Shown here piece after piece: positions 1 to 64,000 of a DNA stretch of 64,000 nucleotides. This DNA is from Capitulum mitella. Lineage: Eukaryota; Arthropoda; Thecostraca; Pollicipedomorpha; Pollicipedidae. The notes beneath the pieces were generated by a model. It searched no databases and was not told the DNA's origin. It worked only from the letters and a program-made list of their open reading frames with translations. The translations under genes were made by a program, and so were the position numbers. Each line of letters starts with the position of its first letter. Position 1 is the first letter of the stretch. Where the stretch lies: assembly GCA_030062745.1 (NCBI GenBank), contig CP099845.1, forward strand, positions 16,904,903-16,968,902. The letters run 5' to 3'.

Positions 1-2230
1 TCTACCCCCTCTCCGGTTCAAGGCATTCTATGACCCTCTCCGATGTAAGTGTTAAGTTGGCATGATCATCGATATACCTGCCTGAATATATGCGTAAAAA
101 TATATCATACGAATGTACAAGTGTCTGTTAATGTACAAACATGTTGGTTTCCAGCGGGAAGTTAACGGGAAGCCTCAAAGAAATTTCTAATTTTCTACTT
201 GAGGCGGAGATGGGCGAGAGTAATAGGCGACTACTAACCAGCTTATAGTCCATGACATTCTAAGTGCTTTATACCTAAATTCGCACTAAAAATATGTAGC
301 TATAAATAAATTACTGCAAAAAATACGCAAGATGAGCCATGCTGATCAATAGGCATAAAGTTTCATTCCGGATGGGATAGCGGCCCTCTGGTCACGATAA
401 AAAAAACGGTAAACCGAACCGAAATGTTTGAGAACCACAGCCCAATCAAAAACTGGCGCTGAGGTAAAAGTACGTGACATATGAAGGGAACCACGGACAA
501 AAGTGATACCCAGGTGTAACTGCTATATAAAAACACGAATATTTTTTAGAAAACACCCTCTTCTTGAACATCACACCTGAGACAAAAAGACGTGATATTT
601 AACAGTCATAATCACCACATATGATGACACCAGTCGTTTTTGTTACTTGAAAAGGACTTACAATAATAAGGGAAATTTGAAAATGGACGGGAATCGACTT
701 CGTGTCCTTAAGCCGAAATATAACGACATCTAAGTCTTCACACACACATCCACAACCATCTTCATATGAAAACCACACGGTACCGCCACCTGTCGTGCGA
801 AGCAACAAGTACTACCCAGCTTTTCGCCGTCTAGAGGCCGCCAATGGGGCTAAAGTAGCGCCATCACCAACTGCGGCATTCTTTGGCGTAAAATATCATC
901 GTGTACAGGTATGCGGTGCGACTGGTCTCCAGGTGTCTCTGTTAAGCGTATTAGCTCTCCACACTAGTTAGAAAAAATGCAGTCAACTTCTGACGAGAGA
1001 CGTCATAACGTAAAAATGACTTGTGGGGCCGGGGGATGCCGCTGAAGGCCGAACAATCTGAGTTCCGCAGTAAAGGTGCATTTCTCAACGGATCCTTGGC
1101 ATTTTATTTCGACTGCGAGCAATTCCCAAAATGATTGTATTTTGAAGAAAAACTGAAATCGCACATTTAATGGCCCGCGATATGCGTGCATGGTATACAT
1201 ATATTCTCCGTAAATATAACTTCATTTATAAATGCACTGCACACAACTATGCCCACCAACACAATGGTGGATCCGCGGGGGGAGGGGAGGGGGGTAACGG
1301 GGCTAGGCCTCCCAAACGTCAAAAATCGGGCAAAAGCCAACGCATCTCAGGAACCTGAAGAAAATCTAGGCACCTCTTATAAGGAAAAGTTCGTTTTAAA
1401 ACAGTCCCTCAGGCAAAACAAAGCAAAATCAGATGAGTTTTTAAAAATCGGTTTACCATTTGCAAATTTGCCCGCTTCCCCACAGGCGTAAACCAGCGTT
1501 CTGGATCGATCCCTGAATAACCACCACTTTATCTGTGTCATGGAGCGACAATGAGTACCATTTCATGACCTAACTTTTAACGCTGGTCTCGACCACCCGA
1601 CGTGGTCCAATCCACATTGGCGAGGATTACAACGATACTTTTGGGACTCACCCTTACCAAGATTGGAAAGCGATACCTGTGTGGTTAGAATTATGAGGAA
1701 ACTGATCTTCGAAAAGTGAACTAAGTCACAAACCACATTATTTAACCGTCTCCAGTGCCCAACAAATTCGATGCGGACTGAGAAACGTAAGTTCCTAAAC
1801 GGCACGATAATTATCGGCGAGCCTGTGCCCTTCCCATCACATACTCGAGACTTACATTGTCACCATAAATGGAAAGGATATACCCGCACATCGTCAAAGA
1901 CGTGTTAATTTTTCCCAACGGCGGCTGATAATCTGATAAACGTTTTAAGAAACTGACAGTAGGAGATAACGTCAAATGAGCCCCAACTGGCCATCGACTC
2001 TGGATGACATCTCCGACGAGTCCTGCGTCAGCGCCGCCAGCAAGGGTTTCTGGGATATGCGCTCTGGCGAATATTTCCCCTGATACCTACCAACGCTACC
2101 TTATCAGGCCAATGGGCGTCGGCTTTCTCGGCCACGCTAGACTGTTAGCCAGGACCGAGAACGAGGAAGAAAGTTTTAAGCTATCCAGCCGGCCCCAGCC
2201 TGACCTGGAAGTCACGTCCCTGTCGCTCAC
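1..2230. other. No gene seen; downstream intron of the spectrin-like gene
   Basis: This is near-neutral-composition DNA with only short chance frames. No spectrin-like peptide with splice sites was recognised. If the gene continues to the left, this is part of its next intron. Confidence 0.5.
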
Positions 2231-2771
2231 AGGGACGGAGCGACTGCGGCCAGGACAGCTTGTCCCGCCAACCACGGCTCGCAGGGACGTAGGAGACAGC
2301 GTGTCCCGCCAACAACTCTTAGGGACGCAGGGGACAACGTGTTCCGATGGCCACGGCTCATGGGGACGCAGGGGAGAGCGCGTCCCACCAGCCACAGCTC
2401 ACAGGGACGCAGGGGACAGCGCGTCCCGCCAGCCATGGCCCACAGGGACGCAGGGGACAGCGTGTCCCGCCAGCCACAACTCACCGGGACGCAGGAGACA
2501 ACGTGTTCCGATGGCCATGGCCCACAGGGACGCAGGGGACAGCGTGTCCCGCCAGCCACAACTCACCGGGACGCAGGAGACAACGTGTTCCGATGGCCAC
2601 GGCTCACAGGGACGTAGGGGACAGCGTGTCCCGCCAGCCACAGCTCACAGGGACGCAGGGGGCGACGTGCTCCGATGGCCACGGCTCGCAGGAACGCAAG
2701 GGACAGCGTATCCCGCCACCCGCGGCTTGTAGGGACACAGAAGACAGCGTGGGGACCCGCCAGCCACGGCC
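2231..2771. repeat. Minisatellite, 41-bp unit, about 13 copies
   Basis: The unit carries AGGGACGCAGGGGACAGCG and CCCGCCAGCCAC. Two unit types, with GTCCCGCCAG or GTTCCGATGG, alternate. The 41-bp period rotates frame, so overlapping long frames on both strands are artefacts. The array ends about 50 bp from the donor at 2818. Confidence 0.9.
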
Positions 2772-2818
2772 TGAGTCATTTAGCTAATTAAAGGGCCGCT
2801 GGACAAGGTCGCACGTAC

Positions 2819-2946
2819 CTGGTATTGTTTGAGCTTGTCGGCTGCCTCCTGAGTCGACCTGAGGTCGATCCGGAAACTGATGGGTCCCAGCTGTCCGTCC
2901 ATGTGTCTGAACCACTGCTCCAGACAGCGCACCTCGTGCGCTATGT
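2819..2946 (-). CDS. Exon of spectrin-repeat-like gene (most downstream exon seen)
   Basis: The acceptor is GTCCGCAG before 2946 and the donor CAG|GTACGT after 2819. The exon is 128 nt: it opens with two bases completing a codon (phase 1), has 42 codons and ends in phase 0. The peptide includes IAHEVRCLEQWFRHMDGQLG and ends DKLKQYQ, an amphipathic helix with the Leu/Trp spacing of spectrin repeats. The incoming phase fits the outgoing phase of the exon at 19933-20146, which would join to make an Asp codon. If they are adjacent, the intron between is about 17 kb and contains both FOLN genes. The next exon must lie below 2819 or outside the window; none was recognised in 1-2230. Confidence 0.6.
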
Positions 2947-3004
2947 CTGCGGACGAAGCGAGCATGACGGTCAGAGACTGGATCCGCGGACCTGAGACTC
3001 AGAC

Positions 3005-3215
3005 GCTCAGGTCAGGTCACGAACAGAGACATAGCGAGGACGGCCGTCAAAGGCTGGGAGCGGCAGAGTTCGGGCTCTGGACTGAGACCCGGACCGGACC
3101 CAGGTCAGGCCAGGTCAGGTCCTCATTGTTACCTGACCTGACTCAGGTCGGGTCAGGAAATTGTTACCTGACCTCATTGTTACCTGACCTGACTCAGGTC
3201 GGGTCAGGAAAAAGG
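3005..3215. repeat. AGGTCA-rich tandem duplication
   Basis: A segment of about 57 bp containing CTCAGGTCGGGTCAGG is present twice (about 3118-3215). It is preceded by overlapping AGGTCAGGTCA words at 3009 and 3102. The segment is partly self-complementary. Confidence 0.7.
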
Positions 3216-3847
3216 CATAGCAACAGCCCCGACGAATACCTCATCAGCCTCCCTCGAGTACATTTAACCACATCGTACACAGCACCACTGCCTTTAAATA
3301 CGACTGTGACACTGGGGTTGCGAGGTGTGTTTTATGGACTGCAACACAGTTTGTCAGGCCTCCCAAGGCCCATGCCCTCGTGACATTATTTTCATGGCAT
3401 TAATTCCGTTCAAAATGTTCACCAATATCGCTGCAAACTCCACACAGTACCCCAGGGGACGATCCCTTGTTTGTATGCGTGATAACTACACGGTGACCAG
3501 GTTGAATGTACCACTTTCAAAGCGCACGGGCTTCGTGTGAGTCAGTGGAAACGCCCCGATCCCTGGACATTCGAATAATACTGTACCATGAACACAAAGG
3601 ACAATCTGGGTTTCAAGCTGCAAAAAAATGCCAAGACTCTCATAAACTCCGATGGTCGGATTGCGGCTTCTCGCCGTAAGGGTTATCATTGGCAGAACCC
3701 GTTTGCAGGCTGCTATCGCGGCTTTCCGAGGAACGGAATGCGACCTTCGTCTGTCCTACCGCTGATCTGTACTAAATCATTATACCATTGATACGACACT
3801 CAGACGAATTCATCCACCGAAATTAGTATTGCGAGATATATGTATCT

Positions 3848-4474
3848 ATGCTTCATTTTAATGGGTTTCAAAAACTCGTTGAAAAAAACATGCTTCACCA
3901 TCAAAAGAGTAAAAAAAACCTTAGATATAAAATAGTCATATACAGGCTTGGAGCCATTTTCTCCGCAAATGGCAGTCTTCTAGTTGTTCTTTTAATTACA
4001 ACCCAGAAGTGCAAGGCGTGTAACACAAAGTCAGCTAAAGAGCAAGCAAAACACGTCATACCAGCGGCAACATACACGATCGTTGCCAGGCAATTGCCAT
4101 TTCGTGGAGCTCGAAACACGGGCATTCAGCATCATAATGTTTCTTTTTTAAGTAAGCTGTGTGTTCAAACAAAAGACGTTCCAACGTGCGAGCACTATAT
4201 AAATGTGATCATCAGGGGCTTACCATGGCACAGACTGAATCTTAACGTTCATTTGTTTCAGAACCAACATATCAATGCCCAGGTAAGATATCGACTGGTG
4301 TCTCTCGATAAGAAAGGGAAAGTTCAAAAACACTTTGTTCGCCTCCGAAACGAAACAACATCATCTCCCCCCCACCAAAACCAATTCACTTTGGTAAGGG
4401 GTTCTGAGCCCCCCCTAACTTTTCGTCCGCTGATCGGCACGGCATGCTATTGTTCGCTCTGTTGTTCTAACTGA
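3848..4474 (+). other. Orphan 208-codon open frame, not recognised
   Basis: This is an uninterrupted frame in near-neutral-GC intronic DNA, starting MLHFNGFQKLVEKN. It has one hydrophobic patch (SLLVVLLI) and scattered cysteines. There is no signal peptide, no known domain, no evident promoter, and codon use is unlike the FOLN genes. It is long for chance in this composition but otherwise unsupported. It may be a decayed sequence or a chance frame. Confidence 0.12.
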
Positions 4475-5214
4475 TCAGCTTGGAAATTTACGGCGACGTT
4501 GAGCATATGATCTGAGTTATCACGGCTCACTTCTTCCTACATCTGCCGTCCGCTCGAGCGAAACACGGCCGGGCGGGCGGGCGCCACGCAGTCTTCCGAC
4601 TCCGTCAGCCCACTACATCAGTTCACACAAAACACACATTTTCCAACCACTGGCTCCGATTCTGCACCATCACACACGCAATGAAAATGTTATTTCCCAT
4701 GCTACAGATCATACAGCTTGCTTTTCCAGTTAGGCATAGCGATGTACCAAATGATGTATTTTACAGGCAACGATAAACACAGCTGTGATACTGCATGCTC
4801 TTTGTTGAAGAGCCTGTAACAGAAAACGATACGACATACACGTCATTCAATTCCTTCTTTCACTGGCAACATAATGGACGACATATAAGGGAAAGTTTAC
4901 AGCTCATCCCTTTTGCACGCATACGATCACTACCCCCTTTCCAATGAACGGAACAAAATAACCGGAAGAAATTGGCCCATATAGCAGAGGCTACGTTATT
5001 TCAAGTAACTCGTATGTGCACAAAGTTCACATCTTGAGACTGCTGCATCAAGAGTAGCTTACACGATAACCTATCTAGAAGAACCGAGGCAAAAGCAAAA
5101 GAGCCGAAGAGACTGCTGGTCATTCCGCGATACAAAGTCGCGTACCGAAAATGAACGGCCGTGCCACCACAACCACCTGCCCTTGACTGCAACTTAGCCG
5201 TCTGAAACGGCCTG

Positions 5215-5345
5215 AACCGGTCAGCTCCGACCCGGATCAGCAGGGCCTTCAGGTGTCAGCAGCGACTAGCGTCTGACACGGCTGCCAGCAGTGACACAGC
5301 GCCTGACAATGGTTCACAACGGCGACACCGCGCCTGACACGGCTG
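5215..5345. repeat. Degenerate tandem repeat
   Basis: About four diverged copies of a motif of about 35 bp containing GCGCCTGACACGGCTG stand directly left of the AT palindromes. Confidence 0.5.
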
Positions 5346-5349
5346 TCAG

Positions 5350-5475
5350 CACCTAATAACAGTGGTATTAGGTGGACTATAGGTTTATATATATTATATT
5401 ATATATATATATATATATATATAGTCCTAATACTATAGTCCTATAATATTATAGGACTATAGTATTAGGACTATA
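5350..5475. repeat. AT-rich palindrome cluster with a 56-bp perfect palindrome
   Basis: A 9-bp-arm hairpin (5350-5358 with 5366-5374, CACCTAATA) is followed by an (AT)n tract at about 5387-5422. Then comes a perfect palindrome at 5420-5475, centred between 5447 and 5448 with no spacer. The word TATAGTCCTA recurs inside. It may be a snap-back mobile-element remnant or a hairpin grown by replication slippage. Confidence 0.85.
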
Positions 5476-6590
5476 AATAACAGTCAGCCGACGCAAGGTA
5501 GCTCACACAGGTTCTAAATCGAGATACACCTCAGAGCAGTTTTCAGTTCGCAGTATCAGGGTTCTGTCGGAGGGCCCTACTGAACAGGCCGACCTCCGAC
5601 GAGAACTCGCCCCGCTGAGCTGGTGAGTCTACAACCACCGCATAGTGTGCGGGTGGTCCAGTTCTGGGGTCACGCGGCCCACTGGAGCCAAATGAGCCTC
5701 CTATCACGAACTGTTTCATTACTGCACCATCAGATCGGCAGGCACAAAATTACTAGCACGTCTGTGAAACGTTTACAGCAGTAAGACTTTCCTTTAGGAC
5801 AATCCTGTGTCGGCTACCGGGTCGGTACCATCGTCTAACATTCTTTTTGTTCTGTCTGCCACGACTAACATTCCCATCAAGCACTACTTTCATCGCATGA
5901 CGTGGATTCGCCGTGATTACGACTCAAAAACATAATAATCACCCCGGCTTTCCATTTGAGCGCCTGCCAGGACGTCTCCGGCCTTGTGACAGGCCACGTT
6001 ACATTTCCATCTCGGCCAGCGAATCAAGGAGGCCTCTGTAATATGGTAACCTTGCCAAGGACTGGCCTATGGCTAGACCACCATCGAAAAATTGCAACAG
6101 TGTAAGATGAATACGATGAAGGAACAAACCGTCAAGATTTTGTTCAAATATGAGTCGCAGGTGTTGTTTTCTAATTTAGATAAGCCATGGACCACAGAAT
6201 CGTTAGCCTTGTAAGGTTCGATCAACATTCCCCGACAATGTAAACACAATGCACGTGAAATGGTGATGACACAAGTGCCCTGGCCTCGTGCGGACCTTCA
6301 GTCTGATAATAAGATGGTGGACTCAAAAACAGCGGTCAAATAAAGGGGTTCGCGTATTCAGCCCAGGTTTTTCCAAAAACACATTTATACTGCAAAAAGC
6401 TCGTGGCTTCCGTTTCCTTCATGTATTTTCAAACCTTTTCTCCCAGAAAACAAACATAAGCATCCACATAACAGAATGGTGACTACTGATTAACGACAAG
6501 GTCGTTAATAAGCGTTTTCAGGTGTTTTGTGAATGCCCTGGATATCGGAGAAAACATGGATCAGTGCAGCCAGCGCGCTGTGGCCGCTTA
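5476..6590. other. No gene seen; intronic
   Basis: Short chance frames only. No repeats of note and no splice-supported exon were seen between the palindrome and the 3' flank of the 11-module FOLN gene. Confidence 0.5.
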
Positions 6591-6591
6591 A

Positions 6592-6720
6592 GTGAGCACC
6601 CCCTCGGCGGGGGTGTTCTCTCGACCTCTCTTGCAAGGGTGATTCATTATTGCAAAGGCCCAATCCGCGCCAGCATCATCAGTTGCAGGACGCCGTCTGA
6701 GAGCGTCATCTTCAGACGGC
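6592..6720 (-). other. Two hairpins in the 3' flank of the 11-module FOLN gene
   Basis: One perfect 9-bp stem pairs 6692-6700 with 6712-6720 (GCCGTCTGA, 11-nt loop). A second pairs CACCCCC at 6597-6603 with 6609-6615 (5-nt loop) and extends outward with GAG/CTC across a 2-nt bulge. Both lie 140-270 bp past the stop codon. No canonical AATAAA was seen on this strand nearby, only AATAAT-like words near 6645. A role in 3'-end structure is inference. Confidence 0.4.
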
Positions 6721-6857
6721 ATCTCAGCAGGTCCCCATCACGGTATCACCGTACGAGCGTCGACCTCAGCGTCCCATCAACAGGCAGCCGCGGTCTGACC
6801 AGCAGTGTCAGCGCGCCGCTGAGAGGCCCAGTGCCGGCCGGAGCGCGGCCGGAGCCG

Positions 6858-7826
6858 TCACTCGTCCAGCGGCACGCAGCGAGGCTGTTTGGGCGCTGCC
6901 ACGAACAGATCGGCGACCAGGTTCGGCTCGATGAGGCGACAGCGCTGGCCGCGCGGACACGGCAGGTCGCACTCGACGCAGACGCCCTGGTCCAGGCGCA
7001 CCTCGCAGTGCGCCTCGCCCGTGCAGGTGACGCCCTCGCAGGTGGCCTTGCAGCGCGGCACGCCGTGATCGAGCTCGCACTTCTGGCCGCTCAGACAGCG
7101 CACGCCGGCGCAGCTCAGCTCGGTGGAGCAGTGCGGCGCCCGGCCGTCCTCCTCGATGCAGCGGTGGCCGGGCTTGCAGCGGCCGGTGCCGCAGCGGGCG
7201 CCGACGCGCAGCACGCAGCCGGCCAGGTGGTTCTTCAACCGGCAGACGTGGTCGTAGCGACACTTGGTGTCGGCGCAGGTGGTGGCCGTGACGCACTTGG
7301 CCGAGCCGGCGAACATGTGGCACGTGAGGCCGGCGCCGCAGCGCACGTCCTCGCATGCCTGACGCTTCACGCACCGGTGCTGATCGTGCACCACGCGGCA
7401 CTCCTCGTCGGCCGGACAGGCCAGGTCCCGACAGCCGGTCGTCACCTGGCAGGCCGCCTTGCCGTCTTCCACGACGCAGACCTCTCCAAAGCCGCAGGTA
7501 AGGTCGGCGCAGGTAAGCCGCTTCACGCAGCGGGCCAGACCCCCCAGCACCTGGCACTCATTGTCGGCGTCGCACGTCACCTTCGAACAGCTGCTCAGCT
7601 TGGTGCAGCGCGGCACACCGCGCAACACCTTGCACTCCTGGTCGTAGCGGCAGCGCAGGTCATCGCAAGAGCGTTTCGTCAGGCAGTAGGCCTTGCCGTT
7701 GATCAGCTGGCACTCCTTGGTGTCCGGGCAGGTGAGCTCAGCGCAGCTGGTGACCGGGGGCGCGGCCAGAGCGCCGGCCGGACCCAGCACGACCAGAGCA
7801 GTCAGCAGCAGGCGAACGGTCCCCAT
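6858..7826 (-). CDS. Secreted protein of 11 four-cysteine FOLN-like modules, single exon
   Basis: The open frame encodes 322 aa. The start is the ATG at 7826, in a perfect Kozak context (GCCACCATGG) just below a TATA box; the frame is open further upstream, but that part crosses the promoter. Residues 1-21 (MGTVRLLLTALVVLGPAGALA) form a signal peptide and the first cysteine is residue 28. Eleven modules of about 26 residues follow, each with the pattern C-x4-C-x5-C-x8-C (for example CDDLRC, then EC, then GVPRC), giving 44 cysteines, all within modules. The last module is longer and ends APKQPRC. The spacing matches the follistatin N-terminal-like (FOLN, half-EGF-like) domain; no Kazal, EGF or transmembrane part follows. 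It is probably an extracellular or matrix/coat protein. The gene is intronless, lies inside a large intron of the spectrin-like gene on the same strand, and is a paralogue of the gene at 13777-14859. The exact role is unknown. Confidence 0.85.
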   Translation of the reverse strand: MGTVRLLLTALVVLGPAGALAAPPVTSCAELTCPDTKECQLINGKAYCLTKRSCDDLRCRYDQECKVLRGVPRCTKLSSCSKVTCDADNECQVLGGLARCVKRLTCADLTCGFGEVCVVEDGKAACQVTTGCRDLACPADEECRVVHDQHRCVKRQACEDVRCGAGLTCHMFAGSAKCVTATTCADTKCRYDHVCRLKNHLAGCVLRVGARCGTGRCKPGHRCIEEDGRAPHCSTELSCAGVRCLSGQKCELDHGVPRCKATCEGVTCTGEAHCEVRLDQGVCVECDLPCPRGQRCRLIEPNLVADLFVAAPKQPRCVPLDE

Positions 7827-7876
7827 GGTGGCAGCGGCGGCGCGCACAGATGCGCTGCCGCCGACGCCAGCACCGC

Positions 7877-7883
7877 TTTTATA
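7877..7883 (-). promoter_or_regulatory. TATA box of the 11-module FOLN gene
   Basis: TATAAAA reads on the minus strand 57 bp upstream of the ATG. An initiator-like CATCT lies with its A at 7851, 32 bp downstream, so a leader of about 25 nt is inferred. No ATG lies between TATA and the chosen start. Confidence 0.75.
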
Positions 7884-10800
7884 GATCCGGCTAAGCCGCG
7901 CTAATCCTGCTGAGCATTTTTTCACCCACGGAGGATGGTACGATCCGCCAATCAGAAGGCGTTTCGTCCGGACTATGTCCTTCTCGGATTGACGGTGAGG
8001 CCCCGCCGAGCCGATCCTTGGAATCGCAAACCACCGGTGGCCATCCCGCAAGTTAGCGGTGTGGCCCTTCCATTGAGGGGTCCAGGCCCTCACGTTCTCC
8101 GAACAGGCAGCAGAGCCAACTAGGCACAGTCCAGCACATGACTGTAACACGGACAAATGCGCAGTGCGTCGTACGGGAGAAAAACAACACGAGATACTAC
8201 GGCAAGAAAGTTCTAAATGATACTAAGGTAAATAGATAGTTCTATCCCAACAGCTCATCGCGCGCAGTCATGGCTATCACGCAATTCAAAATCGAAGGAG
8301 TTCAGAGCGAACTTTCAACGCGTTTAGCGCATAAGATTTCATACATGGAAAGCGCTCGAAAACAAAAGTTCAGATCGAGGTGACTATCAATGTGAGTGTT
8401 CAAACTTCAGAGTCTTTAGTGCCCGAGTGCGCGAGCCGATCGCGACACAAGTGGCACCATCGGACGCGCCGACTCGGCGGACAGATTATGGTGTAGGTTT
8501 TGAAGCGATTCGTGGCGTGTGGCACGTGCCACGTGGCGCGAGCCGGACCTCTGCAGTATTCAGTTAATGTCAGCTACGGGTCAAATGACGGGTGCTGTTG
8601 GCTCAAGACTTGGAGACAGCATGGGCCCCACTCGCAGGTGCGTGGTTTTGTGATCGGCACCCACGCACGATCCATGTCGGGATCCTCAGGCACGTGTTTC
8701 GACTTGGACTCGGGGACATCTCAGTGCCGTCAACAGTGACCTAGGCGGCTAAAATTTGATGGGTAAATGGGACAAACACTGGCACCCCACATGGTGGGCA
8801 GGGTGCAACGAGTCACATGCAGCGCGCGTGCGTCTCTTTTACACCACTCCGTTTGCGATGGGTCAATTTCCGGGACGCCAACGGCGCAGTTTGGCGCGAT
8901 GATGGCTTGGCAAGGCGGGCAGGAAGCTGGACGACCAACTTTGATGGTTTCAGGCCGCAATGATGGTGCAGCTTGCACGTGAAACACGAGGTGCCAAAGA
9001 TCAAAGATCCTTCTTTGCCACGACATTATTACCGCTGGCACGCTGAAAATTGGCGGGCAGGCAGGCACGTGGCCAGGATTTTTCCGGGGGGGGGGGATGT
9101 CAAATTTTGTCATATGTCACTGGCATATGACGAAATTTTTCCAAAAAAGTAGCAATTTTATGTAATTTGCCTTATCCTTCATGCACAGGAAAGCAATATA
9201 ATGCTTGCTTTCGCAACACACATATAATCACTATTCTGTATTCCTGAGAAATCGCTATATATCTAGAGCAGACCGCTCGGCTCAGGGGAGTGGCCACGGC
9301 CCCCATCGCCCCTCTCCCCTGGCTTCGTCCCTGCGGGCAGGAGCACGTGATACGTGGCAATCGATATACGTGGCTGTTTCCCATGTCAATAGTTTTAGCC
9401 CGGTGTGTGCGGGGCGCACGTACTGAGGTGTGCCCCTCTGCCACTCAGGCCTTTGGTTTGGGAGCCGCTGATGCTATAGGCGCCAAACTTTGTGGTGGGC
9501 TGCAAAGTCACAAAAGCCATCCAAGACAAGCAAGATTAAGGGCGTCAGCGGCAAGACGCCACCCATGTGAGCGTGCAACTCGTTGGACTTGGGACCCTCC
9601 GTTTGCAGGAAGGTGCACAGTTCATTTTTGGTTCCCACCAACATGATGAGGACAGCAGGAGTCATCTCATGGGGTAATCCTGGTACTATACGGGCTCACA
9701 GGCCTGCGCGCGACACAACGCATTCGCTTTTGGCCTCAAACCAATCGTGCAACGCGTTTGTTTGCCTCCAGAACAAAAATGCGAAATATATGTACTTATG
9801 GCACGAAAATGACCGCTCCTCAATAGGCGTGCCATACCATGTCTGTCGAACAATGGCATGTTTTCAATGCCACAAGAACGCAATACCATGTTATAAATGC
9901 AATGGCAGGACTGAACGTAACATCAGTGCTTAAAATGACGGACGAAGTTCGTACGACCCGTCAATGAAGTACGAACAATCTAACATGGGCATTTTTGCAC
10001 GCTAAGGGCAGGGTGTTTCCAACGCTACCTACACTTCACCAACGTAAGAACTGCAAGATATGGCTAAAATGATGGCCGACCGCAGCATTAACGGGTACCT
10101 TGGCTGATTCACTAAGCTTGTGCATTACACCGGGATCAGGACTGTTGTCTTGGCAGTTGAGTTACGTAACGTCTGGGCCGTGTCCCGCTTGAACAATGCC
10201 AGATGACTGTCAGGCACCTGAGAAGATCCTGCCAATATCTGGCCGCACATTCTAGTACCCACAAAATTCACGTGGCCCGCGCATTGTGCTAGCCATTCAG
10301 CGGCACATCATTCTATTCCAGCGACTACGGCCGAAGCTGTCAGCGCTGTTGGTATAATGACGACCATCGTCGGGGCCGCCAGCCGGAAATGGCGATCACG
10401 TCTCGACGGCGCCCGGTCGTCGGCGGCGGCGGCACGGCTCTGGCCTGGATTTTCCCCGAGGCCGCAGTCTGTGTGTCAAAGGTTCTTAGTCTAGGCCTCC
10501 CAGGCCCTACAGATCCAGGATTAAGCTGTCCGCGGCGTCAAACCGGTCCTGTGCCTCAGTAATGAGAGAACATGAGGCGACACGTGTTCTAGGGAGATGG
10601 CCTTCGGTGTGGGGACGATCAATGGTGCGCCTCAAGCCGAGATCAGACAGGGCGGAGACCGAGGGAAGTCAAAACGCCGCCGTAGAAAACAAACCGACGT
10701 TCTAGAAGGTATAAGTGTAAGTACGGTTGTCACCAGAGTACAGTTTTGGGTCTTGGGGCAACAGCGGGCGACGCCACATCGCAGTTTCCAACGCTTGTAA

Positions 10801-11795
10801 CACCATAAACATTGCAGCCGTACACCAGCACGCAGGACGGCATCGCAGTCTACTTAATCTGCGAGGTAACTAAAACTGAACTATTTGCAAAGCAAATACC
10901 GCGAAGTTTACTGACGCACTCTCTAAATATCTATGACTTCAAATACAACCCGAGCTGCGAGGTTTCTTGTAACCTCGCCCAAACTGGTGACCGGAATATT
11001 TCACCGATCCGTTTTCACGTCGAGAAGTTTGATTCGCAGCCGCCAGATGAACCAGCAGAATGCGGTTCGGGAGTATGTGTTGTACGCGTTTTAGGAGGAT
11101 AGCACTCCCGAGCGAAAGCAAATCGCGAGAGGAAGGATTACAGACATGTGAAGAGGGTCGCTGACTCGGCCGTCCCGCTGCTGTCAGCCAGACGTCCAGA
11201 CGCTCCAGACATAACACCAGATTCTCTCCACGCCTTTTGGACCATGAATCGTACCGAAAGACGTTACAATGCGTCACGGCACCGCAAAGCCGAGGCTGGT
11301 GATGTCACAACTGGTCGGAAATAGGAAAGCGTTTCCAGAAACATCCTCCGACCTTTCCCTTACTGGCCGCGCCCTGCCCTCCCTGTTCCTCGAGTCTTCC
11401 TCTTTTGGACAGACTATGCCAGGTGATCTCCTCGTAATCGTGATCAGCTCAGAACAGCATTATCCAAGAACGCGGGATACTGGATATTAGTGGCGATAGC
11501 TCTATATGTCGACTGCAAAATTCCGACCCGGTGAGTGTGGCTCGAGAGATTGCCGATAGAGGCTCCCCAGGGGCCAGCCCCGGTTCTTACCGGCGCCGGA
11601 TAGGTGATCGCGGTGGTCAGGTAGCGCAGTGTGGGGGGGGGGGAGGATCTACGGTCACGCAAAGCCGAGCACGCAGCGGCGGAAACAGCCACACTACGCC
11701 GTGCTGATTAGCGCAGAGCACGGCCACATGGCCTGTTCAGCCAACCGGGTGCAGCAGAATCCGTAACGGTCCCCCATTACGGCCAGACGGCTGGC
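7884..11795. other. Intronic stretch without a supported gene
   Basis: It contains an 11-bp G run (9086-9096), the hairpin at 9102-9138, a second G run (11633-11643) and short chance frames. A minus-strand peptide near 11150-11230 (LVLCLERLDVWLTAAGR) resembles a spectrin helix, but no pyrimidine-backed acceptor or good donor flanks it. Confidence 0.5.
9086..9138. repeat. Poly-G run and 15-bp-arm hairpin
   Basis: G11 at 9086-9096 is followed by arms 9102-9116 and 9124-9138 (AAATTTTGTCATATG, one mismatch, 7-nt loop). It resembles a piece of a decayed interspersed repeat. Confidence 0.5.
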
Positions 11796-12242
11796 GACTG
11801 ACGGGGCGTGCTCAGTGGTCACGGTCGCTGGCTGGCCGGCGACTGACGGGCCGTGCTCAGTGATCCCGGTCGCTGGTTGGCCGGCGACTGACGGGCCGTG
11901 CTCAGTGATCCCGGTCGCTGGCCGGCGACTGACGGGCCGTGCTCAGTGATCCCGGTCGCTGGCTGGCCGGCGACTGACGGGCCGTGCTCAGTGATCCCGG
12001 TCGCTGGCCGGCGACTGACGGGCCGTGCTCAGTGATCCGGTCGCTGGTTGGCCGGCGAATGACGGGCCGTGCTCAGTGATCCCGGTCGCTGATTGGCCGG
12101 CGAATGACGGGCCGTGCTCAGTGGTCCCGGTCGCTGGCTGGCCGGCGATTGACGGGCCGTGCTCAGTGACCCCGGTCGCTGGTTGGCCAGCGACTGACGG
12201 GCCGTGCTCAGTGATCACGGTCGCTGGCTGGCCGGCGACTGC
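11796..12242. repeat. Minisatellite, 45-bp unit with 41-bp variants, about 10 copies
   Basis: The unit contains GACGGGCCGTGCTCAGTGAT and CGGTCGCTGG. The 41-bp variants lack a 4-bp step in the GGCTGGCC part. The 45-bp units keep frame, giving spurious 15-residue peptide repeats. Confidence 0.9.
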
Positions 12243-13393
12243 AGCTCACGCTGCCAGTCGAGGGCCGCTGCAGCCGACATGCCACATATCCTGCGGTCAG
12301 GAATCGTGCCACAGTAACAGGATCTGACTGACCACCGACGGAACGACCATCCAGACATGTTCCGCCGAACATGGAGGGTGATCTAGTAACGACGAGATCG
12401 AAAGAATAGTCTCCGTGGGTTCCACCGAGTGTGTCTCTCCGGCCCACCGCCTGCACTCTTCCTCGTGTAACATGGCGCTGAGAAATCTCGCCAACAAATC
12501 CCCGCCAAGAGCAGCTATGCTCTGCAATGCCCGCGATATATCATATTTCATAAGTGGATTCCGAACACCTGCGGTTACAAAACCGCTTCAGTGTAAAATG
12601 ATGATGGTCACAGGACACGTGAACCCCATTTTTGTGCTAACTAACCCAGGAACATACCTACGTGATGTACCCAAAAATTTACGGGTATCTTCCAAATATT
12701 TGGGAATTATTTACCCGGATGAGAGTTGCTCTTCGCCCCGGAGAGAGTCTTTGACCAATTTCAGCGTCTTGGTACTCCACCAAAGATCTGGAGGGTGCTT
12801 CTTTTCAAGAGTGATGACTCAAATCTTTCAGAGGGTTCAGAACGTTTTTGGTGAATCCTACACTTCACGTCATTTGCAATGGTCTATGCACTGGATTCAA
12901 AAATAGAATATCTGGACCCGGTATTTGCATGTATAACAATTCACAAATAAACAAGCGCACACCCACAAGGACAAGCTCCCATACATAAAATGCCCAAAGT
13001 ACAAAGAAGAAGCCTCTTGGCGTATCTGAATGCACAAAAATGAATGCGGGGATAAAATTATACTTGGTCGTTACTGCGAAACCAGAGATACTCAGGGAGA
13101 ACACAGCCAGGACAGTCGGGATTATCTCATGACACAATGACGTATTTACCACACGACGCCCAAGAATATTATACATTAAGCTATTAATCTTTCTGCCGTA
13201 CAGATACGCTTTGGCTGGACATACGATGACTGTAGCTGCCTTACTCGCTATGTTCATTTTGTTGAAGATTGCGACGCGAACAGAGTGTCAATATTGAGAA
13301 AAATGAAACAAAATAGCAAAGCTGAAGCTAGAACATAAATTACGAATACGACGCCAGCTTGACGTCAGTGCCAAACGCGTACATGGCCAGACC
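12243..13393. other. No supported gene; intronic
   Basis: Two chance-length frames (12415-12906 plus, 12865-13257 minus) have no recognisable domain. The stretch is the 3' flank of the 8-module FOLN gene; no clear AATAAA on the minus strand was found by eye. Confidence 0.45.
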
Positions 13394-13423
13394 GTGAGGA
13401 TGGCACGACTTCATACGCAGCAC

Positions 13424-13790
13424 CACCGTCCACACGAACGGTCAGCAGGAGGCCACTCAGACCGACACCGTCCAGACGAACGGTCAGGAGGCCACTCAAA
13501 CCGCCGCCGTCCAGACGAACGGTCAGGAGGCCACTCAGACCGCCACCGTCCAGACGAACGGTCAGGAGGCCACTCAGACCGCCGCCGTCCAGACGAACGG
13601 TCAGGAGGCCACTCAGACCGCCACCGTCCAGACGAACGGCCAGGAGGCCACTCAGACCGCCACCGTCCAGACGAACGGTCAGCAGGAGGCCACTCAGACC
13701 GCCACCGTCCAGACGAACGGTCAGCAGGAGGCCAGTCAGACCGACACCGTCCAGACGACGGTCCTGAGCAGGCCACTCAGACCAGGCTGG
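13424..13790. repeat. Minisatellite, 39/42-bp unit, about 9 copies, overlapping the stop of the 8-module FOLN gene
   Basis: The unit contains GAGGCCACTCAGACCGCCAC and CGTCCAGACGAACGG. Length variants differ by one CAG triplet, so units stay in frame. The TGA of the FOLN gene (13777-13779) is the TGA present once in each unit, read in one frame only. The first unit is 41 bp, which shifts the frame so that later units read open. Confidence 0.9.
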
Positions 13791-14859
13791 AGGGGCTCAA
13801 AAACCTAGTGCGCGTCCGCGGTGGACGACTGGCAGGGAACCGACGTTTGGCAGAGGGCCGGCGTTTAGCAGCTGATGGCCGGCGCTTGGCGGCCGATGGC
13901 CGGCGCTTGGCAGCTGATGGCCGGCGCTTGGCGGCTGATGGTCGGCGCTTGCCCGCAGACGGTCGCGCCGAGTCGCCGCCCACGCGCTCACAGCGGGGCT
14001 GTTTGGGCTCCTCGCTGCCGGTGTCGGCGAGCGAGGTGGGGCCGACAAAGCGGCACTCGCGGCCCTTGGGGCAGCGCAGCGTGCACTCGCTGCAGACGGG
14101 CTTGCCGTTCTCGATGCGGCAGTGGCCACTGCGACACCCCAGCGTGCTGCAGGCGGCCACGCAGCGCGGCCGGCCGGCCACCAGCGCGCACTCCTGGCCG
14201 GCGCTGCACACCGTCTGGTCGCAGGTGGGCGCTGCCGCCGGCGGCGGCGGTCGTGTCGGCTTGGGCCGCTGGACGGCCGGCTCGCAGGTGCCGCGGCCGG
14301 ACGGAAGCAGCGTGCAGCGCAGCCCAGTCGGACAGCGCACGGCCGCGCAGCCCTCGCCCGGCCGGTCCTCGCAGTGCGCCAGGTTGTTCTCAATGACGCA
14401 CTTCTGGTCGTAGCGGCATTTGGCGTCCTCACAGGTGGTTATGTGCACGCAGCGCGGTTCGCCGCCGAACACCTGGCATGTGAACTCGGCTTGACAACGG
14501 AAACGGAAGCAGGGGTCGGCGGGCTGCTGGCGTCGGATGGCGCCGGGCCGGGAGGGCCGGGCCGGCCGGCTGGGTAGGCGAGAGTCTGCTCCGGCCCTGC
14601 TCGGCTTTCTGCGGGTCGGCGGGCGCCTGGCGACCGGCACGCAGCTTGGCGTGCCGCTCACCATGCGACACCGAGTCCGCGCCGGGCACTGCCTCTGCGA
14701 GCACGTCTGCGAACTCTTCTTCGGCTCGCAGCGCGGCTTGCCGGCCACCATGCGGCACTGTCTGCCGGCCGGACAGCTGAACTTGAAGCAGGTGCGCTGG
14801 CCGGCAGCGGCCGCCGCCAGGGCGGCCAGCGACAGCAGCAGCAGGGAGACGTGGTGCAT
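13777..14859 (-). CDS. Secreted protein of 8 FOLN-like modules with repetitive basic tail, single exon
   Basis: It encodes 360 aa from the ATG at 14859, the first ATG below the TATA box. Residues 1-20 (MHHVSLLLLSLAALAAAAAG) are the signal peptide. Eight four-cysteine modules start at Cys24, 53, 117, 143, 171, 213, 237 and 259. Modules 2 and 3 are split by an Arg/Pro-rich linker (about 74-116), and modules 5 and 6 by a Pro-rich linker (193-212). The last module ends EPKQPRC (Cys290), like APKQPRC in the 322-aa paralogue. Modules 4-8 align in order with modules 7-11 of that protein (CRYDQKC versus CRYDHVC). Residues 291-360 are a cysteine-free, strongly basic tail with about five KRRPSAA repeats. 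The tail is encoded by a minisatellite and the stop sits in another one. It is probably an extracellular protein; the tail could bind anionic matrix or surfaces, which is inference. Confidence 0.85.
   Translation of the reverse strand: MHHVSLLLLSLAALAAAAAGQRTCFKFSCPAGRQCRMVAGKPRCEPKKSSQTCSQRQCPARTRCRMVSGTPSCVPVARRPPTRRKPSRAGADSRLPSRPARPSRPGAIRRQQPADPCFRFRCQAEFTCQVFGGEPRCVHITTCEDAKCRYDQKCVIENNLAHCEDRPGEGCAAVRCPTGLRCTLLPSGRGTCEPAVQRPKPTRPPPPAAAPTCDQTVCSAGQECALVAGRPRCVAACSTLGCRSGHCRIENGKPVCSECTLRCPKGRECRFVGPTSLADTGSEEPKQPRCERVGGDSARPSAGKRRPSAAKRRPSAAKRRPSAAKRRPSAAKRRPSAKRRFPASRPPRTRTRFLSPSSLV
13839..13968. repeat. Coding 21-bp minisatellite, about 5-6 copies
   Basis: The unit encodes KRRPSAA on the minus strand and forms the C-terminal tail of the 8-module FOLN protein. 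Copies are nearly identical at DNA level, so expansion is recent. Confidence 0.85.
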
Positions 14860-14908
14860 CTCGCCGGCACCGGACGGACAGTGACACACCGGCCGCCTCG
14901 GCCGCCGC

Positions 14909-14915
14909 CTTTATA
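14909..14915 (-). promoter_or_regulatory. TATA box of the 8-module FOLN gene
   Basis: TATAAAG on the minus strand starts 56 bp upstream of the ATG. An arthropod-type initiator TCACT has its A at 14882, 33 bp downstream, giving a leader of about 23 nt. The spacing nearly equals that of the paralogue at 7877-7883. Confidence 0.75.
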
Positions 14916-16870
14916 CCGGCCCGGCGGCGGCAACAGCAATCCAGCGGACACGACCGCGCTCCGCCCCGGTCCCGGATGTCGAGCAGGGCACCCCCGCGTG
15001 GCGGCGGCCGGCCGCTCATGACGTCTGTCGGCACGCGCCTGTCCCGGATCTGCCGAGCTGAAGCCGACGCCTGGGCGGCGAGATCGAGACTTCAAACAGA
15101 CCACGGAGCGAGACCAGCCGCCGGCCGGTCAGACGCTGATTCAGCCTCGAGTTCGGCCGCCGAATTGGTGCAGACTCGTCCAGCAGAGCAGGACAGCGCC
15201 CGCCGAGCGCCGTCAGGCTGGACTCCGGCCGAGAAACCCCTGGCAGTTGGGAGACGGTCGGGACACAGCTGGCTGTCCACGACCCCGGGCAACGTGGCGC
15301 CACAGCAGCGACCAGCGATCGGCGGACGGGGTCACGGCGGACGGACGGGGTCACGGCGGGCGTGACGGATAGAGCAGTCTGCGGTCTGTCTGCTGTCAAC
15401 TGCGGTCCAGTCCAGACACAACTGCGGCGGACAGCAGCAGCAGCGATGGCTGGTGTCACAAACGGAATAGTACCTGACCTGCAGTCGACTCCAGAGACGA
15501 TGGAACGAAATGATCACTGGGCTGTACCACATCCCGCCTGAAATTAGTTAGATTTGGCATACACCTACTGTCGCCTCACAGGCATTTCATCAAAGACCGA
15601 ACAGTCGACAAAACTGTGCGTAAGGCGTGCTGCGGATTGTGCTTCACCGACATCGGCGCTGCGCCATCAGCCTGAAGTATATCATACTTCCGAGTTGGTA
15701 CTGGTACAGAATGTTAACAAATCCTTTAAATTTCCAAGTTTGGCATTCGCATCACAAAATCTCCTAGGATATCATCAATAACTGGTTGGACGAGAGAGCA
15801 ACTGCATTAGTGTTTTCTGATCCCACCAATGAATAGTATCTGATTAGTCTTAGGTACTTCGTGATACATCAGTTACTCTGTGACTTTCGTTCCAAGCATC
15901 TATCATTCAAACAGCCTTCTACCAATAATGCCCCAAATGAAAACGGATAAGAACTCTAGTTACGCTAGATCAGCGGTGAGTACGGAATCTAGGCCCTTAA
16001 ATAGCTTGATAAACCGCTGGTACCTTTCCCACGAATCTGGCGGAAACACTAACAAATGAAACAATGAGGGAACGTTCACTGGCGACGCTTTCACCTACAC
16101 CAGAAAAGTCTGGAAATGAACATGCCTCTCCACTACTGTCAGTTATCAATAAGAATATGGCGCCACTTCGGTGGGATAAATACCGCAGAACATGGAGCAA
16201 TAGGAATGCGAGAACACAAAGACCTACTGGGTTAAACCATCAAAGGCCGAGAACGGAAGGCTCTCTGCTAAAGCCGGAAATGCAATTCTCGAAGGACAGG
16301 CAGTGGGTGCATCCGAACCAAACATTTCTGAACATGCAAATTCCACATGCATCAGCCCCCCAGTCAAGATCGCAGATGACCAAACATTTGCATAACAATT
16401 TATATGCGTCCCAAAGTATTCGAGCCAGCATTCCTTCCATCAGTGATCCTCTGATGCCAAGTCGTCTGACGGCACAGGTCAGACCACAGAGCTTCCTGGA
16501 GGGTTTCAGAAGCGCACGGTCCGCTGGCAACCCAACGTCGGTCTTTTCTTCACGATCAACTGCGACTGGTATGCTTTCCCAAACGTCACCAAACCTGGCA
16601 GTACGGTCAAACGCCAGCACTCCCCCCCCCCGCAGCCACTACTGATCTCGCCATCTCTCGGATCAACCGTCCCCTTCCCCCTCCGCCGATATCCGTGAGA
16701 GCGCGCTCCGCTCTGTGACGATGTGACCGCGAACATGTAACGCGATTACGTGTCGGTGACGCGGCTGATCCGGCCGCCCGGGGGCGTCTAACGGGAGGAA
16801 TCACTGTCAAATGGCGAGCGGTATCGTCTCGCTGAACCGGACTGACCAGTAGAGATCCGTCTCAACGCGA
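14916..16870. other. Upstream flank of the 8-module FOLN gene; no other gene seen
   Basis: GC-rich promoter-proximal DNA (to about 15.4 kb) gives way to neutral DNA. A 193-codon plus-strand frame (16064-16645) has no recognisable feature. A C10 run lies at 16622-16631, and a short duplication (GGACGGGGTCACGGCGG) at 15320-15360. Confidence 0.45.
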
Positions 16871-16884
16871 CCGAGACCACAGCC

Positions 16885-17615
16885 AGGCGGCAACAGAAAC
16901 CACAGCCGGACGGTGGCCGAAACCACAGCCGGACGGTGGCCGAAGCCACAGCCGGACGGTGGAGGAAACCACAGCCGGACGGCAACAGAAACCACAGCCG
17001 GACGGCAACAGAAGCCATGGCCGGACGGTGGAGGAAACCACAGCCGGACGGTGGCCGAAACCACAGCCGGACGGCGACCGAAACCACAGCCGGACGGCAA
17101 CAGAAACCACAGCCAGACGGCAACAGAAACCGCAGCCGGACGGTGGCCGAAACCACAGCCGGACGGCGACCGAAATCACAGTCGGACGGTGGCCGAAACC
17201 ACAGCCGGACGGCGACCGAAATCACAGTCGGACGGTGGCCGAAGCCACAGCCGGACGGTGGAGGAAACCACAGCCGGACGGCAACAGAAACCACAGCCGG
17301 ACGGTGGAGGAAACCACAGCCGGACGGCAACCGAAACCACAGCCGGACGGCAACCGAAACCACAGCCGGACGGCAACAGAAACCACAGCCAGACGAAGAG
17401 CCGGACGGTGGCCGAAACCACAGCCGGACGGCGACCGAAATCACAGTCGGACGGTGGCCGAAACCACAGCCGGACGGCGACCGAAATCACAGTCGGACGG
17501 TGGCCGAAACCACAGCCGGACGGCGACCGAAACCACAGCCGGACGGTGGCCGAAACCACAGCCGGACGGCATCAGAAACCACGGCCGGACGGCGACCGAA
17601 GCCACAGCCGGACGG
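16885..17615. repeat. Minisatellite, 23-bp unit, about 32 copies
   Basis: The unit contains AACCACAGCCGGACGG followed by a variable TGGCCG, CAACAG, CGACCG or TGGAGG. The 23-bp period lacks stops in all three plus frames and several minus frames, so frames up to 337 codons arise by artefact. The ordered variant types would allow array mapping. Confidence 0.95.
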
Positions 17616-18532
17616 CGTTCCGAGGAAAAAGCAGGCCTTTGGCAGCACCAGCACGTGCCGGAAGTACACAGACTCTCCGAGAATTTCGACTGTAAGTACG
17701 AGCTCCCACCAGCCGGCAGGCACTCGGAACGCAGAGGTCACCACAAGGTGGCATCGGCTCGGAGAATCGGCCGGCGACTCGGTAATACCCACCCCCTCCC
17801 CTCCAGGATCACCATGGCAACAGATACCGGCTGAGGGGGGGACGTCAGATACAGCCTGCATACAGGGCAACTCATCCTCAAAGGCGATTACTAGGGCCTA
17901 CGACAAAATGTGGCAGTGGGCGCAAGTTTCCACCCAGCTTTGTTTCTGATGCAAATGCTCCACGAAGCCATGGTGTCTGCAAAACCCGGTTCCACGGCGG
18001 CAGGCTGGCGCTATCTTTCCAGGCCAAGGTTAGCATTACGAAGAATACAAATAATCGTTCGGACTGGACGTGAAGACCACATCAAGGTCAAGTTTAATCA
18101 CAAATGGCCTGCAAATACAGCGCGACTGACATAAGACAATATCTTTAAAATGCACCTGGCGTTATGTGAAATGGCCAAGCGTCGTTCGTGACTAAACCAC
18201 TGTCGTGAATTACCGGCTAAGAAAACAGGAGTTTCCAGGCAGTCCTTATGTCCTTTCATCGCATACATACTTATCCTCATCAGGCATCAACCCAACGCAG
18301 AACACCGTCTAGGCATCCGGAGGAGTCTGCAGAGCCCTCCAGGACATCTAAAACATCGGCCAGCTTCATGGGTCAGGGCTAATGACGTCAGAAAACTGAC
18401 CGACGCGTCACCACCGTCAACGGCGATCAGCACCGCCCCCGCCAGCGACCGCGAGCTCTGCAGCTGCAGAACCGGCCACCGGGTCGGGCTGCGGCAGCCG
18501 TGCAGGACCCGCGACTGGCCCTCCATCTGTGG

Positions 18533-18840
18533 CAGCCACACCGGACCGAGCCGGATCACTGAGGCAGCCACACCGGACCCTGAGCCGGATCACTGAGGCA
18601 GCCACACCGGACTCTGAGCCGGATCACTGAGGCAGCCACACCGGACCCTGAGCCGGATCACTGAGGCAGCCACGCCGGACTCTGAGTTGGCCCTCTGAGG
18701 CAGCCACACCGGACCCCGAGCCGGATCACTGAGGAAGCCACACCGGACCCTGGGCCGGATCACTGAGGCAGCCACACCGGACTCTGAGTTGGCCCTCTGA
18801 GGCAGCCATACCGGACCCCGAGCCGGATCACTGAGGAAGA
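18533..18840. repeat. Minisatellite, about 34-bp unit, 8-9 copies
   Basis: The unit contains GGCAGCCACACCGGAC and TGAGCCGGATCACTGA. A variant type has TGAGTTGGCCCTCTGA. Confidence 0.9.
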
Positions 18841-19932
18841 GGTGCAAAGAGCATCCTCATACCCTCCCCGGAGGATAGCAAATCAGCCTAGAAACATCCA
18901 ACGCCCTGGTAGCAAAATGAAGTTCCAGGACCGGCATACGCGTGCGTTTTTATGCAACATGCTATGAGGTCGTCTAAAAACTGTGTTCACTTTAATCCTG
19001 CAGTTATTGCTAAAACGGCCGAATTACCCCTTTGGAGGCCTTAATTTTCTGGCAGCAATATCATCGGGCAATACGGCCAATATCCAGCTATCGTGAAAAT
19101 AGTTCACAGTACCCACCACCATACGCAAACATCTGACTGGTGGGATACCCAAGTGAGGAACGCAAACTGGTTGGTGGGGCACCTCAGAAAGGAAAACGGA
19201 GAATGGGGAACTGTAGAATGTGCTGGCCCATGTAACCTTTGGAATCAAGTTGTTTTGCGAGGAACCACGCATATCCGATGAAGTTATGGATAAAGTTATG
19301 TTTTCTTTTACCGCAATCGGGAAAATAAAGTGCTATTTCATGACTGTTTGTTATTCAAGTTCAGATGAATTTATGATTTCTTACCATAAGTGCAGTTCAC
19401 GTTTGCACAGTTCCAAAAAAAGTACTCACAGCACGGTGTCTATGGTAATTCGCAAACAAAGTAACACAAATAAGTTTACGCGCAATATGAGGTCCAAGCA
19501 TCACAAACATCCAATACATAGCTAACCTACTTAAATAAGGTCTCTTTACCAAGTATGTTTCTTTCATAGTTTCGTGCAGAAAAATTAATCTAAGAACAAT
19601 GCGGTTGACTGAACTCGGTGCCAGAAAACGCGGCATTTCCGAGGCTGCTGTGTCGAGTCGGTTGCGCAGCCCCCAGTATGAACCGCGCATATGAAATGCT
19701 GTTTGTGTTGAATGGCACTGGGGCCTATACACCGACCTCTGTCTGGAATGGACATGGCCGCTCCACTATTGGTGAAATGGCTATTTCTCCAGTTTTACTG
19801 TAGCAAATCAGAAGACGTTAAAACAGGGTAATTTAGCTGCGTGGCAAATCTGATCGTCGGTATCACGACAGCGTACCAGGCAGGCCGTCTGCGGCTCTGC
19901 CGAGTGTGCGGCGAGCTCGGCCAGCCCCTCAC
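18841..19932. other. Start of the 17-kb intron; nothing recognised
   Basis: This is neutral-composition DNA immediately past the donor at 19932. Only short chance frames were seen. Confidence 0.5.
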
Positions 19933-20146
19933 CTGCGCCGATGTCGGCCATCTCCGGGTCGGCCGGGTCGGCGGCTGGCGACGGTGGACGCACACACTGC
20001 AGCAACGTGTCCCACTTGCTGGAGAGGTGTGCCAGCCGCCAGGCCACCTCGTCGCGCAGCTCCGGCTGGCGGCGCTGCATACGCAGACACTGTTCCGTCA
20101 ACAGCTTGCGCCGGTACGACTTGCGCTGAATCTCTTCCATGTGAGA
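19933..20146 (-). CDS. Exon of spectrin-repeat-like gene
   Basis: The acceptor is CCGGCCGACAG before 20146 (phase 0) and the donor GCAG|GTGAGG after 19933 (phase 1). It is 214 nt and 71 codons long. The peptide begins SHMEEIQRKSYRRKLL, is charged and helical through RMQRRQPELRDEV, reaches the spectrin-type helix end LAHLSSKWDTLLQ, then a Pro-rich stretch to PEMADIGA. The incoming phase matches the phase-0 donor of the exon at 22741-22911. The peptide points to a spectrin-repeat protein such as Klarsicht, AKAP6 or nesprins; the family is a tentative reading from residue pattern only. Confidence 0.65.
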
Positions 20147-22740
20147 CTGTCGGCCGGGGACGAAAATGGTCAGAGCGCCAGCACGGCAAGCAGACAGCGG
20201 AGCGAGGGGCACAACAGGAGCAGCATACATCGCAGGAGGGGACAAAGCCCGCGAGCATACGAGGGAACAAACAGTGGAGCAGGAGCAGGGAGCGGAACCA
20301 GGAGGGCGGGAAGCGGAACAGGACGGCAAAGGAACAACCCATTTCCTGTCCGTATTCAACTAACGCATGTCAGGAACACACCAGATTACTGCAATGGTCT
20401 TCCATGCAAGTTCAAATCCCATCCGCATTACGTGGATTCGAGAATCGTGGATTTCATTTTCAATTCCGGGTACATATCGCTTTTACCAGTAGCGGGATCA
20501 AAATTTCAGTACCGGCAGTCTCGACAAGCCTTTGGTGGCACGCAAGCAGTCCATTTTCTTAAGGAACAGCCGAATCACTACCCATGATTGTGATCTGGCA
20601 TTTTCATCCATGTGCAAAAGATGAAACTCAGAGCGGATGAGTCGGTCTGCAGACTCCGCACGTTCCAGATAACAGAGTGCTCGTGACCGGGGGATTCGGG
20701 GGCCGTGGGAGGCCGGATAAGCTACCTACAGTCAGACGTGGCGGCGGTCCAAATCCATTCCAGCCTGTCGCCATGACGGCCGTGAACATTAGACACGCCG
20801 TATCACCGCCGTCCATAAAGGCATAGTTCAATAAACAGGCTCCATGACATACCATGCCTATTCCCAATCCACATCCTCAAAGACGTAAGGCTCCCTGATC
20901 AATCACAGTACATTGCTGCTAATAATTGGTATAGATATCGCCAGAGAACCTGCCACGGAGACTGCAACAGCCCTGCAAGCGACCTCGCTTTCCGCCAAGA
21001 CGTCCCGAGTCACATGCAAAAACAGTCTCATTCCACCCGATGGCAGGGCACCTCAAAAACAGGATACACTAATCCAGAGACTGCACGGAGAGTATCGTGC
21101 AGAGCAAAAATTTCGCCTGTTCTACCTTATTGGATCCGGTCAGCAAAACTCCATGAATCTCATGCAAAACTTTTAGCCGTCAAGAAAATGTGCCTTTGCA
21201 ATTGGTTCCAGGTGTTTCGATGTTGGCATTCGAAACACCTGCAATTTCCTCTTGCGGTGTTCTTTTACGGAGCCGTCTTTCTCAAGTTCAAACATCTCAA
21301 ATGCGGTTTTCTTTCTTGGGTTCTTCAGATTCGTCGGACGAATCTCAGTATGCATGGCTTGTTACCTCGCGAAACATATGACTATTTGAACTGGATTACT
21401 TATTGACACTATGGTGCATAAATCATTCGCTTTACCGGTGTTCAGTGCTTTGCTATGTTCACCCCTGAACCCTGCTAGGTCTGAACCCTGGTGAACCCGC
21501 ACATACGCGACGGACACGTGAGGGAATGTCAGAACCAATTACACTTATCAAGCAAGGCTGCATAGCTGAAATTTAGGTGGATGAAACAGTGTATCCAGGT
21601 TTCAATTTATGACAGGGGTCCAGTGCAATATTCCTGCAACCTTTAGGGAAGTCAATTTCTGTCACCAGAATTTCCCTCAGCATTTTTTTTATGTTGCCGA
21701 TTTACGTCGCATAGCCAGTACATCACTTCACATGCAGCTCTCAATGCTACACAACCCACTGTTTACATGTGAGGTCATTATTGCCCGCATAGTACGACAG
21801 CTCTGCCATTTCTGCAACATCAGCATTTGCTTATCTAAGTAACTGAGGGTTACTCGGACTTTCACTTAATAAATTTCAAAAAGCTTGGATTGATAATTAC
21901 CTGTTACTACAGTATGGCAAACGGCTAAGCTTGAGAAAGCAAAATGATTGACATTCTAAGATGTGAAATTTCAACTGCAAGACAGGTATGTGTAGCAGAT
22001 AAAGCATCGGTATAGGCGTAGCACACCAGTCGCATTATGTCATCAGGCCCCACACACAAAGCCAACAGTCACAGGGATAAGATTCCCATATACGACGTTG
22101 ACTGCAGGCAACTTCATGACGGGTCAGATACACTGAAGACTGAGCAAGATAGCACGAGCAACAGCAAGCGACCGTGTCAGGCCTGTGGGATCTGTCTGAT
22201 CCTTCTGACACGCCGGGCGGCCGGGTCGTCAGAACAGGCCGCCGACGGATCGGCCGCGGCCAGTGGACGCGGAGCCGGGTAGAAAGGGCGGCACCCTCCG
22301 AGCCGGCCGATCCCCCCTGAGCCGGCACCGCGGCCCGTACAGCGCCGCCCACAAAGGGGATCAGCCACAATGAGCCGAGCCGCGGCCGACCCGCGCACGA
22401 CATACAGAGCAGCTCTCCTTCCGGCGGAGGTGCTTAGAACCAACCGCAGCCACGTGGGGCGGTCAACAGTGTCAAACGGCCGGCGATGCCCCCACGGAGA
22501 CATCTGCACTGCCATTGAGGTTATCCAAGGCCTCAGGCAAAATGTGAACCGGAACACTGTCGGAAATATTATGCCCAGTGGAACATTACTTCTTTTATCT
22601 TTTATTCGTAGTCTTTTAGCCCGGAGCCCAGGCGTCAAGGAACGACCTAAGTGTTTCGTTTTTTTGTTTATGTTTTGATCTATGGGGGTGGATGCAGTTC
22701 GTGCGTGCTCGAGGGACGCAGTACGAGTCCACGATAGTAC
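20147..22740. other. Intron of the spectrin-like gene (2594 bp)
   Basis: Bounded by the donor at 22740 and the acceptor before 20146. It holds a perfect 12-bp-arm hairpin at 21209-21241 (CAGGTGTTTCGA, 9-nt loop) and otherwise nothing recognised. Confidence 0.6.
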
Positions 22741-22911
22741 CTCACGAAGACGTCTGTCGGTGATGTTCTTGGGCGAACTGTAGATGACCACCTGGATCTC
22801 GTTCAGCCACTCATACAGCTCGTTGTACTGGTCCATGAACTCGGCGAACGACCAGGTGGAATCCATCCCGGGCACGTCGGTGGCGTCCCACGTCAGATCA
22901 CCGCTGGCCTC
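22741..22911 (-). CDS. Exon of spectrin-repeat-like gene
   Basis: The exon is exactly 57 codons, phase 0 at both ends. The acceptor is GGCTTGTTCGCAG before 22911 and the donor GAG|GTACTA after 22741, a weaker but acceptable donor. The peptide opens EASGDLTWDATDVPGMD and continues with WSFAEFMDQYNELYEWLNEI, whose Tyr/Leu/Trp-Leu spacing is typical of a spectrin-repeat helix. It ends KNITDRRLRE. The reading joins in phase to the exons on both sides, which is the strongest support that these pieces are one gene. Confidence 0.7.
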
Positions 22912-24784
22912 CTGCGAACAAGCCACGCCACCTCCGGTTATACCACCGTCAAGCTCAGGGAAACAGAGCTCAGGCCGGGTCAACGGCCACGCCCGTCATT
23001 TCAGAGAACCCCTGGCTTCGTGAGGGGGATCACGTCAGATCACGGCGACAAGTTGGGCCACAAAATCGCTGAAGTCAGATCACGTCATCGCTGAACCCAG
23101 CATGCACCATCCAGAGGTCACTTCGGATTTCTGGCCGGTATGATAAAATCTCATCACCTCTGTAGACGTAAAACATCTCTCTTGCAACCGTCAACATTTC
23201 GACGCACTGCCAATGGTGCTTATGAAAAGAGACGGAACGTGCTGATGGTCTTTGCCAGTGAACAGGTGGCTCAACACTGCGATAATCCGCACCCAGCGCC
23301 GGGTGTCGCTACTGGTCAGCTGGACGGAGGCGTGCTGTTTGGTCGCCAAGTTGCCGCGATTCGACGCAAGATGAATATGACCGGTCCAAAGCAAATCTCC
23401 ATGGCGGGCAAACATGAAGACCAGCAAGTGCCAGTGCAGCTAAACAAGAAAGGAGATAATCGACTTGAGAAATGGCACCGTGCTATCCAAAAACGCACAC
23501 AATTGCTTAACGTCACGATTGGCAAGAGCTAAATAAACTGGCAACGCTCCGCAAGAAGCAATAAAAATAGCGCCCTACCTTTCTGTAATATTAATTACTA
23601 GGAACAAGTGGCATTTCGTGCATGCTTCGTGTCATTAAAATGCAGCATTCATTGGCGGCGCACGTAATCAGGGCAGCGGGGTAAACATTTTAGTTCTTTC
23701 TTTCCAGGCATCGCCAATGAGCTAGTATCTAAAGAGCCCGACTTTCTCCGCTGCCCCCCCCCCCCCGTAAGCACCGTCACAGACGGCATTCAACATCTGA
23801 TGCCAGCAGCTAAATCGAATGAATCGGCCCAACCACAAAACCGCCGACCGCCATCTAGTCTGAGGTTTCCAAGTGAAGCCTTATACATCGCTCAACAGAT
23901 GGCAGTGCCGACCGTTTTCCGGGCCCGAGCCTTCAGGTGGCGAGGGTATTGCTCCGCAGCCCGGGAGCAAACAGAACATTAAGACGGGCTTTCGGCGCTC
24001 AATGAATCGCAATTACTGGCAGAAAGGCAAACAACGCCCGACAGCCGGGGTAGCGCTGCCGAGAGGTCGCGGTGAGAGGTCGGCGTCACCTGCGGAAGGG
24101 GTGGCGGCGCCCGCCCTGCGGCGACGGTTCTGCCGACAACCCGCCACAAACACTGCCGGCCCACAAACACTGCCGGCCTGCTGTCTGAACAAGCCCACCA
24201 CAGCCCAGACACGGGCTCGGCGCAGCTGAACATGTCGGCCACTGGCCGCAAAACACCTGGGCGGAAACACCCGGTGCATGCCCCGAAAGCGTTGCTGGCG
24301 CTGGATTACATCATTAAGACAAGCTTCTTGGTTTTATTACCAGCGCCCAAGTGAAAACCACGGCAAAGTGCCTCAGGGCTGACGTCCACCAGCTACTGTG
24401 ACCAGTCCGCGGAAAATGCGTCAGGGCCGGAAATCCACCAAATGACCTGTGACTGAAGAATGGAACCATTCTCGCCTCCACTACAATTCCTTTCCATCTG
24501 ACCACACCGTCGGCAAGAATCAGTACGCAGAGGCGGCAACAGCCGGAGCCGCTCCACTCCACGGTCCGATGTTGCCGGCAGGACCGGCTCCACCGGCTGA
24601 CCGGGAGCCGTGCCGAGGTCCGGTCACGTCTCAGCGGCGTCCGCTCTGGACCGACCGGCCGGTGTCGGGTCCGTCCGGTCTGCTGCACCTGTCCCGCCAC
24701 CACCGCCGCCGGCCAGCCATCCCTTCCGTTTACACAGCCACTGATACGGCTGCCTGAGTCAGGTCGTATCGCACGCGGCGGCAG
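22912..24784. other. Intronic stretch, no gene
   Basis: It contains a C13 run (23754-23766) and a small GATCACGTCA-type local repeat near 23025-23090. No splice-supported exon was recognised. Confidence 0.5.
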
Positions 24785-25245
24785 ATAGTCAGACCTGCCG
24801 CGGGAACACCGACACCACCAGACGGCAGACAGTCAGGCCTGCCGCGGGAACACCGACATCACCAGACGGCAGACAGTCAGGCCTGCCGCGGGAACACCGA
24901 CACCACCAGACGGCAGACAGTCAGGCCTGCCGCGGGAACACCGACATCGCCAGACGGCAGACAGTCAGGCCTGCCGCAGGAACACCGACACCACCAGACG
25001 GCAGACAGTCAAACCTGCCGCGGGAACACCGACATCACCAGACGGCAGACAGTCAGGCCTGCCGCGGGAACACCGACATCGCCAGGACGGCAGACAGTCA
25101 GGCCTGCCTCGGGAACACCGACATCGCCAGACGGCAGACAGTCAGACCTATAGCGGGAACACCGACACCACCAGACGGCAGACAGTCAGGCCTGCCGCGG
25201 GAACACCGACACCATCAGACAGCAGACAGTCAGACCTATAGCGGG
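24785..25245. repeat. Minisatellite, 44-bp unit, about 10 copies
   Basis: The unit contains GGCAGACAGTCAGGCCTGCC and GGGAACACCGACA, with ACCACC, ATCACC or ATCGCC variants. Confidence 0.95.
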
Positions 25246-25299
25246 ATGGCGGGGTCACCAGACGGGACACCGCCAGATGGCGCCGACCCGCCGGCAGAG

Positions 25300-25480
25300 T
25301 CGCCATTCCATGACAGTCACCCCCCCCCACCAGGGATCACCGCTCCAGGACAATCACCCCTCCCCCATCAGAGACCTGCGCTCCGAGACCGTTACCCCTC
25401 CCCCCGCCACAAGATATCAGCGCTCCAAGACAGTCAGCGCTCCCCACAAGAGATCAGTGCTTCAGGACAGCCACTTTCCC
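25300..25480. repeat. Diverged tandem repeat, unit about 40-46 bp, 4 copies
   Basis: Copies share CGCTCCAAGACAGTCA-like and CCCCTCCCCC parts. They are much more diverged than the neighbouring arrays. Confidence 0.6.
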
Positions 25481-25734
25481 CCGTAATCAGCGGGCGGGAC
25501 GTTCTGGAGCCCCACAGCAAGGCGGGAGCGAGCGGTGCCGGCCGCGGTGATTCCTTCCCGACACGGCCACCACCTGCCGCGGTCCGAGCAGGCACAGACG
25601 GACGTGCCGGCTGACCGATGGCCCTTTGTCTGACTGTCGGCAGCGGCACGTCTGTCGAGTTCAATCCTCTGTACACCGTACAGGGCCGGCGCCGCCACCT
25701 GGAGTCGGCCGGGACAGGCCGTACGTCAGCCCGA

Positions 25735-26170
25735 CCCCCTACCTCCGGCCCCCCTACCTCCCGCCCGACCCCCAACCTCCAGCCCAGTCCCCTACCTCTA
25801 GCCCAGCCCCCTACCTCCAGCCCGGCCCCTGCCTCCAGCCCAGCCCCCTACCTCCTGCCCGACCCCCTACCTGCAGCCCAGCCCCCTACCTCCAGCCCGA
25901 CCCCCTACCTCCAGCCCAGCCCCCGCCTCCAGCCCAGCCCCCTACCTCCAGCCCGGCCCCTACTTCCAGCCCAGCCCCTGCCTCCAGCCCAGCCCCCTAC
26001 CTCCAGCCCGGCCCCTACCTCCAGCCCAGCCCCCGCCTCCAGCCCAGCCCCCGCCTCCTGCCCAGCCCCCTACCTCCAGCCCAGCCCCTACCTCCAGCCC
26101 AGCCCCCGCCTCCAGCCCAGCCCCCGCCTCCTGCCCAGCCCCCTACCTCCAGCCCGACCCCTGCCTCCCG
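25735..26170. repeat. C-rich minisatellite, about 17-18-bp unit, over 20 copies
   Basis: Units are variants of CCCCTACCTCCAGCCCAG. The plus strand is almost free of G runs and over 60 percent C, so the minus strand is G-rich with regularly spaced GGG groups. Confidence 0.9.
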
Positions 26171-26605
26171 GCCCTGGACCCTCCATCAGCTCCTGTGTCA
26201 GCCTGTCCCCGCACCTTCCGTCAGCTCAGCTCTCCAAGCCAGACGTTGCGTGATCGAGATCGAGAAGGCAGATCAGAATGTGACACTGGATAATCGGGTC
26301 ACGAGGTCTGTCAGCTACGGAACTATGATGACTGGAGTCGCAAAGTACGGTGCCAGTGAGACATGCTGCAGCTGTTGGACTGCAAATATCCCGCCGTAAA
26401 GATGGGTCCCAGATCACTAACAGGACTGGAGCTCACGGTAGACGAACTGATATCTGATATCAGTGAAGTGACATCTGAAGTGATATCATACCTGGAACTC
26501 CCCAGCCTCAACTGCGAAAATGGGTGACATCACAGCAACCGAGAACAGCTGGAAAAGCCCGGCCCTCCTCGATACACCACCCTCGGATCCGCACTGAGCG
26601 GTCAC

Positions 26606-26738
26606 CTTGCACGACTCGATCAGCTGATCCTCCATCAGGAAGGCGTAGCTGGGCTCGAGTGCCTCCCAGAAGGCGTCTTTGCTGACCTCGCTGCCCCAGG
26701 ACTGGCGGTGGGCTGGGTCGGCCGTACTGCGTTCCTTC
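26606..26738 (-). CDS. Exon of spectrin-repeat-like gene, next to a 52-bp minisatellite
   Basis: The acceptor is CCGTCCCTCAG before 26738; the first base completes a codon (phase 2), 44 codons follow, and the donor AAG|GTGACC after 26606 leaves phase 0. The peptide begins KERSTADPAHRQSWGSE and has the likely helix FWEALEPSYAFLMEDQLIE, ending SCK, which runs directly into EASGDL of the next exon. The phase 2 start does not fit the phase 1 end of the exon at 41617-42059, so an exon between them has been missed. The acceptor lies at the edge of the tandem array at 26765-27710. Confidence 0.62.
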
Positions 26739-26764
26739 CTGAGGGACGGGCCACCGTGAGTCAG

Positions 26765-27710
26765 AGACGCCGGTCTACAGACAGGACTGGTGGTGGGAGA
26801 GGTCACACTGGGTCGATCAGAGGCCGGTCTACAGACAGGACTAGTGGTGGGACGGATCACCATGGGTAAGAGAGGCCGGTCTACAGACAGGACTGGCAGT
26901 GGGACAGGTCACAGTGCGTCAGTGGGAGGTCGGTCTACAGACAGGACTAGTGGTGGGACGGATCACCATGGGTCAGAGAGGTCGGTCTACAGACAGGACT
27001 GGTAGTGGGACGGATCACCGTGGGTCAGAGAGGCCGGTCTACAGGCAGGACTGGTGGTGGGACGGATCACCATGGGTCAGAGAAGCCGGTCTATAGACAG
27101 GACCTGTGGTGGGATGGATCACAGTGGGTCAGAGGCCAGTCTACAGACAGGACTGGTGGTGGGACGGATCACCGTGGGTCAGAGAGGCCGGTCTACAGAC
27201 AGGACTGGTGGTGGGACGGATTACCGTGGGTCAGAGAGGCCGGTCTACAAACAGGACTGGCAGTGGGACAGGTCACAGTGCGTCAGTGGGAGGTCGGTCT
27301 ACAGACAGGACTGGTGGTGGGACGGATCACCATGGGTCAGAGAAGCCGGTCTATAGACAGGACTGGTGGTGGGACGGATCACTGTGGGTCAGAGAGGTCG
27401 GTCTACAGACAGGACTGGTGGTGGGACGGATTACCGTGGGTCAGAGAGGCCGGTCTACAAACAGGACTGGTGGTGGGACGGATCACCATGGGTCAGTGGG
27501 AGGTCGGTCTACAGTCAGGACTAGTGGTGGGACGGATCACCGTGGGTCAGAGAGGCCGGTCTACAGACAGGACTAGTGGTGGGACGGATCGCCGTGGGTC
27601 AGACAGGCCGGTCTACAGGGAGGACTGGTGGTGGGACGGATCACCATGGGTCAGAGAGGCCGGTCTACAGACAGGACTGGTAGTGGGACAGGTCACGAGG
27701 GTCAGTGAGC
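26765..27710. repeat. Minisatellite, 52-bp unit, about 18 copies, starting at a splice acceptor
   Basis: The unit contains GGTCTACAGACAGGACTGGT and GGGACGGATCACC. The array begins within about 30 bp of the acceptor of exon 26606-26738. The unique tract at that acceptor (minus strand TCTGACTCACGGTGGCCCG) is itself a diverged unit. Confidence 0.95.
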
Positions 27711-28539
27711 GGTACGCCGACTCTTGCGGTGACGTTTGGTGGCAGGTGAACACAGTGGAGCGGCGGACGCCCAGTTGGCACGCACGACGCCGCTTCCCCG
27801 CCGACTGTGACTCAGCACGGGACAGCGGGACGTCAGCCAGCAGCTGATGTCCGACAACATCAACAGCAGCAGGAGAGACGCCCGACACGGGCACCAGCTG
27901 CTGTGTGACTGGCGACACTGCGCCAGGGCATGTTGGGAGACTACAGACATGGCATACAATGGCCGAGTTACTTCAGACACCGTAATGGGAGGAGGTACAC
28001 ACCATCATGACATCTGCTGGACGAGTTCGGTTACTGTCAACAGAACACAACAGCCGACTAAGACTGAAGATAGTCACACAGAGTAACGGGCAGGAAAAGT
28101 CATGTATTCCTATTTACAATGAATGAGCTCAACGGACAGAAATGATATGGTCGTTAATATTGCAAGGGAACAGGGATACAGGACGTTCTCATTATGCCCA
28201 ACGAGCACGCCTTCTGTGATATGGACTACATAAAGCATGATTAGACGTTCTGGAGCGGCCCACCAGCTAAATGAATGGAAGGCTAAATAGAGATGGGCAA
28301 AAACACAGACTCGTTTAACAGACACAGCAGAAAAATGAAAGTGGATCCCAACTGCATCCTAAACACTGTGAGGACCATCAGAACTAACACACTTACCAAT
28401 ATAATACATTCATCAGAAACATCCGACCACTGTTCAAGGTGGTGAACAGGATATTCTGCGGTCCATGGCAGGGAATACAAAAAAGCAATGATATGCCGGC
28501 AATGCGACCTGACGTGTCAGACCCGCCCATACCCGAAAA

Positions 28540-28655
28540 AAGCCAGCCTGTCCCCGACCAGCGGCGGTCGACCATAGTCCCCCCAAACCAGCGGCGGCCG
28601 AGCAGTCACTCCCCGACCAGCGGCAGTGGAGCACAGTCCGTCCCCGAACAGCGGC
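28540..28655. repeat. Tandem repeat, unit about 35-37 bp, 3-4 copies
   Basis: Copies share CCCCGACCAGCGGCGG followed by variable CGAGCAGT-type sequence. Confidence 0.7.
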
Positions 28656-30009
28656 GGCCGAGTTCCTCACCGTTTGCGACAGAGACTGTTGTACGGTCTG
28701 TCGGCACGCTGCCGGAGCGACACCGTCTCCGGCGTGTGGTAGCCCGGTTGCTGAAGAGAGGACATCGAGAAGCTCATCGGCGTTTTCAGGTGATGAAAAC
28801 CCGGAGTCGGCAGCGCACCTGGAACAGGAGAGGCGTCAGTCAGCAGAGGCACCACGGGAGCACGACTGACGGGGCGCGTCTGCACACACACACACTCGGC
28901 CCTGGGTTAAGGAGTGGGGTATTCAGGGACGCCGGCGGCCGACGGCCGGCCGGAAGCCTGGCGGCGGTCAGACGTGGTTTGGACATCGCCGGCGGCTCGC
29001 CATCTGCCGCCGCCGCCGACGGCAGCTTTCACGGACCCAGCTTCACCGTCGGTCCCTTACGGTGCGGCCGTCAGCCCGACAGGCACGCCGCCGGCCGGCT
29101 AACGAGGAGCGGCGGCCCCCCGATTTTCCGAGGAGCCGGCCGGCGGCGTGCCGGCGCCCCGCCACGGCCGGTTAGCGGCCACACGCGCCGCAGACGACGG
29201 CAGCGCAGCCGGCGCCGCACGACGCGGCCCCCCGCCGTGGCGGACCGGCAGGCGGCGTCCGTCACCGGCGTCCGCTTCACGCGCCTTCCTGCCGTGACAA
29301 TACGGTTAGCCGAACAACGCCGCCCCCACTGATTTCCATTCGGCTATGTGGCGCAAGGTATGAAAGTGGAGCGGAGGGCCAGTCAAAATTTCCACCATCA
29401 TGATGGCCATTGCCGGCCGTCACCGTCACATTTTCACCGCCACAAGGAACGTCTCAAACGGCGAGTTTCGCAAAGTGTATCCTGTATAGGCAGCATAAGT
29501 TGACATGCAATCGGCACAGACTGCGTGCCAGATTTACAAGACGACATACCACGCATACCAACTCCTTCTAGGTAAACTCTTGCTTCGAAAAATACCTTCG
29601 CCATCTGAACAAAATTCGCCAGCTCGAAATGAAGCCAGAACACCGCACTGCCCTATATGGCCGAAGTAAATGTCGCAATGTCACCGCTGCGTACGGTTGT
29701 GCAGTAAACCTCGCAGCGTGCCACCACTGAGTACGGCCGCAGTAAACATCACGGCGTGTCGCCGCAGCGTAGTGCCGCTGGAAGTGTATGTTTGTGTGTC
29801 CGGGTGTCGACGCCGCCACCGTCAGCAGCGGGCGGCCAGTGAGTCTCAGCTGCCCGGCACGGCGGGCTGCTGGCAATGGTCCGCTGCCTGCAGCACGACC
29901 GGCGGCCAGGCCGGGTTCATCGCACGCAGAAGAGGCGGACGGTGCTGCCGGGCACGAGCCGCCGCCGCCGCCGGCCGAGCCTACGGCCGGACCGGACCGG
30001 AGCGACAGC
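28656..30009. other. GC-rich intronic stretch, no gene
   Basis: Frames here are open because stops are rare in GC-rich DNA. No domain or splice-supported exon was seen. Confidence 0.5.
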
Positions 30010-30240
30010 CCTGAGCGGTCGCCGGCCGACGTACCTCGCACCCAACACCCTGAGCGGCGGCCGGCCGACGTACCCCGCACCCGACACCCCGAGCGGCGGC
30101 CGGCCGGCGTACCCCGCACCCGACACCCTGAGCGACGGCCGGCCAACGTACCCCGTACCCCGAACCCGACACCCTGAGCGGCGGCCAGCCGACGTACCTC
30201 GCACCCGACACCCTGAGCGGCAGTCGGCCGGCGCACCCGG
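30010..30240. repeat. Minisatellite, 39-bp unit, about 6 copies
   Basis: The unit contains CCTGAGCGGCGGCCGGCCGA and GTACCCCGCACCCGACAC. Confidence 0.9.
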
Positions 30241-30709
30241 TACCCAGTAACCTGCGGGCAGGACGGCCGCAGGAGGAGCGCTGACAGACCGGTGAGGTAG
30301 CCACAGCCCCAAACTCTGGTCAGCTGATCCAGACGGTATAGCCTCCCTCAGGTACCCGGTCATCACCAGCACTTCCACCCCGGTCACGTAGCGCTACATC
30401 CGGCAGCGAGGGCCCGGCCAACAGCTGGCTCGGGCGGCGCTGGCGCGACCCGGCAACCAAGCACGACACTCATCGCACGGGGGCGGCTGAAGTTGTCTCG
30501 CACCTCCTGCGGGCCAGACAACGTCCCGATACATCACACAAATCACGGCCATCTGATCCACATCAGGCCCTATGGCGCCGGCCCCTCGGCCGGCCGCTAG
30601 TGGCCATGCAGAAGGCACGGCGCCGCGCCCGCCAACACCGCTTCCGGCTCCAGGCCATGGCCGGAAGTGGGTGCAGGCGGTTGCGTCGAATTACGTACAC
30701 TGGCGCCCG

Positions 30710-30840
30710 TCCGACGGCACACGGGAGGATACTGGACCCAGTGGGTAGCGGCGCACCGGACGGTACCAGGCCCAGTGGGCCCGCCGCGGACCGGACGGTA
30801 CCGGACCCGATGAGCAGCGGCGGACCAGGCGGTACCGAGC
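30710..30840. repeat. Short tandem repeat, about 3 diverged copies
   Basis: Copies share GACCGGACGGTACC-like sequence with GGCCCAGTGGGC or GACCCGATGAGC between them. Confidence 0.55.
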
Positions 30841-30945
30841 TGAGAGCGCGGTGGCGGTCGCGCAACGCCCGGCGTCCGGCACAGTCTCCCTCTGTCTCCT
30901 GCCTCTGTCACGGCCGCGACCTGACTCCTTCAAACATTCGGCGCC

Positions 30946-31137
30946 GGCATGGAATGTCTTCTCGAAGCCGCTCAGAGCGGACAGAGGGTGCGTCTGCTCG
31001 AATCTTTTCAGCGTCGACAAAAACTCCTGGAATCGTTCCAAGCCGGCAGTGCCTGTCTGTTCCACGGCAATTCCACACCAGCAGTAGCTGCCTCCGTCAG
31101 AAGCCTGCATTTTGGGCAGCAGCTGAGTCTGAGCCGG
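30946..31137 (-). CDS. Possible exon, minus strand, phase unresolved
   Basis: The minus-strand frame is open and reads helix-like: TAGLERFQEFLSTLKRF, then EQTHPLSALSGFEKTF and AGAECLKES. A good acceptor (TGCCTCCCGGCTCAG) precedes it in phase 0. The downstream end has only a poor donor (CAG|GTCGCG). It lies in the interval where the spectrin-like gene needs another exon, but neither phase satisfies the phase 1 in / phase 2 out requirement alone. The opposite strand is also open here (LLESFQRRQKLLESFQ). The boundaries are approximate. Confidence 0.25.
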
Positions 31138-31917
31138 GAGGCAGCAAGCGCCCACGCGGCCGTCAGACCGCCGCGGAAGATCGGTCACCAGACTGACGGC
31201 AGCAAAGTCGGATACGGCAGGGCTTCATCTATCCAGTCCCGTGGCCTAATCTGATGTACACCGAGAATTCAATTTAGATAACGCCGCAGATGGCGTGTTT
31301 GAAATGTTAGGTAGACCGAACTATAATGACGTTTCGGCGGTCCAGTGACATGAGACGCCACTCAGCGAGGGAATCAGATAGTGGCAGGCACCATGGTCTC
31401 AGGCCCAATCAAACGCAATCGACTTCTGTTACAGACAGATAAAGAGGAAAATCCACTGTCGATGCGACATCACCGTGCGACGTATCTCGCGAAACATCCC
31501 TAACAGGGCAAAACGGTGGCATAGGGGTAAGCTGCGACAGAGCTTATCGTGTATTACCGTTCCGGCGTCACAGGAGGACTTATTCACCAACGATACGATT
31601 GACGTGGTGTTCAGGTAACTTGACGGACGTCAAAGCGTGTTCCGGTGACGCAGCGGGATCGGTGGGAGATGGACATCGTTCCACATGTTAAACGCTATCG
31701 AATCATGGCCACGCTCCAAATAAAGTCGTTTAATTGGTCTGTGACACGATGTTCGATGTCCGTAATTAAGACACTAATGTGATATATGCCCCTATGAGGT
31801 GGGTGGTACATGCAATCAACAGGGCGTATGATTGCCTCATCTAGCCACAACAACAAACATTCGTAACTCCTATCCGCGTGGTCCAGATGGAGCGGCAGGC
31901 ACGGCTCTCGGCGCTAG

Positions 31918-32095
31918 ACCCGGGCAGCGCCAGAGGCCGCCCCAGACCGACCTGGACCCACACACGGACAGCGCCAGAGGTCGCCCCAGACTGACCTGGA
32001 CCCACACACGGGCAGCGCCAGAGGTCGCCCCACACCGACCTGGACCCACACACGGGCAGCGCCAGAGGTCGCCCCAGACCGACCTGGACCGACAC
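31918..32095. repeat. Minisatellite, 44-bp unit, 4 copies
   Basis: The unit contains GGCAGCGCCAGAGGTCGCCC and GACCTGGACCCACACA. Confidence 0.9.
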
Positions 32096-32424
32096 CAGAC
32101 ATCCAGAGATACCGGCCCGCACAGAGATACAGAGGAATGGACAACCCGACGCCGACCCGGCACGTGCCAGTGGTAGAGTGTCGCTGCAACCAGACATGGG
32201 CCCGGATCCCGATGGAATGTTACTTATTGGTCTCGTTTTGCGTCCGATTCTAAGCCGGCCATGGTGAGTGTTGCGTCACTTCGGCACCGCTCTGCTCCGC
32301 TGCTGCGGACACGACCTTTCCGAGATGACCAGTGACCCGCCCAGGTCAACGAGGGGCTGCATACAACACGGGGATAGTGCATTCCATCAGGATTCGGACT
32401 CATGTCTGGCTGCAACACCTCAGG

Positions 32425-32920
32425 CAAGCACTAGCGCCCGGTCTGAGGGTACAGTTCGATACGGTATGACCCAGGCGGCCGGTCTGAGGGTACCGTCCAG
32501 TACTGTATGACCCTGGCGGTCAATATGAGGGTTCAATCCAGTACTGTATGACCATGATGGCTGGTCTGAGGGTACAGTCCGGCACGGTATGACCCTGGCG
32601 GTCAGTATGAGGGTTCAATCCAGTACTGTATGACCATGATGGCTGGTCTGAGGGTACAGTCCGGTACGGTATGACCCTGACGGTCAGTATGAGGGTTCAA
32701 TCCAGTACTGTATGACCATGATGGCTGGTCTGAGGGTACAGTTCGGTACGGTATGACCCTGGCGATCAGTATGAGGGTTCAATCCAGTACTGTATGACCA
32801 TGGTGGCTGGTCTGAGGATACAGTTCGGTACTGTATGGCCCCGGAGGCCGGTCCGAGGGTACAGTACGGTACGGTATGTGTTCTCGGACCCTCGTGTTCG
32901 GTCTGAGGGTTCGATTCGGT
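32425..32920. repeat. Two-type minisatellite, about 41-bp half-units in an 82-bp dimer
   Basis: One half-unit has GGTCTGAGGGTACAGTCCGG, the other AGTATGAGGGTTCAATCCAG; both end in a GTATGACC word. About five dimers show higher-order structure. Confidence 0.9.
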
Positions 32921-34864
32921 GTGGCCCTGGCCGTCGCCGTGATGGCTGCTGATATTGGCCGGCGGTCATGACGTCATCTAGGCTGCAGAGCCGACCGATG
33001 GCCCCCAGCAGATAGGGCGGATAACGGCCCCATCCATTAGCAAACACCAGCCCGGTATTACAAAGTCAGCGCACGAGCAAGCCGGCTGAACAGAACCTCG
33101 CGTGTCAGACTCTGATTCCGCGCGACGCTCCGTGTGAGAACGATGCGTAACCGGCCCGACCTTATTATTCACAGGTTTTGAGGCTGGGATACAGCTGTAA
33201 GGCTTGCCAAGTCCCATGGGAAAATTAGCAAGCCGTGTGGTACAGCCACCTCCCAACAAATAATGGCGCTACGGACCACGTACTGCTCTGGATGCATCAT
33301 TGTGCTTTGTTAGTCCGTCTGACAAACCACCACACTTAGGGTCATCGAGTATTTTCCTCAGGTAAAGTTGTGGGAGGAATATTCGGACTTTTCTGAGTAA
33401 CAAGGTTTTAAATACGTTTTTTACTCTGAGAAGGCTCGAAGATTCCACCAAATCGCCAGACGGAAGTTACATCCCAATGCCGTAAACGTCCACAACACCA
33501 CACAAGAAATGCCGTAAACACCACACAAGAAACGGAGAGAGGGATGACGAACGCTGAATGTCGTGGATCGCTAGATCATAAAAGCGGTATGTTTCTTCAA
33601 CTCATGGGATTAAAACACTGCGGAGTCCGCTCTGACCTGGCTTTCCCAATTACCAAAGAATTGTGTCCCGTTAAATGGAACTGCGACTCATAACTGATCG
33701 TAAAGCAACAAAGTCCGTAAATTCCAAATTCAAAGCGCTTCAATACCGACGACGCGCCCCACCCAGGCCCGGTAGCTGAGACCAGGTGTCGGGGACGGCG
33801 CACCACCAGCTGGGTTCCTGTGGCGGGACTGCGATGATAGCCGCTGAGACGTGACGACGGCTGCAGACAGATGGATCCGGCCCAAACGCTGTCCATCTCT
33901 CACATCCCGGCGGGGGCGGCGGCGTGTTGTCAGATGCGCCGGGCCGACGCTCTGCGACCGCCGCCGCTGGCGTGACCACAGAGAGCCGCAGAAAAACACC
34001 CCGCCCTCACAGACACACCATAGTTGCCTCAGTGACGCACCGCAGCCATTACAACACAGCCGACCGTCATTTTTCTGCGGCCGCATCTGCAACACGGTGG
34101 GAAACAGCCGGCCAGCAGCGGCGGAACTCCGCGCCCGGAGTGGTCTGCAGGGGGCGCGGGAAAACATCCGACCCGCGCCGGCACCGCTGGTCGTGCGGAC
34201 TGGTAACACCGACATCATGACTGTCCAGACAGCAGTGCCGCGCCGAGCCGGGCCGGCTCAGTAGTGACCACACCCTGACTGTCCGCCGGTCAGCCGGCCG
34301 GGCCGCCGACCGCACCCAGGCCGGGAGACGCCGCCGGCCGCACGCCACCCTCTGACCAGTCGGCACCGTCCGCATCAATCCGGCCACAACACGGGGCTCA
34401 CAGCGTCCGGAACCGGTCACCACCGCCGAACCCATCAGCGACACGGCACTGGTCAACGGTCCGGATTTACCAGCAAGCCGGGACTGGTCCCGGATCCATC
34501 ACCAAGGCGGGGCTGCCCCGGGATACATCAGCGAGCCGGGACTGGTCAGCAGGGCGGGATCGTCACAGCGCTGAAAGTGAGATGAAAGTGGCCGGCGCTG
34601 GCAGCGGCCAACACCACGGCCGCACAGTCGGAGGGCATCATTACCGAGCTGCCGGCGCCGTTTCCAGCCGCCAAAAAGACGAATCGGAGCAGGCCGGTAT
34701 TGTTTGCACGCACTCCATCACGACGGCGAAAGTCTAATTGGGGGCGCAACCAACTCGGGCGGGCCGCCCCGGCCCCGAGCAAACAGCGGTTCTGGGGCGG
34801 GCAAACGGCGCACTGAGATAGGGCAGAGATAGGCACGGCTGGCGGAGGCCGCCATCGCTGCCGA
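32921..34864. other. No supported gene; intronic
   Basis: A small duplication (ACACCACACAAGAAA) lies at 33496-33531. Otherwise there are only chance frames in DNA that becomes GC-rich past 33.9 kb. Confidence 0.45.
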
Positions 34865-35160
34865 GGCACCGGAGCACGTCAAAGGCACCGCTGCTGGGGT
34901 ACTGCAGCACGTCAGAGGTACCGCAGCACGTCAGAGGCACCGCTGCTGGGATACCGCAGCACGTCAGAGGCACCGCTGCTGGGGTACCGCAGCACGTCAG
35001 AGGCACCGCTGCTGGGGTACCGCAGCACGTCAGAGGCATCCCTGCTGGGGTACCGCAGCACGTCAGAGGCATTGCTGCTGGGGCACCGCAGCACGTCAGA
35101 GGCACCACTGCTGGGGTACCGCAGCACGTCAGAGGCACCACTGCTGGGGTACTGCAGCAA
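34865..35160. repeat. Minisatellite, 33-bp unit, about 9 copies
   Basis: The unit contains CTGCTGGGGTACCGCAGCAC and GTCAGAGGCACC. The 33-bp period keeps frame, giving a spurious Cys/Gly-rich peptide repeat. Confidence 0.95.
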
Positions 35161-36359
35161 GCTAGACAATCCGATAGTCGGGAATGCAAGGAGCTGGAGA
35201 GCTGCTCGGGAACAAAAGAGGCCGCCAGGACAGGAAACCTGAGTTCAACGCAACAAAAAAGACGCCGAGGAAATTCCACGACATGGGATTCGATCTGAGT
35301 CTAAAAAGTGAGTCGTGCAAGTCCAGTCAGTTTTGAAATATGCTGTATAACTGAAGTCGACTTCTGAGACTTCATGGTACAATTTGACTATCTCAGACTG
35401 AGGTCACGGAGCGCGTGTTAAATGTCATGCGTTCGCTTACAACCATCTGGTCACCAATAAGCCACAGCATACGGACTCTTCTTTGTACAAGCGACATTGG
35501 AAACAACGGAAATGACTCGGGGATCTTACTTTTACCGCTTTCCGCCCAGCACTGTCCCCGGAAACAGACCTCCCTATCTGCTCACTACTCTTCCTTCTTA
35601 CAGTCGTGACCTCTGATAAGGAAACACAGCCGGGAGAGAGACCGCGTGAGACCACCAAGCAGATATGATGTGCCACTTTTGAACATGACGCTTGAAATTT
35701 AAGCACTGCCGCTCACTCGAACACCACGGGTCACAAAACCCATGAACGGACACTAGATTACTCGACAAGACGATTCGACTCAAGCGCCGCAAAAATATCT
35801 ATAGAATAACCGAAAACGATATGCAACGGCACTACCCTGAAAAATTGATGTCCTAAAATCCAACTCAGTTGTCGTATGAATGTGAAAATTATGGACCATT
35901 CCAGTGCGTAGTCCAGGTTATGAACTGCCGGCACGTCAGCTCGCACCGGTAAATCACGCACGTGCCAGCCGACAGGTGCGAGACCACACCACGACTTCCG
36001 AACGTCACTCTTTCAGTCTGACGTGTCCGTGCCACGGAGGAGGTCAGAGGAAGAGAGATGGCGCGGCGCAGAGCCAATGAAAATACGCGAGATGGGTCGA
36101 GGCACGAGACGGTAGTCCGGAAGACGAAGCAAAGTGTGCGCACCAGGCCGGCCGGGTCAGGGACCTACTGACGCGGCGCAGGATCCAGTCTTGCTCGGCT
36201 GCCAGGGAGACTAGGGGAGCGGCTCCAGATCCGACAGTGATCACTCAACGGTACATCCCAGGGGCGCGGCGGATCACACCTGCACCTTACATACCGGATG
36301 TATTTGTTCGCAACAGCGCGCTCCGGCGACAGAGCTCTGTCCCGGCCGGCGAATGGAGA

Positions 36360-36660
36360 AATCCCTACCCCAGGTCTGCCAGGGAGGTGCACCACGCCTG
36401 CCAGGGAGAAACACGAGGTCTGCCAGGGAGCGGCACCAGGCCTGCCAGGGAAGAACGTCAGGTCTGCTACGGAGGAACACCAGGTCTACCAGAGGGAACA
36501 CCAAGTCTGCCACAGAGGAACAACAGGTATGCCACGAAGGAGCACCAGGTCTGCCAAAGAGAAACACCAGGTCTGTTGCGGAGGACGTCTGCCAGGGAGG
36601 GACATCTGGTCTCACAGGAAAGACCCTCAGATCTGCAGAGAAGAGCACCCGGTCTGGTCT
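36360..36660. repeat. Degenerate 24-27-bp tandem repeat, about 11 copies
   Basis: Copies vary around CACCAGGTCTGCCAGGGAG. It passes directly into the next array. Confidence 0.75.
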
Positions 36661-37000
36661 GTAGGGAGTAGCTCCCGGTCTGGTCTGTAGGAAGCAGCTC
36701 CCAGTCTGATCTGTACGGAGCAGCTCCCGGTCTGGTCTGTATGCAGCAGTTCCCGGTCTGGTCTGTAGGGAGCAGATCCCGGCCTGGTCTGTAGGAAGCA
36801 GCTCCCAGTCTGATCTGCACGGAGCAGCTCCCGGTCTGGTCTGTATGCAGCAGTTCCTGGTCTGGTCTGTAGGGAGCAGATCCCGGTCAGGCCTGTAGGG
36901 AGAAGCTCCCGGTCTGATCTGTAGGGAGAGCTCCCGTTCTGGTGTGTAGGGAGCAGCTCCTGGTCAGGCCTGTAGGGAGGAGCTCCCGGTCGGCGGACTC
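36661..37000. repeat. Minisatellite, about 26-bp unit with a palindromic core, about 13 copies
   Basis: The unit contains GGTCTGGTCTGTAGGGAGCA and GCTCCC, so each copy holds the self-complementary word GGGAGCAGCTCCC. Confidence 0.9.
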
Positions 37001-39344
37001 CGTCGGCAGCGGGCCTCCGACGCCGGCCAGGAAAGTCGACGCCGGAGCCCGCAGGAAACTCGGTCGGAACGGTCCGTACGACGGTTTCCTCCTGTGTGGT
37101 CGGCCCGGCGGCGAGCCGGCCGGGATTTATTTGCGAGCCGGCCGGCGGAACTGGGTGAGCCGCCGCCCGCCCGCCCGCCCGCCCCGCCGCCGGCGGCGGA
37201 CGCGGCGGCGGTCGAGATCCGGTCCCATTGCAGCGGCCTGACCGCCGCGGGGCAGAGCTGCGTGCTCAGCCGGCCGTGCCGCCGCCGTATGTGCGAATCT
37301 CACCCCACGACGGCGCCGTACGTGCGTCAAACCCAGCGGTAACAGAGCATATCACGGCCGCTGCCAGTCAGCCGTCACGTCTGTCGGCCCCGGGTACTGC
37401 GCCGAACTGCAACCGCGGCCGCACCCGCCCGGCGTGTCATTATCTGCAGCGCCGTGACATCCACAGACGGGCTCATCTCGCCACAGAGCGCGGCTCTGCG
37501 TCACTCCGAGCTGGACTGGGGTCAGGTAACGCAGGGCCCTGTACCTCAGCGGCGGCTGACAGCTGCCAGGGCCGGCAATCGTCGAAAGATTGGTCCAGCC
37601 GACCAGTCCAATGAAAGGCCAATTGCTCCGTTTTTTTTAAGCCCTTCCACGCGCCCTATCCCAGCTGCCCTAGACTAGCTCATGCCAGGCGGTGACGTAA
37701 GCCACAATGGCCATACGGCGAGGTAATGCTCGCCGGCTGACAGTGGGGAGCACCACATGGCCACGCCGGCGGCCAAGGCCAGCGGACAGCGCCGCCGACA
37801 ACAAAGGTGACCGGCCGCACAAAGATCTGCCGGCGTGAACGGCGCCGCTGCACCGCAGGCTTTCCGTCTGGCCGGCCGGCGCGTGACTCATGGTGTTTGC
37901 ACGGCGTGCCGGTGACGAATCACCGGGCCGGTCCGGGCCGGCCCCGGCAGCCTGGGCGCCGTCCGTCGACCATTTCACAACACACGGCAGTCTCTCTGGC
38001 GCTCAACAGGCAGCAGTACTGCCGGTACTGACAGTGGCGCCGCTCCGAGATGCATCCCGTGCCGAGGCTGCTCTGTGTTCTCTGCCGGCCGGAGGACGCC
38101 GCCTCGGCCACGAGGCCGCACCAGAGGCGTGTCTCTCTCCGTACCTCGTCTGCCGATGGGTCAAGCGGTGTACTCCTCTCCATGCCTGCACCTCTGTACG
38201 TTCAGTGAATCGCCCCCGGCTAAACGACCAGCACTGTACCGTGGGCGGCACCCCTATAACTGGAGCCGGGGTGCCGGGCACGAACACTCTTCGGACAAGA
38301 GGACTGCCGTACCAGGTGTCGCTCTCCGTCCCAATCACCAGACGACGGCGCCTCGTGTGCGGAAGTCACACGACGCTGTCCGGCGACAGATGGCCGCCTG
38401 GCGGACCGGTACGGAACTCCGCCGCGCTTTAACGCGCCCTCCACGCCAGCCAGTTATTCCTAACAAAAGTCAAATTGGCGGATAGCTGGGCCCGTTACAT
38501 CTGGGACACCATCCGCTCTGGATAACGATGACGCCGGGCGGCAGTTGCGCCTACAGTGACAGCGAGTCCTGACACATCTGCGGACACCCACAAATGGCAA
38601 ATTACTTTGAAAATGTCTGGTTAACTTTTTTTGCGCCAAAACATCAGCATTACCTGAAAACGCAGATTTTTGGCTGATTTTTTCTCAACGTGCCGGACGA
38701 AAACACACATACACAAAAACGTGAACGTAAAAAGGTGCAGTTCGAGTCACCGGCAGAGGATCTGCGACAGTGAAGGTGCATACCAAATGCTGATGAAAAC
38801 TCCATGTGTGCCATAAAATAACAACCTATGGAAACCATTGGCACAAAAGCTAAGGCATAACAAACTCCATCATTTCATTCGGCACTTTCTAGCCAGTGCC
38901 AAACACGATTTTCGCCCTGTTTGACATCGCTCCATGGTCCACTACTGGCGTCCGCGAGGCGAGTAAGAGTCGCACCGACGTCGGTGGCAGACTGGCCACC
39001 TCTGATATAGACAGGTGGCCTCAATGGCACGCAGTGGCCCGCCGATGCCCGCGCGGCCGGAGAACACGGCCTCTGCCGGGGCTCGACCAGCGGCAGCGGC
39101 CGTACCCCGCGGCGCCGGCCGGCCGCCGGGAGAAGTGGAACGACACTCCAATGTCTTCATCCCAAGCGAGCGCGCAGCCGGCCGGCCGACAGACCAATTC
39201 AGACGCCGACAACTGTCGCCGCCTGCAGTGTGCGGCGCTAACCTCAATCGGCGACAAAGGCCGGTAAAGACCGCATAAAGCGGGCGGCCGTCCCGTGACC
39301 GGCGAGACCGCAGCTTCCTTTCTGAAGAGCTGCGGCCACGACAG
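37001..39344. other. GC-rich intronic DNA, no gene
   Basis: Dense GCCGGC words and long chance frames on both strands. No recognised domain or consistent exon. Confidence 0.5.
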
Positions 39345-39520
39345 AACTCACAGCCAACCATCCGACAGACACGCACCAGCGGGCCACACAGGGCGGCGCC
39401 ACGACAAAACTCACAGTCGACTGTCCGACACACACACACCACAGGACCGTACAGGGAGGCGCCACAACTCACAGTCAACCGTCCGACAGACACGCACCAG
39501 CGCACCACACAGGGCGGCGC
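39345..39520. repeat. Tandem repeat, unit about 57-60 bp, 3 copies
   Basis: Copies share CTCACAGTCAACCGTCCGAC and ACACAGGGCGGCGCCA. Confidence 0.85.
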
Positions 39521-40232
39521 CATGCCTCTCCGCCTCCCCTCACGTCTGACTGATGGTTCACAGTGTCTGGCGGTTCACGGTGAGCCAGCGCGAGTGTCGG
39601 GATATGGGAACAGCCGCCGCCGCGTAACGTTCGACCGTCGCCGCAAGCCGAGCCGAGAAATGAGGCCGCCGTCGCCGCGACAATGCCAGCGCGTTTGGCA
39701 ACGTCCGGCGACGATCCGCCGCGAGTTTGGTACCAGCGGCCACTCCCTTTTCCGCGCGATCATTATTCCGCCAGGCTGGCGATTCTCCGTCAGGCCGCTA
39801 ATTGTCTAGACCTGATCGGATGCATCTCAATTCGGGCTTTCCCGGTATGGGTTTTGCGTACTAATGAGAGTGGGTCGTCGGCGAGGGCCGCACGGTAGCC
39901 GGCTGGTGAGGACGGCCGCCGAGCCGCTCTGCGGACGTTTTCCCGCCGCCCGAACCCCGCAATTATCACGTCAAATTAGCCGGCCGGAGAAACTGACCGC
40001 CACCACTATCGATGGCCGCAGACTGATTTTCCTTCTGTTCCGGGCAGAAAACCGCACGCCGGCCGGCCGGCGGCCGTGGCCCCTGGAGAAAACCGCCGAC
40101 GGACGGCGTCACCAAACCCCAGACAGCGGGCCGCGCACTATCGCCAGACCATACACAGTGAGCACACCAGGGGCGATCACGTCGTGGAGATGTCGTGGAG
40201 ATTCGCTTTGGTAGGATATTTAGCCCCTGTTT

Positions 40233-40310
40233 CATATCTCAGCGAAGGAAACTACGGTTTCCTTCGCTGAGATATGTAAAATTCATATCTGACGAAGGAA
40301 ACTACGGTTG
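40233..40310. repeat. Perfect 20-bp-arm hairpin with an extra third arm copy
   Basis: Arms 40233-40252 and 40257-40276 are exact complements around a TACG loop (arm: CATATCTCAGCGAAGGAAAC). A direct partial copy (CGAAGGAAACTACGGTT) follows from about 40284. The AT-richer sequence differs from its GC-rich surroundings. Confidence 0.9.
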
Positions 40311-41616
40311 CGTTTTTAACGGAACTGACAGAGTTTTATTACGGCGCTTTGAGAGGTACCCGGAGGCAAACCGGTGCGTTCCTCTCGAGCGCGACAGTCT
40401 CAGATGGGACAACTGATGGTATCACAGCCTGACCTGGAACAAGGCGAGAAAACAACCACCGCCGGGCCCAGTCTGTCAAGTCACAGGCACGGCACGCTGT
40501 GGAAAGTCGACGCTGCCGATCCGAGAGGTCAGTACGCGGCGCCCGGCAGACTTTTGCAGTGCACAGTTACGACACTGGCGCAGCGGAGCGCCTCGTCAGT
40601 CCTTGGTGAAAAGAGCGACGAAAGCCAACGCGCGCGGCCAGCCCCAGCGATGGCCGCGGTAACAGTTCAGCCTGCACCGGAGGCTCAACACTGACCGGAG
40701 CGACGGGCGCACTACAGAGGCACCAAAGAGGACCAGCCAGGACTACAGACACACCACCATGCCCTACACAGGCGGACTACAGAGTCACCATAGGGAACCA
40801 GACGGGTGAAGTACAATAGCAGCACCACAGCCCGCCAGACACATGAACTACAGGAGTGGCACAGAGAACCAGGCAGGCGATTTACGGGGGCGACACAGAA
40901 TGCCAGGCATCTGCCACGTAACGGGCCGTGCGGTAGGGGCCCCTGCACTGCCGGGGTAGAGGCTGGTCTCCGGACGGCCCCCGGCCCATGTTCTGGCCAC
41001 CGCTGCTGTGCCCCGGCTCGGGCCCGGGTCGCGCGTCGCGCTGACACCTGTCGGGGCGGCGTCATCCGTCGCCGACCGCCGGCCGCCGGCGCTCCTCATT
41101 ACGACCGCTCCGTCAGCGGCCGACCGTCAGCCGACCGTCTCCGGCGGACGCCCTGTTTATTTAGAAACCGATCGCCAATTACCTGCGCTGGCGCCGCCGG
41201 TAATGGCAGGCGCGTGTTTTGATACGGTGGCCGGCCGGCGGGACGCCGGGAATAGCACGGCGACCGACAGCGGGCGCGGTGACACGGCCCAGTGTTCCCA
41301 GGACCAGCCCGGTCCCCGCTGGCCGCCCCGTGACCGAGCACCGATAAATGACCGCTAATTTCAGCCGCACTGACGGGCCCGGCGGCACACAGCAGCCCGG
41401 CCAGCAAACGGAACGCACCGCGCGCCATCAACGCAACGCAGGGCAAACAGCTGCGGTGGCTGACCACGCCGACACTCTATGGAGATCTCTGATGAAGATC
41501 TCTAGGTCCGTTCTCCGCAGCTCTCTGTGGAGAACTGAGCTAGCCATGAGGAAGAGCAAAAGCCTGCCGCCTGACGCTTTGCGTTGTGTTGTTCTGTACA
41601 ATGCGGCGCGACTCAC

Positions 41617-42059
41617 CTCTGTCGGCATCCATCTCGTCGTCTGACGATCGGTATCCGTCGTGCGCGGGGCAGTCCGACCTTGACCTGCGAGCCCTGACCT
41701 CACTCCAGCGGCGGACGTCGCGCTGAGCGTGCGTCAGCCGGCGTCTGAAGCACTTGTCGGCCACAGCGCGGCGTCGCGGCGCCGACTTTGGCAACTTGTT
41801 CTGTCTGCGTTTGGCACTGAGAAGCTGCAGCGAGCACTCGCAATCACTCTCGTGGACGCTGCTCCAGGCGGAGGAGGACGAGGAGTGGTCGGAGCGGCCG
41901 GCGCGGGGACTGTCCTCGGGCCGCGAGGACGGCAGTGAGCGCGGGCTCGGCTCGGCGTCCCAGGAGTAGGCCGAACTGAGGCTGGTCTCCGGGCCGGCCG
42001 GTGCGCTGCGCCCGGTGCCAGGAGTGTCGCGGCCGTCACTGTGGTAGTCCGAGGTCAGG
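41617..42059 (-). CDS. Ser-rich linker exon of the spectrin-like gene
   Basis: The acceptor is TTGCCGCTCAG before 42059 and the donor AGAG|GTGAGT after 41617, a consensus match. It is 443 nt: one base finishing a codon, 147 codons, one base over (phase 2 in, phase 1 out). The peptide starts LTSDYHSDGRDTPGTG, includes LSSAYSWDAEPSP, a poly-Ser stretch (HSSSSSAWSSVHESDCECS) and a basic part (PKSAPRRRAVADKCFRRRL), and ends SSDDEMDADR. It is probably a disordered linker, with many Ser-Pro and acidic/Ser sites that could be phosphorylated. The incoming phase matches the donor of the exon at 55193-55380, joining as a His codon. Confidence 0.6.
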
Positions 42060-42074
42060 CTGAGCGGCAACGCC

Positions 42075-42250
42075 GGCTGGCTGACCCCGCTCCACACCGA
42101 CCTGAGGTCACACGGGAACCGGTCAGACAGCGGACACGACACACCATCACTGTGACCCCGCTCCACACCGACCTGAGGTCACACGGGACACCGGTCAGAC
42201 AGCGGACACGACACACCACCACTGCAGTGCCGCTCGACACCGATCTGTGG
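42075..42250. repeat. Tandem repeat, about 72-bp unit, about 2.3 copies, beside a splice acceptor
   Basis: Copies share CCCCGCTCCACACCGACCTG and GGTCAGACAGCGGACACGAC. It starts about 20 bp from the acceptor of exon 41617-42059, and the unit contains a word like the acceptor tract. Confidence 0.85.
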
Positions 42251-43149
42251 TCACATATAAGACAACAGGTTAGGATCTGCCAGTGTCTTGGATACACCGA
42301 TTCACAAAAACCCTGCAAGGAAGCTTACACATTCCCGGCTCTTATAACTTGGCAAAATAGTTTGACAAACTATTTTAAGGTATATTTTTTGATACTTTTA
42401 GATTTTTGGACTTTTTACAAAAAAAACTATTTTATAGAACAACAAAAACATTTTGTCCGCTTCCCTTGAACACAACTCAGTACTCAGCAGAGGTGGGCAC
42501 GTCAAATAACCAAGAGTCTAACGTCTCTAGATTAGCCCAGATACGAAATTACTGTTGTCGTGACAGACGCGGCGGAAAGGTCAGGCGAGATACAATCCAG
42601 ATCGCCCCGGCGTGTGACACGGTCGGCGGCTCGGTCCGAATTAGCTGGGGACGTCCGGGCGGCCCGTTAACCCCGGCCGGCGCCCGCAGATCGGCGACAA
42701 GACCTTGCTCCGGCGACAAACAGCTGACTGGGCGCCGCAAAAACGGCGCAGACAATGACCGCCCCGCCGGACAACGGCCGAGGCGTCCACGGCCACGCCG
42801 GCGCCGCCGCCCACACTGAGCGCGACCTGTCTGAGGTCGGCAGCGACAACGCCAACGGACGGCCCACCACGGTGACTGGCAGTTCTCGCCCGCGGCGAAC
42901 ACGACAAAACCTCGGACGGCATCTCCCTGGACCGGTCCAGAATCGACACAGGACGGCAGGCAACAGTCGCGTCGGTTCTGTTCGGCCCAGCGCCGCTGCT
43001 GCTGTCGCCGCTGTCCGCCAGGAGCGTCAGAGCGCGGCGCGGGCCGACCGCGCGGGGCCCGCCACCGCGCCCAGATAAGATAGCGGAGCCTGGTGAAGAG
43101 GCACGGCCGGCGAGGGGAGGTTATCGCCTGACCGGCCGACATGTCGACC

Positions 43150-43305
43150 TTCCTCCGACCGAGACACCCCAGCAGCGCCACTGACCAAGTCAAGGCACGG
43201 AGTGGCGCGGCGAAGTCAAGATGTGAGCACCCCAGCAGCGCCACTGATCAAGTCAAGGCACGGAGTGGCGCGGCGTAGTCAAGATGTGAGCACCCCAGCG
43301 GATGA
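43150..43305. repeat. Direct duplication, about 68-bp unit, two copies
   Basis: Both copies carry GAGCACCCCAGCAGCGCCAC and GTGGCGCGGCG, ending at a third GAGCACCCC. Confidence 0.9.
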
Positions 43306-43574
43306 GATTTCAGCCTGAGCTCGCTGATTACATGAGCTCTCATTACTTTCCGGCCTATACTGACCACGAAAATATCACTTCCTAACAGCCCATTCTCCGC
43401 GAACAGGCTGGCGCTACGACAGCTTAGCGGCGTCGACAGGCGACACGCTAATCTACGCACGCTGCGTCTCACAGAAACTGCACGTAGACAGAGACGGTAA
43501 ACAACACACAGTCATATACACTGGAGCTGCCATCAGTGTTGGAAAAACTGTGGTTTTCTGGTGTCAAGGAGCAC

Positions 43575-43935
43575 CAAAAAATTTATACTCCAAGACAAAT
43601 TTTGTCCTCCGAAATGGTAATTTGCCCCCCCCCCAAAAAAAAGACATGGGTATTCCTACTCAACCACCGGTGAAGCTGCCCAACATCCCCTCCCCCGGTT
43701 GACGGTTTACCATCCATACCTCGGCCGCTGAAGTACTCTCCGCACACACGGCCAGCCGCCTTCCCCCCCAGTCAGCGACTCCGCTGACCTACCATGTAGA
43801 CACAGGAAACTGGTTTGCCTCCCTCACACGGAGTTACTGGATCCGCCCCTGCTGGCACCTAATTAGTCCATGTTTCTCACATACACGCATGACATTTTAT
43901 ACTCCAAAAGAGAATTTGTACTCCGACAGGCAAGA
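43575..43935. repeat. Probable decayed interspersed-repeat fragment
   Basis: Two related words about 310 bp apart (TTTATACTCCAAGACAAATT and TTTTATACTCCAAAAGAGAA) enclose a C10/A8 run at 43625-43642 and GGATCCGCCCCTG, a word often seen at ends of decayed transposons. No coding part remains. Confidence 0.35.
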
Positions 43936-44644
43936 AAAACCAGCTTTCCAACATTGGCTGCCATCCTTTATCTAACCGAAACCAGACCGGCACTTCGACC
44001 CATCGACGGTGCGCCCTCTCATATCAGGAGCTCAGCACAGGATCCCGCGACCACAGAGGCCAAGTCATCAAAACTGACGCGGACGTCAAACTTCGAGCCA
44101 GCACTACTTTCGCGCATCTTCCGTTACATACATGGACTTACACAGACGTACTTAGGACTTACAGAGACTTATATACTCTGGCATATTGCGCCTCTGCGTC
44201 ACAACGTAAAAGATGCTCACTCTCCGTAGTTATCGATAGTCGTGAAGTTCTAGTGCGAGATTCTGCACCCGAAAACCCGCGATGTCAAATGACATAAACT
44301 GAACTTTTGAACGGTACAAACCTGCAGTCGATGGCTGCATGACACAAGAAATTTTCAAGGAGATACCGGTCATGACCATGGTTTAAACCAAATGACTTCA
44401 TTTTCACGTTTGTTCTGCAAAGGTCAATAAAGCTTTTTTTACGTCTCAGTGGCGCATGTCCCCATTCTACAATGCCAACACCGTAGATCTTACCGATACG
44501 CCACAGCCACCAGCAAGTCTTCACGGACTTCAACCAGATAAGATGCAAAGATAAGGTACCGGGTAGCACACCAACTCGTCCACGACAACGTTCACGTGAG
44601 ATCCGGCCCGCAGCGACTCCTCTGCCATGAGCGGCCTGGCGATC

Positions 44645-45005
44645 ACACAGAAAAAGACCAGCTTCCCCAGACCAGCGGCGCCTGGAGCAGCTTCCCTCTA
44701 CCAGTGGCGTCTAGACCAGCGTCCCTTTACCAGCGGCGTCTGGACCAGCTTCCCCAGACCAGCGGCGTCTAGACCAGCTCCCCTTCACCAGCGGCGTCTA
44801 GACCAGCTTCCCCAAACCAGCGGCGTCTAGACCAGCTTCCCTTCACCAGCGGCGTCTAGACCAGCTTCCCCAGACCAGCGGCGTCTAGACCAGCTTCCCT
44901 TCACCAGCGGCGTCTAGACCAGCGTCCCCACACCAGCGGCGTCTAGACCAGCTTCCCCAGACCAGCGGCGTCTAGACCAGCGTCCCCAGACCAGCGGCGT
45001 CTGAA
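44645..45005. repeat. Minisatellite, 29-bp unit, about 12 copies
   Basis: The unit contains ACCAGCGGCGTCTAGACCAG and CTTCCCCAG, alternating with CTTCCCTTC copies. Confidence 0.95.
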
Positions 45006-45614
45006 AGGGCATCGCAGCGCTGCCGGCCGGTGATCAGCGCCGTGCGGCCACGCCGGCCGGCTAATTACCGGCAGCGCAGGCCGGGACGGTGGGCCGCGCC
45101 GACCGATCTCGACGCCGGCGACCCTGCAGTTTTCTCACTGTCGGTCCGCGCCATTGTCCGTCGGGACGGACGGACGCGCGGACCGCTCACAAAAACCGGC
45201 CGGTAACAAGCCCACGGTGATACGATCGCACGCACTTCTTGACACGGCTTGTGAATCGAAAGTGAGCAGAGAACAAAGGGCCATGCACTTTCCATATGCC
45301 GGCCCACGGGTCAATACGGCAACTCGCCTGGAAAACCGTCCACGTATCCCCCGATATGGGCACTACAGCACGCCTGGTAAGCGTGACTACACCATGAGCG
45401 ATCATATCCATGCGATCAACGAGCCAACACTAAGGAGAAACAATGGAGAAAATCCCGCCGGTCCGCCATCCGACAACCCGTCAGAGCCAGACGGCGCCGT
45501 TTTCGAGCCACGAGCGCCGCTGGGGTGACCCCCGGTGACCCGTTGGCGGCACGTGACGAGACCCGGCCGGGACGTGACGGCGGTGACGCGGCGCCGGCAG
45601 GACCTGGCGTGACC

Positions 45615-45740
45615 CGGGCCGACGTCCACCGCGGCGACCTGCGGCCCAGGCCGTTCAGATGCTGTACCTGAGCCGGCCGACGTCCACCGTGGCGGTCTGC
45701 GGCTCAGACCGTTCAGATGCTGTACCTGAGCCGGCCGGCA
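45615..45740. repeat. Direct duplication, about 58-bp unit, two copies
   Basis: Both copies contain GCCGACGTCCACCG and GTTCAGATGCTGTACCTGAG. Confidence 0.85.
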
Positions 45741-45924
45741 GCGGCGGTGGGTGCTCCCCGGAGCCGGCGGCGGGCACGACTGCCGGCCGGGCCGCAGCAC
45801 GCGTGCACCATTGCAGCACAGAACCAGTTCCCGGCCACAGCGCGGCGCTGGGGGCCGGCGGCGGCCCCCAGTCAGCAGCGGCCGCGCAGGAATGTGCCCA
45901 CTGCCGGTGGCCGGCCGCGCGGTC

Positions 45925-46435
45925 CACCGGCAGTGTTCCGTCACCAGGCACGCCGCAGAGGCCCAGCGGTCCACCGGCAACGTCCCGTCACCAGGCACGC
46001 CGCAGGGGCGCATTGGTCCACCGGCAGTGTCCCGTCACCAGGCACGCCGCAGAGGCCCAGCGGTCCACCGGCAGTGTCCCGTCACCAGGCACGCCGCAGA
46101 GGCCCAGCGGTCCACCGGCAGTGTCCCGTCACCAGGCACGCCGCAGAGGCCCAGCGGTCCACCGTCAGTGTCCCGTCACCAGGCACACCGCAGAGGCCCA
46201 GCGGTCCACCGGCAGTGTCCCGTCACCAGGCACGCCGCAGAGACCCGGCGGTCCACCGGCAACGTCCCGTCACCAGGCACGCCGCAGAGACGCATTGGTC
46301 CACCGGCAGTGTCCCGTCACCAGGCACGCCGCAGAGACCCGGCGGTCCACCGGCAACGTCCCGTCACCAGGCACGCCGCAGAGGCCCAGCGGTCCACCAG
46401 CAGAGTCCCGTCACCAGGCACGCCGCAGAGGTCTG
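45925..46435. repeat. Minisatellite, 47-bp unit, about 11 copies
   Basis: The unit contains GTCCACCGGCAGTGTCCCGT and CACCAGGCACGCCGCAGAGG. The period is not a multiple of three, so long overlapping frames here are artefacts. Confidence 0.95.
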
Positions 46436-49400
46436 GATCAGGACTACACCAGGACAGTCGCATAGGACAAGCGTGCCCGGACGCGGACCTTATGGCTGGC
46501 AAACAAATGTCCGGCGCGTTGTTGACAGGACAAGAACCAATGTGATCATCCAGCGAGTCGTGAATACGACAGGGGATGAGCCTCAGAGCGCCTGGACCCA
46601 CCTCTCTGCCACTGACGCAAAGCTGGCCTTCGGCTGCCGCCGGATCCATCTGTTTTGGCCTATCCTGCACAATCACAGGCAGGAGTCGAGAGGTTCTGAC
46701 GCAGAAGCGGCAGGCTGATGGCAATGCCCAGGAAAACTGAACCTGGGCCGTGCTGAGATTCCCGGAGAACCGACCGACGCGACACCTTCACAGGTGAGGC
46801 CTCCCGGGACCGGTGAAGCCATCAGTTCCGGCAGCGCGCCAGACGGGCGCGGCCACATTCCACTGGGTAAGTGGAGCTCTCGTCAGCGCCTGTCCGACCG
46901 CCTCTCCCCGGGGTCCCACCTCAGGCTGGAGTCCGGCCGGCCGGCACGCACGCGGTCCCTGCCGGCGGCCGTCTCTCCTCCCCCGATCAGTCATCGGCGG
47001 CCGGGCCCCTGCTCGTCCCGCCGCGGCCGGCACGCCGCGCGCGTCACGGCGCTGATGAATAACTGGGCAGTCGGCGCCGCAGCCGCGCCGCGGTAGGTGG
47101 CGGCGGCCTCCGGCGGCAGCGGGCTGCCGCCGGCACGTCCGGCACCGGCCGCCGACAGGTCGGTCGTCGAGACAGGAGACGGACCGGCGGTACCCTGTCA
47201 CTGGCCGTCCAGCAGACAACAGGCAGACTGGCCGTAGCCCGGCACTGGCCAGTCCCCCTGCCGCAGCGCACGACACGCCGGCCGTTCAGCAGAAAGCCAC
47301 ACGGCACGATCCGCGAGAAAGCCGCCGCTCCCATTACCAGGGGTTATCTCGGGCCAAGCGGCGCCCCACGACGAGAGAACGATCCGACAGGAGATCGGCG
47401 TCAGGAGGAGGCGCTCCGAGATCCGATGAGCGGCCATTAGCGCCGGATCACCAGTGGGCTGACAGGCGCCCGGTGCCTGCAGCACGCTCGGCCAAGAGGC
47501 CGACACCCGACGGGCGATCCACGATACCAGGCGCGCCCATTAGCGCCCGGCCGCTCGTAATCGCACCGGCCGGGCCTCGGCGCCTCACAAAGCAACGCGG
47601 CGGAGAGCGGCCCGGTAAACAGGCGTTGTGCTCCTCTTCCGGATTAGCCGTATCGGTGGCAGTGACAGCGGAAGAAAGGGTGGGTGCTGGCCGACACCTG
47701 ACGGCGCCGGCCGGCTCCGGCGGCTCGACGCCACACAGCGCTTGCTGTCGGAAGGCGCACAAAGCCTGTTTGTCGCGGCCGGCCTGCGACCGCCGGCGCG
47801 GCGTCGGCCCGATCGTCGGAGGGTCGCGGCGCCGATTTCGCCGCCGGAGGGGTGAGGCCCGGTCAGCGCGGCCGACCCGGCGCTGATGGGGTCGCAGCCC
47901 GGCCGCCGCGTCCGACACGGGGTCACCGCCCGAACACGCCACCCGACTCTATCCGGACATCATCTCCAGAGAGCGGCCGCAAAAACACCGACCACTGAGT
48001 CGACCAGCCGGGTCGGCCGGAGGCGCCGGCCGGCAGACTCGGGTCGCCCCACAGACGGGCGGCCGGTCGTCAGTTGGCGCCGGCCGGCTGCCGCCCGGCT
48101 GATCCAGTTAGAGGCGTCGGCGGCACTGTGCGGCCAGTGCGCCCTTCAGCGGCGCGGCGGCAGCTGCTGCCGAGGCGCCGGGTCGTCTCGGCCGAGGCGG
48201 CCGTCCGTCTGCCAGGCCGGCCGTGCCGCGCCGCTGGCGGCCGCTGCGTACTTGCCGCGCGGCGTGCCGCAGTACGGCTGCAGGTTCAAGGGCGGCCCGC
48301 TGGACGGCTGTAAAATCGAAAGCGGTCCGACAGGGTGGCCCGTCCGCCAGTCTCGGTCAGAGAGCGGCGCATCCTGCAGGGCCGGCGGCACGGGCGCGCC
48401 GGACCGCGTCACTGCAGCGCGCGGCAGAGCCACACCGCGCCGACACGGCAGACCGCTAACGAGCCAGTGGCCGGCTGGCGGCGCGGGACCGCCGACACGC
48501 GGGCCCACGGCGCGACGACCGTCCCTGACTGTTGCCGCCTCCAGCCGGCCCAACCAGCCCACAACGAGTTCCGAAAACGGGAATGTGAAAAATGACCAGA
48601 CGCAATGCTTTCCGGTTGGAATTTCAAATCCGCGCGGCCGCCGCCGGCGACGGCTCGCTGCAGCCCTGGAACGGCTCCAAGTGGTCCGGGAAAAGGTTGG
48701 GTTTCCGTGAGGAGCGTCTCGCGGCGGCACAGGTCCGCGGCGCGGAGCGGCCGCCGCGTCCAGCGGAGCAGAACACGGCAGGCCCGCGACCGGCACCGAT
48801 CCCCGCCGACCTGCGCCCGGGGGCCCGCCACTGGGCCGCTGGCCGGGACCCGGCGGCCAGCCACTGAGCCGGCGGCGCCGTGGTGAGAGTGTGCTGTCAG
48901 CAGGGTCAGCCGGCCCGGTGTCAGCGCGTGCACCTCCCGCGGCGCCAACTGGCCATGTCCAGGGCCTGAGAGAGCGCTCCCACAAAAACGACGCCGCGCC
49001 ACCGCTCGGCGACGCAGCAGAATCGGGCCGGCACAGGCCGAACAACGGGCACAGGATCAGACGGCCGAGAAACGCAAGGGGTGGATGGCGACCGTTCCGG
49101 TCGGCGTTTAACGGCGCGTAAAACGACGTTCTCGGACGGCCTGTGTGCCGGATTTTCACGCGGCGCGGGCGAGACACGGCTGGCCACTGACACCTGGCGC
49201 CGGTCGGGTCTGCTCCAGACGTCCGTTCAGCAGTAATTAGCTGGCTCTCAACGGGCTGCGCCACGGACCGTTGCACATTTATTGTCGTCAGTTTCTCCTG
49301 CGTAAGGTAAACGCGTGAACGAGAAAGCTTTAGGTATGTCGCAGTTCAATCTAGGTCAAAGCAAACGGCTGATGCGAGACCATGGATACCTGTAAGCGTT

Positions 49401-49974
49401 TTCCACTCAAAGCAGCATTCAAAAGCCGAACACCGCGATCTCAAGGACGATCAGCTTGGAAATCGCAAGCAACCTCTTAGCCAGTAGCTCCGGTGTCTGT
49501 CAGCGTCGTACAGGGCAGACTGAGCGCCCTGTCGCTAACGAAAAAAGCAATGCTCCGTATACGCATTACGTCCTCACCGTACTGAGTGATGGGGTTCGCG
49601 AGCACCAAGAACGTGGCAGACCGCAACAGCCCGTCCATCGATAGGACTGTGATCACGGCATTACCACAGCCGGCCGGCCGCGCCCGATCGAACACGCAAT
49701 CCCTCACGATCCATCAGCCGGCCGGCAGGAGACGAGACGCGCACTCAACAGCTCTCCACTCCCTGTTCCCACTGTTACCAGGCGACACAGAGCGGCCCGT
49801 TCACACACACCCAGCACGCCTCCCTAACAATCCACGGCTGGCGGACTGGTTATATGGGCTGTTCGCACGGCAACGGTTTTCCGTCCTCGCTACAGAAAAA
49901 AAAAACAGAAGCGTCAGGTTGTTACGAAATGACAGCCACAATTCCACCGTGACACAAGAGGCGGCCTCCACCGC
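46436..49974. other. GC-rich intronic DNA, no gene
   Basis: Long open frames exist on both strands (one of 376 codons, minus, 48146-49276) with composition typical of stop-poor GC-rich DNA. No domain, signal peptide or splice-supported exon was recognised. Confidence 0.5.
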
Positions 49975-50640
49975 TCCAACGCTCCACCTCGACACAGCAG
50001 GTGACCACTGCCACTCCACCGCGACACAACAGGTGACCACTGCCATTCCACCTCGACACAACAGGTGACCACTGCCATTCCACCGCGACACAGCAGGTGA
50101 CCATTGCCGCACCACCGCGACACAACAGGTGACCACTGCCACTCCACCCCGACACAACAGGTGACCACAGCCGCTCCACCGCGACACAACAAGTGACTAC
50201 AGCCGCTCCACCGCGACACAACAGGTGACCACTGCCACTCCACCTCGACACAACAGGTGACCACAGCCGCTCCACCGCGACACAACAAGTGACTACAGCC
50301 GCTCCACCGCGACACAGCAGGTGACCATTGCTGCTCTACCGCGACACAGCAGGTGACCATTGCCGCTCTAGAACAGGTGACCACAGCTACTCTACTGCGA
50401 CACAACAGGTGACCATTGCCGTTCTACCGCGACACAACAGGTGGCCATTGCCGTTCTACCGCGACACAGCAGGTGACCATTGCCGCTCCAACGCGACACA
50501 ACAGGTGACCATTGCCGCTCTACCGCGACACAACAAGCGACCTCCGCCACTGCGCCGCGACACAAGATGAGACCTCTACCGCTCCACCGCGACACAAGAG
50601 ACCACTGCCGCTCCACCGTGACATCAGAGACCATCCGCAG
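49975..50640. repeat. Minisatellite, 32-bp unit, about 20 copies
   Basis: The unit contains GTGACCACTGCCACTCCACC and GCGACACAACAG, with ATTGCCGCTCT and ACAGCCGCTCC variants. Confidence 0.95.
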
Positions 50641-50949
50641 GCATTCGAGGGCAGCCGCCCAGCGCAGGCCGACAAAAACTCGCTGGCAGCGGACACCGGC
50701 CGGCGTTGGACACACGATAGGCTACCAACTGGTGCGCCGGCACGAAGGTGCGAGGCGACGCTCCGACGAGACGGCCGGCCACCTGGGACCGTCAACAGCA
50801 GCACTGGGCTCACCACAAAGACAGGCTGGGTGAGGCCCTGTACACCAGACCGCGCCCTGACTGACTGTAGTGCCCGGCCCACCACAGACAGACGGTCGCC
50901 AGCGTGCTGTGACTGACGGCTGCAGCGGGCGGCCTCACGCGCCGGCACC

Positions 50950-51200
50950 GCCCCGGACATCACGAGCACCAGCAGACACCACAGCACGTCACAGAACATC
51001 TGGAGCACCAGCCGGGACAACAGCGCCACCAGACTCCGCAGTGCGACGCCAGAAAATACCTGGGGCACCGCCAGGGACAACAGCGTCACAACACTTCGCA
51101 ATACGACAGAGGACACCTGGGGCACCAGCAGGAGCAACAGCGTCAGCAGACACTACAGCACGACAGAGAATAGCATGGTACGCCGGAGAACACCTGGCAC
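50950..51200. repeat. Diverged tandem repeat, unit about 60 bp, 4 copies
   Basis: Copies share ACCTGGGGCACCAGCAGG and GACAACAGCGTCA-like words. Confidence 0.7.
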
Positions 51201-54200
51201 ACCAGCGGAAACGGCAGCTCCCGAAACCCTTTTTGAGTACATGCGGACGCCGCCAATGACACCCCACGGCCGCCACGAGCGCCAGCGGCTACCACACGTC
51301 GCAGCCAGTGGACATCACGATCCCCGGCGGCCGTGAGAGGTAGGAGAGAGCCCTCGGCCCTCACGAGTCACGGGGCCGACCAGACCCGTCACACGGCAGC
51401 CGACTGTCTCAGTCTACGATCGGTGACAGCCTGTTTGTCAGACTACTGTGTCAGTTTGCGGCACAGATGCCGGGAGTAGGAGCTCATTACGCCACGGTCC
51501 CAGACGTCAGGGTCTAGAACCCCACCCCCCATCCCTTCCCCACTGGATAGGGCGGGAATGGCTGTCAGGAGCAGAGGGTCATCACGCCACTGTCCCTGGC
51601 GTCAGGGTCTAGACCTCCGCACACACACACAATGGACGGGGGGGGGGGAACGGCTACCAGGAGTAGGGGCTCATTATACCGCCCTGACGTGCAGGCCTGG
51701 GAAAGCAGCCCTCAACTGAACAGGGTGGGGGGGGGAGGTGGCTGCCAAGTGCAGCCCGCCCGGCCCTTCATTAGGCCGGGCGGGGGGCATCGGCCCGCTG
51801 CCGCGCCCACGACGTGCTCTAACGGTGCACACATTGTGCGTGGGACGCTCAGTATGCCTGGCTCGTGCTGGCGCGCGGAGCTCCATTGGAAACAACGCCC
51901 ACCGACAGGAGCCCGGCCCGCAGGGGGCCCGTCCCCTTCCTCTCCGACAGTGAGCACCTCTGTGGCGTCCAGCTGCAGGCGCCGTGTACGCCCTGGGCAC
52001 CGTGAATAGGGCAGTTATTCAGACTGCAGCCTTGTCACGACTGTAAATACGGTCTCCGGCAGCGCAAACACGTGCGTTTGGCGCCCAACCACACGCAGAG
52101 GAAGTAGGTACGCCAAGCACAGTGGGCGGTGAATGGTTACAAGCTCCGTTTGTACCAATCACGTATGGAAAACAGATTATCACAACGCACACTTCGGTAA
52201 AACAAACGTAGGAAAAATATTTGCGGAAATAGTTCCTGGACATTTCCAACAAGCGCACAAGTCACATCTAACATGACTGGAAGTTTTATCGAGGCCGGTG
52301 TGACTCAGAGTGATCCGAGAGTCCTGGCCAGGGGTCTGAAGCATCATCCTTCACCACGGCGACAGGTTCCCGCGCGATCCGGCCCCGCTGACACCCGCGA
52401 CCCACAAACGGAGACCGCCGCCGGCCGCCTGGGAACGGCCACACGCCGTTGCAGTCTGTTGGTAAAACGCGTGCAAATTCGCAGCCGGTCCACTTTCTCC
52501 GGCGCGGCGGCGGGCTCCACTGGTGGCGGCGGGCTCCGCCGGGACGGGCTCCGCTGGAGGAAGCGGCCGAACGACAACAGATGCTCCGACAGCCCCGACC
52601 CATGGGGAGGTCTCGATGGGACGGGACGGACGGTGCTCGGTGGGCAGGCCAATCCTGACATAACGGTCCTGGTGGGGCGGGACGGCCCCGGTCAGGTCAC
52701 GGCAGACAACCTGGCCCGGGACGCGCGGCACGCGGACGTCAGCGAGGCGAGTCCAGAAATGTCTGACCGCAGACTGGTGGCGACTATTGATCAGATGATG
52801 GAAGACAAATGAAGCGGTGGAAGCCTGCTGGAACAGCGTGCCGGGGAAACGCTTATCTCGGCAATTGTTTCCATAAACCATCAGCAACTGCCTCGGCCGC
52901 CACGGCGCTAACGACCTCTCCGTTGTCATCAATAACGGAGAGTTCAGATCGCTTTAATCGCCGGGCCCGCTAGGCGTTAACGCACGACGGTGCGGGGCAG
53001 GCGCAGAACAATTTGTCCGGGCATTATTCTTGGCCAGGACGCCTTGAACTGATTGCCTCCCATTTATTGCCGGCCAGGAATTAACCGCAAATTCATCAGC
53101 TGCGCCACGTCAGGAGCCGGCCCAACAAACACGACGTCCTGCCAGCACCGCAAACGGCGGGATCAACGTACAGAGAACCGGCCGCATCCGGCAGAGACAG
53201 TCTGCCGTCAGCTCCGGGACCGTCGCGGCGGGGACAGCGGAGGACGCGGTCTGCCCACAGTCCGGGGCCCGCGATGACGATGTCTGAGGGCGGAGACAGT
53301 CAAGACGTTACGAGCTGAGGGCTAGAGAGGGGAGAGAAAAGAATAGGGAGGAGAGAGAGAGAGGACAGGGAGAGGGAGAGGGGGCTTAAACAAACATGAA
53401 GCAGCTTAAGACCTGGCGCCCAGGAGCGACGAGGAACAACCTGCAAGGATGAGTCAAAGTACCTAATCGGCCTCGTTTGATGAATCATCACAGGTGGAGC
53501 AGATCAAGGTTCAATACCAACAGGGCCTCGTGCGCTGCGACGCACCCCAACAATACTCTGTTGGCGCTAGATAGTACCTCGGCAGTGCTGAGTACCATCA
53601 GAAGCTAGGCGGTGCGGACAGCCAGTCGTGCTCGGTCCGGGACACGCGGTATCGAGACCTGATCGACTCCCGTCTGGCCAAGTATGGCGCCGACGGCGTC
53701 AGGTTGTAGCCCGACGCACAGCCGTCCTTGGTTTCCCGCATTCCTGGGCCAGGCCAGCACGCGCGTCGCCGACAGGGCGTCACGTGACGTCGTAACCAGC
53801 AGGCGGCGCCAGAGAACGCGCGAGACGGCCGACAGGGGCCCGGCGCTCGGTCGGTCGTTACCGTCCAGTTCCGGCTGAATGCGTCGCGTTTACCGGCGCA
53901 CCGGCAACAATGACCACTTCATCGGCGCAGCCACAGAGAAACAGGCCCGGCTCAATCGATCGCTTCGTTCGAGTGCTTCCGCCGCCGACGGTCGGAGGCT
54001 CGCGTCGAGTTTACGGCCCGTCACGCCGGCTGCCGGTACAATAACCCGGCAGCAGGAAGCGTCACGAGCGGCCCCAGCTGCAGCTCGCCACCGAGGCTGA
54101 CCAGCTCATCGGGCCGGCCGCAGGGGGCCCTCCGGAGTCAACACGCCGCCGAATCAATATCCGCCCCGGGCCGGCCGGCCGGGACTGCCGCCGGTCCGAT

Positions 54201-55192
54201 TGAGACCACTCGGCTCACCGGAGAGGATACACCTGGCCATCCATCAGGCTCCCAGCGGGGACCGGGGCCCGGTGCAGATGACCGGGACTCGGGCCGCCGG
54301 GGTCGGCCGCACGGCCCACCGACCATCGGCCGCGTGACGTCACCCGGTGAACCAGCCCAGTGGCCTGTGCCTGACGCCGCGTCGGAGTCACCCAGACGGC
54401 CGGTGTTACGCCACCGCGCCGCGTCGCAGTTCCCAGTCACACCCGAGAGATGCAAATCGCCGGAAAACCTCGCTCTACTTGCAGACGCTACGGCGGCGGC
54501 GACCCGGAAGTTGGAAGCCCTGCCCTGAAACCGGGCACCCCAGAGGGTCGGCTCCATTCAGTTCCGGCGGGCCCAGCACGGCTGTGTGGCGTCAGAGACT
54601 GGATCCGGCTCCGCACACCAAGGCCCTCACCTTACATCCCTAATGTTGCCCAAGTACGCAGTCATCGCTCAGGCACGTCTCCGGCGCTGACGCGCGCCAA
54701 GTTCGGGGTACTCTTTTGCATTGTTCTTCCCGGACGGAAACAACTCCAATGAATGCCGCGCTCCAGCCCAAACAGCAATCTGCGGCTGCTGCGGCCGGCC
54801 GGACCGCACCACTTACGCAGGCTTCACTCACTCGTCAACAGAACGTTCGGTCTTTGAAAACAACAGTGGAGCATTACACGGCCAGCGGGTCGGCCGAGAT
54901 GGCCTGGCTGTCCTCTATCATCACTATCAACCGCTCGAGCCTGGGGCACTGACGTGTGGGAGCTGCCTTCAGCACGTGGCTGGACATTGCCGGATTGCAA
55001 GTCACTCTCTGACTGGACCCCACATCCACCACAGGCATGCCAGTAGCCAATTCACAGAAATCGCGCTCTGCTCCTCCGAACCTGTGACGCATCTGCCCAC
55101 CTACACGCCACGTCCGGAGCAGGCAGGCGGCTGAGGCGCGACACCAGCCCCGGTCTGCCCGAGGCAGCAGCGGGACGTCGGCCGGTACTCAC
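51201..55192. other. Intronic stretch with G runs, no supported exon
   Basis: G11 at 51638-51648 and G9 at 51727-51735 lie in a locally duplicated segment of about 90 bp (GTCAGGGTCTAGA words near 51508 and 51601). Otherwise there are only chance frames, the longest listed separately. Confidence 0.45.
52273..52812 (+). other. Orphan 179-codon open frame, not recognised
   Basis: The frame runs from MTGSFIEAG to TIDQMMEDK in GC-rich DNA, where stops are rare. The first half is Arg/Pro/Gly-biased like noncoding GC-rich DNA. The last 45 residues (from about PDITVLVGRDGPGQ) look more protein-like. There is no recognisable domain, promoter or splice support, so it is listed only for length. Confidence 0.12.
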
Positions 55193-55380
55193 TGGACGGA
55201 GTCCGGAGGCCGGCGGTGGGCTGCCGCAGCTCTGCGAGTGAGCCGCCGCCGCAGCTGGTGCCACAGGTGCCAGGCTAGCCGCTGGTGGCGGGGCCGCGGC
55301 CGCGGCCGCAGACGGCGCGAAGGCCGACTAGCGCCGTCCGAGGCGGCCCGGTGCCAGCGCTGCAGCGCCCGGTCCAGCTC
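55193..55380 (-). CDS. Arg-rich exon, likely upstream exon of the spectrin-like gene
   Basis: The acceptor is GTGTGTGCGCTGTTGCAG before 55380, with a good pyrimidine tract, and the donor TCCA|GTGAGT after 55193. It has 62 codons plus two bases (phase 0 in, phase 2 out). The peptide opens ELDRALQRWHRAASDGA, a helix with spectrin-like Leu/Trp spacing, then an Arg-rich run and LAWHLWHQLRRRLTRRAAAA. The outgoing phase fits the exon at 41617-42059 across an intron of about 13 kb. Assignment to the same gene rests on strand, phase and splice quality, since the peptide alone is biased in composition. Further 5' exons were not found up to 64000. Confidence 0.45.
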
Positions 55381-55927
55381 CTGCAACAGCGCACACACAT
55401 AGGTCAGCCGGCAACAGACAGAGGCGGCCGGGCGGGCGGCGCCCAGTCACAGGCGCCGCTCTCAGACCCGGCAATAACACAGCAGCAGGGCGCCGCCATC
55501 CGGCGCTGAGCTCGGGACAAAAACCTCAGCCGCCCGGTGATGGCCGCCGCCGACAGGGGCCGCAAACAGAGGTCGCCGGCAGGGGCTTCCCACAGGGGCC
55601 GACGACAGAGGCAGACAAAGGACGACGGGGGGGGGGGGATTGAGCGACAGGGGCCGAAAGGGGCCGCCTGCGCCTGCCTGCCGTCCAGCCGGCCGAACCG
55701 TCCGCCGCCGCCTGCGGTTTAAGCTCGGCCGGCCTGGGCCGTTGCAGCGCGGGCCGCAGACGGCACCAGTCTACCATCGGCCAGCTCGGGTCTGCGGGCA
55801 GGTCAACTCAAACACAGACAACCGGCGAAACGGCATGCAATGCCGCCCACACCAATCAGAGAAACCCACCACTTCCCGCTCCCACTACGCAAATCACTGA
55901 CAGGACGGAGTCCGGATGCGTACTGCG

Positions 55928-55997
55928 CGCGCCACCAGCGGCGTCCGACCAGCGGCGTCCGACCAGAGGCGTCCGACCAGCGGCGTCCGACCAGCGG
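55928..55997. repeat. 14-bp tandem repeat, about 5 copies
   Basis: Units of CCAGCGGCGTCCGA, one with AGAGG. Confidence 0.9.
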
Positions 55998-56794
55998 CCG
56001 CGAACGAGCCGCCGTCAGTCCGGGCCCGCGCCACCTAACGGCGCCGCTCCACAAACGCCGCCATTTTGCGTGATGGATGACGCGCTGAGCTGGAGCAATC
56101 AATTACGGACATAATTGCACGGCGGCAGCGCCGCACCTGACGCCCCGCTGCCGGGCCGTTCACGACCGCCCAGCGGCCGGCCCCCGGCGCCAGTTCACAC
56201 GTGACGCGGCGACGTCACGTCCACCTGTGCGGTGAAGCAGTGGCCCGGCCAAAGGTCACGACGCGTCAGCCATGATATGCAAATGTGTGTCACTGGCAGT
56301 GTTCACAGGCCTAGCCAGCAACGGGTTCCGGCCATGTTGAACTATTCGCTTGCGAACACCAGTGGCAATAATTTCGGCTTCCTGGGAATCAGTCAAATCA
56401 GAAGTCTTCCGGGTGCAGGACGGACCAAACGCTACACACGTTTGCGACAATCGCACTCGAAATTTATCTATTTTGACGGGGTCCCTGAACGTCTCCCGTC
56501 CACTGAAAGGGGAGAAACTCGGCCTGGGTGTACGCTGGAGCCGCTTTACGGGCCGCCTCTGGTGCTGCGGTGCCTGTTTATTCAGCGACGCCGCCCGCTT
56601 GGCGCCAACGCACGCGCCGGTTTACGAGAGGCGGCACCTCGGCCCAGACGAGGCCAGGCCGGGCCGCCGCTCCGGACATGACTGATCTGTTTGGATCGCC
56701 GGCTGACCGGGGCGCCGCGGCCGCCGGGCCAGCCAGTTGCGACAGGCCGGTCGACTGCGTGTCCAGCCGCCTTCACTCTGGCGCCGTCCGGCGG
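55998..56794. other. GC-rich stretch with CGCCATTTTG-type sites, no gene
   Basis: AACGCCGCCATTTTGCG at about 56051-56067 resembles a YY1/Pho-type site, and ATCAATTAC follows about 40 bp on. A plus-strand frame at 56232-56681 has no recognised feature. Confidence 0.3.
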
Positions 56795-57265
56795 CGGCGG
56801 GCAGACGGAGCGGCGTAACGAGACCAAACCACATCGGGCCCGGCGGCGGGGCACACGGAACCCTCACTCTCTCGCCGTCCGGCGGCGACGGAACACACGG
56901 AACCCTCACTCTCTCGCCGTCCGGCGGCGACGGAGCACACTGAGCCCTCATTCTTTTGCCGTCCGGCGGCGACGGGGCACACGGAACCCTCACTCTCTCG
57001 CCGTCCGGCGGCGGCGGGGCACACTGAGCCCTCACTCTCTCGCCGTCCGGCGGCGGGGCACACGGAACCCTCACTCTCTCGCCGTCCGGCGGCGGCGGGG
57101 CACACGGAACCCTCACTCTCTCGCCGTCCGGCGGCGGCGGGGCACACGGAACCCTCACTCTCTCGCCGTCCGGCGGCGGCGGGGCACACGGAACCCTCAC
57201 TCTCTCGCCGTCCGGCGGCGGCGGGGCAGACGGGACAGCGTAACGAGACCGAGCCACACCGGGTC

Positions 57266-57266
<1 letters not shown>
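56795..57266. repeat. Minisatellite, 42-bp unit, about 9 copies, with matching flanks
   Basis: The unit contains CACGGAACCCTCACTCTCTC and GCCGTCCGGCGGCGGCGG. Related 50-bp segments (GCGTAACGAGACC) flank both sides. On the minus strand every unit carries AGA|GTGAGG, a splice-donor-like word. Confidence 0.95.

Positions 57267-57304
<38 letters not shown>
57267..57304. repeat. (GGC)n trinucleotide repeat, about 12-13 units
   Basis: An uninterrupted GGC run abuts the right flank of the 42-bp array. Confidence 0.95.
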
Positions 57305-57305
<1 letters not shown>

Positions 57306-57324
57306 AGCGGGCGCCGGCACACGT

Positions 57325-57418
57325 CACACCGCCACACACTGGACGCCACACATTACCAGTCCAATGGCACTTAGCATACTGGACAGCACGCATTACCAGC
57401 CAAACGGCACTTAGCATA
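57325..57418. repeat. Direct duplication, about 37-bp unit, two copies
   Basis: Both copies carry CATTACCAG and GGCACTTAGCATAC. Confidence 0.85.
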
Positions 57419-58911
57419 CGGCCTTCGGCGCAGGTGGCCGCGACTCGGCTCTCTCTCATGTCTCTCTGCAGATGATCCTATTCGGAAACCACGTCCCCCG
57501 CTGAGCCTCGGTGGACCATCCAAACGAGGCGTCCAATAAACTGTCACACTCTGATGGATGGACAACGCCGGCTCATTTACGGACTGATTGTGTACTTGAG
57601 GGTAGGCGGAGTTTATTACACGAGCTACAACATGCCACGCTCCCGCAGCAGAATCTTTCCTCGTCTCCTGAGACACCTTTCAGCCGTGAAGGAGCAAATG
57701 CCTGACGGAACCTCGTCGGGTTCCGTCGGGTTCCCGGCTCGAGCAGAGCGGGGCGTGGCTGCGAAAGGCCCTCCGCCACCATCGTCCCGGCGGTCTCAGC
57801 GTGCCAGCCGAGGCGGGAGCCGCCCACACTGCGCCGCCGCCGCCTGTCGGCAGCCGCTCTCGGTGCAGACGCAGGCGGTGCGGCGGGCCGGTCCCGCCCG
57901 CAGCCGCGGCCCAGGCCGGCGGCCGGTCCCACGGCCGAGCCCCGCTGACGCGCGTCACGACTCGGAGCCGCGCCGCCGCCGTGCCGAGAGGCTCACCGCA
58001 GAGTGCCGACATCAGCGCCCGCTCCAGCCGGAGCCGGCTCACAGGCGCCGCAGACGGGACGGCCGGCGGCCTGTTTCGGGCGGCGGCGTCCCGGTGACAG
58101 GGCCGGCGGGGGCGGTGGGCGCCAGACGACGCACGGCTGTCAGCCGCCGGCCGTGTCGCCACCGAGCGGCCCCGATCTGTCCATCGCTCGGCGCCTGGCG
58201 GCCGGCGGCCGGCGGCCCACATCCGGACACGCCGTGACGTGCGCCGCGCCACGCCGCACTGGCAGCCGCACAGCACGGCAGCAGCAGCACGCACCGCAGC
58301 GTCCTCGGCAGCCCCAGTGACTGCTGCCCAGCACCGTCGCCCGGCAGCGGAGGCCGCCCGTCCGACTGGCCGAATGGTTCTCCGTCGCTGCCGGACCAGG
58401 CCGGACCATGCAGACCAGGTTTCATCAGAATGACAGGGTCGGATCGCGCAGCCGCGGTCAGGTCAGACAGCTTCCGACTGGGCCCAGAGCGCGGCCGGCT
58501 CCGGCGGAGCGCCGTCTCACCACCGGGCCCAGCGCAGCGGGCGCCCACGAATCCGGCGGCGCGGCGGCAAGAAGTCAGATCCGCTGCCGCACCCGTGTTA
58601 TCAGACAACGGAAGGGGTGATCATCCAATTTACCGGACAACCAAAACATTGAGCCGCTCCGGCCGGGCTTGATTTGTAGTCGTGTTCGGGAGCAATTCTG
58701 TTCGGGGCTTGAAACTAGACCAGATGAATAAAGCTCGGCACAGAGGACGTGTTAACAGGAAAACTGATCAGTCTAAGACCATGTCAGGGAAAAACTGAGA
58801 CGGTAATTAAAGGAAGGAGAAAGATAAGGTAACAAAGACCTGGAGATGAAAGAAAACGGGACATCGAAGGTAACACAAGAGCAGAAAAAATAGCAACGAA
58901 GAGGGATCAAT

Positions 58912-59075
<164 letters not shown>

Positions 59076-60039
59076 GGGCCGCGTGGGGCGTTCACATCTA
59101 CAGCGCGTCCGTCACGCCGGCCGCCCCTCCCCGCCGTTAGAGCTGGAGATAATGCAACCAGACTATCACCGTTATCGGCAGCCAACGTGAGCCCAATTTC
59201 AGCCGCTACAGTCCCGTAAACAGCGGCGTAGGCGGCCGAACGGCAGGACAATGTGTGTGTCGGCGTGTAGCGCGGCTTATGGCAGGACCGCTGATGGAAA
59301 ACGTGGCGGCCAGCGCGTAATTGGGTCCGTCCGGACTCTGTGAGAGCTGCGTGACGTCCGCGCCACTAACGAGTTTGCCGTCGGCCGGCATGACCCCGGC
59401 CTGATTAGAGCGAGCCTAGGCCGTCAGAGGTGTCGCCTCGCGGCCGGCAGCTGTACAGGAGGCGGCCGGCGCTTAGTACCGGCACCGGAGGAGGGCGGCT
59501 CCCCCGGAAAACAGAGCGGGGACGATCCAGAGACAGACGCACACCAGGCACCTGTGCAGGGGAGCCATTCAGGAGTGCAGATACCGGGCGGCCGCTCGGG
59601 AGCGCCGCCGAGAGGACAGTTCTCACAGGAAATGGCAGAGGTCGTCGTCCCACGCCACCGCCTAATCGGCCAGACAGCGGCGCGCGGCGCTCATTCGGGT
59701 CGGCCCGGCCGGCCGCGAGGCCTCCCGCTGTCTCCCCGGTGCGGACGCAGCGGATAAATCCGCCAGCACAGTCCGCTCAGCCGACGCCGTCCGGCCCAGT
59801 CGGCATTCATCCGATGTTTATATCTCTGTTTACGGCCGGGTCACACGCTGCTTACCATACGAACGCCCGGTACATTCAATGTGTCTTCGTTAGAAACGTC
59901 GCGGGCGTCACATCTTTTCCGCGACCGGCTCGTTTCCGAGCGGTAAACACGCGGCGACACAGTTATAATGGCACCGATTTTCGCCGCGGCTCTCAGAGAG
60001 CGGCGAACTCTGTCGCAGCCATCAACAACCGGAGCGTCG

Positions 60040-60430
60040 TCCCACAGCACGGCACTGACGGCATCAGACACAGCAGGGCCGGAGAGTCCCACAACACGGC
60101 ATCAGCTACAGCAGAGCCGGAGAGTCCCACAGCACGGCACTGACGGCATCAGACACAGCAGGGCCGGAGTGTCCCACAACACGGCACTGAGGGCATCAGA
60201 CACAGCAGGGCCGGAGAGTCCCACAACACGGCATCAGCTACAGCAGGGCCGGAGAGTCCCACAACACGGCACTGACAGCATCAGACACAGCAGAGCCGGA
60301 GAGTCCCACAACACGGCACTGACGGCATCAGCTACAGCAGAGCCGGAGTGTCCCACAACACGGCACTGACGGCATCAGCTACAGCAGGGCCGGAGAGTCC
60401 CACAACACGGCACTGACGGCATCAGACATC
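60040..60430. repeat. Minisatellite, 47-bp unit with shorter variants, about 9 copies
   Basis: The unit contains CCCACAACACGGCACTGACG and AGACACAGCAGGGCCGGAGA. Shorter copies lack the CTGACGG part. Confidence 0.95.
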
Positions 60431-60605
60431 GCATTCACAGGCGCAGCGAAAGGGAGGGGGCCGGGGGCCGGCCTCCCCTTAGCTGGATTTGTTTGTGAAA
60501 ACTATTGCACATCGTCTTTCCAGCAGGCGGTTTTCGTATGATTTGTTCAAACTGGGCTACGCCCCTCCCCCTAAGAAAATGCTGGCTGCATCCCTGACCG
60601 CACTG
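60431..60605. repeat. Probable decayed interspersed-repeat fragment
   Basis: GGGGGCCGGCCTCCCCTTAG at the left and GCTACGCCCCTCCCCCTAAG, AAAATGCTGGCTGCATCCCT at the right have the look of decayed transposon ends. The part between is AT-richer than its surroundings. Confidence 0.35.
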
Positions 60606-60724
60606 ACGCACACACACCAGCTCGGGTCCCTCGAACGACGAGAGGGTGGTCGCAGCGGCCCCCTGGCGAGAGCACAGCGCGTCCCAGTCACACTGCCATT
60701 CAGAGACGGACGATGGGGACTGCA

Positions 60725-61170
60725 CGTCCAGAGTCAGCCAAATCCAAGGCTGCTCACACCGACCGTCTGACACCAGCCAAATCCAGGACAATTTACATCG
60801 ACCGTCTGGTACCAGCCAAATCCAGAACTGACCACACCGACCGTCTGGCATCAGTCAAATCCAGGATTGCTCACAACGACCGTCTGGCATCAGCCAAATC
60901 CAGGACTGCGGACACAGACCGTCTGGCATCAGCCAAATCCAGAACTGCTCAAGCAGACCGTCTGGCATCAGCCAAATCCAGGACTGCGGACACAGACCGT
61001 CTGACATCAGCCAAATCCAGAACTGCTCACACCGACCGTCTGGCATCAGCCAAATCCAGAATTGCTCACGCAGACCGTCTAGCATCGGCAAATCCAGGAC
61101 TGTTCACGCAGACCGTCCGGCATCAGACAAATCCAGGACTGTTCACGCAGACCGTCCGGCAACAGCCATA
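60725..61170. repeat. Minisatellite, 39-bp unit, about 11 copies
   Basis: The unit contains CCGTCTGGCATCAGCCAAAT and CCAGGACTGCTCACACCGA. The 39-bp period keeps frame, giving spurious 13-residue repeats on both strands. Confidence 0.95.
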
Positions 61171-61899
61171 TCCCGGCCGTGCCGACGAATAACCGTGCTC
61201 ATTATCCGTTCTGGCTGTCGTCCCCATGCAAAGCGACGGCTGAGCAATACGCTCATCGCCATATAAGCGGATGCACTGAACTCTCATGTTGGTGACAGTC
61301 GTCAGATATATCTCCGGGCAGAATCCGCTGGTGGACGCCAGCGCCGCCGCCGACGGGTCTGTGCGGAGACAGCATTCAGCGCTGGCCGGCCGGGCCACCA
61401 GCTGGAGGACGGCCCGACCGGGACCGGCCGGCCGAGCCTGTCACAGCCGCGGCCGCAGTATCGGCACAGTTTACCAGCCGGCCGACGAACACACAGCTCT
61501 GGCCCAGAAGGGACGGCACGAGGCACACCTGATCATCGCCCTCAGCTAATCCATAAATTAGGTGTGCCAAGAAAGCGTGACGGCAAAATTATACAGGAGA
61601 GTAACTGCGTAAGTCGCCGTCGTTAGCGCTCGACTTTTTGGCACGCGTAACACACTGTAAACACTGAGCAGCCACAACTGGACAGCCGGATACGAATTGT
61701 CATCAAGTGTCCCATTACTCCAATATCTTGTTCCACTTCAAGCCTCCGCTCAATGGTCAAGGCACAGATTGCCTCGCGTGAACGTCATTAACACTCGCAG
61801 AACGCAGTGTAAAACGCGAAAAAAATGAGCCGGAGAACTCATTACCAGGAGCCGTTCATTTCGCGGCGCTATGGCCGCCCAGAAGTGATCCAGAACGCG

Positions 61900-61950
61900 C
61901 TAAACACGGCGGCGCGCCATTTTCGGTGTCGAATTGGCGCGCCAATTTGG
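61900..61950. promoter_or_regulatory. Possible regulatory cluster: palindromic E2F-like site and YY1/Pho-like site
   Basis: AATTGGCGCGCCAATT at 61932-61947 is a perfect 16-bp palindrome containing TTGGCGCGCCAA, which resembles an E2F-type site. GCGCGCCATTTTCG (about 61912-61925) precedes it and contains a GCCATTTT core. No promoter or transcript start can be tied to it. Confidence 0.3.
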
Positions 61951-63500
61951 GCCAGGCGTCGAGAGGACGCCGTCTGCGGGGAGACGGGAGAGCGGCCGCG
62001 CGGCTACCGTTAGGCGGCCGCCGCCCGACGCAGCGACGGCGGCGCCGCTGCCGGCCCTGATGGATGGCGTCCCGCGGCTGACGAGTTATCAGCGGCCGGC
62101 GCGCGGAGCCGCCGCGCCGCCGCCGACCCAGCGCGACCCCGGCCGGAGCCAGGCCGACCGCCCCGCGCGCCGGAACATCCGTAATAGAGCGCGCCCGGTC
62201 CCCCCTGCCACCAGCGCCGCTCCCGGCTGACGGGCGACCCACAGACGGCCCGGCTGGAGCTCCAGCTCTCGAGACACACCCGAGGAGGCCCCGACTGTAG
62301 AAGACGCCGTGAAAGGCGAGCGCAACCGGTGCCCGCCCCATAGGGTCCGATGCGGCGCCCTGAGGAGTGCCAATTTCAGACCTGCGACGGCCAAACAACA
62401 GGCGGCCTGAGGCGTGCTAATTTCAGACCGGTGTCACCCGCGACCCGTGACCTGCGACGGCCAGACAACAGCAGACGGGACACCGGTGACAGGTCACGTC
62501 CAGTCGGCGCCGGCAGGGATCGCTCGGCCCGTGGAGCCGCCGTGCATATTTCGACCCCTAGAGACAGCCGGCCGACCGCCGGACAGACGGACAGAGAGAT
62601 CGTGTCGCCGCACTGACGCCGGCGCTGGAGGGCGTGTCGCGATACTGTCGCCGGCGTTTCGAAACAGAGGGGCCGACGTACGGGACGCCGGCCGCAGCCG
62701 CAGGTCGCCGCTGCACCGGAGGCACGGACGGCTCTGACATGCCGCGCAGACGAGACAGCGGGCATTGTCGGCCTCATCTCGTCACGTGCCGGCCCAATGG
62801 GCTCCGACTGGCTGATGAACTAATTACAGGCTGTCATGACTGCCTGCAACGCCGTGCCAACGACGTAGAGCGCGCGCTAACACGGTTCTTGCGCCATTCT
62901 GGCTGACGTGGATGCTGGTTAATTTCTTTCTCAGTTTCCGGTGTGCAGAACAACCCGGCAAATTTCCGGCATTCTAATTACCGCACACAGCATTCGTCAT
63001 TTTCAGACGTGTTGCAGAATGCGCGAAATTTCATAACGGAACCAAGGCGAAAGTACCAAAGTAATTTCGCATGTTATGACGAAAACACTGATACGACCAC
63101 AAACCTGCTTAAGAATACAACTTTGCATGACAAAACAAGCGTCGTATGCAGTCGGATGTAGAACCGCCTCCATCAAGCCGACGACCCATGCAATCCAGCA
63201 GCCGCGTTTATTCGCTCTCAGAATGGGCGGGCCGGGAAGGAGTTTAATGACGTTAGTCCCGCCATGTGAGACCGGCTGCGAGCCAGATTCCACAGCGATG
63301 CAGTAAGACATGCAGCCGGACCAGCAGATGCGGTGAGACACGCAACCAAACCAGCACCTAACGTCAGCGGCACCATGTCAAACACAAACTGAAGGCGCAA
63401 TTGGAGGAAACGCCTTCAAAGGGAAGAAGGACCACGTACTTCTACACAATAAGTGCTAAAAACGATAAAATTATCTCTCCAAGACATACGCCGGCATGCA
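61951..63500. other. No gene seen
   Basis: GC-rich to about 62.9 kb, then near-neutral. Imperfect local duplication (TTTCAGACC, CTGCGACGGCC) lies at 62360-62480. Confidence 0.45.
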
Positions 63501-63539
63501 AGCCCTCAAGAGGCACCACTCAGCTTTTCGAAATTGCAC

Positions 63540-63806
63540 TCATGTCTCTCCTCAAACACACGAAAAGTTCTGAGCCACGTTCGACCCACGTTCTCTAACA
63601 ATCACATCCGAAGAGCGTTTACCAAGGCAAGACGGAAAGACTCCACGGCCTGAATGATTCACTGATGATAACCAACTTTCTTGACGACAGTGTCAAATTT
63701 GTAAGTTTAAATTTATGTCACTCCTCAAACATACGACAAGTTCTGAGCCACGTTAGATCCACGTTCTCAGTCACATCTGAAGAGCGTCTACCAAGGCACG
63801 ACGCTG
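63540..63806. repeat. Direct duplication of about 95 bp, two diverged copies
   Basis: Copies at about 63540-63635 and 63716-63806 share AAGTTCTGAGCCACGTT, CCACGTTCTC and GAAGAGCG, with several differences. Confidence 0.8.
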
Positions 63807-64000
63807 ACAAAGAAGATTAAAACTGACACACGGCATCGCGTCACTGTAAAGCTCCATCAGCTTTTGGTCTCCAGTCACCAGTGCGCGCGTGAAATTTGCC
63901 AGGCATCAGGACGTGTTTCTGAGTTATACAGATAAGTTCATGATCATTTGGAACATGTCCGGACCACGGCTAATGCTCGGGACGAACGGGTCCCGTAATT

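Follow-up and report, generated by a model that had tools for sequence, protein, structure and literature searches.

Genes nested in introns are common in animals, and the locus described here shares with them a complete gene lying within a host intron. It differs from the general case in that a pair of paralogues lies on the host strand and relatives of this pair lie beside a duplicate of the host. As for the products, PMC3068167 describes the cysteine-rich eggshell membrane protein (CREMP) of birds and reptiles as built of a and b modules, with linkers 6 and 11 residues long, and calls D3, K8, G9, G17 and P19 of the module absolutely conserved. The same paper attributes a C-X4-C-X5-C-X6-10-C module to the SP75 spore coat proteins of Dictyostelium. 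At the genome level, a duplication in barnacles has been dated in published work to more than 247 My ago. We analysed a window, that is, the whole stretch of 64,000 nucleotides on chromosome C7, together with flanking sequence (264 kb in all), and found two genes with CREMP-like modules, most likely inside a klarsicht-type KASH gene.

Two small genes with four-cysteine modules

The original prediction placed two complete single-exon genes with TATA boxes in the window, and both were present at the coordinates given, on the minus strand and with ATG, stop and TATAAA:

6858-7826, minus strand: gene A, single exon of 322 aa from ATG to stop, with 10 recognised four-cysteine modules (9 exact C-X4-C-X5-C-X8-C, one with X9); product probably secreted
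7878-7883, minus strand: TATA box of gene A, TATAAA starting at 7883, 57 bp 5' of the ATG
13777-14859, minus strand: gene B, single exon of 360 aa from ATG to stop, with 7 recognised modules (5 exact, one with X9, one with X4-X4-X8) and a K/R/P/S/A-repeat tail; product probably secreted
14910-14915, minus strand: TATA box of gene B, TATAAA starting at 14915, 56 bp 5' of the ATG
13423-13783, minus strand: minisatellite, 9 copies of a 39-bp unit, starting at the end of gene B
13856-13951, minus strand: 21-bp repeat coding for the repetitive tail of gene B

Both products carry a signal-peptide-like leader, judged by eye rather than by a predictor. An initiator-like GTCACTG stands 30 bp after the gene B TATA box, and the GTCAC initiator is absent from gene A. 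Open reading frames of 300-664 aa from ATG to stop occur elsewhere on both strands of the 264 kb, so ORF length alone is no proof of a gene and was rejected as evidence for A and B. Unlike ORF length, the module pattern exceeds chance: a six-frame scan of the window for four-cysteine modules returned 20 matches, of which 10 fall in A and 7 in B, the other 3 being scattered singletons. A TATAWA motif occupies the slot 45-60 bp upstream for 0.5% of minus-strand positions; the same holds for 30 of 3441 ATGs and, among ATGs with GC-rich upstream sequence, for 1 of 916. In A, B and all three 5' ends read from relatives on chromosome C9, a TATA box lies 43-57 bp 5' of the first ATG (4 of the 5 within the 45-60 bp slot). 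A tRNA search with bacterial settings found none, and the Rfam search gave no match above gathering scores.

The modules had been labelled FOLN (follistatin/osteonectin-like EGF domain), and this name had to be dropped. FOLN is likewise a short cysteine module, but the curated cut-off of Pfam FOLN (PF09289) is 21.1 bits, whereas B reached 14.3 bits (E=0.047) and A had no reported match at E<=10, a level at which the filters drop weak ones. Among solved structures the best match was chicken CREMP, PDB 9pgb (phmmer against PDB, E=3.3e-14 for A and 4.8e-14 for B), and A and B share with CREMP the tandem C-X4-C-X5-C-X8-C spacing. They differ from CREMP in their linkers, as module starts in A are 26 residues apart in 6 of 9 intervals (X5 linkers) and those in B are irregular, and in the residues at D3, K8, G9, G17 and P19, which are mostly not retained (5/0/3/6/2 in the nine exact modules of A, 1/0/2/4/4 in the five of B). 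They also come from a probable arthropod, whereas CREMP belongs to the egg membrane fibres of birds and reptiles. The SP75 module is similar too, a likeness by description and not by sequence. An AlphaFold model of the gene A product, made without an alignment, had mean pLDDT 65 and pTM 0.24; in the Foldseek search NELL2/NEL and Notch entries ranked above CREMP 9pgb, which came sixth (E 4.9e-4), and the best six matches had TM-scores of 0.06-0.19. The model and this search contribute nothing beyond the sequence. Neither CREMP-like barnacle proteins nor this locus appeared among the matches listed in the open-licence literature.

The host exons and the KASH domain

The host gene, as we read it, has the following features in the window:

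2819-2946, minus strand: exon following A and B, entered in phase 1 and left in phase 0, with the first part of spectrin-like repeat 2
2947-19932, minus strand: intron containing A and B, 16,986 bp
19933-20146, minus strand: exon preceding A and B, entered in phase 0 and left in phase 1, with the end of spectrin-like repeat 1
22740-22911, minus strand: exon with the start of spectrin-like repeat 1 (scan end 22792, 22740 preferred by eye)
26606-26738, minus strand: probable further exon, ended here by eye where a GT stands in frame (scan end 26492)
41617-42101, minus strand: candidate upstream exon, join to 26738 not phase-matched

These exons were recovered by a codon-plus-splice scan to which their locations had not been given. 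Exons 2819-2946 and 19933-20146 were both found blind, and in a stricter scan 2819-2946 was the sole candidate on either strand. Across the 264 kb the scan gave 25 candidates on the minus strand (2 of them pieces of A and B themselves) and 9 on the plus strand, against 4-9 candidates in each of 8 block-resampled minus strands. Another of the 25, a weak candidate within the intron at 4224-4301, scored 12.7, inside the control range. The donor at 22740 scores poorly, and ends 22740 and 22792 both give phase 0. Since the phases mismatch at the join to 26738, an exon is possibly missing between it and 41617-42101. The predicted fit across the large intron was borne out, as 19933-20146 ends with 1 nt of a codon and 2819-2946 starts with the other 2 nt. 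Beyond the window, C7:16870654-16870851 on the same strand completes, in phase, the spectrin-like repeat begun by 2819-2946. Among 17 chain candidates 14 of 16 junctions had compatible phases, an outcome with p about 1e-5 under random phases; 2 were out of phase and one more relies on the weak candidate C7:16833248 (score 12.8).

At the end of this same-strand exon chain, 91 kb beyond the window edge, lies a KASH domain (C7:16813279-16813440, minus strand, 73.4 bits against a cut-off of 23, E=9.3e-18). We infer that it and the window exons belong to one transcript, and the host, as a KASH gene one for anchoring the nucleus, would then be very large, spanning roughly 115-134 kb. The spectrin-like character claimed for the host peptides stood in part: the joined exons matched Pfam Spectrin over two stretches at E 4.8e-6, but with 27.5 bits they stayed below the curated cut-off of 29.9, as did the longer host query with 27.9 bits. 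Against PDB, a 156-aa host piece had 2 matches at E<=10 (best 0.32) and no convincing relative. No CH domain was found within 450 kb of the host among 36 matches at E<=0.001, in a search that scored the best candidates and that an exon-split domain could escape; the three C7 CH matches sit at 16.33 Mb, on the opposite strand and >450 kb off. The host resembles klarsicht-type KASH proteins in having a KASH domain above cut-off, candidate spectrin-like repeats and no CH match within 450 kb, and differs from nesprin-1/2, whose N-terminal pair of CH domains was not found for it in this range. A klarsicht-type KASH gene is the most likely identity; the choice of klarsicht over nesprin follows the general features of the two families and the look, more nesprin-like by eye, of another KASH pair on the same two chromosomes, C7 and C9.

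Relatives beside a second KASH copy on C9

A C9 KASH copy with B-type relatives upstream on the same strand is new here. Five C9 pieces (one holding a stop codon) are collinear with host query 757-1086 at 43-69% identity and are followed by KASH, giving a second copy of the C-terminal part of the host. The query was assembled by us, so its own C7 matches prove nothing. Three A/B relatives, each with a TATA box, share the strand of these collinear exons and precede them by 46-65 kb; two of them (C9_2 and C9_3) are laid out as A and B are, and C9_1 has its modules spread over three frames. In a tree of C-terminal ends (83 columns, 8 rows) B groups with the three C9 genes with support of 99/98. 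A fragment on C1 is a partial copy, 98.8% identical, of a gene on C10; decaying and partial copies thus exist in the family.

The host exons flanking A and B had no C9 match. The C9 pieces read were a 9-kb stretch just upstream of the cluster (L042), 7.8 kb round the last gene (L043) and the short L004, L008 and L010; there tblastn with host exons gave best E values of 0.26 and 0.67, that is, nothing. The exon scan gave one unrelated exon-like stretch in L042 and none in L043. The small C9 genes may therefore lie outside their host. Because B-type relatives stand upstream of the C9 KASH copy on the same strand, the association of small genes and KASH gene is probably older than the duplication from which the C7 and C9 copies arose. 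It is about an even chance that CREMP-like genes became attached to a klarsicht-type gene before this duplication and that, on C9, the N-terminal half of the host disappeared whereas the genes formerly nested in it were kept and multiplied in place.

Probable same-strand nesting and its alternatives

We consider it probable that A and B, paralogous, intronless and TATA-bearing, are nested on the sense strand of the 17-kb intron of a klarsicht-type KASH gene, and the same-strand nesting originally proposed agrees with the in-phase flanking exons, the tandem repeat and the minus-strand chain to KASH. Two neighbours might instead be present, one of spectrin type that stops near 19933 and a KASH gene from near 2946, with A and B intergenic. 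The C9 copy, which matches just host query 757-1086 and KASH, indicates that the C-terminal part does not need the N-terminal part in order to exist. Nevertheless, the acceptor of 2819-2946 is in the phase left by 19933-20146, and 2819-2946 extends the tandem spectrin-like array with C7:16870654-16870851 in phase. The sense strand from 22606 to 1108 also has no AATAAA to end an upstream gene, a weak point where few are expected, and we regard two separate genes as unlikely.

That A and B are unexpressed retrocopies or decaying copies is favoured by their lack of introns and by the decaying or partial relatives (C9_1 and the C1 fragment). Against it stand the intact frames of A (322 codons) and B (360 codons), in which the module cysteines keep their register, and the correctly placed TATA boxes, normally missing from retrocopies; we hold this reading improbable. 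Lower still, and very improbable, is a reading in which the host transcript takes in A and B as alternative terminal exons or is fused with them. They do share its strand and intron, but each has its own TATA box, start and stop and an N-terminus like a signal peptide, two of the three C9 relatives are laid out alike, and there would be little sense in joining a secreted part to a spectrin-repeat protein of the cytoplasm.

Under same-strand nesting, A and B would each be fired from their own promoter in secretory tissue, and their mRNAs would be unspliced and polyadenylated independently of the host. When the host is transcribed, the polymerase would pass through both genes, which would be removed as part of the intron; the host transcript may go on because the 3' signals are weak or non-canonical or because U1 snRNP suppresses them. 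On the sense strand of the intron AATAAA was seen 0 times against 1.5-2.3 expected, an absence that speaks neither for nor against read-through at such numbers; for the same reason it was rejected as evidence of purging. Only variant signals were found, such as AATGAA at 209 bp (A) and 518 bp (B) past the stops. The products, strings of small disulphide modules, would probably serve as structural secretions of a coat, egg case, cuticle or adhesive.

The A/B case is probably same-strand nesting, in itself of an ordinary class, whose association is unusually old, and it raises the question of how a long host transcript gets past two complete genes without ending. One genome holds two versions of the arrangement, with the flanking host exons present on C7 and apparently absent on C9, and a direct comparison could show what nesting does to the small genes and to the host. 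If the proposed history on C9 is true, selection held the nested array rather than the host intron, perhaps via a shared regulatory block. Moreover, a pattern known from bird and lizard egg membranes gains a set of CREMP-like modules from a probable arthropod, apparently a barnacle, of a group of interest for its secretions.

The two nested genes and their family

Two single-exon candidates with complete frames were located within a 16,986-bp intron of a minus-strand host gene candidate:

6858-7826, minus strand: gene A, complete frame
13777-14859, minus strand: gene B, complete frame

Both start with a hydrophobic leader, have TATAAA upstream of the ATG (57 bp in A, 56 bp in B) and encode four-cysteine modules in tandem. 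When the whole window was scanned in six frames for the four-cysteine module, 20 matches were found, of which A contains 10 and B 7, with the remaining 3 as singletons, and the exact spacing C-X4-C-X5-C-X8-C was present in 9/10 modules of A and 5/7 of B. The DNA is GC-rich and other ORFs of 300-664 aa occur on both strands of the 264 kb examined, so ORF length is no argument for A or B. Frames, coordinates and TATA boxes were thus as in the original prediction, but its FOLN label did not hold, as the Pfam match to FOLN was sub-threshold for B and A matched TILa alone, also sub-threshold.

In the search against solved structures, A and B matched the four-module construct of chicken CREMP, the cysteine-rich eggshell membrane protein (PDB entry 9pgb; E 3.3e-14 for A, 4.8e-14 for B). 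The CREMP module is described as C-X4-C-X5-C-X8-C, and 6 or 11 residues link one module to the next (PMC3068167). The cysteine frame is the same in A and B, whereas the linker lengths differ, and among the five residues "absolutely conserved" in CREMP, K8 was present in 0/14 exact A/B modules and the other four partly. Therefore, we named A and B CREMP-like rather than CREMPs. The predicted structure of A had low confidence, and the family is not settled by the fold search.

Minisatellites are very dense in the window (1-64000), with 76 Tandem Repeats Finder rows and units of 2 to 210 bp, where one array can account for several rows. The tail of gene B is the product of one minisatellite and a second starts where B ends. 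A 337-aa ORF at 13400-14413 on the plus strand is partly antisense to B and partly built from a 39-bp minisatellite.

A klarsicht-type host gene candidate

The exon scan, based on codon preference and splice-site scores and run blind to the proposed exons, gave 9 minus and 6 plus candidates in the window alone, including 22792-22911, 19933-20146 and 2819-2946; one of the minus candidates falls within gene A. The exon at 22911 joins that at 20146 in phase (0/0), and the join originally proposed between 19933-20146 and 2819-2946, across A and B, is in phase as well (1/1). Extended to the flanks (264 kb total), the scan gave 25 minus versus 9 plus candidates, while eight block-resampled minus strands gave 4-9 each (best score 18.5, compared with 65.6 for the real strand). 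Of the candidates, 20/25 on the minus and 3/9 on the plus strand fall between the KASH domain and window position 42101. Once the pieces of A and B and the weak candidate 4224-4301 are removed, a chain of 17 candidates remains, in which 14 of 16 junctions were phase-compatible (p about 1e-5 under random phases); at the failing two (41617-42101 to 26738, and C7:16819098 to 16816957, C7 being the contig of the window, which spans C7:16904903-16968902), exons are missing or misplaced.

The chain leads, on the same strand, to a KASH domain at C7:16813279-16813440 (73.4 bits), 91 kb past the left edge of the window. Exon 2819-2946 and the next exon, C7:16870654-16870851, align to positions 8-102 of 105 of Pfam Spectrin (E 0.0014). 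With the preceding exons added, the alignment reached E 4.8e-6 in two stretches, at 27.5 bits, under the curated 29.9. Among the 36 CH-domain matches listed, three are on C7, all at 16.33 Mb on the opposite strand; this and the tail sequence suggest that the host is of the klarsicht type more than of the nesprin type. The original observation was correct, with the nesting itself probable, and a probable identity can now be given to the host. On the plus strand, a frame at C7:17015308-17015835 resembles, by eye, a retroelement reverse transcriptase, and an exon candidate at C7:17063380-17063475 falls in the part of a joined query that matched Homeodomain weakly (E 0.0081, below the cut-off).

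On the sense strand of the intron, AATAAA was not found (1.5-2.3 expected) and ATTAAA was found four times (1.7-2.4 expected), none within 2.8 kb after the stop codon of A or B. Variant signals are present as plain motif occurrences, such as AATGAA 209 bp past the stop of A and 518 bp past that of B. The original argument that the host transcript would have to pass the nested 3' ends is logically sound but gains no support from the sequence. Suppression of internal signals by U1, a known mechanism, would be the likely way past them.

Relatives, the second KASH locus and age of the association

KASH matches over the cut-off were located at C7 16.81, C9 12.67, C7 23.89 and C9 8.96 Mb, with a weak fifth on C5. 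A search with 1112 aa of joined host sequence yielded 20 matches: 14 fall on C7 and are by construction the query itself, 5 fall on C9 and one on C6 (E 1.06). The five C9 pieces are collinear on the plus strand (12656573-12665539) and span query residues 757-1086, with an internal stop in one; no C9 match was found for residues 1-756, which include the exons flanking A and B.

In the 477-Mb, 16-contig assembly, all 16 matches of query A at E<=0.001 are on C1, C7, C9 and C10. Query B had 53 matches at E<=1, and those on other contigs span residues 259-354, mainly the repetitive tail. The three C9 relatives are clustered from 12591 to 12610 kb on the plus strand, and the first C9 host exon with a match lies 46-65 kb downstream of them. 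Each of the three 5' ends read carries a TATA box, at 43, 51 and 49 bp from the ATG, and GTCAC follows the TATA start by 27 bp in these genes and 30 bp in B; it was not found at the corresponding place in A. One member may be a frameshifted or decaying copy, or be split by introns:

C9:12590966-12594646, plus strand: C9_1, TATA box and leader, then modules in three frames

In the tree (83 C-terminal columns, 8 rows), A groups with the genes on C1 and C10, and B with the three on C9 (support 99/98), with no settled branching order inside the B group. Long relatives lie at C1:33906545 and C10:3279140; their open frames run to 981 and 1318 codons, the sequence read contains 23 and 27 modules, and the two are about 47% identical. 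A 171-aa piece at C1:33390560-33391072 shares 98.8% identity with the C-terminal end of the long gene on C10 and is a recent partial copy on another chromosome.

Since family loci are few in 477 Mb and the host duplicate lies on the same strand within 70 kb, we estimated that a chance meeting is unlikely, so that this locus probably already had a B-type gene before the duplication, not necessarily inside the host, as no C9 match was found for the flanking exons. The presence of two KASH pairs on one pair of chromosomes, and the C1/C10 cysteine-family pair, would fit the barnacle genome duplication reported to be older than 247 My (PMC11331182).

Nested genes are common, so the class is ordinary; this case is set apart by its probably old association with the host and by the CREMP-like family.
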